Assembly (NCBI GenBank): GCA_024195265.1
Contig: JAJLRJ010000011.1
Span: forward strand, 25,606,292 to 25,670,291
Length of the DNA stretch: 64,000 bases
Origin: Dendrophyllia cribrosa
Lineage: Eukaryota > Cnidaria > Anthozoa > Scleractinia > Dendrophylliidae
Direction of reading: 5' to 3'
The translations under genes and the position numbers were made by a program. Positions 1 to 64,000 of the stretch are shown piece by piece (the stretch's first letter is position 1; each line of letters begins with the position of its first letter). Below the pieces are notes generated by a model. The model saw only the letters and a program-made list of their open reading frames with translations, searched no databases and was not told the origin of the DNA.

Positions 1-750
1 TATCGCTACGGATATATTCGCCCACGTACGATTAACGAAACAAAGACATCTATTACCCTTTGTATTCAGTTAGCATTTTCGTACGTGTTCGGGAAAACAG
101 TTCAGTTTTAGTCAAGGTGTCATCGTGTTACGATCAGATTAAGAGTAAGGTCCAACTTAAACGCTGTCAAATTCCTAACGTGGACACAGAAGTAAGTCTT
201 TAAGTTGATTTGTGCATGATACCATTTGTATTGCTGTTTGCATCAGTTTTATGAAGTTCAACATTTGTTTCCAAAGTTTTTAAGTAGGTTTGTACTTAGT
301 CTAATTATAGTCTTGTTTCGAAGCCGCTTTGTTACCGCTTCGCTACACATCGCTTCACTTCCAAGAATTGTTAACGTTTCAACGCTTCTACTTCGCTTCA
401 ATAAACTTTGTTTTCACTTTTACCGTGGTGAACTTTGTTGTGGCAAACCGCTTTGAAGCGCGTAAAGAAGTTCTGTTTTAACGTGGGATTACCGATCGTT
501 TTTGTGCATGTCCTTTGAGTAACGCTCCGCGCTCACAAATACTACTACAGTAACTACTACTACTGCTGCTGCTGCTGCTACTGCTGCTGCTGATACTACC
601 AGAAGTCATTTCGCTTTTGAAATTTGTAATCCCAGTGGACTCAAGTAGTTTAACGCCTGGGTCAAAGTCTTTAATCAGGGAAAAGCAGTTTATTCGTGAT
701 AACTTTAAAACAGAGCATGGAACTGAATCGAAATTTGGCATTTGGATACG
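1..750. other. Non-coding start of window
   Basis: No coding exon recognised. The only local structure is an impure CTG/CTA triplet tract at about 541-597. The short open frames here show no domain or splice logic. Upstream exons of the TLDc gene may lie beyond the window edge. Confidence 0.5.
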
Positions 751-1341
751 GTGGCCCAAAAGTGTCACGGCAGTTTCAATTTGCTCACGGCAATTTCAAT
801 TTCGCTCACGGCAATTTCAATTTGCTCACTGCAATTTCAACTTCGCTCACGGTAGTTTCAATTTGCTCACGGCAGTTTCAACTTGCTCACGAAATTTCTA
901 TCGACAAAAGTAGCATGCTTCAGTGTTAAAAACCTAGTTGGCTTAGAAAATTTCGCTTTGTAATTTGTCATTACCACAGACAAACCCAATATTTTGTAGT
1001 TTTTTTTACTGATTCGCTTGAGAAAGAGCAATGAAAATTTCTGGACTTCATTCGAAACAGATCAACTACGGCAGCGATAGCATGAAATTGTTTGATATCG
1101 GCCCGACGTTTTTGCCTGGGTGACATATCTCGCGACATAACCCCTTTAATTGAAATTGCCGTGAGCGAAGTTGAAATCGCCGTGAGCGAAGTTGAAATTG
1201 CCGTGAGCAAATTGAACTTGCCGTGAGCAAATTGAAACTGCCGTGAGTGAAGTTGAAATTGCTGTGAGCAAATTGAAGTTGCCGTGAGCAAATTGAAACT
1301 GCCGTGAGCAAATTGAAATTGCCGTGACACTTTTGGGCCAC
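751..1341. mobile_element. Fold-back element with minisatellite arms
   Basis: A large inverted repeat. The left end reads GTGGCCCAAAAGTGTCACGG (751-770) and its reverse complement closes the element at about 1341. Each arm is a tandem array of a roughly 20-bp unit built on TTTGCTCACGGCAATTTCAA, about 7 copies on the left and about 10 on the right in reverse complement. The centre (about 910-1140) is unique sequence. Open frames running through the arrays are repetitive FNFAHG-type translations, not genes. No clear target duplication was found. This is a non-autonomous fold-back type element by structure; its superfamily is not identified. Confidence 0.75.
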
Positions 1342-2292
1342 GGTACATGGAAGGGTCTTGTCGTCCTTAACATTTTTAAGTATAATAAGCCTTTCCATAA
1401 GTCACGTGGCATGTCACGTGGCCATTTTTCTTAAAATAGTAAATATTTTGACGAATTGGTGACGGGTTTAAGAGAAAACATAAAATAAAAACGCTTTTCT
1501 GATGCAGATAAAATACTTCCAGCCCCTCACGTTTGGAATGATCGTCCATTGTTCTCTAAAAACATTTTGTGAGGACAGAGGTCATTTTTAAGTCTAAAAT
1601 TCAACCTTTGATTATATATAACTGTAATTTTAAAACTGGAGGACAATCATACCAAACGTAGAAGGTTAGATATGTTTTAAAAAACCTTCAACTATACAAA
1701 GAAAATTCGCTGGCATATCGCCAATTTGCTTAATTTTTAAATTCTGATCATTTGACATGTCACGTGACCAAACTTAGGCATTAAATTCAGGGAAAATTTA
1801 TGCATTAAATTCAGGGAAAATTTCAACCTGGTCTAGGCAATCTAGCCGACGATATTAAATGTCGACCATATTTCCTGAACAGACGTTAAACCCAGGCCTT
1901 AAACTGCTTGAGGAAGAGAGCCGTAAATAGCAATAGCCATAATTGAATGAGAAAACAAAATCCTGAAAGATTCTCATGGGTAGTTCTAGTATATGACGCC
2001 ATCATGAAAATGGCCTATCGTTACAATAACATAATAATATAATACAGGAGCATAGGCTCCTGTATTATAATTAACTTATATTGCGCAGATATCAATATAA
2101 CATTTTCAGCTGCACATTACAATGTTTAAGGAAATATAATTACTTACAAACCCTTACCAGTTTTATTTAATTGATGTAGTATTTACCTAAAAAGATTTTA
2201 AATGGTAATCATCATTACGTTTCTAACCTCGCATCACTCATCTAGCGGTATATTGAGGCTGTATTGTTTCCTATTACTTGATTATTCAACAG
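1342..2292. other. Presumed intron upstream of TLDc exon, with small repeats
   Basis: No exon recognised. A 23-24 bp unit built on GCATTAAATTCAGGGAAAAT is duplicated head to tail at about 1780-1830. A perfect hairpin with arms ATAATACAGGAGC lies at about 2038-2068. If the TLDc exon at 2293 is spliced, this stretch is its intron. Confidence 0.45.
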
Positions 2293-2645
2293 GTCAATCC
2301 AGTTGTTCTTATCATTACGATTCACAAGCCTTCCTGTTTTCCCTGGTAAACAAGCCAGCCTGGGCTCCTGTTAAACTGCCTCAGACAGGAGTGGACAGTT
2401 CTAACAGGCGGTATTCCATGTACAGCTGCTCAGCCGGATATGGACCACTATTCGGAGGAGGAAATGACCTCCACATTACCAACTACGCGTCATCCGGTCG
2501 AAATTCTCATGCATATCTTGGCTATACTTACAGCCCACCCAGTGGGTATAGTTACGGTAGTACCTTCGCCCAAACATTTCTAGCAGGGGGAAGTGATTAT
2601 TATTTTACACCTGACGAAGTAGAAACGTACTACGAAACAACCTGA
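2293..2645 (+). CDS. Terminal exon of a TLDc-domain protein (partial gene)
   Basis: An AG acceptor at 2291-2292 opens a phase-1 exon that reads to a TGA at 2643-2645, giving about 117 residues. The translation holds the second half of a TLDc domain: FLFSLVNKPAWAPVKLP, then YSMYSCSAGYGPLFGGG, and the C-terminal motif FTPDEVETYYETT. TLDc domains in general are linked to protection against oxidative damage and to V-ATPase regulation. The cnidarian versions are often joined to secreted extracellular modules, so this protein's role is open. The first half of the domain (the usual FGGYTD region) was not found in the 2.3 kb upstream, so the earlier exons probably lie outside the window. The 591-bp fold-back element would then sit in the last intron. 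A retro-fragment remains possible, but the clean acceptor and stop favour a real exon. Confidence 0.75.
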
Positions 2646-3026
2646 GAAATGAAGGTCGGCATTGAGTTTTGTGGCCAGTTTATCCCCTTAAAATACTACA
2701 TAACTGATAAGGCCGTAAAAAATTAAAACACCGTAAAATAAAACAACATAAAAAAAATTTAGGAATAAACCAGTTAGTAAAATGATATACCATTGAAATA
2801 GAATTCAACATAATTCCGTTATGACTTAATAAAAGAAAGCTACATTTTGCTAGAGAAAAATTAAGGAGAGTTTTTTTATATAATTAATTGATTCTATCTA
2901 GTTTTCTGTAGTTAATAAATAAGGCTAGCTGACAAAGAGAACTTGAAAATGGGTCTGGGAAGAATTTTCCCTATTCACACAACTGTGTCATTTCTAAGAA
3001 CTTGCTTAAACTTTGAGGACTCTTAA
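2646..3026. other. Downstream flank of TLDc exon
   Basis: AT-rich sequence, presumably 3' UTR and intergenic. No further coding exon seen. AATAAA-like hexamers occur but none is clearly the poly(A) signal. Confidence 0.35.
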
Positions 3027-3262
3027 GGCCCGGCCAAACGAACGCAACATTTCAACGCAACATCTTGCAACATTGTTGGATCGTGTTGTGAAGGAGCTGG
3101 CCAAACGCGCGCAACATGTTGCAGCATGTTGGATGGTGTTGAAAATGGTCAAATTTGATCCAAAACCATCCAACATATTGCACATGTTACAACAGGGTGG
3201 CCAAATGTTTGTTAAAAAGTTGCGCGCAACAATGTTGCAAGATGTTGCGTTGAAATGTTAGC
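3027..3262. mobile_element. MITE rich in GCAACATGTTGC motifs
   Basis: Imperfect inverted repeat. The left half carries CATTTCAACGCAACATCTTG and the right half the reverse complement around 3227-3258. The interior is full of CAACATGTTG-like half palindromes and GGCCAAAC motifs. The 82-residue open frame through it is a by-product of the repeat. Confidence 0.55.
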
Positions 3263-3380
3263 CTGAAAGCGAGTGCCTGTTAGCTATGATTGTTTTCCGT
3301 TTTAACACTAATGTAGAAAAATCAAAAACATTTTCTTCATCGAATTCTTCTTTTCGCTGGGCTCAGGTAAGAAAAAACCA

Positions 3381-4844
3381 CAGTCAAACCTCCCAAATAC
3401 GGTCACCAAAGGAACACAATCAATGAAGTGTCCGCATTATAGAGGTGTCCGCATTATAGAGGTGTCCGTATTATAGAGGCGTCCACATTATAGAGGTGTC
3501 CGCATTATAGAGGTGTCCGTATTATAGAGGTAAAGATTGTATGAATTTTTATATCTTAGGGACCAAAAGAACTGTCCGTATTATAGAGGTAAAGATTGTA
3601 TGAATTTTGTATTTTAGGGACCAAAAGAACAGTACGTATTATAGAGGGAAAGATTGTATGAATTTTTGTATCTTAGGGACCAAAAGAACTGTTCGTATTA
3701 TAGAGGTAAAGATTGTATGAATTTTTGTATCTTAGGGACCAAAAGAACTGTTCGTATTATAGAGGTAAAGATTGTATGAATTTTTGTATCTTTGGGACCA
3801 AAAGAACTGTTCGTATTATAGAGGTAAAGATTGTATGAATTTTTGTATCTTAGAGACCAAGATAACTGTCCGTATTATAGAGGTAAAGATTGTATGAATT
3901 TTTATATCTTAGGGACCAAAAGAACTGTCCGTATTATAGAGGTAAAGATTGTATGAATTTTTGTATCTAAGGGACCATGCAAGATAACTGTCCGTATTAT
4001 AGAGGTAAAGATTGTATGAACTTTTGTATCTTAGGGACCAAGAGAACTGTCCGTGTTATAGAGGTAAAGATTGTATGAATTTTTGTATCTTAGGGACCAC
4101 AAGAACTGTCCGTATTGTAAAGATTGTATGAATTTTTGTATCTTAGGGACCAAGAGAACTGTCCGTATTATAGAGGTAAAGATTGTATGAATTTTTGTAT
4201 CTTAGGGACCAAGATAACTGTTTGTATTATACAGGGAAAGATTGTATGAATCAGTTTTGTATCTTAGGGACCAAAAGAACTGTCCGTATTATAGAGGTAA
4301 AGATTGTATGAATTTTTGTATCTTAGGGACCACAAGAACTGTCCGTATTATAGAGGTAAAGATTGTATGAATTTTTATATCTTAGGGACCAAGAGAACTG
4401 TCCGTATTATAGAGGTAAAGATTGTATGAATTTTTGTATCTTAGGGACCAAAAGAACTGTCCGTATTATAGAGGTAAAGATTGTATGAATTTTTGTATCT
4501 TAGGGACCAAGAGAACTGTCCGTATTATAGAGATAAAGATTGTATGAATTTTTGTATCTTAGGGACCAAAACAACTGTCTGTATTTTAGAGTTAAAGATT
4601 GTATGAATTTTTGTATCTTAGGGACCAAAAGAACTGGTCGTATTATAGAGTTAAAGATTGTATGAATTTTTGTATCTTAGGGACCAAAACAACTGTCTGT
4701 ATTTTAGAGTTAAAGATTGTATGAATTTTTGTATCTTAGGGACCAAAACAACTGTCTGTATTTTAGAGTTAAAGATTGTATGAATTTTTGTATCTTAGGG
4801 TCCAAGAGAGTTGTTCTTCTTATTCGTAAAGAAAGGTTTGACAG
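3381..4844. mobile_element. Mariner-like MITE shell filled by a 59-bp minisatellite
   Basis: The ends CAGTCAAACCT (3381) and AGGTTTGACAG (to 4844) are inverted copies. The right end is followed by TA, but the left is preceded by CA, so the target duplication has decayed. Similar CAGTCAA ends flank the element at 40549-41572. Nearly the whole interior is a tandem array described separately. Confidence 0.6.
3425..4810. repeat. 59-bp minisatellite, about 22 copies, plus 18-bp pre-array
   Basis: The unit begins GTCCGTATTATAGAGGTAAA and ends TTAGGGACCAAAAGAACT, 59 bp. Copies differ by single bases (CCAAAAG, CCAAGAG, CCACAAG) and rare small indels. The array starts with a shorter repeat of about 18 bp (GTGTCCGCATTATAGAG) at 3429-3530, which looks like the seed of the longer unit. 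There are no unique spacers, so this is not a CRISPR array. The last three copies share ACAACTGTCTGTATTTTAGA, a local homogenised variant. Confidence 0.9.
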
Positions 4845-5128
4845 TAACACAAAGTAATAGAACCAACTAAAGCTGAAATACCGTTGAAATACTGAAATCG
4901 GGAAATCTTAGTGGATCCGTTACACTATCTCTGTTATCATTCACGCTTAATCGTATATCAATAACAAAATTCTCGATTGTGATTGGTCATCCACGCATCT
5001 TTCTTACGTAATTGGCGCGCGCTCACGTCGGTGTCCAATTACACCAAAGTTGCGCGCGCGTCAAACAGGTGCACTTAAATGTTTTTTTTTTTCGCGGCTG
5101 TTTCCTCCTGCTTGCAAACTGATAGAAA
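4845..5128. other. Intergenic, no gene seen
   Basis: Contains a GC-rich patch with GCGCGC and nothing that reads as coding. An A/T tract precedes the palindrome. Confidence 0.4.
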
Positions 5129-5274
5129 ATGAAACACGAGAATTTAGTTTTATCGACTGAGTCGATAAGGTAAATTGACCACCGTAAAAAGATTCAAATA
5201 GCTATTTGAATCGTTTTACGGTGGTCAATTTACCTTATCGACTCAGTCGATAAAACTAAATTCTCGTGTTTCAT
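5129..5274. repeat. 146-bp nearly perfect palindrome
   Basis: Reads ATGAAACACGAGAATTTAG outward from 5129, with the exact reverse complement ending at 5274. The centre of symmetry lies between 5201 and 5202 (AAATAGCTATTT), leaving no loop. I find one mismatch, beside the CCGTAAAA block. The body repeats the palindromic word TATCGACTGAGTCGATA on each side. It looks like a MITE whose arms meet directly. Confidence 0.85.
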
Positions 5275-6604
5275 CCCCCCACCGACGCAGCACCACAGTT
5301 TCTCTAGAAACTAACCCCACTGATTCATTTGATAGAAAATGACCTTGACATTTTGAGTACCAAAAACTCCACATAGACTTTTTAATCTGGAATCTTGTTA
5401 TTGATTCGATTAATTAGTAATCGAACTTCGTGTCACACAATTCAGGGGTAATCGTGCTCGTAATTTTAAATCGTCCTCGCGCTACGCGTTCGGCCGCTTT
5501 GAAATTACTTTCCCGATTACTCCCTGAATTGTACTCCACTCAGTCCAATTACTATTACATAAAGAACGCTCGATTATGGCTGAAGATGGCCAAAACTCAT
5601 GATTTTGTTTAGAAGCATTATAGCATTGGATCAAAACGCGAGGTAATGGCATAGAAGGGTAAAAAAGCACACTCGAAATACTCAGGAAGTCATTAACCCA
5701 TGTAATGCAGTTATATTGATTGAGTCTGTGGTCGAAATCCTATGGTGTGACCATTCAAATGAAACCTCTTCAGCAGTATTACATGTAGTATTTTTTCAAG
5801 TCATCATTTGTTTTTCAATATTTTGCAAAAAGAAATTTTGAGATTTGTGTTGAATTCTGATTTTTGGCACACTAGAAAGAGTACGGATATAGAAAACCGA
5901 TTAGCATCGGAACAAGAAGTATTCCAACAGATTCATGATTAAAAATCGAGCTCAGTAGACCAATTTTTATGAAAACATGTTATGTAGCAATGGGGAAAAA
6001 TCGCTGTAAATGTTAAGTTTGGTGCGAACGTTGTGTGACCTAATCCGATCTTAGTGAATGAAACTACCATTGATCGAATCGATCTATTTGATTGACTTAA
6101 TGCATTGATTGCATTAATCGGTTATCTTTATCATCATCAAAAATGTAATGTTAGAAAGTTATTTGTGTTGTCTTGTCAAATAATCGGAATTTAATATGGG
6201 GACGTAAACTTTTACAGTAAAGGTCTGATTTCATATAGGGTTGTATTTTTTTTTAAATAAACTTTATAAAGACAGCACAAGTGTTGCAATTTATTGGCTT
6301 CATGTGTTTCGTAATTCCGTTATAATTTAGTGAAAGCGAACTGGCAACTATGAACTTCAATAGGAATTGTACAGATCATTTGCTTTTGGGTATCTTTTTT
6401 GTTAGCCATGACATTAAGCCTGGGCAAACATGAACGAGCGTTGACAATGCTCATCTTAAAAATTGGCGGATTCTTCTTTTTCAAAGTTTTTTCCCCCGTT
6501 CATTTATCATTTATTTGATGTTGGAACAAGAAAATATTTACGCGCATGCGAGTGAAGCGAACTGCACCAGTGCATGATGGGAGGAAGACACCATCGTCGA
6601 ACAC
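5275..6604. other. Intergenic with a TTAA-MITE fragment
   Basis: No coding exon recognised. About 5720-5885 is a degenerate copy of the TTAA-flanked MITE family seen whole at 45732-45950. It shares GTGTGACCATTCAAATGAAA and TTTTTGGCAC. Confidence 0.5.
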
Positions 6605-6607
6605 TTA

Positions 6608-6789
6608 AGGCTGGTTTTCACTAGCGCATAAGCATAAGCACAAGCCAACATACGCAGACTCAGTAACGTGTTGATCATTAGTGCCTATTGTTCTGTTTTG
6701 TTCAAACAATTGGAACTAATGATCAACATGTTACTGAGTCTGCGTATGTTGGCTTGTGCTTATGCTTATGCGCTAGTGAAAACCAGCCT
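6608..6789. mobile_element. Harbinger-like MITE, copy A
   Basis: Long inverted repeat of about 74 bp per arm starting AGGCTGGTTTTCACTAGCGC, flanked by TTA on both sides (6605-6607 and 6790-6792). A 34-bp loop lies at 6682-6715. The 3-bp TTA duplication and the AGGC start fit PIF/Harbinger-type elements; the assignment is inferred from structure. Confidence 0.8.
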
Positions 6790-7412
6790 TTAGCGCACCT
6801 TTGACTCGCATGCCATTTCCAAACTCGCCCTAGAAATAACAACCGTTTATGCACAAGTCAGCTCATGGATCGTCTTAACAAGTCGCAGGCGAAATAGGAG
6901 CGCGAGAAAGAGGCATATTGGCCTTGAAGAACTCTTTTTAATTCTTCCTCAACTAATCGAATTTAAAACCGTATTTCCCCAACAAAACAATAAAGGAAAG
7001 TGGATTTATTGTTTTTTTGGGGGAAATACGGAAATGTTTTGTTGGGGGAAATGTTTCTGTGTGATTAGTCAGGTCTCATGCCATTGACCTTTAACGATTC
7101 AGTTATCTCTATCCGGCTGCATCACTGTCACAGCTTTCATTGTTACAACGTTTATTGTTACAGCTTTCGGTGTCAGCAAAGTTTCTACAAGCGCAAGCGC
7201 ATTAGAAGCAATAAAACTGCATGCGCCACCTAGGAAACGCGCGCTTTCCACCATTACGTAATTGAAACAAACACGACAAACAATACAAACAGTAAATGTT
7301 GTTGTTCTCCAGGCGATGCGTTACACTTGATTAAATTAATGTGTTTAAAACGAGAAAAAAAGTAAATAATAAATAAAAAATTATAAAATGTGTCATAGTG
7401 ATTTAGTTCACA
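6790..7412. other. Intergenic, no gene seen
   Basis: Contains a GGGGGAAATACGG-type short inverted pair at about 6960-7050 (GTATTTCCCCAACAAAAC against GTTTTGTTGGGGGAAAT). No exon recognised. Confidence 0.4.
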
Positions 7413-7439
7413 AACGTTTCGGGCATAGCCCTTCATTAG
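7413..7439 (-). ncRNA. Degenerate hammerhead-ribozyme-like motif
   Basis: Minus strand reads CTAATGA, a GGGCTATGCCC hairpin, then GAAACGTT. This matches the hammerhead pattern CUGANGA, stem II, GAAA, NUH except for G to A at the third core base. That base is normally essential, so this copy is probably inactive. Confidence 0.5.
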
Positions 7440-7616
7440 AGTGACCGTTACGTTTTCACGCGAGATCTAAGTAGTTGAATCTTTATATTTGAAATTTGTT
7501 ATGTAGCGCGAGCACGCACACTGAGAAAAATGAAGGCGAGCTCAAGCAGTAGCTGACACTGTCCCCTAGCAAACTTGAGTCCGAAAATTGTTTTGAGAGT
7601 TGAAGGAAAGCAAAAC

Positions 7617-7880
7617 ATGTCTGCTGTTGTAAATAAGTACATGCAACTAAAAGTGTCCCATGTTAAAGTAACCGCGACCGAGAGATTGCAACGAGAATTG
7701 AATGAACTGAAAAACAGAGTACGAAGGTATCATGAACACTTGGAACATGTTGAAGAAATGTGCGAGGAAACAAAGGTGGAAATTAACAGATTCAAGACAA
7801 AGGCTGAAGAACAATGTAAAATTATGAAGAGAGATTCAGCGAGAGAAGCCCAGATGATCTTGAAAGTTACACAAATGTAG
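7617..7880 (+). pseudogene. Coiled-coil open frame cut by a single TAG
   Basis: From ATG 7617 the frame gives 87 residues with strong heptad character (for example RELNELKNRVRRYHEHLEHV), then a TAG at 7878-7880. The same frame continues with more charged helix (KEMKKLKEKN) to about 8030, where MITE copy B begins. One CAG to TAG change would explain the stop. I do not recognise a family. It could be a decayed gene or retrocopy, or a chance frame; the unbroken coiled-coil character after the stop argues against chance. Confidence 0.4.
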
Positions 7881-8033
7881 AAAGAGATGAAAAAGCTGAA
7901 AGAGAAAAATGCGATATCATTGAAAGTTGAAGCGATCACGCCTATTGCGACAAGAACTGCAGCGAAATCAGATATCACTACATGTGAAGTGACGCGCTTT
8001 GTAAAAACTGGATTTGTCTTTGTTGTTGACTTA

Positions 8034-8215
8034 AGGCTGGTTTTCACTAGCGCATAAGCATAAGCACAAGCCAACATAAGCAGACTCAGTAACGTGTTAT
8101 TCATTAGTTCCAATTGTTTGAACAAAACAGAACAATAGGCACTTATGATCAACATGTTACTGAGTCTGCGTATGTTGGCTTGTGCTTATGCTTATGCGCT
8201 AGTGAAAACCAGCCT
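8034..8215. mobile_element. Harbinger-like MITE, copy B with flipped loop
   Basis: Same family as 6608-6789. The left flank is TTA (8031-8033); the right flank is AAA, so the duplication is mutated. The 34-bp loop (8108-8141) is the exact reverse complement of the loop of copy A. The arm-specific bases (AACGTG on the left, AACATG on the right) keep the same order in both copies. Confidence 0.8.
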
Positions 8216-8834
8216 AAACGCTCCTCTTAAACTTTTTCAAAAATTGAATTCCAACGGATGCGTGACACTTATAAATAAGAATTTAAAATATATAATATTG
8301 GAAAAATAAAATCGAGTTTTTTTTGTGAAAGTATCAAGTATATTTCATCAACGACGTTTCAGGCTAAGCCCTTCATCGGTTTGATAAACGCGACTCGATT
8401 AGTCCGTAAAGAATTATGCCGCCGGATTCCATATGTTACGGAGAAAATGGATTGCTCTGTTGAAATTGCCAGGTTTGTTTAAATGTTTTTGTAAAATACC
8501 TGTATTAACTGTTTATAGGTTTTCTAGACGTTTTAGATACAACCGCTTTCATGTGTCGAAAATACACGGTTAATGAACCGTTGAAACTGCACGCGCATCT
8601 TGTGTCGTAGATGCACTGCACACAGACTGCTGAATAGCGCAAATGTAAATGCATGCGCAGTGTTCTTCAGCTCTGTCTGCACTGCAAACTAATTGTGCAC
8701 GCGCGAGAAGAGCGAATACTTTTTTCAATCTAACTAAACAATAACCCCCGGCTACACGTTCTAACATCGTTATATAACACGTCCGACAATAGATGAATAA
8801 TAATGTTGGACGGACGGCTAAACGTCATTCAACT
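8216..8834. other. Intergenic apart from one hammerhead-like motif
   Basis: No coding exon recognised. The hammerhead-like motif at 8353-8379 is listed separately. Confidence 0.4.
8353..8379 (-). ncRNA. Degenerate hammerhead-ribozyme-like motif
   Basis: Minus strand reads CCGATGA, AGGGCTTAGCCT as stem II, then GAAACGTC. It differs from the hammerhead core CUGANGA only by U to C at the second base. It is probably an inactive relative of the 9316 motif. Confidence 0.5.
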
Positions 8835-9315
8835 TTACTCCAACATTGTTAAAGTTAGCAAAAATGTTTGATCGAAATCACAGCATTCATCCAAAAACAG
8901 ATGTCGCAGATAGGTTCGGCGAGCACCTCTGCTCTGTGGATGGCTACAATAACAGCCAACGGTATTGCAACGGGGGATTCTCCGTTGCCGAACATTCAAC
9001 CAACCGGGACACGACTCAATCAACAACATGTCGGTGTCGGTGATAAAGAAAGTCATGGAAGCAATCACCACGCCGCAACAGAGGGAAGAAATGAGGCTAA
9101 TCTTTCGACACAAGACCTTGGCGCTTCATGGAATTAACATTGACTTTAAATTCTAATTTTCCATGAGGTTACATTAGCTTCATTTTTCATTCTCTGTCGC
9201 ATTTATGCACGCTAAGCGCGCGCTCGAATTCGCGTTTTATTTGAATATTTTTGAATGGCGAACACACGACAAATTTTACGTGAGCACGAGCGTTTATCTC
9301 GTGAGAACATAAACA

Positions 9316-9343
9316 CTGATGAAGGGGTTATCCCCGAAACGTC
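9316..9343 (+). ncRNA. Hammerhead-ribozyme motif with intact core
   Basis: Reads CTGATGA (9316-9322), a 4-bp stem GGGG/CCCC closed by TTAT (9324-9335), GAAAC (9336-9340), then GTC as the candidate cleavage triplet (9341-9343). All the invariant core bases of the CUGANGA...GAAA...NUH pattern are present. GTTTAT and ATAAAC flank CTC GTG AGA AC upstream and could form a stem I hairpin beside the core. Stem III would be only the self-complementary ACGT, so pairing between two units may be needed. That arrangement is described for minimal hammerheads in Penelope-like elements and animal retrozymes. Activity is inferred, not shown. Confidence 0.6.
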
Positions 9344-9449
9344 TGACTGTCTTTGTAACAGTTTTTTTCAGCACTCAATCTTAACTAAATTTCAATATTA
9401 TCATACAAAAACAATTGTTGGTCAAACACCAACTAACATAGCATGTTAA

Positions 9450-10682
9450 ACGTTCTAACATTGCTGAACCTACAAAATGTTGTACAACAATGTTAGAAAG
9501 TGTAGCTGGGGTTTAGCATCCCCCACTTACGAGTGGATCCGCCCCTGGCTAATCTCTTACTCAGATCTCCAACGGTCAGTGCAAGCACGAGTGAGATCTG
9601 GGTACGAGATTACCCCCTGACTTTCTCAATTTCGTTTTAAAGAGTAAAGAATCTCTACTCTCGTTATATACTACTATCTTGCTTCGTATAAAAATGACAT
9701 ATGGCAACATATGATTGAAATACTTTATTTCGTATTTATTTTGCCAAGACTTAAGTGTTATATAAGCTGAAGGCACTCTTGTGAAATCGAAAAAAAAATC
9801 GATATTCACTTTAGTCGTGTAGTAGATATGGAACAAGAAAACTTTAATTCAGTTACACATTGCAGATTCCATGTTAGGTTAAGGTCATTCTAAAAATGTC
9901 TGTAGAGTACTGCAAAACTGTTTCTTCCAGTCTGATAATGTACACGATAATGGCGACAAGACAGACAAAACAGTTTCCTAGCAACATGCTGATATTTAGC
10001 GGACTATTGCTATCTCAGTTCGGCAATCCACGAGTCGGATTTGATTGAATCGCTGGCTAACATCGCCAGCTTGCACCAGTCGGCCTCAACATGGTGGCGA
10101 GGTTGTTGGTACAATGACCTCTGCACCGTGACCATGACAACGCGCGTTTCAGTTTTTGAAATGCTCTGATAGCGCACAAAGGGTTTTTTTGGGTATTTTA
10201 TGCGTACGAATTGTTCGTGATAGATAAAATGACGAAACTAGCTAATGACTAAAGCTACGATGTACGAATCGAATGTCATGATTACTAACGAACAATAAAC
10301 TCGTGGAAACGGCCCGGCAATACAAATTAACGCTTTTTATAACTTTGTAACTGAATATATTGACGAGTTGTGACGAAATGAATCTCAAAAAACATCCATA
10401 GAGGGAGTCATATAGTATAAGAGTATGAACAATACGAAACATGACGATTTATAAACATATATGAAAACTGCATGAATGAAAGAAACTTTTGTGGTATGTA
10501 TTACTTTTTTCTTCTTTTTTTTAACAGAATAACGAATACGCGAAATTTTTACTCTGTGCCAACCCGTGTGTTGTGATGAAACGAAGCATTATTTTTTGGA
10601 ATATCGCTTTAGCCTGGTAAAATGTCTGAGGACTCGAGTCCTCGAGTGAGCTCTGTGGTCCTTGCTCCATAGATTTGTCGGT
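9450..10682. other. Intergenic, repeat fragments
   Basis: 9552-9608 matches one end of the element at about 41950-42583 (CACGAGTGAGATCTGGGTAC). No coding exon recognised in the rest. Confidence 0.45.
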
Positions 10683-11501
10683 TCAAACGGATGTCTCGGT
10701 GAATTGAGGTATGTTTAGCAATCTGTCTTCGCCGTCCAAAATATGGTTTAATAATACCTCGCTGTTGAACTTCTTAGGACCTCGCATTTCAAGATCTGAA
10801 GCGTTCAGCCATTTCTTTAGCACCCTTGGTGAAGCATCCCTCGCTTCTTTCTCGTCAACAGGATTGTTCAAAGAAGGGTACAAAAGTGGTGCCGAAATAA
10901 CTCCAATGTTTTTGCAGTGCGCAAATTTTTGCTCGGGCTCAAACTCGTGCGCGATGTAGCGCGCAGATGGCTGATGTTTGCCGATAGTGACGTCATACCC
11001 TAACTTCTGAAGTTGTTCAAGTCGCTTCATTTCTTCCTTGCTTTCAATGAGGTACACATCCTTTATTATGTCTCTAAAACTGACCTTTTTAACTCCTGTT
11101 ATCTCCACACTTCCGAAAGGCACAGTTCCCAAATCATCATTCTCCTCGCAATCGGAATTTTCCGATCCATACATTTCGTACCATTTTCGATTGACTTCTT
11201 GTAACATTTGCGCCTTGGTCAGCCGCGGTTTGCTCCCTTTCTTTGTTTTGCGGCGTTTAATTTGCCTTTTCCTGACACTTTCAACCAACGGAGACTCCCG
11301 CATGTCACTCATCCCGCCAGATGTTCGCGTCGAGGCGGTGAGAGAGTAGAATAAAGGAATTAATGCAAGGATGAATCCGAAAACCAGAAAAGGAATCGCC
11401 ATTGTTGCATACACACGGAGAGCAAGTCCTTCTGTTTCTGGCTTCGGAGCTTGCGAGTGAGCTTGAAAAGTCCAATTAAAAATGTTCGACAGAGTCATCA
11501 T
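10683..11501 (-). CDS. Uncharacterised single-pass membrane protein, 272 aa
   Basis: An intronless minus-strand frame from ATG 11501 to a stop at 10683. A hydrophobic segment at about residues 32-55 (IPFLVFGFILALIPLFYSL) is the only membrane span. It is followed by a dense basic stretch at about residues 77-93 (RKRQIKRRKTKKGSKPR), which by the positive-inside rule puts the C-terminal 210 residues in the cytosol. The tail mixes an acidic patch (SENSDCEENDD), a KWYEMYG motif and a folded-looking region with KKLGYDVTIGKHQ-like content. There is no cleavable signal peptide, because the first 30 residues are polar. I do not recognise a family. The length, composition and absence of repeats suggest a real, possibly cnidarian-restricted gene. 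Its neighbours give no functional clue. Confidence 0.75.
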   Translation of the reverse strand: MMTLSNIFNWTFQAHSQAPKPETEGLALRVYATMAIPFLVFGFILALIPLFYSLTASTRTSGGMSDMRESPLVESVRKRQIKRRKTKKGSKPRLTKAQMLQEVNRKWYEMYGSENSDCEENDDLGTVPFGSVEITGVKKVSFRDIIKDVYLIESKEEMKRLEQLQKLGYDVTIGKHQPSARYIAHEFEPEQKFAHCKNIGVISAPLLYPSLNNPVDEKEARDASPRVLKKWLNASDLEMRGPKKFNSEVLLNHILDGEDRLLNIPQFTETSV

Positions 11502-14128
11502 GACGGCGAATCTGACTTAGTAGAAACCATCGTTCAATTCTTGGACAGCAGAACTTTCGTCATGTAAACTCAAGACCGAATAGAATATTTTTCGCTACAT
11601 AAAACTGCATCAAGTGAAGACGGCCAATCGATGATGTAACCTGGGTTGAGCGCGATTTATAGCAAACGTGTTTATAGATTGTATACGCTGAATTAATTAC
11701 TGAATATGATTCGATTTAGTGCAAATTATATGTATTACGTCATTAATAGAATGATTGAGGTAATCCGGCATGGCACCGGTATTTCCTTGGGTTAAATTAA
11801 TTTGTACCCATGTTATTAAATCATATTTAAAATTAAAAATAAAAGTATTTTCCTGTTTTCTTAAAATGCTAAAAAGAGTCGGCATTATAATTGTAATGGA
11901 AAAAGGAAATTTATGTAAACGCGAGGGAAATAGTAATATTAACTAAACCCAGCTGTTTCAATTTCTACCACACTTTTACGACAGTAACTTTACCTCATTC
12001 AGCCGGTCTGGTTTGGCGGCGTGATACCCAGGTCCAATGAAATTAGAGGTTGCTAATTAAGAGCTGCGTGATATCTGCTGGTTTGGATAGAGGGACACTA
12101 ACTTTGAACATTCATAACTTTCTTAATGTTAAAGAACACACCACCAAACTGCGTGACTTTTCTTAAAGTTTATCTTGCATCAATTTGGTTTGACATTTCA
12201 TTGTCCACGTGACTTAATGTTTCCATGGCAACAAGTTTGTGACAGCCATGTTTTTTCCCGTTTAATGAAAGCATTTAAGGTTATTGTCTTAAAATTTACA
12301 TTTGTATACCATTTTAGCGTTTTATTATTAGTTTTGATTACTTTTAAGTCAATTTAGACGGTTTTGAAGTTTTGAAGAAATCAACAGGCTTCCGGTCTGA
12401 CGGCGGGGTCATGCTGAGAAGGGAAGCCTGCACGCATCCTTCAAAATCGCGGCTGCCGCCCACAAGAACCCGCGGATTGCTTTAGCTTGTCAACTGTCAA
12501 ATTTTAACCAATCAGCACACCCCGGAAGTCAAAATTCAAAAACAAGGTAAACAAATGACGATACACATGAAATCTAGGCGCCCGGTCGCTCGCGAGCGCC
12601 ATGTCTCACGGATAAACTCCCAAAATTACCATACTTTCAGCCTCTGCAATTCAATACCTTAAAGCGGATAAAGTCATTATAAATAAGAGTACGTTGTTTT
12701 GTTACAGTTAGCCGAAAACCATCTCCGAGTTATTTATAGTTCTTGTCGCTTGGCTTCGCCGTGTTTGTTTACACACGCAATTTCAGCGGTCGGTCGTAGT
12801 TAAAAAAAAAAAAATCCTTCAGAAGCTGTAAAACAAATAAAACCGTCTGCGAAAATAATTCGAAAGCCGCTAGCAACGAAAAATAATTCATGAACGTTTC
12901 ATTAATCACGAACGAATTGGTCATTCAGCTGGCATTTCTGGGACTCCAGGACATGCACTGCACGTTAACTCTGATCGCGAACCCGCCGTAGAATTCAGAA
13001 CTGACTGAAAGAGTCGGATAAAAATAATTCTGATCAGAAAGACGACAATAATTCAGAAGAAATCGACAAAACTATTTTTAACCGAGTGACAAAATAGACA
13101 ACCGATCGCTTATGGCTTCGCCGCTCATGGTTACAGCTCCTCGTGAAGATAAAACAAAAATCCGCTGCCTCCCCAGGCAAACTACCAAGAAGCTTATTGA
13201 ACGGCGATTCAACCCATTCAAGACATGTTTATTATATTTAAACTTTACGCATTGAATGACGAAATTTTCATTGACGAGTTGTTTTAATACACACCCGTTC
13301 GCCAGAATGTCTGCACGCACTCGTCACAATGTCTGGGATTCTGAGAAATGTTTCATGTACTCGAATTAGGGATTGAGTGAAAACGTTACTCTGTACCGGA
13401 CAAAAATAATTCTGAACAGAAAGAAACGAGTAATTTCTCTAATAATTTCTAATTTCTAATTTCTCTACCGGAAATGAAAAACAACGATTACGTCATGAAT
13501 AATTAAAATCCACCAATCAGCGCTTCCAGGTTTGCGTCCAAAATTTGGACGCAGACATTCGATATTCTGAAACTCGCGTGCAGGCTCCCCTTCGTTGCCG
13601 GCGCTTCGCGCCGGAAAATAGCGCCGCTCCGAACCAGGAGCCTGTTCGCAGGCTAAGTACTCGTTTCCCTCAGAATAGTCAATCGGGTGATCACGCGAAA
13701 ACTAATCCTTTTATCCATGAAAGATACGAGGGATAACTCGCAGTCTACAAATATGCGATCACCTCTCATTACAGGGGTTTTCATTTGAGTGTTGAAAGTA
13801 ATTTCACAATTGCCTTGGTTTTGCATTGCTACGGTATGAGATTGGCTAAGAAATCTCGCGCCACTTTCTCGACCAATCAGAAGTCAAACCAAAATAAATC
13901 GTGATTTACCTGTAAGCGTTCTCCCGCGCTTGGCGCCGGCTGCATGTATTCGCTTCGAGCACCGATTGGTTCATTGGATTGTTTACGACTGTTTTGATTA
14001 GTCAGAGGAGGTAATTTGAAGAGTTGGCGACATCATTGATTCGTAGCAGGATTCGATAACATATATATAAGAACAGATATACTTACATTATAAAAACAGA
14101 TATACTTACATTATAAAAGGGACGCTCT
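11502..14128. other. Intergenic, mixed repeats
   Basis: No coding exon recognised. 13590-13660 has GCCGGCGCTTCGCGCCGG, a strong GC palindrome. About 13790-14030 is one copy of a dispersed repeat whose second copy lies at about 28010-28225 (shared ATTGGTTCATTGGATTGT). 14073-14119 is a two-copy tandem repeat built on ACAGATATACTTACATTATA. Confidence 0.5.
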
Positions 14129-14131
14129 TTA

Positions 14132-14580
14132 GGCTTGGTTCCCACTAGTGACATAACGATCATAACCATAATCATAAACATAATCATAATCACAACGTTG
14201 TTATGATCTAGTGGGAACACATACCTACAAGCAGTCGACTTTAAATTTGACGCTCATCAAAGTTGGACGCCATCTTGGAATAACATGAACTGCAAATTAG
14301 TGGAACTAGGACGTTCATTGGCCAAAATACAATGAATAAACATACGTCATTATGATTACGACTATGAGCGCTAGATTTACGTTCCCACTACGACATAAGC
14401 ATAATCACAGACATAATCATAATCATAAGAAAATGCCCGATCATTTTCTTATGATTATGATTATGTCGATCCTAAGCGTCTTTATGATTATGTTTTTCGG
14501 CGTTCCCACTGCGACATAAGCAACATAACGCCCCTTATGATTATGATTATGATCGTTATGTCGCTAGTGGTAACCAAGCC
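14132..14580. mobile_element. Harbinger-like MITE built of CATAATCATAA repeats
   Basis: The ends GGCTTGGTTCCCACTAGTG and the matching CTAGTGGTAACCAAGCC are inverted. TTA target duplications sit at 14129-14131 and 14581-14583. The interior carries further inverted blocks of ATAATCATAATC and two more GTTCCCACT words, which suggests one copy inserted in another or internal duplication. Confidence 0.75.
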
Positions 14581-15265
14581 TTACCCAATGCCTCACTAAC
14601 GCCAATGCCGGCCCAATGCCGTACTAGTCTCACACCCGGCCTTGCCTTACTCGGTCTTGCTGACTAGATAACATTGATGAGCGGATTACTCAAAGCGTGG
14701 GCACTCAATTAAAAATGAAAGGCTAAAACTGACTGAAATTAGTATAGAGCCCTCATCTCGACTAGCCGTACTAGTGTTCTGCAAGGCCACACAAAGAAAA
14801 CAGTACCTATAAGTGCAAAGTGTTTGAAATTTGATCTTCGCAGTGTGCTATGAACTGAAGGTGGGGTTTTACCTGAATTAGAATGAAATTTCGGAAAGAA
14901 AGAAATGATTTTTGGAACACTAACAGACAGTTGATACCAACACAGGAGCACCCGAGGATGATAGTGGACTGTTTTGGTGTCCATCTATTAATTACTAACT
15001 ATAAATTCTAATTTTAAAACTACATTAAATCTTCAATATTTTTTATTTCTCTAAGTTTTACAAATCCTTTGAGAAAAACTATTTCCTCCTAAATATACCC
15101 AAAATCACCCTAAAATTCAAAAACCACCCCAGAGCATAGATACATGAGATCAGAGTTAGGCGTTGTTGGATTGCTTGAAACGTGAACGAGATATTTGCGA
15201 TAAACCCATGTTAAGTGGCGGAAAAATGGCATTTTGGTAAAGCACCCCTCCCCCTCCCCCCTTAA
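14581..15265. other. Intergenic
   Basis: No coding exon recognised. Includes TTTGATCTTCGCAGTGTGCT at 14828, a fragment of a dispersed repeat seen also at about 15640 and 21515. Confidence 0.4.
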
Positions 15266-15640
15266 GTAGTCGAAAAAGCAACCTAAAAAAAAAACAGGCT
15301 TGAACGTTTAAAAACAACTTAAGCAAAGCTGATACTACGCAGAACATTTAACGCGACAACGATACGATAGAGCCTAAACTGAATCTTTCTGCTGCTACAC
15401 CGTGCTGACAATACTCAATCAGGTCGAAACTGCTGTCGAAGGTTGCATTTTGGCTTTCAGTTTGGGCTCTATCATTTCGTTGTCGCGTTAAATGCTCTAC
15501 GTGTATCAGCTTTGCTTTCTTTGTATTACTATTTTTGGCTGATCAGATCTTCAACATTTTCGTTCGCGGTCCTATGCTCCTTGTTCTACTATTGGACGTT
15601 TAAGCCTGAAATTTTTTCAGGTTGCTTTTCCAAATGCGTT
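15266..15640. repeat. Imperfect fold-back repeat
   Basis: AAGCAAAGCTGATAC, then CATTTAACGCGACAACGA and GATAGAGCC on the left are mirrored by GGCTCTATC, TCGTTGTCGCGTTAAATG and GTATCAGCTTTGCTT on the right. The symmetry centre is near 15422. Outer blocks AAAGCAACCTAAAA and TTTCAGGTTGCTTTT also pair. It is a MITE-like inverted repeat with divergent arms. Confidence 0.65.
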
Positions 15641-15850
15641 GATAGCACACAGCGAGGATCAAACTTCATTCATTTTTCATCCGCAATTCACATGTGATTT
15701 TTATTTATTCATATTCATGTCAGTATAAAGTATTAGAGAAAACACGCTTGGCTTTCCGCCGTGAAATTCGCCATCCAGTTCCCACTTGATACACATTGCG
15801 GACCTATTTTAAAGTCACGTGCTCGCGTGTATAAAATAAACGGTTTTGAC

Positions 15851-16234
15851 CACAGGCAGCCCAAGCTAAGTATGTGATGGTTCTTTGTTATTACGCGACG
15901 AACGATTTTTAGACTTTGTATGGGAAAGTTATTCTATGTCGTTGCTTGTCGTTTCCACTCATAAAGTTTTCGCTTTTATTATGAGTGGAAACGACAAGCA
16001 ACGACATCGCAAAAACTCGTAAGCCACAAAACCGTCTAAAATGGACATCATTTGCACCCAAATTGCATAAAAGACACAACAAAAACACAATGTTGAGGTA
16101 AGTGAAGTTTATTTCTACATTAACGCTTTATTTTAGCATATATAAGACTAAAATAAATTTCCCATACAAAGTCTATAAATCGTTCGTCGCGTAATAACAA
16201 AGAACCATCACATACTTAGCTTGGGCTGCCTGTG
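15851..16234. mobile_element. 384-bp MITE with internal second hairpin
   Basis: The ends CACAGGCAGCCCAAGCTAAG and the reverse complement at 16234 match for about 75 bp with few differences. Inside, CGTTGCTTGTCGTTTCCACT and its reverse complement form a second hairpin at about 15940-16007. No clear target duplication. It lies about 370 bp before the lipin start codon. Confidence 0.75.
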
Positions 16235-16607
16235 TCTCGTCATTTTGATCGGGAACTGAGTAAAAGATTAGTGGAATTCTGCGAATTTAAGCGAAAATAT
16301 AAAGGGAAACCTTGTGCTAGTTTTTTCTTAGTGTACAAATGTTAAACAATGTTTCTTTTCCGACGAGAAATAGAGGCATCAAAATGCATATGTTGTCGTT
16401 CCCTTACCCCCCTAACATGGAGAGGCACCCGAGGGCCTCCCCCGTTTCTCGACCCAGTTTCCAGCGGTATACAGTGTATGAGAACTTTCATGCGAGAGGA
16501 GGTGCGATTTACAATGGCTTGACAAGAAGTGTTTATTTTTCCTCGCTGAATGAAACCGTAGGTTAGAAATGGGTTCAGAGTGTAGGAAATAGATTTTATC
16601 TTGGAGA
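16235..16607 (+). promoter_or_regulatory. Probable lipin 5' flank and 5' UTR
   Basis: The region between the MITE and the lipin ATG. It contains several upstream ATGs, including one at 16339 that opens a 75-codon frame ending before 16608. That frame does not join the lipin frame and shows no domain. No TATA box or initiator could be fixed. The assignment to promoter or leader rests on position alone. Confidence 0.35.
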
Positions 16608-16787
16608 ATGAACTATTTTGGACGTTTGGTGTCCAACGTTCGTGGTTTTTACAGCGAGATAAACTCCGCGACTCTCACCGGCGCCATCGATGTTGTGGTC
16701 GTTCGACGCAAAGATGGTTCTTTCATCGGCTCGCCGTTTCACGTTAGATTCGGAAAACTTGGCGTGCTCCGCAGTAGAGAGAAGATC
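16608..16787 (+). CDS. Lipin exon 1
   Basis: Residues 1-60, first half of the N-LIP domain, ending REKI at a GTAAGT donor, phase 0. Confidence 0.95.
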
Positions 16788-19700
16788 GTAAGTTGTGGTA
16801 TTTCCCTCAGATACTTCTTTTTCAAGTCATTTAATTTAGATTTTAGTTAAAAAGCTTGTAGTAATCTCTTCGATCTCAATATACGCAGTAAATATTGCTG
16901 ACATAACATAACCAGATAAGCTATTTGATTTATCGAGTTTTTGAACATAACTAGTTTGCAAATTCCCCTGTTCCACTAATGTTTTATTAGTTTATGCTTT
17001 CTTTGAAATAATTAAGCTTATCTTATTGTTTTCCTTAAAGAGGTAAATTCGCGATGCAAATCTAAGGAGTTTTTTGGCCCTCAATCGCGTCACCGTCTTT
17101 ATTTGTCACTTCCCTCAAAGCTGTCTATTTAAAAGTTTCATTTCTAAACATCGAACCACATGTGTTTCTTTACGTTATTTGCTTGATTTTGTGCATACAT
17201 GTGTAAGATTTAAGATCACTTAAGCTTATATTTATCACGTCGCTGATACGATGCAGGTACATGTACATGTACGTATATATGTTGAGAATGAATAAATGAA
17301 TTATCATTCTTGTTGTCGATCGAAAATTAATGTAGATTTCATTCATTCAATCCGGAAGAATCATATTCTCTTTCTGTGATCGCAGATGTAAACTTTACAT
17401 GTAGATTTAGTCATCACGTACCTTCCACTGAAAGTTAAAGGAAAACACTGCTCAATATAAATAATTGTAAAAAGATGGGAGCCCTACAAATTATGTATAA
17501 ATTTATCAGCTCAACACTAAAACGAAACCGAGCTTAATAGCTTAGTGTTTACATGGATATGACACAACATCGTATACAAATGTTTATTCTGTGAATCGTG
17601 TGATTTTATTTTCGCAATCATTCCCTTATCCTCGACATTTTCCCATTCTCTGTTGTTTAAGTCCCTTTTTGCTCTGTTTACCTCACTTTAAATACTTGAA
17701 ATCTATTGGCTATTTAAATGACACCACCAGAAACACACCCCCAAGGGTTTGGTTTGTTGTCTTGGGAAGAAGAATAATTTTTGGAATGTTTTTGAAAGTC
17801 AATTGTCCGTGAAGAAATCTAACAAAATTGCAGAATGCAAACTTGTTTTGTCTTGGTGGGTTTGAAAATATACACTGTACATCCTGCATTGTGACGTTAT
17901 TGTATTATCAAATACTTGTATGCATAGCTGGGTCATTGTGGTCAAATGTCAGTCTGCCAATTTAACCAGTATGTTTATTCAACACATTAATTAACAAATT
18001 TGTATTTAAAATACATATACTTACTAAGGAAAAACACTTACATGCAAGGTAACAAAATTATTAAAATTGTTAACTTTATTGTCAGGTGGCTCCATATACA
18101 GTAGTTATTGGTCAGTCTTCCAAATAAAATATGCATGATCTTATTGCTGTCTTTCAAGAGTTTTGTTTTGCAATACTAGGCATAATATATACATACACGT
18201 ATAGCTTAGGCTTTCTTGTTTATGGAGAAGTCTAATTTGGCAGTCTTGTCTTGTTACCATGGCAACCAATGGTTGAGTTGTTGGGCTTGTTGCTCAAGGC
18301 TAGCAAACCTCTCAATGGATTTTCTCGGTTAGAGTTACATGGTAAATATTCACGATTTTTGGTGAAACAGAAGAAACATTCAGTAAGTCTAATCTAACAA
18401 AGCCATAAAAAAATCGGTACATAATTTTCAGCAATTTACTCACTTTTCATTTTTTACGTTTATTGGGTTTGTGTATTTACAAAAATTGTTATCTTTTTTT
18501 TGTGATTGGGAACAAAGAAAATCCTACCAATTTGTCAAGTGTCAGTTAATTGAGTCCGACGCTATGTAAGAGTTTTCCCTGTGGAGATGTTGTAGGTTAA
18601 AATTATTTTAGGTTAAAATTATTTCAAACTAGGTTAATTTTTATTTTCCTTTGTCTGAGATTATGTTAATGAATATAGGACAAAGGAAAATAAAAATTAA
18701 CCTAGTTTGAAATAATTTCGACGTAAAATAATTTTAACCTACAACAGAGACATGGAACCGCTTTCAGTAGCTGACGTGCATTGCGCTGTCCATTGCAGTA
18801 AAAATAATAATCTTCATCTGCAGTTTTTGGTCCTTCTTTTGCTGGATTTGTTTCAACTTCTCTGAAACAAGTCTGATCTGAGTGCCTTTATTTCTTGATC
18901 ATAAAGTGCCACATTACACTGCACTTATCATTCAGGCTTGCTCCATTGGTAAGCAATAGACATGTAAACTTGTGATAAATATACAGTGGACATGCTCCAC
19001 TCTAAATGGGGGAGCTAAGCGACTCTGGATTTAAGAGATTGAATGGTCAATTGACCTAAGACTTGGGTGTAAGTCTGGTTAAAGCCAGTCGACTTCAGGT
19101 ATGTAGTGAATGAACTTCTGTTGTACAGTGAACTCTGTCTATTTAATGTAACCTGGACACCTTTGGGACCAGCTACAGCTGTCCACCTGCTTAGAGAGGT
19201 GTCTGATTCCTTAGCCTGTGTAGCAGGTGTCGGGGAGAGGAGAACTGGGGGGAGGGGAAAGGACACCTGCAATAAAGACCCCCTTTTGTTCATTTCTGCG
19301 GGTGTTGGCGGCCGCAAAATTCCAAATAAAAAATTGGCTAATTTGCACTGGGCGGTAAACATAGTAAATTCCCGCATGAAGTTAGCCATGCGTAAAAGCG
19401 TGAGCGAGTTTCTGATTGGTGAACGTATTGACAGTTGACATAATTCGATTCCCAGGAAATCTGTGGGCATAATGCGGATAGGCCAGTTATTCTCCTCTCT
19501 CCTTTTTAAGATGCAGCAAAATGACCTGTACCAAACAGACTTGAGAGAGAAATGGCCGGTAACCATAGTTTAGAGTACATGTACCTGTACAAGTATGTTA
19601 ATAAAGAAGTTGTCTTTTTGTGTGGCAGGTCGACATAGAAATCAATGGTGAGCCAGTTGAGCTGCAGATGAAACTTGGTGATGCTGGCGAGGCATTCTTT

Positions 19701-22700
19701 GTTGAAGAAATAGAAAATGATTTGTCAGACAGCTTATGCACTTCACCTTTGCCCTCTTCTGAGGCACTTGAGGAAGTCAAAAAAGATAATGAACTGTCAC
19801 ACGAGGTGAGCTTCTGGCGAACAATTCCTTACAGAGCTTGACATTAAAAATATCCTTTAGTTGCCTTTTGGCAACCACATGTAACTGGAGAAAAAATTAA
19901 TACCGGTAGTCCCCAGACTGATGCAAATTTTTAGTTGTCTGTTAACTTTATAAAATCAAATAGGGGCAGACTCAAAAGTGTTAAATCATTATTCAGCATC
20001 TGGTCACAATGGACATAAGTTACAGAGCTCGAAATTTAAAATATCCTTTAATCGCCTTTCGGCCACTAACTGAATGGAGAAAAATAATTGCCAGATAATT
20101 CAGTTTTAGTTGCCAGTATGTAAAGTCAAATACATGTAGGGCATGCTTAAAAGTGTTTAAGATCATTATCTAGCGTCGGGTCACAATGGACATGCTTTAC
20201 AATAAAATGACTCCACACATGAAAATACCTTGAATGTAAAACCTAATGGACTTATGCAAAACAATCTTGCCACATGCTTTAGAGCAAACAAAGTAAATAA
20301 GACTTTCCATTTGCTGATTAGTTTGTGTAATGTTGTGGTTCCAATTTTTCTTTGGCTTAAAAGTTTTCAAACCAGCTAGTTTTCCAAAGAAAAATTTGAA
20401 GTTCCATTAACATATACATGTACATAATGTAAATATTTGATTATTTTTTTGTTTAGGAGAGTGGTAGTAACACAACTGTCAGTATGGAAAATAGCCATAC
20501 TACAATATCAGAAAATGTAGAAAAGGACACCCATGCAACATCTATCCCAGAAAAAGAACGGAAAACAAGTACTGATCAAGAGAAAGGAGTGATAGTACTG
20601 CAGGAAACTGCTGCAAATGATAGTGGAACAGAAGAGAAGATTGTTGTTGATCAGGTTGTTGAAACAGAAAGTGGTGGAATTAAGGATGGTAACCACAGTG
20701 ATCCGGAGACAGGGGAACTTGAAGAGTCACTCTTGTCTTCGATCAAGGAGCCAAGTATGGATATCACTGACAACAGAAAGATTTCTTTTGGGGAAGTTCT
20801 TTCAGAGACTGAAAGCAGCTCAGAGGTATCAGGGATTTCATTAAGATTTTGAACAGGAGGGCAATGAGTTTGAGCAGTTGGGCACACGTTCGGAAGGTCC
20901 AAAGGCCATTCCCCTTAGAGGGGTTTGGGGACATGTCCCCCCAGGAAAAGTTTTAAATTATAATCTCCCTGAGATGCATTTTCCTACATTTTGAAGCACA
21001 AATTTAAGCACCTTCCTGTTGCTTGAAACATTGTATTTTGTTTGTTTAATCAACCGCTCTGACCTTTTTCTGGTTGCAATGCATTAATTGTGGGGCGATT
21101 TCAGTTGTTTGTCACATTGCTTCTGTACAGGCAGTAATGGGAGGTAAAGAAGCAAGAACTTGGTGTTTTTTTTAAAGTTGAAATATACTTTATTTTTAAG
21201 AACACACATAAAAAAGGTCAAGTTAGTAAAATTATTATTTTTAACTTGTTGGTGAAAAAATAAGGTTTAGATGTTCAAATCGTGTTCACAGCCGGTCAAT
21301 TTGCCTGGTGCCCGACCCTTAATGAAACACCTGAGGTATCCTAGGGTCTGTTCATTGTCTTACATGTACATGTAGGTGTACATAATGTAGCTTTCATTAT
21401 TTGAGTGGACACCTGCAGACAAACTTACCGGCTATGAAAATGGTTTTACCTGGTTGCTTTGAGCATCTCAACCATACATGTACATGTACCAATAATAAAA
21501 TTATTATTGAGTGAAATTTGATCCTCGCAGTATGCTATCAACTTAACTAGTTGGAAAAGCAACCTGAAAAAAATTTACATTGTACATGTAGGCTTAAACA
21601 GGATTATTATTCTTTTAATAAACAGTGAAACATTGAATTTACTGTCATCTGTGATGATTAGCAGATTGAAATGTTTTTAAGCAACTAGTACTAGCAGTAA
21701 TCGGAGATTATGGAGACGCGTTCGAAGGAGCTTCCGGCGGATATGAGCCCCTGAAAAAACCAATAGGGGCGGCCATTTGGAAGACCATCTACCAAAAAAT
21801 CTCAAATTTTACTGCACGTAAAACAACAGGACAACCAACACGAAATTAGGATTGCGTTCTTTGAACACGAAAAGTGACTAGTTTGTGCTTCAAAAGTGAG
21901 AAAAAGTTTATCTCAGAAGTCTTACTTTTCAAAATTATCCAGTGGGTGAGGGAGGGGAGAAAATGGCAGCAATATGCATGGAGACCCAGCTACATGTAGT
22001 TAAGGAAAAAGGAATCATTGCCCTCCTGCTTAAAACTTTAATCAAACCCTTGCAGAGTTCTCACTGCAGTACTCTGCAGAAGGGATTTGAAAAGGTCACA
22101 TACTGACTTCTAATGGTTTCAGGCAACAGTTGGGAGAACTTCATCCAAGTCAGATAGTATCCCTATTCCAGTGGCACGCAAGGTTGATCCACAAGACTGC
22201 CTGTCGGATAGTGAAACTATGGTACAGTGTATAATATAATTTTATTACCACAATAATAAAACAAGGCTAGAAATGTGATTTTTTTGTTTAGCAGAATATT
22301 TACACAGTCATGTGTTCTTCTTAACCCGTAACTTATTTTGATTAGACATTGTTTGGTTCCAGAAAATAATCCATGTATCATTGCAGGTCTCTCCCTTGAA
22401 AAGTTTGTATAGCCATTACTTCACTCTTTCAAAAAATTCTTCTGGGTGAACAACACTCCTTTCATTTTTGCACCCCAACAAATTTTATTGTGTACATGTA
22501 CATGATTGTGTATGTACATAATGTCCACACAATTTGTATATGTATGTACATGACTGTATGTAAATGTGATGCCTATATCCAACTGACTGTGCATTAATGT
22601 GTTATTTAGTGGAGAGATTCAAGTTCTCCATCCATGCCCAGTAGTGGTTTCAGCAGAGAATTCTATCCACTGTCTGACCTGGATTCACCCATCGGAACAC

Positions 22701-25700
22701 CACCATCTCACAGGTGAAAGATTGAACAAACTCAAAAAATCAATTCTCCTATATCAAGCAGCTTTCTGTAAACTAATACATTAGCCCAGATTATTAACAT
22801 GTATTTCGGGTGCCGACACTGTCGCATTACTTTTTAAAACAGAGAAACATGATGTCTTATTAAATTCATCGTAAAGCTTCACGTGTACATGTCCGGTCAT
22901 TCGAAACAACAATGAAATACCAACAATAGGAAATTACTGAGCTGCACACTGTATACTACATTGTAGCTCATACATATGTTATGTCTGAGCTTTCTGAATG
23001 TGCGTTATTGATGCACCCCAGCAATATACAGATACATGTGCGCGTTTATCTGACAATTTGTTCATGAACATTTTGGTTTACTACTTATCTCTGACCTGCA
23101 CTGTCACACTTTTCAGCGACGTGCACTTACACGTACATGTACATGTATACTTTTTTTGTACAATATGTACATTCATAGGCAAATAATAATATGTACCCAA
23201 ACCAGTGGATAGCCAGCCAAAAATACAAGACTGTCATTACTTTATGTTGTAATTCGGACCTACAAATTATGGGGGAAAAATTCCTACATGTATGTGAAAT
23301 CCAGAACAATTCCTGGAGGTGATTTTCAATAACTATCCCAAGTTTCAGTAACCATTGAGAGCGCACAAAAAACACACTCCCCCATTTTGGTATGTACTAA
23401 AATTGTATATCTTTATTTCTCTTATAGTGACGAACAAGTCCACCACCCTCCAGATCCTCAGCGTTACTTGAGTGACTCTGAGGTGGAGTTAAAACAGTGC
23501 CAGGAGAATATTGCGAGGGAAAGTGAGATAAGATGGGTCTGGGGAAAGCTACCGCAGGTTATTGACCTTGATACAGTTGTAACTTCTTCTCATTAATTAA
23601 TTTCTACGGTATAATTTATTGTTTCGTCTAAGGGGGAAGAACGTTACGTGTAATCTTGTTACTACCAACTTTCTGCATGAACAAACTGTTTATAAATGAT
23701 TTTTGACTGCATTAGTTTGGATATACAACTACCACCAAATAGGTACATGTAATACAGCTGTACCACATCACTACCAATAGTGCTCAAAAGACAAAATGAA
23801 AACTAACAAAAAAAACACAATTTCATTTTGCAAAATATGGGAAAAACAAATTAATAGGACCATTGAAGACTACTGCTTAAGAGCTTTCAATTGAATGGTC
23901 ACACTTTAGGATTTTGTTCACAGCCTCAAGAGTTAGAACCATCTTGTACAACATAATAAACAGCACCACAGGAAAACACTGGTCAGTAGCTTTTATTTGA
24001 ATGGTCACACTTTAGGATTTCATACACAGACGCAAAAGTTAGAACCACCTTGTACAGCATACATGTACCTACTAATAAACAGAACCACAGGAAAGTACTG
24101 CTCAATAGCTTTCAATTGAATGGATTTCGTCCACAGACTCAAAAGTTAGAATGCTTGTACAGCATAATAAACAGGGACATACTGTACCACAGGAAAGTAC
24201 TGTTCAGTAGCTTTCAATTGAATGATCACACTTTAGGATTTTGTCTGCAGACCTAAAGGTACATGTACGGCAAGAGCCACATACTGTAACCTGACTCAAG
24301 GTCTAGGAATCTATGAGTGAAAATGTTAAAAGTGATCAATGAGGACAGTTGAATGATGAAAATTAATAAAATAACACAATAATAATAGGTATTTTTTTAT
24401 CATTCCTTTTTCAGGGCCCTGAAGGACGATCCTTGCAAGAAAGTATACCTTCAGGTACAGATATAAAAGTATCATTCTTGGACTAGTCATGTTATCCACC
24501 GGATAGAGATTTACACGTACAGTGTATGCAGTGGATATGCTGTGAAAACCAGAGAGAAAATATATTTAATGTTGGCCTAATTGGCGACTTGTCCTTTAAG
24601 GCTTTACCTTACCATAAGTTTCTTTGTGTTGAAGCAGACATGAGAAAGGAAGACATCAAACATATGCATAAAGTGAAGAGGAGAGAGGCTTCATTCAAAT
24701 CACATCACAAGGTACATGATTGTATGCTGTAAACTTAGGGTTGTGCATTATACTGTATTATCTCTTTTCTTCCTGGTTCCTTCATGTATATGAACCCCCT
24801 ACAGTGCACTTCCCCCCTGGGGGGGGGGCACACCCATATAAAAATGACGGGTGCTCGTCGGAAATTTTTGAAAAACACCCTAAAAGGTACCAGAATCTTG
24901 TTTGATGGGTGTGGCTCAAAATAATTTTTACCCCTTAAAGGTACCAATAGACCAATTCAGGGCTCGAAATTGCGACTAGATTTTCGGAACTGGTCGCCAG
25001 CTGGCGACTCACGTTTTTTTCCGATAACCACAAAAAAAACTTCTGCACTAAAATAAATCTTTTAGTTTATACACCGGCGTATAAGCCGCACTTTTTTGCC
25101 CAAAATGTTTGCTCAAAATTGGGGGTGCGGTTTATTTGCGGTATTAACATCCGCTGAGTTCTGCAAATCATAGTTTATCAATCGTACTTTCCAGTGATAC
25201 TGTATAAGTTGACCAGACTTTGAGAGCCTTTATTTGAGGTGTATAACGTGGAGCAAAACTTATTTAACTTATGACGTAGAAAAGTTAGTCTTGTTTGTCT
25301 CACAGAACTGCCAGAGCGCCTCTGAGGCCAAAAATCAAATTGAGCAAAAAGGTCCGCATCGAACACGCAACACACGAACGCGAGTGTTGAGTTTATAAAT
25401 TGTGAAATTTAGCCTCAAATTGTCAAAATACCTGTGTTAAAACAGTGCTCGCTATCTTTGTCGGACATTTTGAAGCTTTTAGCAATGAAGGAACACCGAA
25501 GACGAACGAAAGAAGCCAAAGAAAGTCTGTAAACAAGCAGTCATCTTGGTTAACCCAATGTCCTCAAGAAATTTGCACGGCTACCAAGCTTGTTGTGGCC
25601 TGAACGAACGGCGGGCAAACGAATGTAGCTGCGATCAAAAGTGTCTTTTTTTCAATACAGGATGACTCGATGGATAGAAGCAAAGTATAGCTCACATTTC

Positions 25701-26516
25701 TTAGAGCCAATTCTCTGACTTACGTTTTTATTTTAAAAAAAACTTTTTTCCCCAAATTTTGAGCTTCAAACTCGGGGTGCGGCTTATCTGCGAGTGCGGC
25801 TTTAATTTATATACGCCGGTGTTTACGGTATGTTGTGTAGAGGTAAAAGCAAGGGTAAAGGACCCTTGTTTGTCTAGTTATGAAAACTATGAACTCGGAA
25901 CGTTTTGTGCTTACCTGCATCTCGAAAAACTAAGAACAAACCATCGCTAAAGACATGTCAGCTGTGAACACTGGTAGCTAACTTTCGTAAATCTTTCCTA
26001 TGCTGCTTCTTTCTACCCATGATTTTTCTTGCATGCAAAGTAACATTTAAGTGTGTTTTATATAAGATACATAAGCTTATTGAATAAAATTGGCGACCAA
26101 AATTTACGATCTGGCGACCAAAATGTTCCCATTAGTCGCCAGTTGGCTCCTGAATGAAAAAGTTAATTTCGAGCCCTGCAATTCCGATATATTAAAATTC
26201 ATACTTGGCTCCGAGGCTTAGGGAATAAAACAAAAGAAATCACATCGAGGTTCAGATATGAATAATTTATTTCTTTTGTTTTATTCCCCTAAGCCTCGGA
26301 GCCAAGTATGAATTTTTATCGGAATTGGTCTATTCTGAAACAACACGTCATATTCTGTGCAGTCATATTTTTTCGGCTCAAAATTACCCTAAAAGGTACT
26401 GCAATAATTCTAACAGTAGTCATTTAGATTTTAGTACCCTATAAAGCGGTACCAATCTACAAAATTAATTTTGACCCCTAAAAGGTACGATGAGCACCTT
26501 TCATTTTTATATGGGA

Positions 26517-26549
<33 letters not shown>

Positions 26550-29500
26550 CGCCCAACTTTCTTAACTCTGCTCTATCCCCTTTCTGTTTCCTGCCCTCTT
26601 CTTTCCAAATTGTCCAACCCCCATCCCCCCTTTAGGCCCGTTTACACATGTGATTTTTGATGCGATTTTTGTCGCGCTCTCCAATGCAACTTTTGTTGCA
26701 AGTGTAAACTAGCGGGGATTTCTTGTGCGATTGGGGTGCAACATTAGCTTTGATTTGCTGTGATGTCCCAAACCTCGCCGTCAAGTTGTATCAGGTTTGA
26801 AACCTCTGCGATATCGTGCGACAAATTTCGGCCAAATCGCACTGAAATCGCCGCCCCTTTACACATGCGATTTGAAGATGCAACTTGCGCACAACAAAAA
26901 TTGCATTGACAAGTGCGACAAAAATTGCACAAAAAATTGCCTGTGTAAACGGGCCTTTACCTTACTTGTGTTGTAATGGGATTCTTGCAGGTTGGCGAGC
27001 AGGGAATTCTCCTGGATGATCTTAGAACTGTGGACCATGAAGTAGCAAAACTTTACTTACATCAGGCCTTGTAAGTCAATGCGATTGTTTTACATCTTTG
27101 CTTCCATTCCTTTCCTCCCAGACCTCCTGGATGGTAAGTGTATGATCCTGAATGCACGTTGTATGAGTGCAGTGTTTGCACTGAGCTCCTCAGTGTGACA
27201 ATTGCCTGGGTGGTGTCAGTGTTGCCATGGATACCTCCTGTGGGCTGGCAGATGCCTGTTTGGCTGCCTACTCCTCACCATCATGCATCACCTAATCCCA
27301 AGCTCATGAATCCATTGGCAATGATCACTCTTTCACTGCCATCTAGTCAATTATGGTGATGTGTAGTGTAGTGTACATGAACATGTACATGTACAGATGT
27401 AGTTCTACATGTAACTTTCAAGTCTGTTGACGGAGTCCTATGGTGTGACCATTCAAATAAACCCCTTCAGCAGTACTTTTCCAGGATATAATAAATTTTG
27501 TTTGTCAATTTTTTACAACATAAAATTTGGGATTTTTCTTTAGTTGTGTTTTCTGGCACTCCTGGAAGTAAAGGGTAATTAACACAGTGACTGTAATTTG
27601 TGCATTGCTACCATTACAGAGACTCTAAGCTAGAACAGCAGCAACAGAGTGGCTCAGGATCAGAAGACAGAGAGTCTGGCTTAGGACAGTCACTTCCTTG
27701 TTCACCTATTGCTGGGGAAGGATCTAAAGACATGATGTAATTACTAACATTGATTCATTTAGGATTACTTAAAGGGGCAGTATCATGAGGGCGAAACTTG
27801 AAAACATTCAGCCCATGTTTTCAAGTTTGTTTCGGCAAATTCAAAAAGGCCGTCGAGAAGTGGAGGTATTCGTTGAATCAAAAAATCCGTTGTGATAGCC
27901 AGAAGAAGAAAAAAAATCACTTTTAACAGTGATGTCCAAAATTCTGGTGCAAGAACAATGAACAGTGCTGCGCGTGGAACCTCTTGATACTGCCCCTTTA
28001 ATATTTTTCAGCGTTAAAAGTAATTTAGAGATTGCTTTGGTTTGTATTGTTGCTTTGGTAATTGGCTAAACATTCTCACGCTACTTTCTCAACCTGACTT
28101 ACTTGCATGTATTTTTCTGTGCTTAGTGCCGGCTACATGTGTTCGCTTTCAGTTCTGATTGGTTCATTGGATTGTCTGCATTATTTTGTTGCGATTGGCC
28201 AGACTAATTACATTGTACTTTGGTATCGGATTTTTGACACTGTTGAAAACTACTCTTTATTCAGGGCATCTGACAGGATGCGGTGATGCGGATCCGCGTA
28301 ATTCTCTAACTTCCGCATCATCCGAATCTTCGTTGCATTTTCCACATAAAACTGAAAAATTTGCCCAATATTAACAATGAAGCAGCTGCGAACCTTCCTC
28401 AGAACCATAAAAGCTGAAGAGATTGATTATTTTGAAGCAGTTTTTCTCCTAAACATCGACAAAAACACGGCATATATTTTAATTTTTTTTCCGTATCCTA
28501 TCAGATGCCCTGTTTATTGTTAAGGTAGTGCATGAATTGTACGGTTCAAATTTTTCTTTCCTTTGAACATTATTTTTCAAACCAGTTTTATTCTTGTTTT
28601 CCTTTGTCTCAGGTTGTGGTAATGAATCCCAGACAAAGGAAAATAAAGATTAAACTGGTTTAAAAAATCAAGTAAACCAAAGAAAAATATGAACTACATG
28701 TACAACATTATAAACAAGTTAAAAATAAAACAATTGAAGGGCTCCTGGGAAGAACGTCCTAAGTATGTTTGTTGGCAACTTTCACTAAAATTGTATGTTT
28801 AAGGCATTTAAAAGCACAGTTTTGTCAAATTAATGATAAGTGTACTTAAAACAGATCCAAAATGGGGAAGAAAATCCACATCTTTGAGAAAATGTTTTGG
28901 GCCTTACATGTAGGACACCCTATGTATCTTTTCAAAATAAAATTTTATTCTGTTTGAAGATAAAAGATTTGTTGATCTGGTTGAAATCCTTTCAATCATA
29001 TTTACATGATCCAGTCATAATTTTGGCAAGTGAGTCCCATGTGAGGCCAAAAATCCAAGATTTCAGTGGACATTCTTGCCGGTAAGCCCTTCAATGTATG
29101 CATGCTTAACCTGGCATTTGATTCATTAGTGTTTTTGTACTAAAATTTTTCTGCCTTCCCAGAGTAGCTGAGTTTGTAATGAATACCCCAGACATTTATT
29201 CAAGAAATAATGCAGTATTTTATTTGTGTTAATTTTACTAGTAGAGTTGAAGAATACCATGACATAGCTATGTCCTTATGTGGGGAGCTTAAAAATGGAA
29301 AAGTGCGTTTAGGTAAGTGATTTATATAGAAGATACATGCATGTACATGTACTTGTGATGTGATTACCGTATTCCATCTGATGATTTTGTTCAACAAACC
29401 CTCAGCAATGCCATAGATCTTGAAATCCAAAATCTCATATTTTCTTCCTTGATGGTGATTGTAAAGTAACATAATTACTGTTTTCTTAATCCTGGACATA

Positions 29501-32500
29501 AAATAATAATTGTAAAAACTTGTGAATAACTTGTGTAAATTCAACTTGTGAAAACTGTAATGGCTAGTCTGACAACTGTTGTTTCGTCGCTGCTAAGCTG
29601 CCAAGCGGCGACCTTTCTACTAGGCCATGCGCACGGTGTTGGTGTACAAAGGCGTACCAAAAAATGTAACACTAAAAACTGAGCCAGAATGCAATATTTA
29701 AAGACAACTGTAATAATGTAACAACAGAATTGGAAAGTACAACTCATGTGCATTTAGTTGGTAATAAGAAAATTGCCAAAAATTGAGCAATTTTAAATTT
29801 ACAACGAAATCAAATTTACGCACTAAAATTTACCGCTAAAACAGGAGGAAACGCGTTCGAAAATGTTCCAATTATTTTTACTTTCACAAAAAAAATAATG
29901 TTACAGCCAATGTACACAAAAAAGTCATAAGTGAAAGTGCACATACATGTAAGTTGTAGAATCAGGGTAAAGATGTTTTACTTACCTGCAGTCAACAAGT
30001 TCAGAGGTGTAACCGAATTTCTAGCGTTATGCACTAGTCATTTGTAACCCCGACCCCCAAACCCCCAGGGAATAGTGGGGGAATTTACAAGTGTACATGT
30101 ATGTTCGTAATTTAAAGGACTTCCGCCAGACCCCAGGGAAAAAATGCAAAATAAAATCTGGCCCTGGGTAAAAGAAAGATTGTTGTTGTTGCATGTTTGC
30201 TGCACAACTTAGGCCCGGTTCAGACGCCAAACTTTTCATGAGCCGAACTTACTGTAATTCGAATTTGGACCCACCCAAATTAACAAAAGTACGCCTGTTG
30301 ATTCAGACGCCGAACTTAATTAGCCGAACTTAATTCAGTTTGAAGAGAAACAAATCGAAAGGTCAGCGATTTTCAGGCAAAGATGTCAGAACACGCACCA
30401 GTCGTTATAATAATTTATGCATTAGGTTCGGCTCATGAAAAGTTCGGCGTCTGAATCAAAGCCGTTCCAAAGCCGAAATTCCCGGCTGAGCCAGGCGGAA
30501 AGAACGGCTGAGCCGTTCCAAATTCAAATAGCCGTACTTAACTGATTCAGATGCCGAACTTTTCATGTACTTAATTCAAGGTATTAGGTTCGGCTCATGA
30601 AAAGTTCGGCGTCTGAACCGGGCCACCACTCCTGTATTTTCTTTGGTTTTGTTCTGTACTTGTACTACTTTCATTCTTTTTTTTTTTTCTTGGCCTTATC
30701 TCTTTTTTGTTTTTACCATACATGACTGAATAATTGTATTTTGTTTTTGCAGAAAGTTTCATGCAGTCAATGGTGACATATGATGACTTGTCTAGCAACC
30801 CCACCCTGCTGTCAGACCCTAAGCTTGTCATCAGAATAAATGACAGGTGAATTTAATTTTTATAAAAATTATGATATTAGTTAAGTTACCCACAGATGAA
30901 ACCAGCCTGAGATTTTGCCTTTACATGGGATTATCATAATCATATTTAACTGGGAGAACTTCCATTGGCCAGTGGCTGATTTCTTGACACATGCATGCAC
31001 GTTTTGAGTTGTTACTGTGAAAATTTGCCCTCATGGGTTTCCTCAAGTAACTTTGCGGGTGTTCGGAACTTACACATACCTTTGCAACATGTACTTATGG
31101 CCGAGGGAATCTTATCACAGAAAGGTGTGGAGCAAAGTTTTGCTCAGAATTCAAGAATCGAGTAGAGCAAACAGAGCAGTTAAAATTGGGCAAATAAGTC
31201 TCAGGGTTCTCCTTATATTTCAGTGCAGCAGGTAAACGATTTTCTGACAAGGGAATTGACAACCATAGTGACTAACATCTCAACTGAAATCACTGATTTT
31301 CCAAGTGGTTACAATGGATAATGTTAGACAGTATGATTGGAGACAGTAAAAGTATTATTTTTACCTTTCACTTCCTGATATTCATAAAGAACTTAGAAGC
31401 ACCCTGTAAGATTGCAAAAATCTCTTATTACATGTAGTTTTCGTTATGTATTCATCGTTTTAAATGTCTGTTAAATGTATTTTGCAGCATCTTAACTGCT
31501 TTAATCATTCAATATATCTGTAGGTATTATAACTGGCAGATAGCAGCTCCAATGTTGATGTCTCATGTTGTTTTTCAAAGACCTCTTAAACAGGTAACTG
31601 TCGTGCTTTCTTCTTACTACCGACGGGAATCGTACCTATGCCTTCCAATTACCCGGTTGGACATTCAATGGAAGTTCCATGGATTAATTAAGCCTCTGAC
31701 CAGTAATCTGAAGGCATATGTTTGAATATCGTTGGGGACCTCAGATTTTTTTGTTTGTCCCCACGCTGGTGACATACGATAACTTTCATCTAAGACTTGT
31801 CATTTCTTTCCGAGCTAAAAAATCACCATCTTACATACTACGTTATGAATATTATCACCTTCATGTAAGATGTGTTTTGTCAACAGGAAACATGTCAGGC
31901 ACTGATCAAACAGCACATGCCAAAAAAGGTTAGCACCAACTTTAATAAACCCTTTATAGTTTCTGCTGGCAATGAAATAATCCTCTTTTGATTTTTAATT
32001 TTTAGCTCATAAAGTCTTCAATTAAAGCAGTTTTTCTTTCACTCAAATGAAACTCATTCATGCGTTGCACTTTTTAGGAAAAAAGAAGAAGTTACTGGTT
32101 TTCTTGGAGGGCATATGAAGATAAGGTTAGATTTGTGTTAACTTAATAATAAGTTTATAACTTGGCCTTATACACCAGTACATCTCCTCACCCCACACTT
32201 TGAAAACCCGTAACTACTTTTGCATGGGCAAAATGACAACTGAAAATTGTTAAAGATAGCTTGCAACAAATTCAGTAAGCAAAAAAAAAAACTAACGACA
32301 ACTAAAAAGTCTGAATGGACTTGAGTATAGGTGTGCAACTATGCAAGAGTGGCCACGACCATGTGAAGTTTTCATCTTGTTGTGCTGGAAATGTAACATT
32401 TTTTTTCAAAAGTAATTCCTGCCAAAACTTGAATATGTAGTTATAATAATAATGAAAATAATATTTTAAAAGGAGGCCTCCAATCACCTAAAGGTGGTTT

Positions 32501-35500
32501 TCAGGAGGGTCCTCTAAATGAAGGTCTAAAATACATAAAACTAAATGCGGCTAAAAACTAAGACTAACTATGGTTAAAACTAAAACTAAGATTAAAATAC
32601 TAAATCACAATTCAAAATGATTTAATAAAAACTGTTTCAGTTTGCGTTTGAAAATCGTTTTTGGCGTCAGTCTCTTGAGCTCACTCGGCAGGAAGGCCCA
32701 ATCGTTAATTGCTTTATAATTTATGTTTTGTTTCTGCCCCACGCCGTTCTTGGCCTATTGACTTTGGGCATGTAACCATTTCGGGTATTATAACCGTGAT
32801 GTTGGCTCATTGTAGAACTGAACACCTCGAAATGTTCGGGGATCTTTCCCTTCAATGCATCTTGCACAAGACAGCATCGATGACCGAAACGCCTCGCGTG
32901 CAATGGGGCCCACCGCAACAATGTCAATGTTGTTGTGGTGTAATGGTGCTGTTTTGGGGAATTTAACAATGCTCTGAAGGAGGAAGGAATAATCTTAAGA
33001 GAGAGCTAGAATTAAATGAGACTGTTTCTCATTCCTTTATAATTTTAGAGTTCTGACGAAGAGAACGATGACATGAAAAAGGATAAGCCACGTCCTAGAG
33101 TGCATAGCAGTACTGCTAGAAAACAGTTGAATGTCCAGGAGGTGGGCAAGGAAGATGAAAATGAAAATGAAAATGAGAGTGGAGAAAGAGAAAGAAAGAT
33201 ATCGGAATGCACCAGTGGAAATGAGTCTGATTTTCCCAAAGGAAATTACAGGAAGGTCACGCGGTTGTCATCTGAGCAAATTGTAAGATATGTGTGTTTC
33301 TGTGGTGTAAAGTTTCTGTTCTGTTCAGAGCAGTGCATGTACAGTAGACATACATGTACATGTAGTATAAATTAAAGCAAATGTAGTTAAACGACAAAGC
33401 ACTATAGAGGCCCTGCCAGGGTAAATTCCGCGGGCGACATGACCCATAAAGTAGCGACAGCACGTAAAATGAAATTGCGACAAAAGACAATCTTTCTCGG
33501 CACAATTCCGACAGCGAAATCAAAGCCGAGAATTAGCGACAAAGAACGGTGGTTTGGCATATTTTTTCACCAATTTGAGGTCCTTGAGGACCCTTTAGGT
33601 TCCCTTGAGGGTCTCTTGAGCATCGCGTTATATATCATTTACGTGTTCGATGCGCACCGAACGATAACTGAGCTATTGTAGAACTGTAGGCGTTTCTTTA
33701 TAACGTACCGTTATCCACCTTTTCTAAAATTCCGACAAACAATGTTCGTTCAATTACCGACAGCGACGTGAAGCATTGATAAAACACCGACATAAGACAT
33801 TTTAAAATTCAGACAAGCGACACGGGACCCCCTCCCCCCTGGCAGGGCCTCACTATAAAATTAATTGGTTTTTCTTACACTTATTATCAATTTTAGGACA
33901 GTTGCAGTAGTACTGTTGCTGCTATTACTCGCTTGAGCTTGTACATGAATACACGTACATGTCCCATTCCTGTTGTTCTTAAACCTGGAGAAAGTTTGTT
34001 TATAAAAAAATCTTGGCTTTAATTAAGCTCACAGAACCCCCTTCTTTGGCAGAAATTTTACTTAAACCTGTCTTGACTTTTTGTAAAAATCACTTGGTTT
34101 TAGCTGATTCAATACGATATGAATCATTGTCTTTACAGAACTCTTTCACTCCCAGAGTCTATTAGAGAGACATTAAGACAGTGTGGTTCTAACTTTTGAG
34201 TCTGTGGATGAAATCCTATGATGTGACCATTCAAATAAAACCTCTTCAGAAGTACTTTTGCATGGTACCATTTGTTCTAACTTTTGAGTCTGTTGATGAA
34301 ATCCTATGATGTGACCATTCAAATAAAACCTCTTCAGAAGTACTTTTACATGATACCATTTGTTTTTCAATGTTTTTCAGTTGAAATGAATTTTGGGATT
34401 TTTCTTGAATTTGTTATTTGGCACTCGTGGGAGTTAATTATAATTTTTACATGTGATGTCTTTCCTTCACAGAAAAGCTTAAACCTTAAAGAAGGAGCCA
34501 ACAGCATAACCTTCTCAGTAACAACGAAGTACCAGGTAAAATAACCACTGTTAATGATCACGATTTTATAATGATTAATTTTTATTTTGGAATTAGGTTT
34601 TAACTTTACTAAAACTCTGTGCATCTGTCAGACTGCAGAATTTTGGAACTAAAATTAAAGAATAGCTCCCCTCCCCCAACAGTCGGCTGTTTATCCGCCC
34701 ACTGTCGACCAACAGTTGGCCAACAGACAGCCAACTTTCAACCAACTGTCAGTTTATACAGACAGCTGTGTTTAGATCACCTGTTGGCTGACAGTCGGCC
34801 AACTGTTGGTAATCTGTCAATCGATATTCTGTTAACTGTTGGTGATTTTTCTGCTGACAGTCAACTAACTGATGTTGAGTTGTCGGCTATTCTCTGCCAA
34901 TTTTAGTCCGTAAAAAGTCCAGCTGGAAAAGAGTTACAAATTATAAATTGATCCCTGAGGGTATTGACAGTTATTGTTAATCTTTGTCTATTTTAGGGTA
35001 CTGCAATGTGCATGGCAACAATTTACCTGTGGAACTACAGTGATAAAATTGTCATCTCAGACATTGATGGCACAATAACCAAGTATGTAACATCATAACA
35101 AGTATATTTAGCTAAGAGAGTCTTGCATACTTGAATCATTCCTCAAGCTGAGCAATCGTTTGTGGTGTGGTTTTTGAGCCATTTCGGGCCAAAATAGTAC
35201 AAACTGTTGATTTTCATAGTGTTGTTAAAAATAGAGCATACATGTTTGGTCTACTAATTTCATTGGGTGCAGATATGGTCGTCCATATGTTTCAAAATTC
35301 GCTTAATTTCAATTCGTTGTCGCTAAACTGAATTCGCTTTCGCTAAACTAAATTCGCTGTTGCTAAATTTAATTCGTTATCGCTAAATATCAATTCGCTG
35401 TCGCTAAATTCAATTAGCTGCCGCTAAACTGAATTCGCTGTCGCCATAAAACTCAATTCGCTGTTGCTAAATTCGATTCGTTGCCGCTAAATTCAGTTCG

Positions 35501-38500
35501 CTGTCGCTAAACTGAATTCGTTGCCGCAAAACTGAATTTGCTGCCGCTAAATTCAATTCGCTGCTACTAAAATCCATTCGCTGGTGCTAAATTCAATTCG
35601 TTGCCGCTCAATTCAATTCGCTTTTGTTAAAGCCCAATTCGCTGCCGATAAAATTCATTCGCTGTCGCTAAATCGCTCCATTCTTGCGCTAAAAATTAAC
35701 GCAGCATGACCCCCACGGGAAGGTTCGTCTTAACTCGTTCCCAGGCCGTTTACCGGAAAGACGAGAACTTTCAAAGATGGCGACCCGAGGGTTAACTTCG
35801 CTGTTGCTGCTAAAGTGTGTTTTGTTATTGTGTATGCGAAGCGCTGCAGTTCTTCCAGGTTTTAATAATTTTCTGGCATCAGTAGAAGAATTAATTAATG
35901 ACAGTGAACAACTGGCAAGTACTAACAGTCCTACTGTGGTGGATGGCATCGTCAGCCGATTGCAGTGTGCAGTTGATACTACACATCAACTTCTTCAGCG
36001 AGTTGACAATGATGCTGTAGTAATTAGCCATCTGTCAACACTCTATTAGGAATTACTTGCTATTTTAGAAAGATGGGAAAACCGAGGAAGACACATCAGT
36101 CACTGCTGTGCAGTTACGGGTATCGAAAACAGTAGAGAGACTTCATCGGACACGAATTTGACACAAGAAGGAAGGCCTCGAATAGATCTAAACGTTGAAC
36201 AGATAGAATGTCTCAGGAGCCTGGGATTCACTTGGGCTATTATTGCAGTTATCCATAGTGTGTCGAGAACAACAATTTAGCGTAAATGTCGCGAGCTTGG
36301 TATTTGTGACCAACGGTACACGGACATAAGTGACGCAGATTTAGACGTGGAAATGCGCGATTTAGTAACCTTCTACCCAAACTCTGGTCTTACCATACTT
36401 CGTGGGCACCTAAGGAGGCTAGGCACACATGTTCAACGCGAAAGGGCCCGTTTGTCAATATGTCGACGCTATAAATGTGTGTATGAGAAGAATGAGGATA
36501 ATCCGTCGTCGCACTTACAGTGTTCCAGAACGCACTACAGTAAACACCCGCATATACGATCACACGACTTTGGAGGTCAGGCTGATTGAGTTCTTATTTA
36601 TCGGGTGCTTTGTGACAAATCAGCCTCAAAATTTTCTTAAAATGTTCTTACATTTTTATTTAGTAATACTATCCAAAACATGTTGCAAGAGGCATAATTA
36701 GCATATTTTAGGAAAATAAAATAAATAATTATTCTGTAATTTGATTATATTAACAAATGAACACAATCAATAAGACAGCTTGACAGCTGATAGAGTTATG
36801 TAGTTATCTGACAGCAAACATAAACTTACATGTTTTGTAATTATGACACATTTTCCATTTTTATAAGAACATGTTACAATTTTCATGCTGATCTTGTTCT
36901 TATAAAAATGGGGCTTTATTGGCCAAATTTCAGCCTGGTGTTCTTAATCCATTTGTTCTTATATGCGGGTGTTTACTGTATGGCATATTGATGGCCATCA
37001 TAGCTTAATTCGATGGAGAATTGTGATACATGGAGCCATAGATGGTTACTCAAGACTTATAACATAGATGCATTGCAATACAAACAATCGAGCTAGTACT
37101 GTTTCTGCACTATTCCTGTCAGCGACAGCTCGCTATGGCATTCCATCACTGGTTCGATCAGACAGGGGAGGCAAAAACATTGTTGTTGCGAGATACATGA
37201 TTGAAGCGCGCGGGCTTGACCGAGGCAGTCATATCGCCGGTCTTAGCGTCCACAACCAAAGAATAGAGAGGCTTTGGCGAGAAGTATTCGTTCATGTTTT
37301 ACAGCTTTACTACTCAATCTTCTATTTCGTTGAGGACAACTTTGAACTTGACTGTTTGTCTGATATAGACTTGTTTGCACTGCACTACGTTTTCGTACCA
37401 ATCATAAACAGGGCTATAGATGAATTTGTGGGGGCGCATAATTGCCACGATCTCCGCACGGAACACAGATGGGCACCTTTAATGATATGGACCAATGGGA
37501 TAATTTCGCCAGCACATGCAGCTGACAAGCATGAACTTGGTCTATAGTTAAGGTTTCTTTGATAACTGTTTTGCAAGTCTTTACATTTATCAAGGACAAC
37601 AACAAGAAGGTTTTCATCTCAATGTAGGAAATGTTAAATCATGCCAAGAGTTTGTCACTTTGTGACATGTGGCTGAAATTTCCCTAGCTCTGCCTTGTCA
37701 ACTAAAAATGTAATCACGTGTCCTGTATGTCTTGCCCCTTGGCATCCACTATTTTGCCTAAAAGGGTTTCATTGCTAGAGATCATTTATTATATAAACAC
37801 CAATGAAATACCAAGTGAGCTTTCGCGCGTAAACATCATATCTTCACACGTGAGAATAACATGTTATCTTCACACGTGAAAAGATCACCGTTGCTCACGT
37901 TGTTTTACTTTAGGACTACAAAAAAATATTAAAGTGAAATGGTTTGATTTCATTGGTGTTTATATAATAAACAGAACATTACATGGCCGCTTGAAGATAC
38001 GAAATTTCTCTTCTCGTGTTGAAAAATATTTCACTCGTTCGCTGCGCTCACTCGTGAAATATTTTTCAACACTCGAAGAGAAATTTCGTATCTTCAAGCA
38101 GCCATGTAATATCCTCTATATCTTTTATGCCAGTTATTTGCAATTCTGAAGAACATGAAATGTCACCTCCCTCTATTATTAAAGACTTAATAAATGATGT
38201 GCCCAGTAATTAACTCTCTAGTGCAGCCCAAAGTGTGGCAATATAACACAATGACATTTCTGTGTGTACCTTTTCAACATAGTTTAATTCTTCCCCATTA
38301 GGAATATCAATGGAGGCATACGCCGATGGAAATTTATCTCCTAAAGAGACAAAGGAGTCAATTTATTATCGTATTTTCCCTATGGTGTTCAAAATTGGTA
38401 TTGTTCAAATATTATTTCAAACTAAGTAACCTGTCTCAGGCCTCCAAACATTGTTTCTTTTACTGATGCCAGAAAATTATTAAAACCTGGAAGAACTGCA

Positions 38501-41500
38501 GCGCTTCGCATACACAATAACAAAACACACTTTAGCAGCAACAGCGAAGTTAACCCTCGGGTCGCCATCTTTGAAAGTTCTCGTCTTTCCGGTAAACGGC
38601 CTGGGAACGAGTTAAGACGAACCTTCCCGTGGGGGTCATGCTGCGTTAATTTTTAGCGCAAGAATGGAGCGATTTAGCGACAGCGAATGAATTTTATCGG
38701 CAGCGAATTGGGCTTTAACAAAAGCGAATTAAATTGAGCGGCAACGAATTGGATTTAGCGCTAGCGAATGGATTTTAATAGCAGCGAATTGAATTTAGCG
38801 GCAGCAAATTCAGTTTTCGGGCAACGAACACAGTTTAGCGACGGCGAACTGAATTTAGCGGCAACGAATCGAATTTAGCAACAGCGAATTGAGTTTTATA
38901 GCGACAGCGAATTCAGTTTAGCGGCAGCTAATTGAATTTAGCGACAGCGAATTTAGTTTAGCGAAGGCGAATTCAGTTTAGCGACAACGAATTGAAATTT
39001 AGCGAATTTTGAAACATATGGACGACCATATGCAGATGTTTCCTAATTTGGTTTTCGACCTGAAAAAAAAGGAATGGATTCTAGGGTTAGTTAGCCTCCC
39101 TCCTCCCCTCTATCCCCAAGAGAGCTTGCTCACAGGCTAGGGTTTAGTCTGTAAAATAATCATTATTCAGTGTGGACCACCCCCATTGTGAATAGTGTAC
39201 CGGTACCTAGTGTCCATCAACAATTGACATCACAGCTATTTTGCCTATAAAGCCGTATAATGTTACAAAATAATAATTAATTATATGTGGATCAGACAAG
39301 TCACAACCTCTATTTAACCTACTGTACATTGTAGAGTTTGTGTCGTTATAATGGTACCGCATTCTCATTCCCTGAGACTGGATATCATGTTGATCACTTT
39401 ATTGTTTCAGGTCAGATGTCTTGGGTCAGATTTTACCAGTAGTAGGACAGGCCTGGGCACAGTCAGGAGTGGTAAGTGATGGTATCTTTTTTCTCTTCCA
39501 TTAGGAGCAAGCTTTGAACTGCTAACTAACTAACTGACTATACTACCCACCCCACGAGGGCTTCTTGTAGTATTGTATGGCAGGGGATGAGGGTTATGAT
39601 GGAACCATACAAGGTGACTTGTCTGGTTTTTTTAGGAGCACACAATTCCATTTTTTATGGCTAATACCTCACTGTCAATCTTGGTCAGTCTATCTACTTC
39701 ACATAATTATTTACATGCACTAGTTGTTGAATAAACTACGGTAAACCGTAAAGTTCCGAAAGGTGCGACCCCGCGAAAGTAACATCAACTTTGCGGCTGC
39801 TAATGAATGCCAAAAGTAGCGACACTGTAGCGAGCCCCCCCGAAAGTAGCGAGCCCCAAAGGCTGCTAATTCCAAAAGGACCAAAAGTAAAGACAGCCAT
39901 CACTTTTGGAACCTTATGGTAAAAGCCTAGTTCCTTTCATTGACATCATTGTAATAACAGTGTAGTGATGACATAAACTATCTGTCTTTGCATGAAGCTC
40001 TTGTGCCACCTACTGTACATGTAGTAATTACTGAGGATATTGATTATTACAAGTTGCTTGGTGAGCGATTGACCCTATTTCTTGTGCGTTTCAGGCTCAT
40101 TTCTTTTGTAAGATCCGACAGAATGGATACAAGGTTCTTTATTTATCAGCTAGAGCTATTGGACAGGTGAGGATCAAGTTTTGATTTCTGAAATATTAAG
40201 TTTGGGGTTGAAAGACGTTTCTTAATCACGAAAGGTTTGGCCCTTTTGGCAGGAGTCAATACCCTGGACTCCTTCCCTAGACTTTCCACTGATAGTGGCA
40301 GGCGCTTTTCTTGTTATCCGCAAAAGGTTTGATTTGTTTTTGTTTGTACTCAGGCACAACAGACTCGAGATTACCTGAAGAGTGTGAAACAAGACCAAAT
40401 CATGTTACCTGATGGCCCGCTGCTGCTCTCTCCTGAATCACTTATTAAAGCTTTTCACAGGTTTGTTTGCAAATCAGTGAGGTTAAGCATAACAAACCGT
40501 TTATCTTTTCACCCCCAAATGCGACCAGGATCAGAGAAGAAAGAAATACAGTCAATCCCTGTTAATAAGGACACCTGAGTGAACCACGGAAACTGTCCTT
40601 ATTAACAGGGTGTCTAGAGAAAATACAGTAAATCACCACATCGAACCTCGCTACACTAAAATATTATTATCTTAACCCTTTGACTCCCAAATTTCCACCA
40701 ATAAAACGCTTTTTCAGGCTACAAATGCCATTTTATGGCCATTATCTAGCCAAATCGAGGCCGAACAGTTAATAACATCGTTTGCAGCTCGGAAAACTAA
40801 ACCCTCCTGCCATTTGTAGAAGTATTTGAGAATTTGAGTTCGGGCATGCGCACTGATCGAAATTTCGACTTCGCTTGACTTTTTCTTTTTTATTTTCGAG
40901 CCCGTTCTTTTAGTTTCCTTTTTGTCTGTTTTTTTTTAGTCGGTTTTGCTGGCCTTTTAATAGTCTTTCTTGACGATGTAAAGTTTTCACCCAAGCGTCG
41001 CGGAATGTGGAAATTTTGATCGTCAAGTAGCCGTCGGTGGGTTGATTTTGTAACGTAAAGTTCAGAGGTTGTTTGCGTGAAACTCCAGTTCAATTCATCC
41101 AATCGGTCTCATCTGGGTATGTTTAGCAAGATTTCCTCCTTACCTTGCCGATAATTGTCAAAAATATCTTCGGACGCTAAAACCGATGACGTCACAAATG
41201 GTACAATATGTATGACCCTAAACCGCGTTATATAAATTATACGTCCTTGGGAGTCAAAGGGTTAAAAACCTTTTTTTCCTCAACCAAACCAGTTGGTAGT
41301 ACATGTTCAGCTGCCTGACGTAGCGCATTTGAGAACATGTTAAAGCTTAGAATTCGCCAAATTGTCCGTATTAACGAGGCTATTTATGTCAATATGTATA
41401 AGATTGTTTGGTCTGTATGGACGGAAAAAGTATCCGTTGTCCGTGTTAACGGGTGTCCGTATGAACGTACATTTATGAGAAATTGCATGTGCTTTCGGCC

Positions 41501-44500
41501 GGGACCAAGACAACTGTCCATAATAACGAGGTGTCTGTATTAAGTGGATGTCCGCAAAGCGGGGTTTGACTGTACCAGATTTCATTTTGCAAGATAGCTA
41601 TAAACAAACAGCGGTTGTTTTTGTTGTTGTAGCAGTTATTGGCAGCGTACACTTGTAGTTGAGTGGTTAGGGTACCAGACTTGAAAGCCGGAGGTCCCGA
41701 GTTCCAGTCCCGCTCTGACCACTTGCTTGAGTTGTTTCATGATAGACCCGAGTTGAACTCCTCGGCCACGCTTGTGAAATAGCCAATGGGTCTTCCTCCA
41801 GCCAGTTGGGATTTCTTAAATTGTTTTGTTCTATTTGCAATATCTGTTTCTTCTTGATGAAAAGTAATTAAGGGAAGTGGTCATAACAAGTATACTAAAA
41901 AAGGACCCACCTTGTGTAGGGGGTCTATGCAAGATATCACCTATTAACCTCGTACCCAGGTCTCCCACAAACAGGCAGCAGGGAGATCCAGCCGATTCGC
42001 ATATAATTAACCGCATATAAGCGAGTCTAATTAACATCAAATTACCGCATGCAATTGGTTAAAGTAGGCCCAATTCACCTACTGAGAAATAACGAAAATA
42101 GAGCTGATCTCAAACTGGCTTTTGTCTTTCACTTGAACATTTTACATAAAGTAAAACTCCCTTTTTTAGTAAAAGAAAGAAAAAGATCAGAAGGGTGTAC
42201 GCCTTGAACCCGAGTCGTTTGCTTCATAACTAATACCCATATCCACTACACCAAGGAGGGCTAGCTGAGAGAAACTGTAATTTTTAACATATTTATAGAG
42301 TTACCCATAACCATAAATGAAAGCTAACCGTTTTAAAATCAGAGCTTAACCCTAAACACTGCAGATCAGTGCTAAACTGGAGCTATTTTCTTTCAGTTCT
42401 GTGTCTAACGTTAGTAATATAAAGAATACTACTGTTAGGTAAATAGGGCCTATTTTACCGCTTGTATGCGGTAATTTGATGTTAATTAGACCCGCTTATA
42501 TGCGGTTGATTATACGCGAATCGGGTGGGAGATCTCACATTTCAGTACAGTACAAGCACGAGTGAGATCTGGGTACGAGATTTACCACCTATCTGACGAG
42601 CCTATTGGACAACATTTATTGGCGTAAAAAATTGAGATGAGACTTTAATATTCTGTGTGCATAAAGTTTACGTTGCTACAAAAACAGCACAGGAAGGTTT
42701 GACTCTCTTTCTCAGTGGAGTGGGCGCTATACCAACAAGACCACCAGTCTTTTTGTCAAATGGTGTGTCCTGTCCTAGTACTATAGTTTTGACCATTTCA
42801 CTAAGTATTTGTTTATCTTTTCCCTATTGCTATTTGTTGTTTTTATTGTTGTTGTTTTTGCTATTGTTATTGTTTTGTTGATGTTAACGTTGTTGCAAGG
42901 AAGGTTTGACGTTTATTCTTTGCTGTTTTACAGAGAAGTCATTGAGAAGAAACCAGAGGAATTCAAGATCGCTTGTTTACGAGATATTCAGAGCTTGTTC
43001 CCGACCAGCAGAAATCCCTTCCATGCTGGATTTGGAAATAAAGTCAATGTGAGTTGATGCCATTGTACCTCTGGCTTCTCAAAGTGTTACAATAAATAGC
43101 CGACATAGCATTAAAGAAGCTCTAAGTGTTACATCACCTTTTGATATTTTTAGAAGAAAATGGACTTCAGTCCACGTCAGTGTAATATCTTGGCTATGCA
43201 TAACATGTAGCAATTTTGTTCGGCAAACCGCTTACCAGTGACTTTCTGTTGTCCACAGGACGTGCTCTCTTACCGCGCGGTTGGTATCTCTGTGTCCAGG
43301 ATTTTCACAATCAATCATAGGGTAAGACGTTACTTACGGTGGAACTCGCCTAGCGGCCACCCCGTTATTCGGCCACTTTTTTCCACTTTTTTTAGCCCGT
43401 AGAAAAGCTAAGCTATATAAACATACACGAGTCAAACCTCGTTAATATGGCCAGATTTTGGTGGCCCAGTAATGGCCGAATTAACGACGTTCCAATGTAG
43501 TTGAATTTAAAAGACTTCATTTTTAAGACCTGAACGTGTGAAAAAAAAAAAACACGGATTTTGAAAACTGGGGGTATCCCCAGTTTTAGGTGAAATGTAT
43601 GTCATCATGTGACGCGTTTTGCGATCGTAAGTAGGCATTTTAAAAAGTCATTTTAAATCAATGTTTTTTTTTTTTTTAAACTAAATTTTGGTGGCTTCTG
43701 TCCACCTTCGTCAGAGTGGAGAAAGTTCGTTGGTGCTCGGCTCTGTGCGAGGTCCATGAGCGCTTGCTTTCTGTGATGTATGTAAATGAACAGTCGTTGC
43801 GCTTTACTTTGTAGCAATTCCTCCGTATATGCGGTTAACTGTTGGTCGGTCCTTGGGCTTTTTGAGTACACATGGTCAAATGTTTTTACTGGCTAATTTT
43901 ATTGGTAATTAGTATATTTTATTCATATTCCAGGGAGAAGTAAGACATGACCTGACTAATGCCTTCCAGACCTCGTAAGTATATTACTTTGATAAAATAT
44001 CTTTGGCGTGCCTCAAGTTTAACTCCTTCTTTCCCAAAGGTGGCAAAGGTAGAAACAAGAGGAAAATGCCAAGTTTTATTTTGCAAAGTAACTAGGAACA
44101 AACATTGCTAAATGATAGTATTACTCACGAGTTATCATTTGTCTCACTTAAGGATTTTATCCATAGATTCAAAAGTTAGAATCACCTTGTACAGTACAAT
44201 AAACATCACCACAGGAAAGTACTGCTCAATAGCTTTCATTTGAATGGTCACATTTTAGGATTTCATCCACAGACTTAAAAGTTAGAACCACCTTGTACAG
44301 CATAATAAACAGCACCACAGGAAAGTACTGCCCAATAGCTTTCATTTGAATGGTCACACTTAAGGATTTTGTCTTCAGACTCAAAAGTTAGAACCACCTT
44401 GTACAGCATAATAAACAGCACCACAGGAAAGTACTGCCCAATAGCTTTCATTTGAATGGTCACACTTTAGGATTTTGTCTTCAGACTCAAAAGTTAGAAC

Positions 44501-44918
44501 CACCTTGTACAGCATAATAAACAGCACCACAGGAAAGTACTGCTTACGAGCGTTCATTTGAATGTTCAAATTAGAATTTCATCAACAACCCAAAAAGCTA
44601 GAATGACTTGTTACAGCAAAGTAAACGGCATGGACACAGACTCTAAAACCATGCTATATTTGGGGTTTTTACTTCTGACGATTAAAGGATTAACATCAAA
44701 TTCCGTCGCTGGTCAGGTACATAAAACTTAGTGACTTGGTGGACCAAATGTTCCCGCCATTCAAGACTGAGGGCCTACCGCCCTCGGGGCTCATAGCGCC
44801 TGATCAGTTTAGTTCCTTTACTTACTGGAGAGCGCCCCTACCCAGCATTACTGTTGAAGAACTTGGTGATATTGATGACGATAGAAGTGAAGGGACTGCT
44901 TCCAAACAGAAACTATAG
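16608..44918 (+). CDS. Lipin, phosphatidate phosphatase (complete gene, 25 coding exons)
   Basis: Lipins are Mg-dependent phosphatidate phosphatases that make diacylglycerol for triglyceride and phospholipid synthesis at the ER and can also act in the nucleus as co-regulators. I assembled 25 exons with GT-AG junctions and consistent phases; the sum is 2,760 nt, or 919 residues plus stop, which is normal for the family. Order of landmarks: N-LIP domain (residues 1 to about 115, starting [19 protein letters not shown]); a low-complexity acidic and serine-rich linker; a middle conserved part with YYNWQIA and [10 protein letters not shown] (about 519-572); and the C-LIP HAD domain from about 630. 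The catalytic DIDGT spans residues 693-697 (nucleophile Asp693), the LxxIL motif LGQIL is at 704-708, and YLSARAIG is at about 736-743. The ATG is chosen because it starts the universal N-LIP sequence. The weakest junction is the donor of exon 6. Introns carry nearly all the transposons listed here. Confidence 0.96.
18588..18746. repeat. Palindromic MITE in lipin intron 1
   Basis: TGTTGTAGGTTAAAATTATT at the left and its reverse complement at the right, with arms of about 70 bp containing TTTTCCTTTGTC. A related but diverged copy lies at about 28535-28690, and fragments at 20340-20405. Confidence 0.7.
19629..19805 (+). CDS. Lipin exon 2
   Basis: Residues 61-119, starting [18 protein letters not shown] and continuing GEAFFVEE, the second half of N-LIP. 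CAG acceptor, GTGAGC donor, phase 0 both ends. Confidence 0.95.
20457..20825 (+). CDS. Lipin exon 3
   Basis: Residues 120-242. A long, polar, acidic and Ser/Thr-rich linker with no fixed fold expected, ending TESSSE at GTATCA. Phase 0 both ends. Poorly conserved in lipins, so support comes from the open frame and splice phases. Confidence 0.85.
22123..22221 (+). CDS. Lipin exon 4
   Basis: Residues 243-275, [16 protein letters not shown] onward to DSETM. TTTCAG acceptor, GTACAG donor, phase 0. Confidence 0.82.
22610..22713 (+). CDS. Lipin exon 5
   Basis: Residues 276 to about 310, [20 protein letters not shown] then [14 protein letters not shown] acceptor, CAG/GTGAAA donor, ends with 2 nt of a codon. 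Confidence 0.85.
23428..23578 (+). CDS. Lipin exon 6 (3' end uncertain)
   Basis: Starts by completing a Ser codon; [12 protein letters not shown] then [10 protein letters not shown], the W-x-WG-x-LP motif of lipins. Two phase-0 donors are possible: GTTATT after 23557 or the better GTAACT after 23578. The longer form adds VIDLDTV. Transcript data would decide. Confidence 0.8.
23871..24285. repeat. Tandem array, about 106-bp unit, lipin intron 6
   Basis: Three to four units containing CAGGAAAGTACTGCTCAATA and TTGAATGGTCACACTTTAGG. The unit is the interior of the TTAA-flanked MITE family (see 45732-45950) in reverse orientation. Confidence 0.75.
24415..24454 (+). CDS. Lipin exon 7
   Basis: A 40-nt micro-exon, [13 protein letters not shown] plus 1 nt, between TTTTTCAG and GTACAG. 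Its phases fit exons 6 and 8 exactly. Confidence 0.78.
24638..24711 (+). CDS. Lipin exon 8
   Basis: [20 protein letters not shown] then KSHHK, residues about 374-398. Basic KVKRR segment. GAAGCAG acceptor, GTACAT donor. Confidence 0.78.
24958..26178. mobile_element. hAT-like element with 5-bp duplication, level 3
   Basis: Ends CAGGGCTCGAAATT and AATTTCGAGCCCTG. The flanks CAATT (24953-24957 and 26179-26183) are a 5-bp target duplication, proved by the uninterrupted right arm of the level-2 MITE. Just inside each end are GGTCGCCAGCTGGCGACT-like blocks. The ends suggest hAT (5-bp type); no transposase is present. Confidence 0.65.
25065..25828. mobile_element. Mariner-like element, level 4 of the nest
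   Basis: Flanked by TA on both sides. The ends carry ACACCGGCGTATAAGCCGCA (left) and the reverse complement with GCCGGTGTTTACGG (right). The outermost left bases have diverged. No transposase frame seen. Confidence 0.6.
26635..26955. mobile_element. MITE immediately before lipin exon 9
   Basis: Ends GGCCCGTTTACACATGTGAT and, on the right, TGTGTAAACGGGCC. TTTA flanks on both sides (26631-26634, 26956-26959). The interior has ATTTTTGTCGC and its inverse. Confidence 0.75.
26991..27070 (+). CDS. Lipin exon 9
   Basis: [20 protein letters not shown] onward to HQAL. Acceptor TTCTTGCAG lies only 35 bp after the end of a MITE (26635-26955). GTAAGT donor, ends with 2 nt of a codon. Confidence 0.9.
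27620..27736 (+). CDS. Lipin exon 10
   Basis: About residues 425-464, Gln- and Ser-rich ([20 protein letters not shown]), ending KDM plus 2 nt at GTAATT. Confidence 0.88.
28010..28225. repeat. Dispersed repeat, second copy
   Basis: Shares GATTGGTTCATTGGATTGT, GTGCCGGCTACATG-like words and the overall order with about 13790-14030. The two copies diverge throughout but align along most of their length. Confidence 0.55.
29242..29312 (+). CDS. Lipin exon 11
   Basis: [20 protein letters not shown], matching the conserved SLCGGL-type motif of lipins. ACTAG acceptor, GTAAGT donor. Confidence 0.9.
30212..30624. mobile_element. MITE in lipin intron 11
   Basis: Ends GGCCCGGTTCAGACGCC and, inverted, GGCGTCTGAACCGGGCC. 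The word AGCCGAACTTA recurs inside both arms. The left flank is TTA, the right ACC, so no clean duplication. Confidence 0.75.
30753..30846 (+). CDS. Lipin exon 12
   Basis: [20 protein letters not shown] then [11 protein letters not shown], the conserved middle region. TTTTTGCAG acceptor, CAG/GTGAAT donor. Confidence 0.93.
31524..31593 (+). CDS. Lipin exon 13
   Basis: [20 protein letters not shown] then PLKQ, the highly conserved YYNW block. Ends phase 0 at GTAACT. Confidence 0.94.
31887..31928 (+). CDS. Lipin exon 14
   Basis: 42-nt exon [14 protein letters not shown], phase 0, GTTAGC donor. It corresponds to the conserved MP-K-K segment before the WFSWR motif. Confidence 0.9.
32078..32125 (+). 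CDS. Lipin exon 15
   Basis: 48-nt exon [16 protein letters not shown] with the lipin WFSWR signature. TTTTTAG acceptor, GTTAGA donor, phase 0. Confidence 0.94.
32605..32969 (-). pseudogene. 3' end of a LINE reverse-transcriptase ORF
   Basis: The minus-strand translation shows [20 protein letters not shown], then an in-frame stop, then [20 protein letters not shown] to NHFEL and stop. The NTR...P...W-x-x-LP-x-EL pattern is the usual C-terminus of non-LTR retrotransposon polymerases. Broken and truncated; lies in lipin intron 15. Confidence 0.55.
33049..33282 (+). CDS. Lipin exon 16
   Basis: Residues 573-650. Acidic and basic charged linker ([20 protein letters not shown]), then the conserved [12 protein letters not shown] that opens the C-LIP region. 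GTAAGA donor, phase 0. Confidence 0.93.
33407..33851. mobile_element. hAT-like MITE with ACTATA duplication
   Basis: Ends GAGGCCCTGCCAGGG and CCTGGCAGGGCCTC. ACTATA flanks both sides (33401-33406, 33852-33857). Interior has many GCGACA words. In lipin intron 16. Confidence 0.75.
34139..34440. mobile_element. Degenerate TTAA-MITE with internal duplication
   Basis: Starts CTCTTTCACTCCCAGAGTC and ends GGCACTCGTGGGAGTTAA. The block with GTGACCATTCAAATAAAACC is present twice (about 34190-34265 and 34275-34350), an early step toward the arrays at 44 kb. Confidence 0.6.
34473..34535 (+). CDS. Lipin exon 17
   Basis: [20 protein letters not shown] then Q, the conserved N-x-I-x-FSVTT-x-YQ motif. CACAG acceptor, GTAAAA donor, phase 0. 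Confidence 0.95.
34670..34905. repeat. CCAACAGT-rich interspersed repeat
   Basis: Many copies of CAGTCGGCCAACTGTTGG-like half palindromes spaced irregularly. Fold-back potential but no clean ends seen. Confidence 0.5.
34997..35082 (+). CDS. Lipin exon 18 with catalytic DIDGT
   Basis: [20 protein letters not shown] then SDIDGTITK. The first Asp of DIDGT is the phosphatase nucleophile of the HAD family, and the second is the acid/base. The exon ends inside the next Lys codon (AA/G). The following intron carries the 3.76-kb IS3EU-like element. Confidence 0.97.
35777..37547 (+). pseudogene. IS3EU-like DDE transposase (broken)
   Basis: An N-terminal frame begins inside the left terminal repeat ([20 protein letters not shown]) and stops at about 36049. 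Further pieces read [20 protein letters not shown] (helix-turn-helix, about 36174-36270), then DVEMRDL and [21 protein letters not shown] 441-bp MITE follows at 36538-36978. The integrase-type core resumes with NALWHIDG (first Asp), RSDRGGKN (second Asp) and [13 protein letters not shown] (Glu), and ends with [17 protein letters not shown]. All three catalytic acids are kept. Several stops and frame breaks (for example TAG at about 37062 after DGYSRLIT) show it is dead. Confidence 0.78.
36538..36978. mobile_element. Mariner-like MITE inside the transposase
   Basis: 441 bp with ends CAGTAAACACCCGCATAT and its exact inverse, flanked by TA (36536-36537, 36979-36980). It interrupts the codons just before WHIDG. 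Joining the flanks at one TA gives the family-typical NALWHID. Confidence 0.85.
37784..37973. repeat. Nested palindromic MITE
   Basis: TTTATTATATAAACACCAAT at the left and its inverse at the right. Interior CTTCACACGTGA occurs twice. Lies between the transposase and the right terminal repeat. Confidence 0.65.
37976..38112. repeat. Nested near-perfect palindrome
   Basis: ATTACATGGCCGCTTGAAGA opens it and TCTTCAAGCAGCCATGTAAT closes it, so the arms match but for a few bases. The centre is CACTCGTTCGCTGCGCTCAC. It directly adjoins the previous MITE. Confidence 0.7.
39411..39471 (+). CDS. Lipin exon 19 with LxxIL motif
   Basis: [20 protein letters not shown], containing LGQIL, the LxxIL motif used for nuclear-receptor co-activation in vertebrate lipins. 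TTGTTTCAG acceptor, GTAAGT donor. Confidence 0.97.
40095..40166 (+). CDS. Lipin exon 20
   Basis: [20 protein letters not shown] then AIGQ, HAD-fold strand with the conserved Ser-Ala-Arg. Phase 0. Confidence 0.97.
40354..40460 (+). CDS. Lipin exon 21
   Basis: [20 protein letters not shown] then [15 protein letters not shown], with the conserved LP-x-GPLLLSP. Ends with 2 nt of an Arg codon. Confidence 0.97.
40549..41572. mobile_element. Mariner-like element in lipin intron 21
   Basis: Ends CAGTCAATCCC and GGGGTTTGACTG, flanked by TA on both sides (40547-40548, 41573-41574). The outer parts carry GTCCTTATTAACAGGGTGTC and GTCCGTATTAACGAGG words, related to the 59-bp minisatellite at 3.4-4.8 kb. 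A TTAA element is nested inside. Confidence 0.75.
40676..41261. mobile_element. piggyBac-like MITE nested in the above
   Basis: Ends CCCTTTGACTCCCAA and its exact inverse, with TTAA on both sides (40672-40675, 41262-41265), the hallmark of piggyBac-type insertion. No transposase. Confidence 0.8.
41645..41860 (+). mobile_element. tRNA-derived SINE
   Basis: The head at about 41653-41725 has an A box (TAGTTGAGTGG), an anticodon-like arm with ACTTGAAAG (TGA anticodon, serine-like) and a B box (GAGTTCCAGTCCC). The tail is unrelated sequence. The acceptor stem does not pair well, so it is a SINE rather than a tRNA gene. Confidence 0.65.
41950..42583. mobile_element. Large MITE with CTCGTACCCAGG ends
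   Basis: CTCGTACCCAGGTCTCCC pairs with GAGATCTGGGTACGAG. Inner blocks CCGCATATAAGCGAGTCTAA and CATCAAATTACCGCAT are mirrored around 42480. A solo end of the same family lies at 9552-9608. Confidence 0.65.
42190..42258 (-). mobile_element. tRNA-like SINE head inside that MITE
   Basis: The minus strand reads TTGGTGTAGTGGATATGG (A box-like), then GGGTTCAAGGC (B box-like), spaced as in tRNA. No good acceptor stem, so probably a SINE remnant. Confidence 0.4.
42934..43048 (+). CDS. Lipin exon 22
   Basis: [20 protein letters not shown], then [12 protein letters not shown], with the conserved REVI-x-KKPE and GFGN motifs. Phase 0 end. Confidence 0.97.
43259..43321 (+). CDS. Lipin exon 23
   Basis: [20 protein letters not shown] then R, the conserved D-x-x-SY-x-x-VG-x-x-x-x-RIF-x-x-N motif. 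Phase 0. Confidence 0.97.
43934..43974 (+). CDS. Lipin exon 24
   Basis: 41-nt exon [14 protein letters not shown], split Ser codon at GTAAGT. Confidence 0.94.
44150..44575. repeat. Tandem array, about 106-bp unit, lipin intron 24
   Basis: About four units, nearly identical in the middle, each with TTAGAACCACCTTGTACAGC, AATAAACAGCACCACAGGAA and CATTTGAATGGTCACACT. Reverse-orientation interior of the TTAA-MITE family. Confidence 0.85.
44717..44918 (+). CDS. Lipin exon 25 and stop
   Basis: [20 protein letters not shown] onward, with [11 protein letters not shown], the conserved aromatic C-terminal motif. Acidic tail, TAG stop at 44916-44918. Confidence 0.96.
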
Positions 44919-45104
44919 ACGGTAAGACATTTTATCTGCTACTTGTGCTAAAGTACAAACGTGACAAACATCGAGAAAGATGTGATGTGATGTAATGATG
45001 TACATAATGAACATAACATCGTTCTCATTTTATTATGGAGATTAACATTTACCGTCTTTCTTTATTTGTTACTTCACGTGACAAATATTGTGTAGTAACC
45101 TTTT

Positions 45105-45690
45105 TTGAAAGTACTGCTCATTACTGAGCTTTCTTTTGAAAGGTTACGCTGAGGATTTCATCCACGAACTTAAAAGCTAGAACCACTTTGTACAACGAAA
45201 TAAACAGCACCACAGTAAAGTACTGCTCAATAGCTTGCATTTTCACTCGCTGACTCAAGTGAGAATCACTTTGTACAGCATAATAAACAGCACCACACGA
45301 AGGTACTGTTCAGTAGCTTTCATTTAAATGGTCGTACTATAGGATTCCACAGACTAAAACGTTAGGACCACCTTGTACCGCACAATAAACAGTACCACAG
45401 GAAAGTACTGCCCGATAGCTTTCATTTGAATGGTCACAAATTAGGATTCCGTCCACAGACTCAAAAGTTAGAACCACCTTGTACAGCATAATAAACAGTA
45501 CCACAGGAAAGTACTGCTCGATAGCTTTCATTTCAATGGTCACACTTTAGGTTTTTCATCCACAGACACAAACGTTAGAACAACCTTGTACAGCAAAATA
45601 AACCGCACCACAGGAAAGTACTGCTCATTAGCTTTCATTTGAATGGTCACACTTTAGGATTTCATCCACGGTCTAAAAATTGAAAATCAG
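45105..45690. repeat. Second 106-bp unit array, just after lipin
   Basis: About five diverged units of the same sequence as 44150-44575. It follows the lipin stop by about 190 bp and so may lie in the 3' UTR. Confidence 0.75.
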
Positions 45691-45731
45691 ATTATATAAC
45701 TTAAAATTTGGATCAAGTAGTGACAGTTTAA

Positions 45732-45950
45732 CACTTTCACTCCCAGAGTCAATAATGGAGACATCTCATGTATACCAATAGATATACTCATGTGTCAACT
45801 TTTGAGTCTGTGGACGAAATCCTATGGTGTGACCATACAAATGCAACCTCTTTGGTAGTACTTTTACATGGTACCATTTGTTGGTAAATATTTTGCAAAA
45901 AAATATTTTGGCAATTTTTTAAATTTTTGGCACTTTTGGAAGTTAAAGGG
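45732..45950. mobile_element. Whole TTAA-flanked MITE, 219 bp
   Basis: TTAA on both sides (45728-45731, 45951-45954). Ends CACTTTCACTCCCAGAGTC and GGAAGTTAAAGGG. The interior contains the source of the 106-bp tandem unit. Confidence 0.75.
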
Positions 45951-46507
45951 TTAAACGAGGTTAATCTTTTCTGTTGCAGATATCTAAACAAGATTTGAGT
46001 GAAACAACAATAGATGAATACCTTTATTTAAAAATGTGTTATAATTATTCCCCTAGATAAGATATTGTGATTTCTTTTCTAAGATTAGCTGAAGGTTAAA
46101 ATTTTATAAATGAATTTCAATTTATTTCTAATGCAATTGAATTTGACCTTTTATTAAGACGGAGTTGCGTTAATATTGTGTGAAATAATAATAATTAAGG
46201 TGAATAACACCTTTTAAAAGACATTTTGGAACTTATATTGCACATGTAAATAATTACAAAATAGGGTTTATGATCTTTTCAAAAGTATTTTTTCTCATAC
46301 ACACTTTCTATTTTCAAAGCGATTTTCAGTAACAGTATTCACTCTAGCGTGACCGTGACATCACTTAACACATTTTATGTCACGCCATGCTTTTTTACGT
46401 CACGCAGTATTAGTCAATTGTTACCTGATGCTGCGAGGATAATGGCGTAACCATCCGATGCAAAAAAACTATTTCTATAGTAGTTGGACAATCTATGACA
46501 CTCTTAA

Positions 46508-46852
46508 ACACGAAGTTCCGGTTTTAAAGGCTTAGCTCCTCCCCATTTCACATCGTTTGGGTTTGAAATGCAAATTAAGGCGTCTTTCAGTCACAACGTG
46601 GTTAACTTGCGCGTCCTTTAAATAAAATTTGGGTCAAAAATCTAATTAAACCAAGATTTTACCTAAACAAAAAAAGAAATAGAAGTTCATAAAGACTTCT
46701 GATATAACTTTCATAAAGTTTTTCCAAATTGTGTTAGCAATGGTCTTAGTAATGACGCATGTTTTTTGTCAGTTGTTAATGCTTCAGTGGTTGATTGACG
46801 ACTGTAGGTGAGAATGACCAGGCCAGGCTCCTTTTATACCGGAACTTCGTGT
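46508..46852. mobile_element. piggyBac-like MITE, 345 bp
   Basis: Ends ACACGAAGTTCCGGT and ACCGGAACTTCGTGT, flanked by TTAA (46504-46507, 46853-46856). Confidence 0.8.
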
Positions 46853-47670
46853 TTAAACCTGTGTTGAATACGACGAGTTCCCTTTTGTATAAACGTGTTG
46901 TCGGAAGGTCGCGCAGCTGAGACGAATTGCGTTGCGTTACAAGCAGAGCAGATACGGATTGAAAACGGGGGCGTTTTCATTGATAAGCCCATAATAACTT
47001 TCGAGGCGGACAAGCCTTCTGTCCTTGCATTGTCGAAACCGAATGTTTGAATGTGATGACAACTCTATGAATTGAATAATTTAAGTCTTAATTCCTAACC
47101 TGCGTTAATGTTTCATTTGTATGATAGAATAGTTACATTTATCAAAAAAGTTGAAAGAACATTTTCTTATTTGCAATAAAGCCATAATATTAAACCGTGT
47201 TCATATAACGCCGTTCCCGTGAAAACGTTGCCCAAATTGTACCTGAATATAAATTCTGAAAAGCAAAGGGAACTTTCAATTTGTAGTTACTGACGTAGGT
47301 CTGCGATTGGTGAAACAGAATTATGCTAAAAAGTTGTTGGTTTGGTCAAACTGTATTCAACCTCTGTCCTTACATTATCGATACATTGTGAAGAGGACAG
47401 TGGGAAAAATGAAGAAAACTATTATCTAGGGAATACTATTTATTTTCCAAAGAATTATAGTGATAAATATCTCAGTAATTTCTCCTTTAAATATGGATTC
47501 ATTGTTACATAAACAGGTGAGGAGAATATAGAAAATCGTTATGGAGAAGAGGTTCTTTAATATAAGAGAAAATTCAGTCATAAGTTCTGATTACTAAAGT
47601 TAATTGGACAGCTTCCCGGCTGATGTATATCGTGTTTTTGTTGTTATGTCCAGAAGCTTCTTTTATGATT

Positions 47671-48107
47671 GGCCGTATTTATATTAGAAGACGGGAAACT
47701 CGTCACAGACGGAATTCCATCAGACAGAATACTGTCTGATATGAATTTAAGGACGGTAAATCGTCTTCATGAGACTGCTGCTCAGTGACCTTCTTCTTGG
47801 GCGCCTTTTTTTTTTTTTACCCAGAAACAGTTGTTGTCTTTCTAGTTCCAGTCTTTTCCTAGTGCATGCAAGCGCATAGCGCAAAAAAGTCGTCGTGATT
47901 TTCGCGTCTAATATGAATTTAAGACAGTTTTCCGCCGGTCTAAGACGAGTTTCCCGTCTTTTTTTTCCGTCGGTTTAGACGGAAAAATAGACGGATAAAT
48001 TTGAGACGGGAAACTCGTCCTTCACCAGATTCATATCAGACGAGTTTTCCGTCTGTGGACGAGTTTCCCGTCCAAGACGGTTTTTCGTCTTTAATATGAA
48101 TTCGGCC
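47671..48107. mobile_element. Harbinger-like MITE of GACGGGAAACTCGTC repeats
   Basis: Ends GGCCGTATTTATATTAG and, inverted, TTAATATGAATTCGGCC, flanked by ATT on both sides. The interior is many copies of the near-palindrome GACGGGAAACTCGTC. Confidence 0.75.
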
Positions 48108-48856
48108 ATTGTCTTGAAATAGGAAGAAAAATGGCTTAAACTGAAGTAATAACAACAAAGAAAGATGAACTGAAAAGACGAAATAACGGCTAAAGAAGTC
48201 AAACTTCCGCAAGTTTGATTTCCTGACCGCCTGTCATGAAATCAAAGTTGATGAACTGTAATCCACATTCATCCTTGTAATCCTGCACTTTATCTCCAAA
48301 CTACTGCTTCTGTTTTGCTCTATAGAATCTTTTTATCCAATTAAGTTGTATATTTGGCATTTGGCCATGTAACATGGCATAAGATAAGTGAAATTTTATT
48401 ATTTCGGCGCGACAGCGTCCCTTTACACAACAGCCATGTACAATCAGTGTATCGCATGCCCAAACATATGAACAGAAAAAGGCCATATGACGCAGCCGAG
48501 GCTAACGCTGGCGTGGAGCCTATTTTCGCTGTGAAATAAGCACTTTTCCTGTAACCGGCACAACCTCCTTCCTAGAGCCCGCGCATTTTAGGACAGCGGA
48601 CACCAAACGCTCTTGCTAACCAAAAGGAACGCGGTCTCTGGGAACGAGATTAAAACTTGTGTTGAGTTGGTTTTCAAGTAGGAATTACGAAATACAATAC
48701 CATAAGAAAGCATTGCTTAACAGCTTCCCTTTAGATGGTCAGACACTAGGATTTTATCAAGAGACTAAAAGGGAACCTCGACTCATAACAAATTGGCGTT
48801 AAATTGTTGGAAATCCTAATTCTTGTTTTGGCAAGTGGAAAGAAAATTTTAGTGTA

Positions 48857-49244
48857 CAGACGATACTCATATCCAATTCTAAGGCTATGTTCACACTTGG
48901 TGCCCGGGCACGGTGCTTGAGTACGATTATCGCTGGGCACTAATGTGAACACACCTTTTTTCAAGTACCCACGCCGTGATGTACAAGGTCGAGACCTTGT
49001 ACTCGGGCACTAAAGTGGGTACCGATTTCCAATGTGCACACGTTTTGCGTTAGTTCCGAGGCACTACACTCACAAACCACTGCTTTGCGCATCCACAATT
49101 CCTTGGTACACTCAGACTGTGCACATGTTGATATCTTGGGTACCCAGTGTCTGAACGCAGCACCATTTTGTGCCGGTACCCAGGGACTAGTGCTCGGGCA
49201 CCAAGTGTGAACATAGCCTTAGAATTGGATATGAGTATCGTCTG
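48857..49244. mobile_element. 388-bp MITE with long arms
   Basis: Starts CAGACGATACTCATATCCAA, inverted at 49244. Arms of about 55 bp include CTATGTTCACACTTGGTGCC. Flanks TTAGTGT and TTAGCGT may be a 7-bp duplication with one change. Confidence 0.75.
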
Positions 49245-49777
49245 TTTAGCGTGCGCCGCCATTTTGGATTTTATGACGTCATACGGTTGCGGCTATTGCT
49301 TAGAGCAACGTTCCTTTGTGAAACCATGTGACGTCATAGAGTACAGGTTCCTTTGCAGAACCACCTTGTGCACTGTACTACAGCATGATAAGGAGTAACA
49401 GGAAAGTACTGCTGAGTGACTTAAATGATGGTCAGACTCAAGATTTCATTTGCAGAATCATAAGTGTGAACCGCGTAACACGATTCAAAGATTTACTGGG
49501 AGAGAACGGATAAATTTAGTTACGTTTCATTCTGGAATAAGTCGCGACCAAGTTAATATATATTGATTTTAAGATATAATATTTTGTGATGGTTGGAGTG
49601 ACGTGGTCTTGTGAATAAAACACTGACTTTTGAGAAATGATCTGATTTGGTTGCATTGGTTTGTGGTAAAATAAAAAGACCAAGTTCCAATCCTATCGAA
49701 GCTTGTCCGACATCACGCCCTGGTCAGATTCGTACCAAGTCATTTACATGAAGTTCAATCATACCCCCAAACTGTTT

Positions 49778-49952
49778 AAAGCCCCGCCTTCACCCAAAAC
49801 ACGTTGCGGTCGTTTGTTTTTGAAATGCTTCATTGTTCACACGCGTGATCTGATTGGTTGCACGCATTCAAGCGTGAACTTCGTGTTACACGAAATTCAG
49901 CCCAGAAAGTGATCACGGCGCGCACAGCATTTTGGGTGAAGGTGGGCCTTTA
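49778..49952. mobile_element. Short MITE
   Basis: AAAGCCCCGCCTTCACCCAA at the left is mirrored by TTTTGGGTGAAGGTGGGCCT. TTTAA-like flanks. Confidence 0.55.
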
Positions 49953-50883
49953 ATTGTTTAATGTGACTGAATTCTCCAGGAGCTGAACCGTTGTGTGTTC
50001 ACGTTCTCCACAAAACCTAAAATTTGATGATTTGACGTTGTTGTTTTGCAGTGAACGGCAGAGATGGATCAAATGTAAAACGCACGTGTTCAGGCATTGT
50101 TTTCGTTCATTAAACCTATTTTGTGCCGCTCTCGCTGCCTTTGCCGTCGTGGTTGCTTAGACTAGCTCCCAAAATTGCGAGTGCTGACGGAGGGGGATAG
50201 GCACAAACAAGAACGACTCTCCCCAGTCTCCCCTTGTTCTCCCTGCTCGTTTGCGCGCCGGTTTTCAGCTTCTGCCCGTCTTTAGTAGCTTTTGATTTAT
50301 CCTTGAGACACATTTTGGTAAAGTTTGGCGACAATCAGTTGCTATGGTAACGAGATATGTGGTATGAGGTCAAGTTATTTTTGAATAAAAATGCGTGTTT
50401 TTCACCTGTTTTCGTTCGGTATGTAGCCTGTTCCAGGCGTTCAGTTTGTGGGGCGCGAAAGAAAAATCGGGCGCAGGAGAAAAAAACGAGGGGAGGCTAG
50501 GGAGAGCCTCTCTCCCAGTCTTCCCTCGCGCCGACCCTAGCGCGGCGCGGCGCTTGTCGCTGCTCCCCACCATCTAAACGCCTGGAAGAGGCTATTCGGT
50601 ATGAGTTTATTGCTTCTAAAGGAAAATACTTTGTTGAGCCGCGTCGATTATCACCTTTAAACCAGTTACAGATAACGTTTGAAGAAAGCATGTCACTATT
50701 TTTCAAGTTAAGTAGTAATACATGTGCAACTATTCTATGAAGCGAATTTGATAAACTTTCAGTGGCTACAATTAGCCAATTTGTCTGACTATTTTAAAAC
50801 GCCGGCAAACTTTGTACAAGATTGTCCCAGTCTGTTCAAAACAAGAAGTTGTACACAGCTTGAATATCGTGTGGCGTCTTTAA

Positions 50884-51078
50884 CCCTTTAAGCCCTAAGA
50901 GTGATCAGCATCAAATTTCTCCTTGTAATATCAATGCCTTATCAATCAAAAAGGTCATGAGAATTAAGGACATGATCACACAAGATGAATTCTCTTGATA
51001 TATAAACTACTACACTACTTCTATAGAAAATGTATAGGGAAAAGAAATGATAATTTAAATTTCAATATTAGGGCTTAA
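50884..51078. mobile_element. TTAA-flanked MITE (right end worn)
   Basis: Left TTAACCCTTTAAGCCCTAAG, right TTAGGGCTTAAACC. The right outer bases have diverged, so the boundary is approximate. Confidence 0.6.
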
Positions 51079-53424
51079 ACCTGCAGAAATTAAAATCCCA
51101 AATTCCAAATGGCCGCCAACTTGGGTCCGCCATCTTGGATTTCCATCCTGAAAAGAACACTTTCGTACGCCTCCAGTACAGTGTTCTTCGATACGAAAAT
51201 TCCCTGGGAATTGGGTAAATTTTTAAAAAGAGAGCGACATTTGATATTTTGCAGACATGTTTCCGCGGAAAACCGTCATGCTTACGATGTAATAAATTTA
51301 AGAATATCGCGTTTGCTGCTGTCACGACCAGTCGAATTGAGTAAAGAAGAAAAAAGGAAATGATCGACAATAGTATAGGATGCAATGTCACTGCCCGGCC
51401 ATAGTTTATTTCGTGTTTATTCGTGATATCTTTTGATATGGGTATCTTGTATTTACAGACGGCCGGTAAGTGACTATGAGCTGAATCACTTGAATGCGCG
51501 CACTTGCCGAGAATGAATGCACCTACCTTTTCAAAATGGCGGGGGAAGAAAGCGCGACAGATAATAAAGATATGCCAAGTAAACATAAAAAGCCGAGATA
51601 AGGAAAAAAGAAAAGAACGTTTAGTGCATAAAGGTTACTTCCTGATGAAATGTGCAGATGTCGTGGAAAGATTATCTATTTTCATGTGTCGATCTTGAAA
51701 TTTATTGACGTAAACCGGCCGGCATTTTGATCTAAAGACTCTTGAAGGCTTTTCTTTTCAAACCGTTACCAGTCGCTCGTTTTGTCCTATTAATTGTCAG
51801 AAATCCAAAACATACTCCTTAAATTTCAAAGTCCACAAGCCCATGAATTGTCCAGGAGCGCGATTCGTAGGGACGGCTTCAAGTCCAAATAGAGAAAGGA
51901 AAATTTACTGTCGTGTGTTCACGTTCTCAACAAAACCAATCATTTTCTCATTTGACCGGGGAACAGTATAATTTGTTGACGTAATCCGGCCGGTATTTTT
52001 TTTATGAAGACTCGACCGTGAGACACTCGAAACCTTTTTGTTTAAGCCTTTACCGCAGTCGCTCATGCATTTCTTCTCATTAATTGTAAGAAATCCAAAA
52101 TATCCTCCTTAAATTTCAAAGTCCACAAGTTCTTATCCCAAAGTGTCTGCTCCTCGTGACTATAGCTCTTTGTTAACAAGTTCTGAAGCGTGAAACCGTG
52201 TGCAGGAAAGCACGCGCAAGGAGCCGGTCGGCCCACGTGCCACGCACGAAAATAATCGGATTGCGTGCAATCACGCACATTTCCTTTTTATTTCTGACAA
52301 GAGGGGGTTCTATTGGAACAAAATCACTTCCCTTTTCGCTGAAAATAAAATAAGACGTGTCTTCCTGAAATGCTCGAGACACGTCCTTGGTTTTTAAGTG
52401 AACTTAATCATGAGTTAATAGCAGTAACAGATTGGAAAGTCTCGGAATTGTGGATATATTCATAAAAGTGATCATTCAAATAAAAGCTACCGAGCAGTAG
52501 TTTAGCAGTACTTTTGGTACTAATTTTCAATTAGAGATTATTCGGATTATTCATTAACATTTCTTGTGATGTTTTTATTTTTTATTTTTACCAAGTATGG
52601 AAATTTCAGATAATTGTCCGAAATTAGCGTATTTAGTGGTCGAATTGGTACTTTGGGCTTTAAAAAGCTGTCACTAGCTAAGGGGGCAATATGCTGATAT
52701 TATTCGAGATTAATTATATCTCTCAAGGGCCTTTAGTTCTCATGACCAAAGTTGTTCTTTTGTTTAATACAATGCCGGTTTTGTTTAGTTAGCATACGAG
52801 TTGTTTTGACTTTTAAACAGCTGAAGAGTAAATATGAAGTGAAGCACGTTTTAGTTGGTTGACGAAAGAACATACTACGCCCCTAAGCACACATCGTCCA
52901 ATCTGCGTAAGCATAAAGCATAGCTTTCTTTACTGCCCGCAAATGATGACACACTGAACAAAAACGTGCAGGCTCTACACACTTGCGGTTTACAATGTCA
53001 GTTAAAAACAGCATTAAAAAAAAAAAACAATTTTCCAGGATGTTATTATCCATGTTCAATTTAACGTACTGTTCAGCTTGGCCGCAAAGGTCTTAGCGGT
53101 AAGATAATTCACCGGTTACAGGAACTTTAACAAATTATATTTAGTAGCTTTATGTAACGACTCGGAGGTGGGGGTAGGAATCCTCTTAGTTTTTTGTGGG
53201 GGTGTGCCACCCGGTTCATCTGATTCAGACCAAAAAACGCCATTTTCCATACCCGTTGTCAGACCTCACCTCTACAATTCAAGGCCGTTTTCAAACCTGG
53301 CCTATAAAATCCACAACTGTTTTCAGGCCTGACGCACAATTTCAAACCAAGTGGTCAAAATCTTTACCCGTTTCCGGCCCAAGGGCGACGCGACACATAC
53401 CTATGTAACTAATATAGGGTAGTG

Positions 53425-53465
53425 CTCCCCCTCCCTCCCCCCCCCCCCCCCCCGCCCCCCGTCCC
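53425..53465. repeat. Poly-C tract
   Basis: CCTCCCTCCC followed by a long C run and GCCCCCC. Similar to the 29-C run at 26518. Length is likely polymorphic or uncertain in assembly. Confidence 0.7.
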
Positions 53466-54055
53466 GCCCGCAGTTGTAACGAATGAGTGATTTTTGCTGT
53501 GGAATTCTGTCAGCATTATAGAAGCAAGAAATAGATAAGCCAGTAGAACGAAATAGTGTCATAAACTTCTATCTCAGCTGTAATAGCAACAGCTGATCAA
53601 ACTTAAATTATTGTACGCATTGAAGGGCTCCTGTTGTATGTTATGGTTTACTGATTTGCATGCGTTTTTGAAATGTTTAAACACAAACATGTTCAGTCAG
53701 TCAGTCAGTCAGAGTTTAAAACTGACTATCGAGCACAGAGTTCTAAATGCTAACTGAAACAAAAGGAACGGCAAACTTATCCTTATTTACGGCAAAAAAA
53801 AAAAAACAGAAGCAGCAGAAATCCGGCCATTCTTAACGGTTTGCTGCAGTGATCGTGCTTTCTATGTTTCTTTTTAAATGCTAACTGCTTGTCTCTCCAA
53901 AAAGTGGACGAATATCGATCCCGAAAAAAAATCATTTGTCATGAACGACTGCTAAACGAAAGTACTGCTCGGACGTTCTCACTCAGCTCTCATCCCTAAC
54001 CGGTACAAGGAAAATCAGAGCAGACTCCTTAGTCTCGACACGTGGGGTGATTTAA

Positions 54056-54250
54056 CCATTCTACTCCCAGATTCAATGATGGTGGAGACATGTAGTGTAG
54101 TCCTAACGTTCGAGTCTGTTGACGAAATCCAATGGTGTGACCATTCAAATTAAACCTCTTCTCCAGTACTTTTGTTTATAAATATTTTACAAAATGAAAT
54201 TCGGTATTTTATATGAATTGTTATCTTTGGCACTCTTGGGAATAAAAGAG
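54056..54250. mobile_element. TTAA-flanked MITE, 195 bp
   Basis: TTAA at 54052-54055 and 54251-54254. Same family as 45732-45950 (ACTCCCAGATTC, GTGTGACCATTCAAAT, GGCACTCTTGGGAA). Confidence 0.75.
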
Positions 54251-56738
54251 TTAATATAGAAAACGGTATTTGGCTTCCAACATTTTGAAGGCCGCTTCGA
54301 AGTTTGGATAGTGATTACTTTCCAGTTAAAAACTTTCAAACCTTCAATGAATGAAATCTGCTTTTCAGAGCTGAATGTTCTTTAAAACGTTAAAACGAAC
54401 TTAAAACGAAAAAAAAAAGCAATCGGGTTTTAATTTAAATGTTAATAAATAAATGTGTCTTTTCTGATGCAAGAATTGCTCTTTGTTACAAATACCCCCT
54501 CCCTCCCTACCCCGGACGTGTCATTTGTCAACGATCATGTTTACGTACATGTACGTAAAGTTCCGGCCGGTTAAATATTGGTCACGAATTGATGGACGAA
54601 ACCTCTCGAAAAGCGCCGGTATAAAAGCTTTAAGGCGAATAACGATGAAATGGCTTGCCTATAGCTTTAATTTGCCATTTAATACTGATTAGAGAACATT
54701 TTACAGAAAACGTGACCGACGAGGCGATTTCGCGTTCCCGCGCATCTCGAGAGTATTGTTTTGAAGATTACGAAAAACAATGGAGGATGCGCACTTTTAG
54801 TACAAAAATCACGCCTTTTTTGGCTCGTTTTATGATTGTTTTGCGAAGATTGGAAAGCAATAAAAACCCTATGTTGACTGCGAAACCACAGGAACATGAC
54901 CGCAAGCACCCGTGATAAAAATAAACAGATTCACAAAACCGGTTTCGCGAGCGTGTTATTAAACAAACACAGCGAGATTTAAAAAAAGTATGTTAAAACA
55001 ATGTTTGTAGACTGTTGAAGTGAAAGATCTGAACTAATTCATTCTTAATCCCTGGGTTGCCTTTTCCCGCTTCCTCGTAAATTCTGCAGCTATTTTTAAC
55101 CGGAAATTTTAGGTCCCCCTTCGTACATTGTTTGTACTCATCGTCCGGATGTGAAAGGTCAGTAAATACGAAGGGGGCTGACTACTTCAGTGTTTAAACC
55201 AGTCTGTTATCAAATATTTTCCCTCAGTTGTCTTTGCTTCGGTAGCATAAATGTCAGTTCTGTCTTTTGGAACTTTAGGACAAAATCATTAAATTATGCA
55301 GTTTATGTAGAAACCCTTGTCAATCAGAGATCATGTGAGCTCGTCAAGGTGATTATCAGTTTTTTATCGTTTTAAAAGATAAGTCGGATAAAGTTCTATT
55401 TTGCAGTCAAAACAATCCCTAAGACAAAGAAATTTGCATTCATTTTTTTTCATGACTAGATTGGAATAACAACGAAACATACAAAAAATTTATATTGTTT
55501 GTAAATCAAGCTAGCTTCAAACGAAACACCGACGAGAATATTTATTTATATAGCCAGCCTTGATATAACACACGTGCAGTTTAGAGGTTGCCAGGTAGCG
55601 GGTAGCCATTTTGGACTAAGCATAGAATTTGGTCCAAAAAAACCATCAATTAACATTTTTTCTTTTTAAATACGGTACTATACAAGCAAAAGCGAATATA
55701 TTATTTTCTGAATAGTCGTCCTAAATCGTTATTTCAAATTGACCGAGGTCGTGGACTTTTAAATCGAAAGCGAAAATAGTTATATTATTATTACTAGGGC
55801 TTTTTCCCGGTCTTAATGATTCGTGCTTGTTTTTACAGCCACCGGTCAAAGATGTTTACAACTCGTGCAAAAACGCCGGCAAACAAGAGCCTGTTATGTA
55901 TTGTTTTTGTTACAGCGGAAGCGACACACCCCCTTTCAATAGCCAATCACAATTGACAAACCTGAAGTTGTTTACTACGAAATCCGCAACAGAAAACTAA
56001 AAAAATCGTAAAATGTAACGGCAAAATGTTTCCATATTGCGATCTCGCAAAGAAAATGAGCGATCTTGATTCGTTGCGGTTCTTTAGCTCGTGAAAAATC
56101 GCTAAAAAACAATGGGACATGACTGGCATACGAAATGAGGAGAGTTTGGTAATTGAATATTCGTTTAGTGTCACGGGATATACCTGCTGATAATGATTGA
56201 TTGATAACAAGACGAGTCTTATTGTCTCGAACGTGCATTAACCAATCACATTCCGAGCAAAAGGTTGAAAGTTCGCACGGCCGAACGGAGCGAGACAAAC
56301 AACGCTGAACACGATGCTTGAATGCAGAACAAATTTGTTGAAATGTTAACAAAATATAAAGCCAGATGCAAAATCTACCTAAAAAATAACCTCGTTGTTT
56401 TGATATCTGCTTGCTAACGAGATTTTTCAGCATCGATGGTGAAAACTTACAGAGTTAAAACTTTGCCGCACATGCGAGCAGCGACACGGCGGGGTATTAT
56501 TGGCGTTACGCCAAACACAAGAATCACGTCTTCGGCGGAACGGCCTGGGTAAACTTCGCCGCATTTCCGCCTTCGCCAAGCCTCGCCGATTTCAATTTAC
56601 GAATGTAATTGCAAAACAAAAAGGCCAATCTTTTCAAAAAAAAAACCTTGCTTCTGTGGTGTGACTTTCCCCCTCGTGCGAAGAAAAACACATGTTAATT
56701 TACTAATCACACAACTTGTCATAAACCCACATCTAAAT

Positions 56739-56744
56739 TTTATT
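56739..56744 (-). terminator. Candidate poly(A) signal of the zinc-finger gene
   Basis: AATAAA on the minus strand about 400 bp after the stop at 57144. It is a candidate only, because the region is AT-rich. Confidence 0.25.
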
Positions 56745-57143
56745 GGAAATATCTTTTAACTTCCAAATATTCATGTCTATATTAATTTAATAGTTTCGAC
56801 GGAATTCGATGTTAGATACCAATAACTTGCATACCAATGCTGGTAAAATGTTATGTCCAAAAACTGAACTGGTCGTCGAGTGTATTAACATTTTTACGTC
56901 TGACCGACTTCTGAATCACCACTGTACGAACGAAATATTCCTCTTTCGCAGGTGTCTTATAGAACTGCGATATATAAAAAATATAACGATTTGATAAAAT
57001 ATTTAATCTATGTACATGTCCTGGATTTTACTTTACGACAAGCTATAAATGTTTATATTCGGTGCTCTACGAACATGCTATAAATACGATATCTGCATGG
57101 TGAGTGAACGATGCAATTTAACTCGTTCGCCGGTCAGAACAGT

Positions 57144-57594
57144 TCAATCCGCGAACCGCACACAAGCTTTTTTCCATCTGCACTGTGTGCACCAAAGATG
57201 CCGGTTTTCCATTCCGTAAACTTTCCGACACTTCTTGCTCTCGCCTCGGACTTTTCGAACGATGTGATGATTCGCATGTGTCTGGATTCTTGCAGGAGGG
57301 TTCGTCTTGGCGCTTCCCTTAGAAACCGGCGGTGTGCTGTACGAGAGCTGGGTGATAGTTTGTACGTCCCAGTTGAATCGAGGGTGTTGCAGTGACCCGT
57401 AAGTTGGAGAAGTTGCAACTCCGGGTTCGGACCACGGACTTTTCACCATGTCGAAATGCGATTGTGTTGGAGTAGGAGAAAGAGCGAGAGGCGGAGGAAA
57501 TACACTGTCATTAGATTCATCGTCGAGGTCAATTTCATTGAAATAAAAGTCTTCCTCGCCATCGCTGTATCCATCCTCAATAGAGCTTTTAGGT
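57144..57594 (-). CDS. Glut4EF-type exon 5 with C-clamp and stop
   Basis: [20 protein letters not shown], a Ser/Pro-rich middle, then the C-clamp [20 protein letters not shown] and KACVRFAD, stop. TTTTTTCAG acceptor. Confidence 0.94.
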
Positions 57595-59811
57595 CTGAAA
57601 AAATACAAGGACCAAAACGAATCTACGATGAATGTCTGTTTTCAAATTACATTTCACATCATTTTGCATTACACATACATTTCACCGGCTCGGGGTTTGC
57701 TTTGCGCTTTTGCAAAAAAATCAGTTCACAATTATAGTAAAGACACATGTTTGTCTGCAAATATATGTAAAACCTTTTATAATTTGTCTCCCCTACGTAG
57801 AAAAATCAATCGTGTGCTTTGCGAATCGCGGTGTGAATCTTATTTGTGTACAGTAAATGATTATAGTTGCAAATTTAACTGCTATCGTAAGCGAACAAAA
57901 ATAATTTAAAGATCTTTTTTTGAAATTGTACTAATGAACCGAGTAGAAGTCACATCGAAGGAATTACAGCAGCTATTTTCTTTTAAATGGAAATAAAGCG
58001 CGCTTAGAAGACATGATCAAAGTTTACATACCCGAGATGGATTGTTCGAACGTGCCGAATTATTCCGGGAGCGGTTGAGAGGGTTTTCCCGCAGCCGGGC
58101 CAAGTACACTTGTATAAGGTCTTCAGATTGGAATTTGATGATGTGGAATTCTGAAAAAAAAAATAGCTAACAGTTATTTCACTGAAGACTTGCTTCTAGC
58201 ATGTACAGTTCGTTAGGAGGCGAAATGAGCTCGGAGTGAATTCAACCGGGAACCGGAACAAATGCGAAAATAAACAGAGGCGAGCGAGAGATGCCGTGCA
58301 AAGACTTGATCGAAGGTGTAAAATTGTTGATAGACAAAAAAAAATAATAAAAGCTCGCCCAGACAGTTCTACAGCTGCAATACCAAGTTACAAGTTTTAG
58401 ACTTTTACATGTAATGTCTGTGATCTGCCCTAAAAAGCAGTTTGTTAGCCTTTATGCAAGACCGGTATTGAACGTGGTATACCTCGAGGTCAATGCAGTA
58501 AACAACTTTTATCCCGACTTCTTTAGAACGGAATTTAATAGATCGATTTCAGCGTTACAGACCTTTCTTTTGCGTGTGTTCTCGTGTCGGTGAAAATCAA
58601 CTCCAATTCCTTCGTCCACTGGCGAAGGTGGACCGTTGAAGAAAAAGTTGGAATCTTGCGTGTGAATTGGAGAATTTGAATGGGCCGGCGAGTTCGTCGG
58701 GCTTGGATAGTGTGCCATTTCAGAACCGGAGTCCGGCGTCAAGGGAAATTCAAAATTCGCTTCATCCACTGAAAAAAAAAATAATAATAAACTATATTAT
58801 TTAATGCTAACAGTAGCAGAAATTAGTGCTATCACAGCACAAATGACGGAAATTCAACGTTTGCAAAAACACCTCGAGTGTTAAAAGGCGAATGAATTGT
58901 AAGCTTAAATAATAAGAAAGTGTGTTCGGATTAGCACGAGCCAAAAAAATACAATGAATGGAATAATTTTTCGAATATTCAACTTACCGTGATCCACATC
59001 CTTGAGAACTGGGGAGATCGATAAAGCTGTGAGAACCAGAGCAGCCATTTCCTCGCTTCTCGTAACATTTTCTTGGCGTTTTGTGCAGCCCCTATGAAAA
59101 GAAAGTGGTTTAGAATTTAATGAAGGGATAAAATAAAGAGCAAACTAATGTCAAAACAAAAGAACACAAAAATGGCTCGATCTAAAAGTTTTAAAATCCG
59201 AAATAAAGCTCTTTTCTCCTAACCACAAAGAAGTAGAGAATAACGTAACTGAATGAAAACAAAACCAGGTATTTTTTGTACGTGCTTGTTCAAACGTTAA
59301 CTTACTTGCAAGATTTTATTCCATGTGCTCGCATTTTGCAAGGCACCGGGCACGAAATGGACGAGATGGAATTGTTCATGGACTGAATCTCGTGAACTGA
59401 CTCAGTAAACCTCTCTCCTTTCATAAGGTGAATCTCCTCGGGTCTTAGAGCCACCACTGTGTCCTGATAGTCCAGGATTTTTACTAAGACTTCGTTGAAT
59501 TCTGAGCGGGTCGTTAGAACTCGTGCTTCCATTTCGCGGCCTTTGAAGAAGATAAAAACGTTCTGTCCGTCCTTTAAAACTGTGTCACCGGCATCGTTAA
59601 ATCCAGGACCAACAATTTCTCCCTCGTCCACCTCAGCTATATAGTCGTCTTCAAATAAAATAGTATACGTATTTTCGCCGGTAGGCTTGCTTTTAACCGC
59701 CTCGATGACACCGCTGTAAAAATAACCATCTTTCCACGGTGCACACACACGCACACCAAGAAGGGAATTTTTTGGGCGCCGTCTAAGCGAAAACATTATT
59801 TCCTCCAGCAA
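57144..59811 (-). CDS. ZNF395/ZNF704/SLC2A4RG-family transcription factor (Glut4EF type), complete
   Basis: Five coding exons on the minus strand with consistent phases sum to 1,386 nt, 461 residues plus stop. Human relatives are about 390-510 residues. Order: an N-terminal Tudor-like module (about 15-130; [40 protein letters not shown]); a cysteine segment [18 protein letters not shown]; a Ser/Pro linker; a C2H2 finger at 287-310 spaced C-x4-C-x12-H-x4-H; the family signature [15 protein letters not shown]; and a C-terminal C-clamp at 434-456 spaced C-x12-C-x2-C-x5-C. The C-clamp binds GC-rich DNA in this family. Vertebrate members regulate GLUT4, Huntington-disease-gene and metabolic promoters; in a cnidarian the targets are unknown. 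ATG 59811 gives [16 protein letters not shown] 59796 (MFSLRRRP) is an equally possible start. Confidence 0.93.
58032..58150 (-). CDS. Glut4EF-type exon 4 with C2H2 finger
   Basis: [20 protein letters not shown] then [25 protein letters not shown] acceptor, GTATGT donor, ends with 2 nt of a Gly codon. Too short to stand out as a long open frame. Confidence 0.93.
58563..58768 (-). CDS. Glut4EF-type exon 3
   Basis: [20 protein letters not shown], a Ser/Pro-rich linker, ending ENTRKRK. The donor is GTCTGT, weaker than usual, but phase 0 fits exon 4. The frame would otherwise run on to a stop at 58509. Confidence 0.85.
58988..59091 (-). CDS. Glut4EF-type exon 2
   Basis: [20 protein letters not shown] then [19 protein letters not shown] acceptor, GTAAGT donor, ends phase 1. 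Confidence 0.92.
59306..59811 (-). CDS. Glut4EF-type exon 1
   Basis: Residues 1-168 plus 2 nt, the Tudor-like module and the start of the Cys segment. GTAAGT donor. Confidence 0.92.
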
Positions 59812-59994
59812 GTCGTGGAAAAAAATTGTCGATATCCGTCAGAAATTGAATATTTTCTCCCGTTACATCGGAACCCGTTAAAACTTCTCGTGCGAAAAAC
59901 TCGCTGATTGAAATCACTATTTTGTTGTTGTTTTTACGGCGGATTTTGGGGGCGTTTACCAACCCCTGTGGCGATCTGCTTCTGTCGAACGCTT

Positions 59995-60430
59995 TGATTG
60001 GTCTATGGCTCCGATAAAACAGTACGACGATTTCTATTGGTCGAATCTCATCAAAAGATGACGTCTGATTGGCTAATTTGTCTTGCTATTTTTAAATCCA
60101 TTGAGCAGCTTTGTTGACATTTGCAGCTCACAAAGTGTCTAGCTCACGTACACAGCCTTTTATTGAGAACTCCATTGTTTGCCCGTTGTTTTTGTTCCCA
60201 GAAAAGATTACAGCTCCATCGCGTTTCCTATTTTGTAAGATCCGGAAAAGCTGCTTCAGAATGTGATTTTTTCCATCGAGGAAGTTTTGCTTTTGAAATT
60301 CGAGCCGAATCCATGTGACAAACGTTACGGTTTGCTTTTGACGTGCGCCAAATCATATCCCACTGTGTGATTGGCTAAGATCGATAGAGAGGTGTCAGAA
60401 AAATATTAAACAAAGATTCTGATTGGTCGA
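59995..60430 (-). promoter_or_regulatory. CCAAT-box cluster upstream of the zinc-finger gene
   Basis: Minus-strand CCAAT occurs at 60001-59997, 60040-60036, 60072-60068, 60374-60370 and 60426-60422, that is about 190-260 and 560-610 bp before the start codon. Several read CCAATCA or AGCCAAT, the NF-Y consensus form. No TATA box seen. Function is inferred from position and motif. Confidence 0.45.
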
Positions 60431-62308
60431 CAAAACAAATCAATCACACATTTTGGCGACCTTACGGCGCCACTACAATTAAACTCCTCGGTAATTATGT
60501 CAACTTTTTGCTTGGCCTTACAAACAAGACGAGTTTTTCAAATTAATTCTGCAGTTGTTATGTTTTCTGTGCAGACAATTGTCTCGTTTTTAGATAGACA
60601 GTTTCTAGATTTTGTTTATATTTGAGAATGATAATGAAAATGCATATTTTTTTCTCTCTCTTGCTCAGGATCGATCGAAACCGGCTTCTCGCAGTTATAG
60701 AAGTTAAATATTCACAAATATTTCGAAAATATTGGATCGACGAGACAGCCTTCAGAGCGAAGCAGATATCACAGATCTGCTAAAAATACATCAAAATGTT
60801 TTCAAAAGGAAATCTAACACATGCGAGAGTGCCCACTTCAAATACACCATGTATTATTGAAGTCATTGTAATGTAGTCCAACCACTTCCACAATTCGACT
60901 TCTTTTATCGCATTGTAAGCTTAAACTGTTTTGAAATAAAAGTTAAAAACAACTCATGGATTCAGGATTCAGGACCTTTGCCCCGTAAATGTGTCATATC
61001 ACCGAAAAATAAAGATTACTATTATTTTTCGAAAGTCGTGCCCGAGAGCGGGCACTTAAGTGTCACGTGACGGATTTTGCCGGCCGGCACGCGCGACAAC
61101 TATCTCGCACCCCGAGGGTGTAATTTTAAACTTCACAACAAAAGCCGGTTAGGTTTGACACGGAAAAATCATATCTAAAAACAAAGGTTTGAGTAACAAA
61201 ATACACGAAAAAAATAACTGCATCGTGAGATGGGAATCGCGTGATTCGCTGAAGCAGGCTGAAGAGAGAAATGGAAATGTCGAAACACGCCGCAATGAAA
61301 CAAAACACTTGAAAAGTGCCATTTTGCATGCAGTGGCGCTTTAATATCTAGATTTTGAATGGACAATAGCTGAAGTAGCTTTATCTATGATCTATCTATA
61401 GATTGCATATTAAACAAAGTCACGTAGCATGCACAGTCCACAACTGTGATCCTAAAACAATGATGTTTACAACTTTCGAACGGAGCGTTTAATTTATGCA
61501 AAATACGCTGTTTAATAATACTTCGAAATTACAATAGAGAAAGGGAAAAATAATCCACAACTCTTGAACGCCTACGCTTTGGATATGTTAATTTTGTAAT
61601 GATATTTGGACGAGTTTTTTTAGGGATGCTAAAGGGATCATGTTGGACAGATGAAAATTGCTAATCCAATTTTCTGTGTTTCATGCATTCAGTCCGGCTG
61701 TTTATGGGGAATCGTAATGGGAGTTATTAGCATACTGCATCACGACAAATTCATAATAGGACGTTTTTTTAGGCAATGTGTTTTTAACGTCCATCCGTAT
61801 TAGACCAAAACCTGAGCGACAATAAACATGAATCAAAAATACAATAAGAAAATAAAATCGAGGATTATTTTTATGCATTTGCTTGTTTATCTGAAGGCAA
61901 GATAGCTGGCCAACATCCAACATTCTTTCAGCTTGAAAACAACAAATATCTGTGCGTACTCTTGCCGGTCTACGAAAAAGCCGAATCTTCCTTCGTAGAG
62001 TCCCTTGCAAAATAGTAATGTGTATCCAGCTCTTTAAATGCGCGAGCAAAGTAAATAGCTAAATGATTCTCAGTTCTGACAAGTAATGAACACAATCAAT
62101 ATTGTAGGTGTATTATTAATTAAGCAGCTGTTCGTGTAAAGGTTTCAGGGTAGCCACGATCTTTCTTCGCACCATGCACAATGTTTGATTTATACAGCAT
62201 ACGCATACGCTTGTATGAACTGATTACTAACATACAGAACTTTTGAAAGTAAACAAAAATCCCTGGTTTCAGTTGAAACGACGCTTCCAGTGATCTGCAC
62301 GTTTCGTG
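60431..62308. other. Intergenic
   Basis: No coding exon recognised. GCCCGAGAGCGGGC at about 61040 is a small hairpin. Confidence 0.45.
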
Positions 62309-62606
62309 TCCCGGGGGAGGGGGACTCACATAAAAAATCCCGGGGGGTGCTCGTCGTATCTTTTAGGGTTCAAAATTTGAAGATTGGTAAAGCACAAAGC
62401 CGATTTACACGGTACAACTTCGTCGCATTTTTGTAGCGCGCGCTGCTTGCGTCAGGCGAAAATTGTATGTGGCCACGATTGTCGTAAGGTTTGGTACGTC
62501 TTAAAGGTAAAAATCCACTTGCGCCACACCCATCAAACAAGATCTGGTACTCGCCCTTGGGTGTTTTTTAAGCATCCCCATCGTTTTTATATGGGAGTCC
62601 CCCAGG
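62309..62606. mobile_element. G/C-run element, relative of 24811-26547
   Basis: CCCGGGGGAGGGGGACTCAC at the left and TATGGGAGTCCCCCAGG at the right, with GGGTGCTCGTCG and TTTTTATATGGGAG shared with the intron 8 element. Confidence 0.6.
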
Positions 62607-62943
62607 AACGAAGGCGGCGAAATCTGTGCTTTAATTCAGTCACTTGCGGAAGCGAACAGGGTCACGCGAGCTCGTGCAACATGAGATCGAACGTTTCTTG
62701 TGAATAAACGTATTAAAGCAAGTCGCACGATATAACATGCTACTGATAAATTATCTATGTGAAAATATGGTTCACCGGCGAAGAATCCAGGTAAAATGAG
62801 AGGTTCAAGCAAGTAACCGTGTACGACAATTCTGCTGGTGTACGTTGGATCAAACTAGTGATCTGATCGGTTTAACAAGTGAAAATATAGTATAGAAGCA
62901 AAGACCTATACAACGTAGGTAAAATTTTTTTAAGGTGTACTAT

Positions 62944-62973
62944 ATTTCGGCTAGCCAAACCAGCCTTCTTCAG
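62944..62973 (-). ncRNA. Hammerhead-like motif after a Penelope fragment
   Basis: The minus strand reads CTGAAGA, a hairpin GGCT/AGCC, then GAAATATA. This fits CUGANGA, stem II, GAAA and an AUA cleavage triplet. It lies about 170 bp downstream of the Penelope-like stop, where such ribozymes are known in these elements. Activity unproven. Confidence 0.5.
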
Positions 62974-63139
62974 GTACAATGAGGTAAAATTTACATTGGC
63001 TTTTTTTTATATACGTAACAAAGGAAATACGTAGCGCTCCGCCTAGAAAAATAACAATCATGATAGACAGAAATAAAACTAGCTGATAACGAAAAATATA
63101 CAGAAAACAATGAAAGGAAACTAATACTAAAATGAATAA

Positions 63140-63310
63140 TTAGAATGTTTCTTCGCGAATGTTGAGGCCATGAGGTACAAGTGTTCTGCCTTTTGAAATT
63201 AAAAAAGCTTCTTTGGCCTTACGTATTGAGTCTAGAGAAAATTAGAGAAAATTTTTTCAATGGGGATTAGTTGCATGTCATTAGCAGTGTGATTAGGAGA
63301 AGCATATTTT
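63140..63310 (-). pseudogene. C-terminal fragment of a Penelope-like element ORF
   Basis: The minus strand reads SPNHTANDMQLIPIEKIF, then after a frame break at an AGAGAAAATT duplication, SIRKAKEAFLISKGRTLVPH and GLNIREETF, then stop. The R..E..LI...TL.PHGLN ending is typical of the endonuclease end of Penelope-like retroelement ORFs. The rest of the element was not found in the 700 bp to the window edge. Confidence 0.55.
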
Positions 63311-64000
63311 CACACAACTATATCATGTTATATCGCGCTTTTATACGTGTATTATTTGCTTTGTTTCTTTTATGTAACAGGTCATGTTATATTGACTGGT
63401 ATTTGACCAAACGGTTGAACAATAAAAGAGTTTACTGAAGACAAAGGAACTCATAAGGAGAAGTAATGTCTTCTTATCTTATCTTAAAACAATATTTAGT
63501 ATTCCACGCATAAAAAAGAAGCCTTGGTTGTATCTTTTAGTCATTGGCAAAACATCATGTCCATCCTTAGCTTGCGTAGCTGGCAGTTTCGTCCTCGCGA
63601 GATGGCAAAATTTTGTTGGTTTCTGGTTTTGTCGGTTTCAGAACCAACTTAACTTATCGAAAAGTTAAGGTGGCTCTGAACCTCTTCCGGATCTTTTTTA
63701 AAACTTTGCAAAAAGTTGTATCTTAACATGCAATCTAATTATTTATGCAAATTACAATTCGATAAAAAGAAATAGGGGTCATCAAGCTCGTTATTTAGTT
63801 ATAAACTTAATGGTGTCTTTAATCGGTTATACTGTTACTATGGTAACCTGTTACGTCATGACAATGAAAATTACTTGTTCGACAATGACTGGGAATTTAC
63901 TTGATACCATTAATGTAGCATCAAATGATGAACAATTTTAGTATTGATCCAAGAGGTTTTGCCATCGCGCACGGCCTATACCGTCAGCAGACCAGCTACA
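63311..64000. other. End of window, no gene seen
   Basis: AT-rich sequence. If the Penelope-like copy were longer, its ORF would extend here on the minus strand, but no further recognisable motif was read. Confidence 0.4.

Follow-up and report, generated by a model that had tools for sequence, protein, structure and literature searches.

Layout of the locus

The window (the whole stretch of 64,000 nucleotides of Dendrophyllia cribrosa DNA that was analysed) carries on its plus strand a 28-base site (9316–9343) in which the hammerhead core is complete. The site starts with CTGATGA (9316–9322) and an extra A (9323), continues with the two strands of stem II (GGGG, 9324–9327, and CCCC, 9332–9335) around a TTAT loop (9328–9331), and ends with GAAAC (9336–9340) and GTC (9341–9343), with the putative cut after position 9343. 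These letters confirm the original prediction, which had placed CTGATGA, a GGGG/CCCC stem, GAAAC and GTC in this order within 28 bases of the plus strand. At least one natural hammerhead tolerates an extra A after CTGATGA. In type I hammerheads, stem I is the open stem and joins the bases before C3 to the bases after the cut site; the strands in these two positions here (9304–9315 and 9344–9355) can pair in part with each other in register.

We also identified two related copies on the minus strand, which are named after their first core bases, 7439 and 8379. The 7439 copy (7413–7439) reads CTAATGA, A, GGGC, TAT, GCCC and GAAACGTT, and has an A in place of core G5. The 8379 copy (8353–8379) reads CCGATGA, A, GGGC, TTA, GCCT and GAAACGTC, with a C in place of core U4. 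The core CUGANGA...GAAA is exact in the 9316 copy and has one substitution in each of the other two, and the two decayed relatives that had been proposed within 2 kb are thus borne out, both on the minus strand. In every copy, CTGATGA or its variant is followed by the extra A, and GAAACGT by C or T. Each has a 4-bp stem II, in which the fourth pair is G-C in the 9316 copy and C-G in the other two. None of the three has non-conserved bases in helix III, and GAAAC runs straight into GUH at a junction that reads GAAACGTC in the 9316 and 8379 copies and GAAACGTT in the 7439 copy. Homology of the flanks appears modest, both upstream (p 0.013 for 9316/7439, 0.014 for 9316/8379 and 0.69 for 7439/8379) and downstream (p 0.74, 0.78 and 0.067 for the same pairs).

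Genomic surroundings

The 9316 core lies, together with an open stretch near 8880–9157, inside a 774-bp segment (8742–9515) with 38-nt terminal inverted repeats. The left arm (8742–8779, plus strand) is 84% complementary to the right arm (9478–9515, minus strand; BLAST E 9e-6). The segment looks like a non-autonomous DNA transposon. Such a transposon may have captured a hammerhead of the type found in Penelope-like elements (PLEs) and spread it as cargo, a scenario that we regard as quite unlikely; if it were true, the transcripts of the element would gain a cut site. A search of the six frames of 6001–13000 (stops read as X) for the Pfam domains of PLEs (RT and GIY-YIG) returned none at E ≤0.1, and the sole Pfam match at this level was DUF763 (E 0.09), far below its cut-off.

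Several other features were noted in the window. Near the 7439 copy, a coiled-coil-like frame starting with MSAVVNKYMQ (7614–8027, plus strand) contains one in-frame stop. Two fold-back repeats (6603–6793 and 8029–8218), 1426 bp apart, each consist of two arms, some 90 nt long, around a 12-nt loop; several Rfam microRNA families match the second below threshold. Tandem arrays occupy 3514–4809 (59-bp unit, 22 copies, 92% matches) and, with a 106-bp unit, 44141–44630 (4.6 copies) and 45262–45669 (3.9 copies). A plus-strand frame at 37068–37547 matches the Pfam integrase core domain rva_4 (E 1.4e-54). Two minus-strand open reading frames have relatives elsewhere: 10683–11516 has 29, the best at 86% identity and one in Oculina patagonica at 48%, and 59302–59838 has 27, the best at 88% identity. 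Linkage of these two genes may extend to a relative.

Motif and covariance searches

Assembly of the core letters by chance is extremely unlikely as an explanation of the site. A loose pattern (CTGANGA, N6–30, GAAA) is not rare, with 8 matches in the window against 4.55 expected and 7 of 100 shuffles reaching 8. A relaxed core combined with a 4-bp stem II and GAAACGT was seen once across 200 shuffled windows. We also used a strict descriptor (CTGANGA, 0–1 nt, a stem II of at least 4 bp and GAAACGTH), assembled from the elements of the minimal type I layout as published, against dinucleotide shuffles. This comparison was not blind, since the descriptor was built once the sites were already known; it gave one exact site in the window (9316, plus strand), against zero in 1000 shuffles. 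When up to one core mismatch was allowed, it gave the three related sites (9316 on the plus strand, 8379 and 7439 on the minus strand), where the shuffles gave 0.021 on average and never more than 1. Two other loose hits, at 2611 (plus strand) and 62973 (minus strand), were rejected as further copies: they are without GAAACGT and score E 7.4 and 1.6 with a covariance model of the three copies. Pattern searches of viral and genome contig collections returned no match. A looser pattern found one viral-contig locus and three genome-contig loci in these collections, none of the four with an Rfam match; with three of the four sites inspected, we take them as chance occurrences in prokaryote or phage DNA.

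The covariance model of all three copies recovers those three in the window and no convincing fourth copy, the next matches being at E 0.13 (8517–8565, minus strand) and 0.72. A model built from the two minus-strand copies, run with filters off, detects 9316 at E 0.0021; no other additional match falls below E 1, the next standing at 2.3. In 9316 it covers only positions 9–39. The same two rows without structure find 9316 at E 0.00098 (default filters). Because the sequence-only model also detects 9316, stem I gives no independent support for this copy. On these scores, the 9316 copy is a relative of the 7439 and 8379 copies at the level of sequence, and structure contributes nothing to its detection. 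The Rfam hammerhead models, run over the whole window at gathering level with no known minimal PLE hammerhead as positive control, had no match; local Rfam scans by E-value had 5, 3 and 11 sub-threshold matches, none of them to a hammerhead.

The original prediction had also allowed for a retrozyme, an element with a canonical type I hammerhead that is made as circular RNA. Retrozymes occur in coral genomes, where their full hammerheads are described as lying in tandem repeats of 220–240 bp (PMC7229834). As far as that account describes them, their hammerheads have the same core class as the copies studied here and probably a similar host group. However, they also have full helices, loop-loop contacts and the 220–240 bp tandem units, none of which is found at this locus. 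Helix III is missing, the Rfam hammerhead models give no match and no tandem array overlaps 4810–14065. Metazoan retrozymes are recognized by a canonical type I hammerhead in tandem units about 170–400 nt long, a combination not found here. The local evidence contradicts the retrozyme, and we consider it very unlikely.

Stem I

On its own, the stem I of the 9316 copy is weak. Seven of its first 10 positions pair, and the stem is interrupted at pairs 3–4 by A.A and A.C mismatches. Its duplex energy of -2.5 is equalled or bettered by 80% of shuffles (p 0.80), and its register has p 0.04; the duplex energies of the relatives have p 0.16 (7439) and p 0.05 (8379). Among the first 7 positions, 5 pair in the 9316 copy, 5 in the 7439 copy and 6 in the 8379 copy, and the longest runs are of 3, 4 and 8 pairs (positions 2–9 in the 8379 copy), respectively.

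Taken as a set, the three copies support stem I pairing in this register against slid ones. In a three-row alignment of stems I and II, 27 of 33 cells pair (81.8%), a count that includes the loss of one stem II pair in the 9316 row, where the alignment puts the loop gap one column off. Sliding the strands by 1–3 columns (six registers) lowers the proportion to 21.2–42.4%, and 10 of 500 column shuffles reach 27 of 33. Four stem I pairs are changed on both sides, a number reached by 43 of 500 column shuffles.

A different stem I had been proposed, namely a hairpin just upstream of the core in which GTTTAT (9292–9297) pairs with ATAAAC (9309–9314). The letters are present, but the assignment is wrong: the topology forbids it, because the hairpin would take up the 5' strand of the true stem I. 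The hairpin (9292–9314) is a competing fold at most. Furthermore, the minimum-energy fold of 80 bases around 9316 uses a CACGAG/CTCGTG hairpin that is mutually exclusive with GTTTAT/ATAAAC.

Alternative folds and prospects for cleavage

In all three copies, the energy minimum buries the core by pairing GATG with CGTC (AATG with CGTT in the 7439 copy). In each copy, the monomer hammerhead fold is less stable than the minimum by 3.8 to 4.1 kcal/mol, and the symmetric dimer fold lies 15 to 22 kcal/mol above the dimer minimum. Since these energies omit tertiary contacts, metal ions and protein, they weigh against easy activity without excluding activity. We think that the 9316 copy would at best be a slow ribozyme without a present role, and that both minus-strand copies are dead.

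The folding results also raise the prospect that the conserved element is a non-ribozyme hairpin, made of GATG/CGTC, an internal loop of AA and GAAA, stem II and an extension by stem I, which would serve the same transposon family as a structural or protein-binding element. Not only is this hairpin the minimum in every copy, but the core change from G to A in the 7439 copy is matched by a change from C to T in its partner, so that the two positions still pair. However, this is one matched change in one copy and may be chance. Furthermore, the literature assigns the layout to hammerheads. The Poseidon PLE from Anolis carolinensis, named PAc, is described as dependent on C3 and G8 and as partly rescued by the double change, as in a hammerhead (PMC11167929). 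We therefore regard a purely non-ribozyme hairpin as unlikely. The hammerhead and the core-burying hairpin could both hold, as alternative folds of the same RNA.

Relationship to PLE hammerheads

Minimal type I hammerheads without helix III were reportedly described in PLEs and Terminons by Cervera and de la Pena in 2014 and by Lunse, Weinberg and Breaker in 2017. According to one publication, minimal type I hammerheads number in the thousands in many metazoan genomes. As a rule they lack the helix III bases that are not conserved; most are dispersed in non-coding DNA, some reside in PLE pseudo-LTRs, and they may cleave as dimers (PMC7761336). In the coral Acropora millepora, the count of type I motifs is given as more than 6000; of these, 1508 are canonical and the rest resemble the variants of PLEs and Terminons (PMC7229834). 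Other reports also place hammerheads in PLEs and Terminons (PMC6155905, PMC6431247).

Within what these sources describe, the three copies resemble the minimal hammerheads of PLEs and Terminons in the order of their parts, the lack of non-conserved helix III bases, the GAAAC-GUH junction and the dispersal in non-coding DNA. They differ from them in that no PLE protein was detected nearby, two of the three copies have a core substitution and the stem I of the 9316 copy is interrupted. The PAc hammerhead likewise consists of stems I and II only. It cut only when the PAc protein was present, and catalytic mutants left insertion unaffected (PMC11167929). Unlike the copies described here, however, PAc is reported as an element that is intact and carries both a pseudo-LTR and an ORF, with cutting that depends on its protein.

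We conclude that the 9316 site is probably a PLE-linked minimal type I hammerhead, one of three diverged and dispersed copies. Membership among the minimal hammerheads is well supported by the layout of the sequence, and the three copies would descend from PLEs. In our reading, they are fossils, the dispersed remains of minimal hammerheads of the PLE type. Of the original prediction, the Penelope-type reading is supported in the form of a Penelope-associated, hammerhead-type core without helix III and with two decayed relatives within 2 kb.

In the proposed architecture, stem I would be open at both ends, stem II would be closed and stem III would be reduced to the two bases on either side of a palindromic ACGT. 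If one RNA carried two of these motifs, the ACGU of one could pair with that of the other as a common stem III of 4 bp, whereupon both cores would cut after their own GUC. The idea that ACGT could form stem III only between two copies had been put forward from the letters of the site, and it agrees with what is published on dimers (PMC7761336).

The locus adds three examples to a motif already known in thousands of animal-genome copies. Two aspects are mildly new: one copy lies inside an inverted-repeat element, and an alternative hairpin that buries the core is common to all three copies. The core-burying hairpin may bear on why minimal hammerheads need a dimer or a protein.
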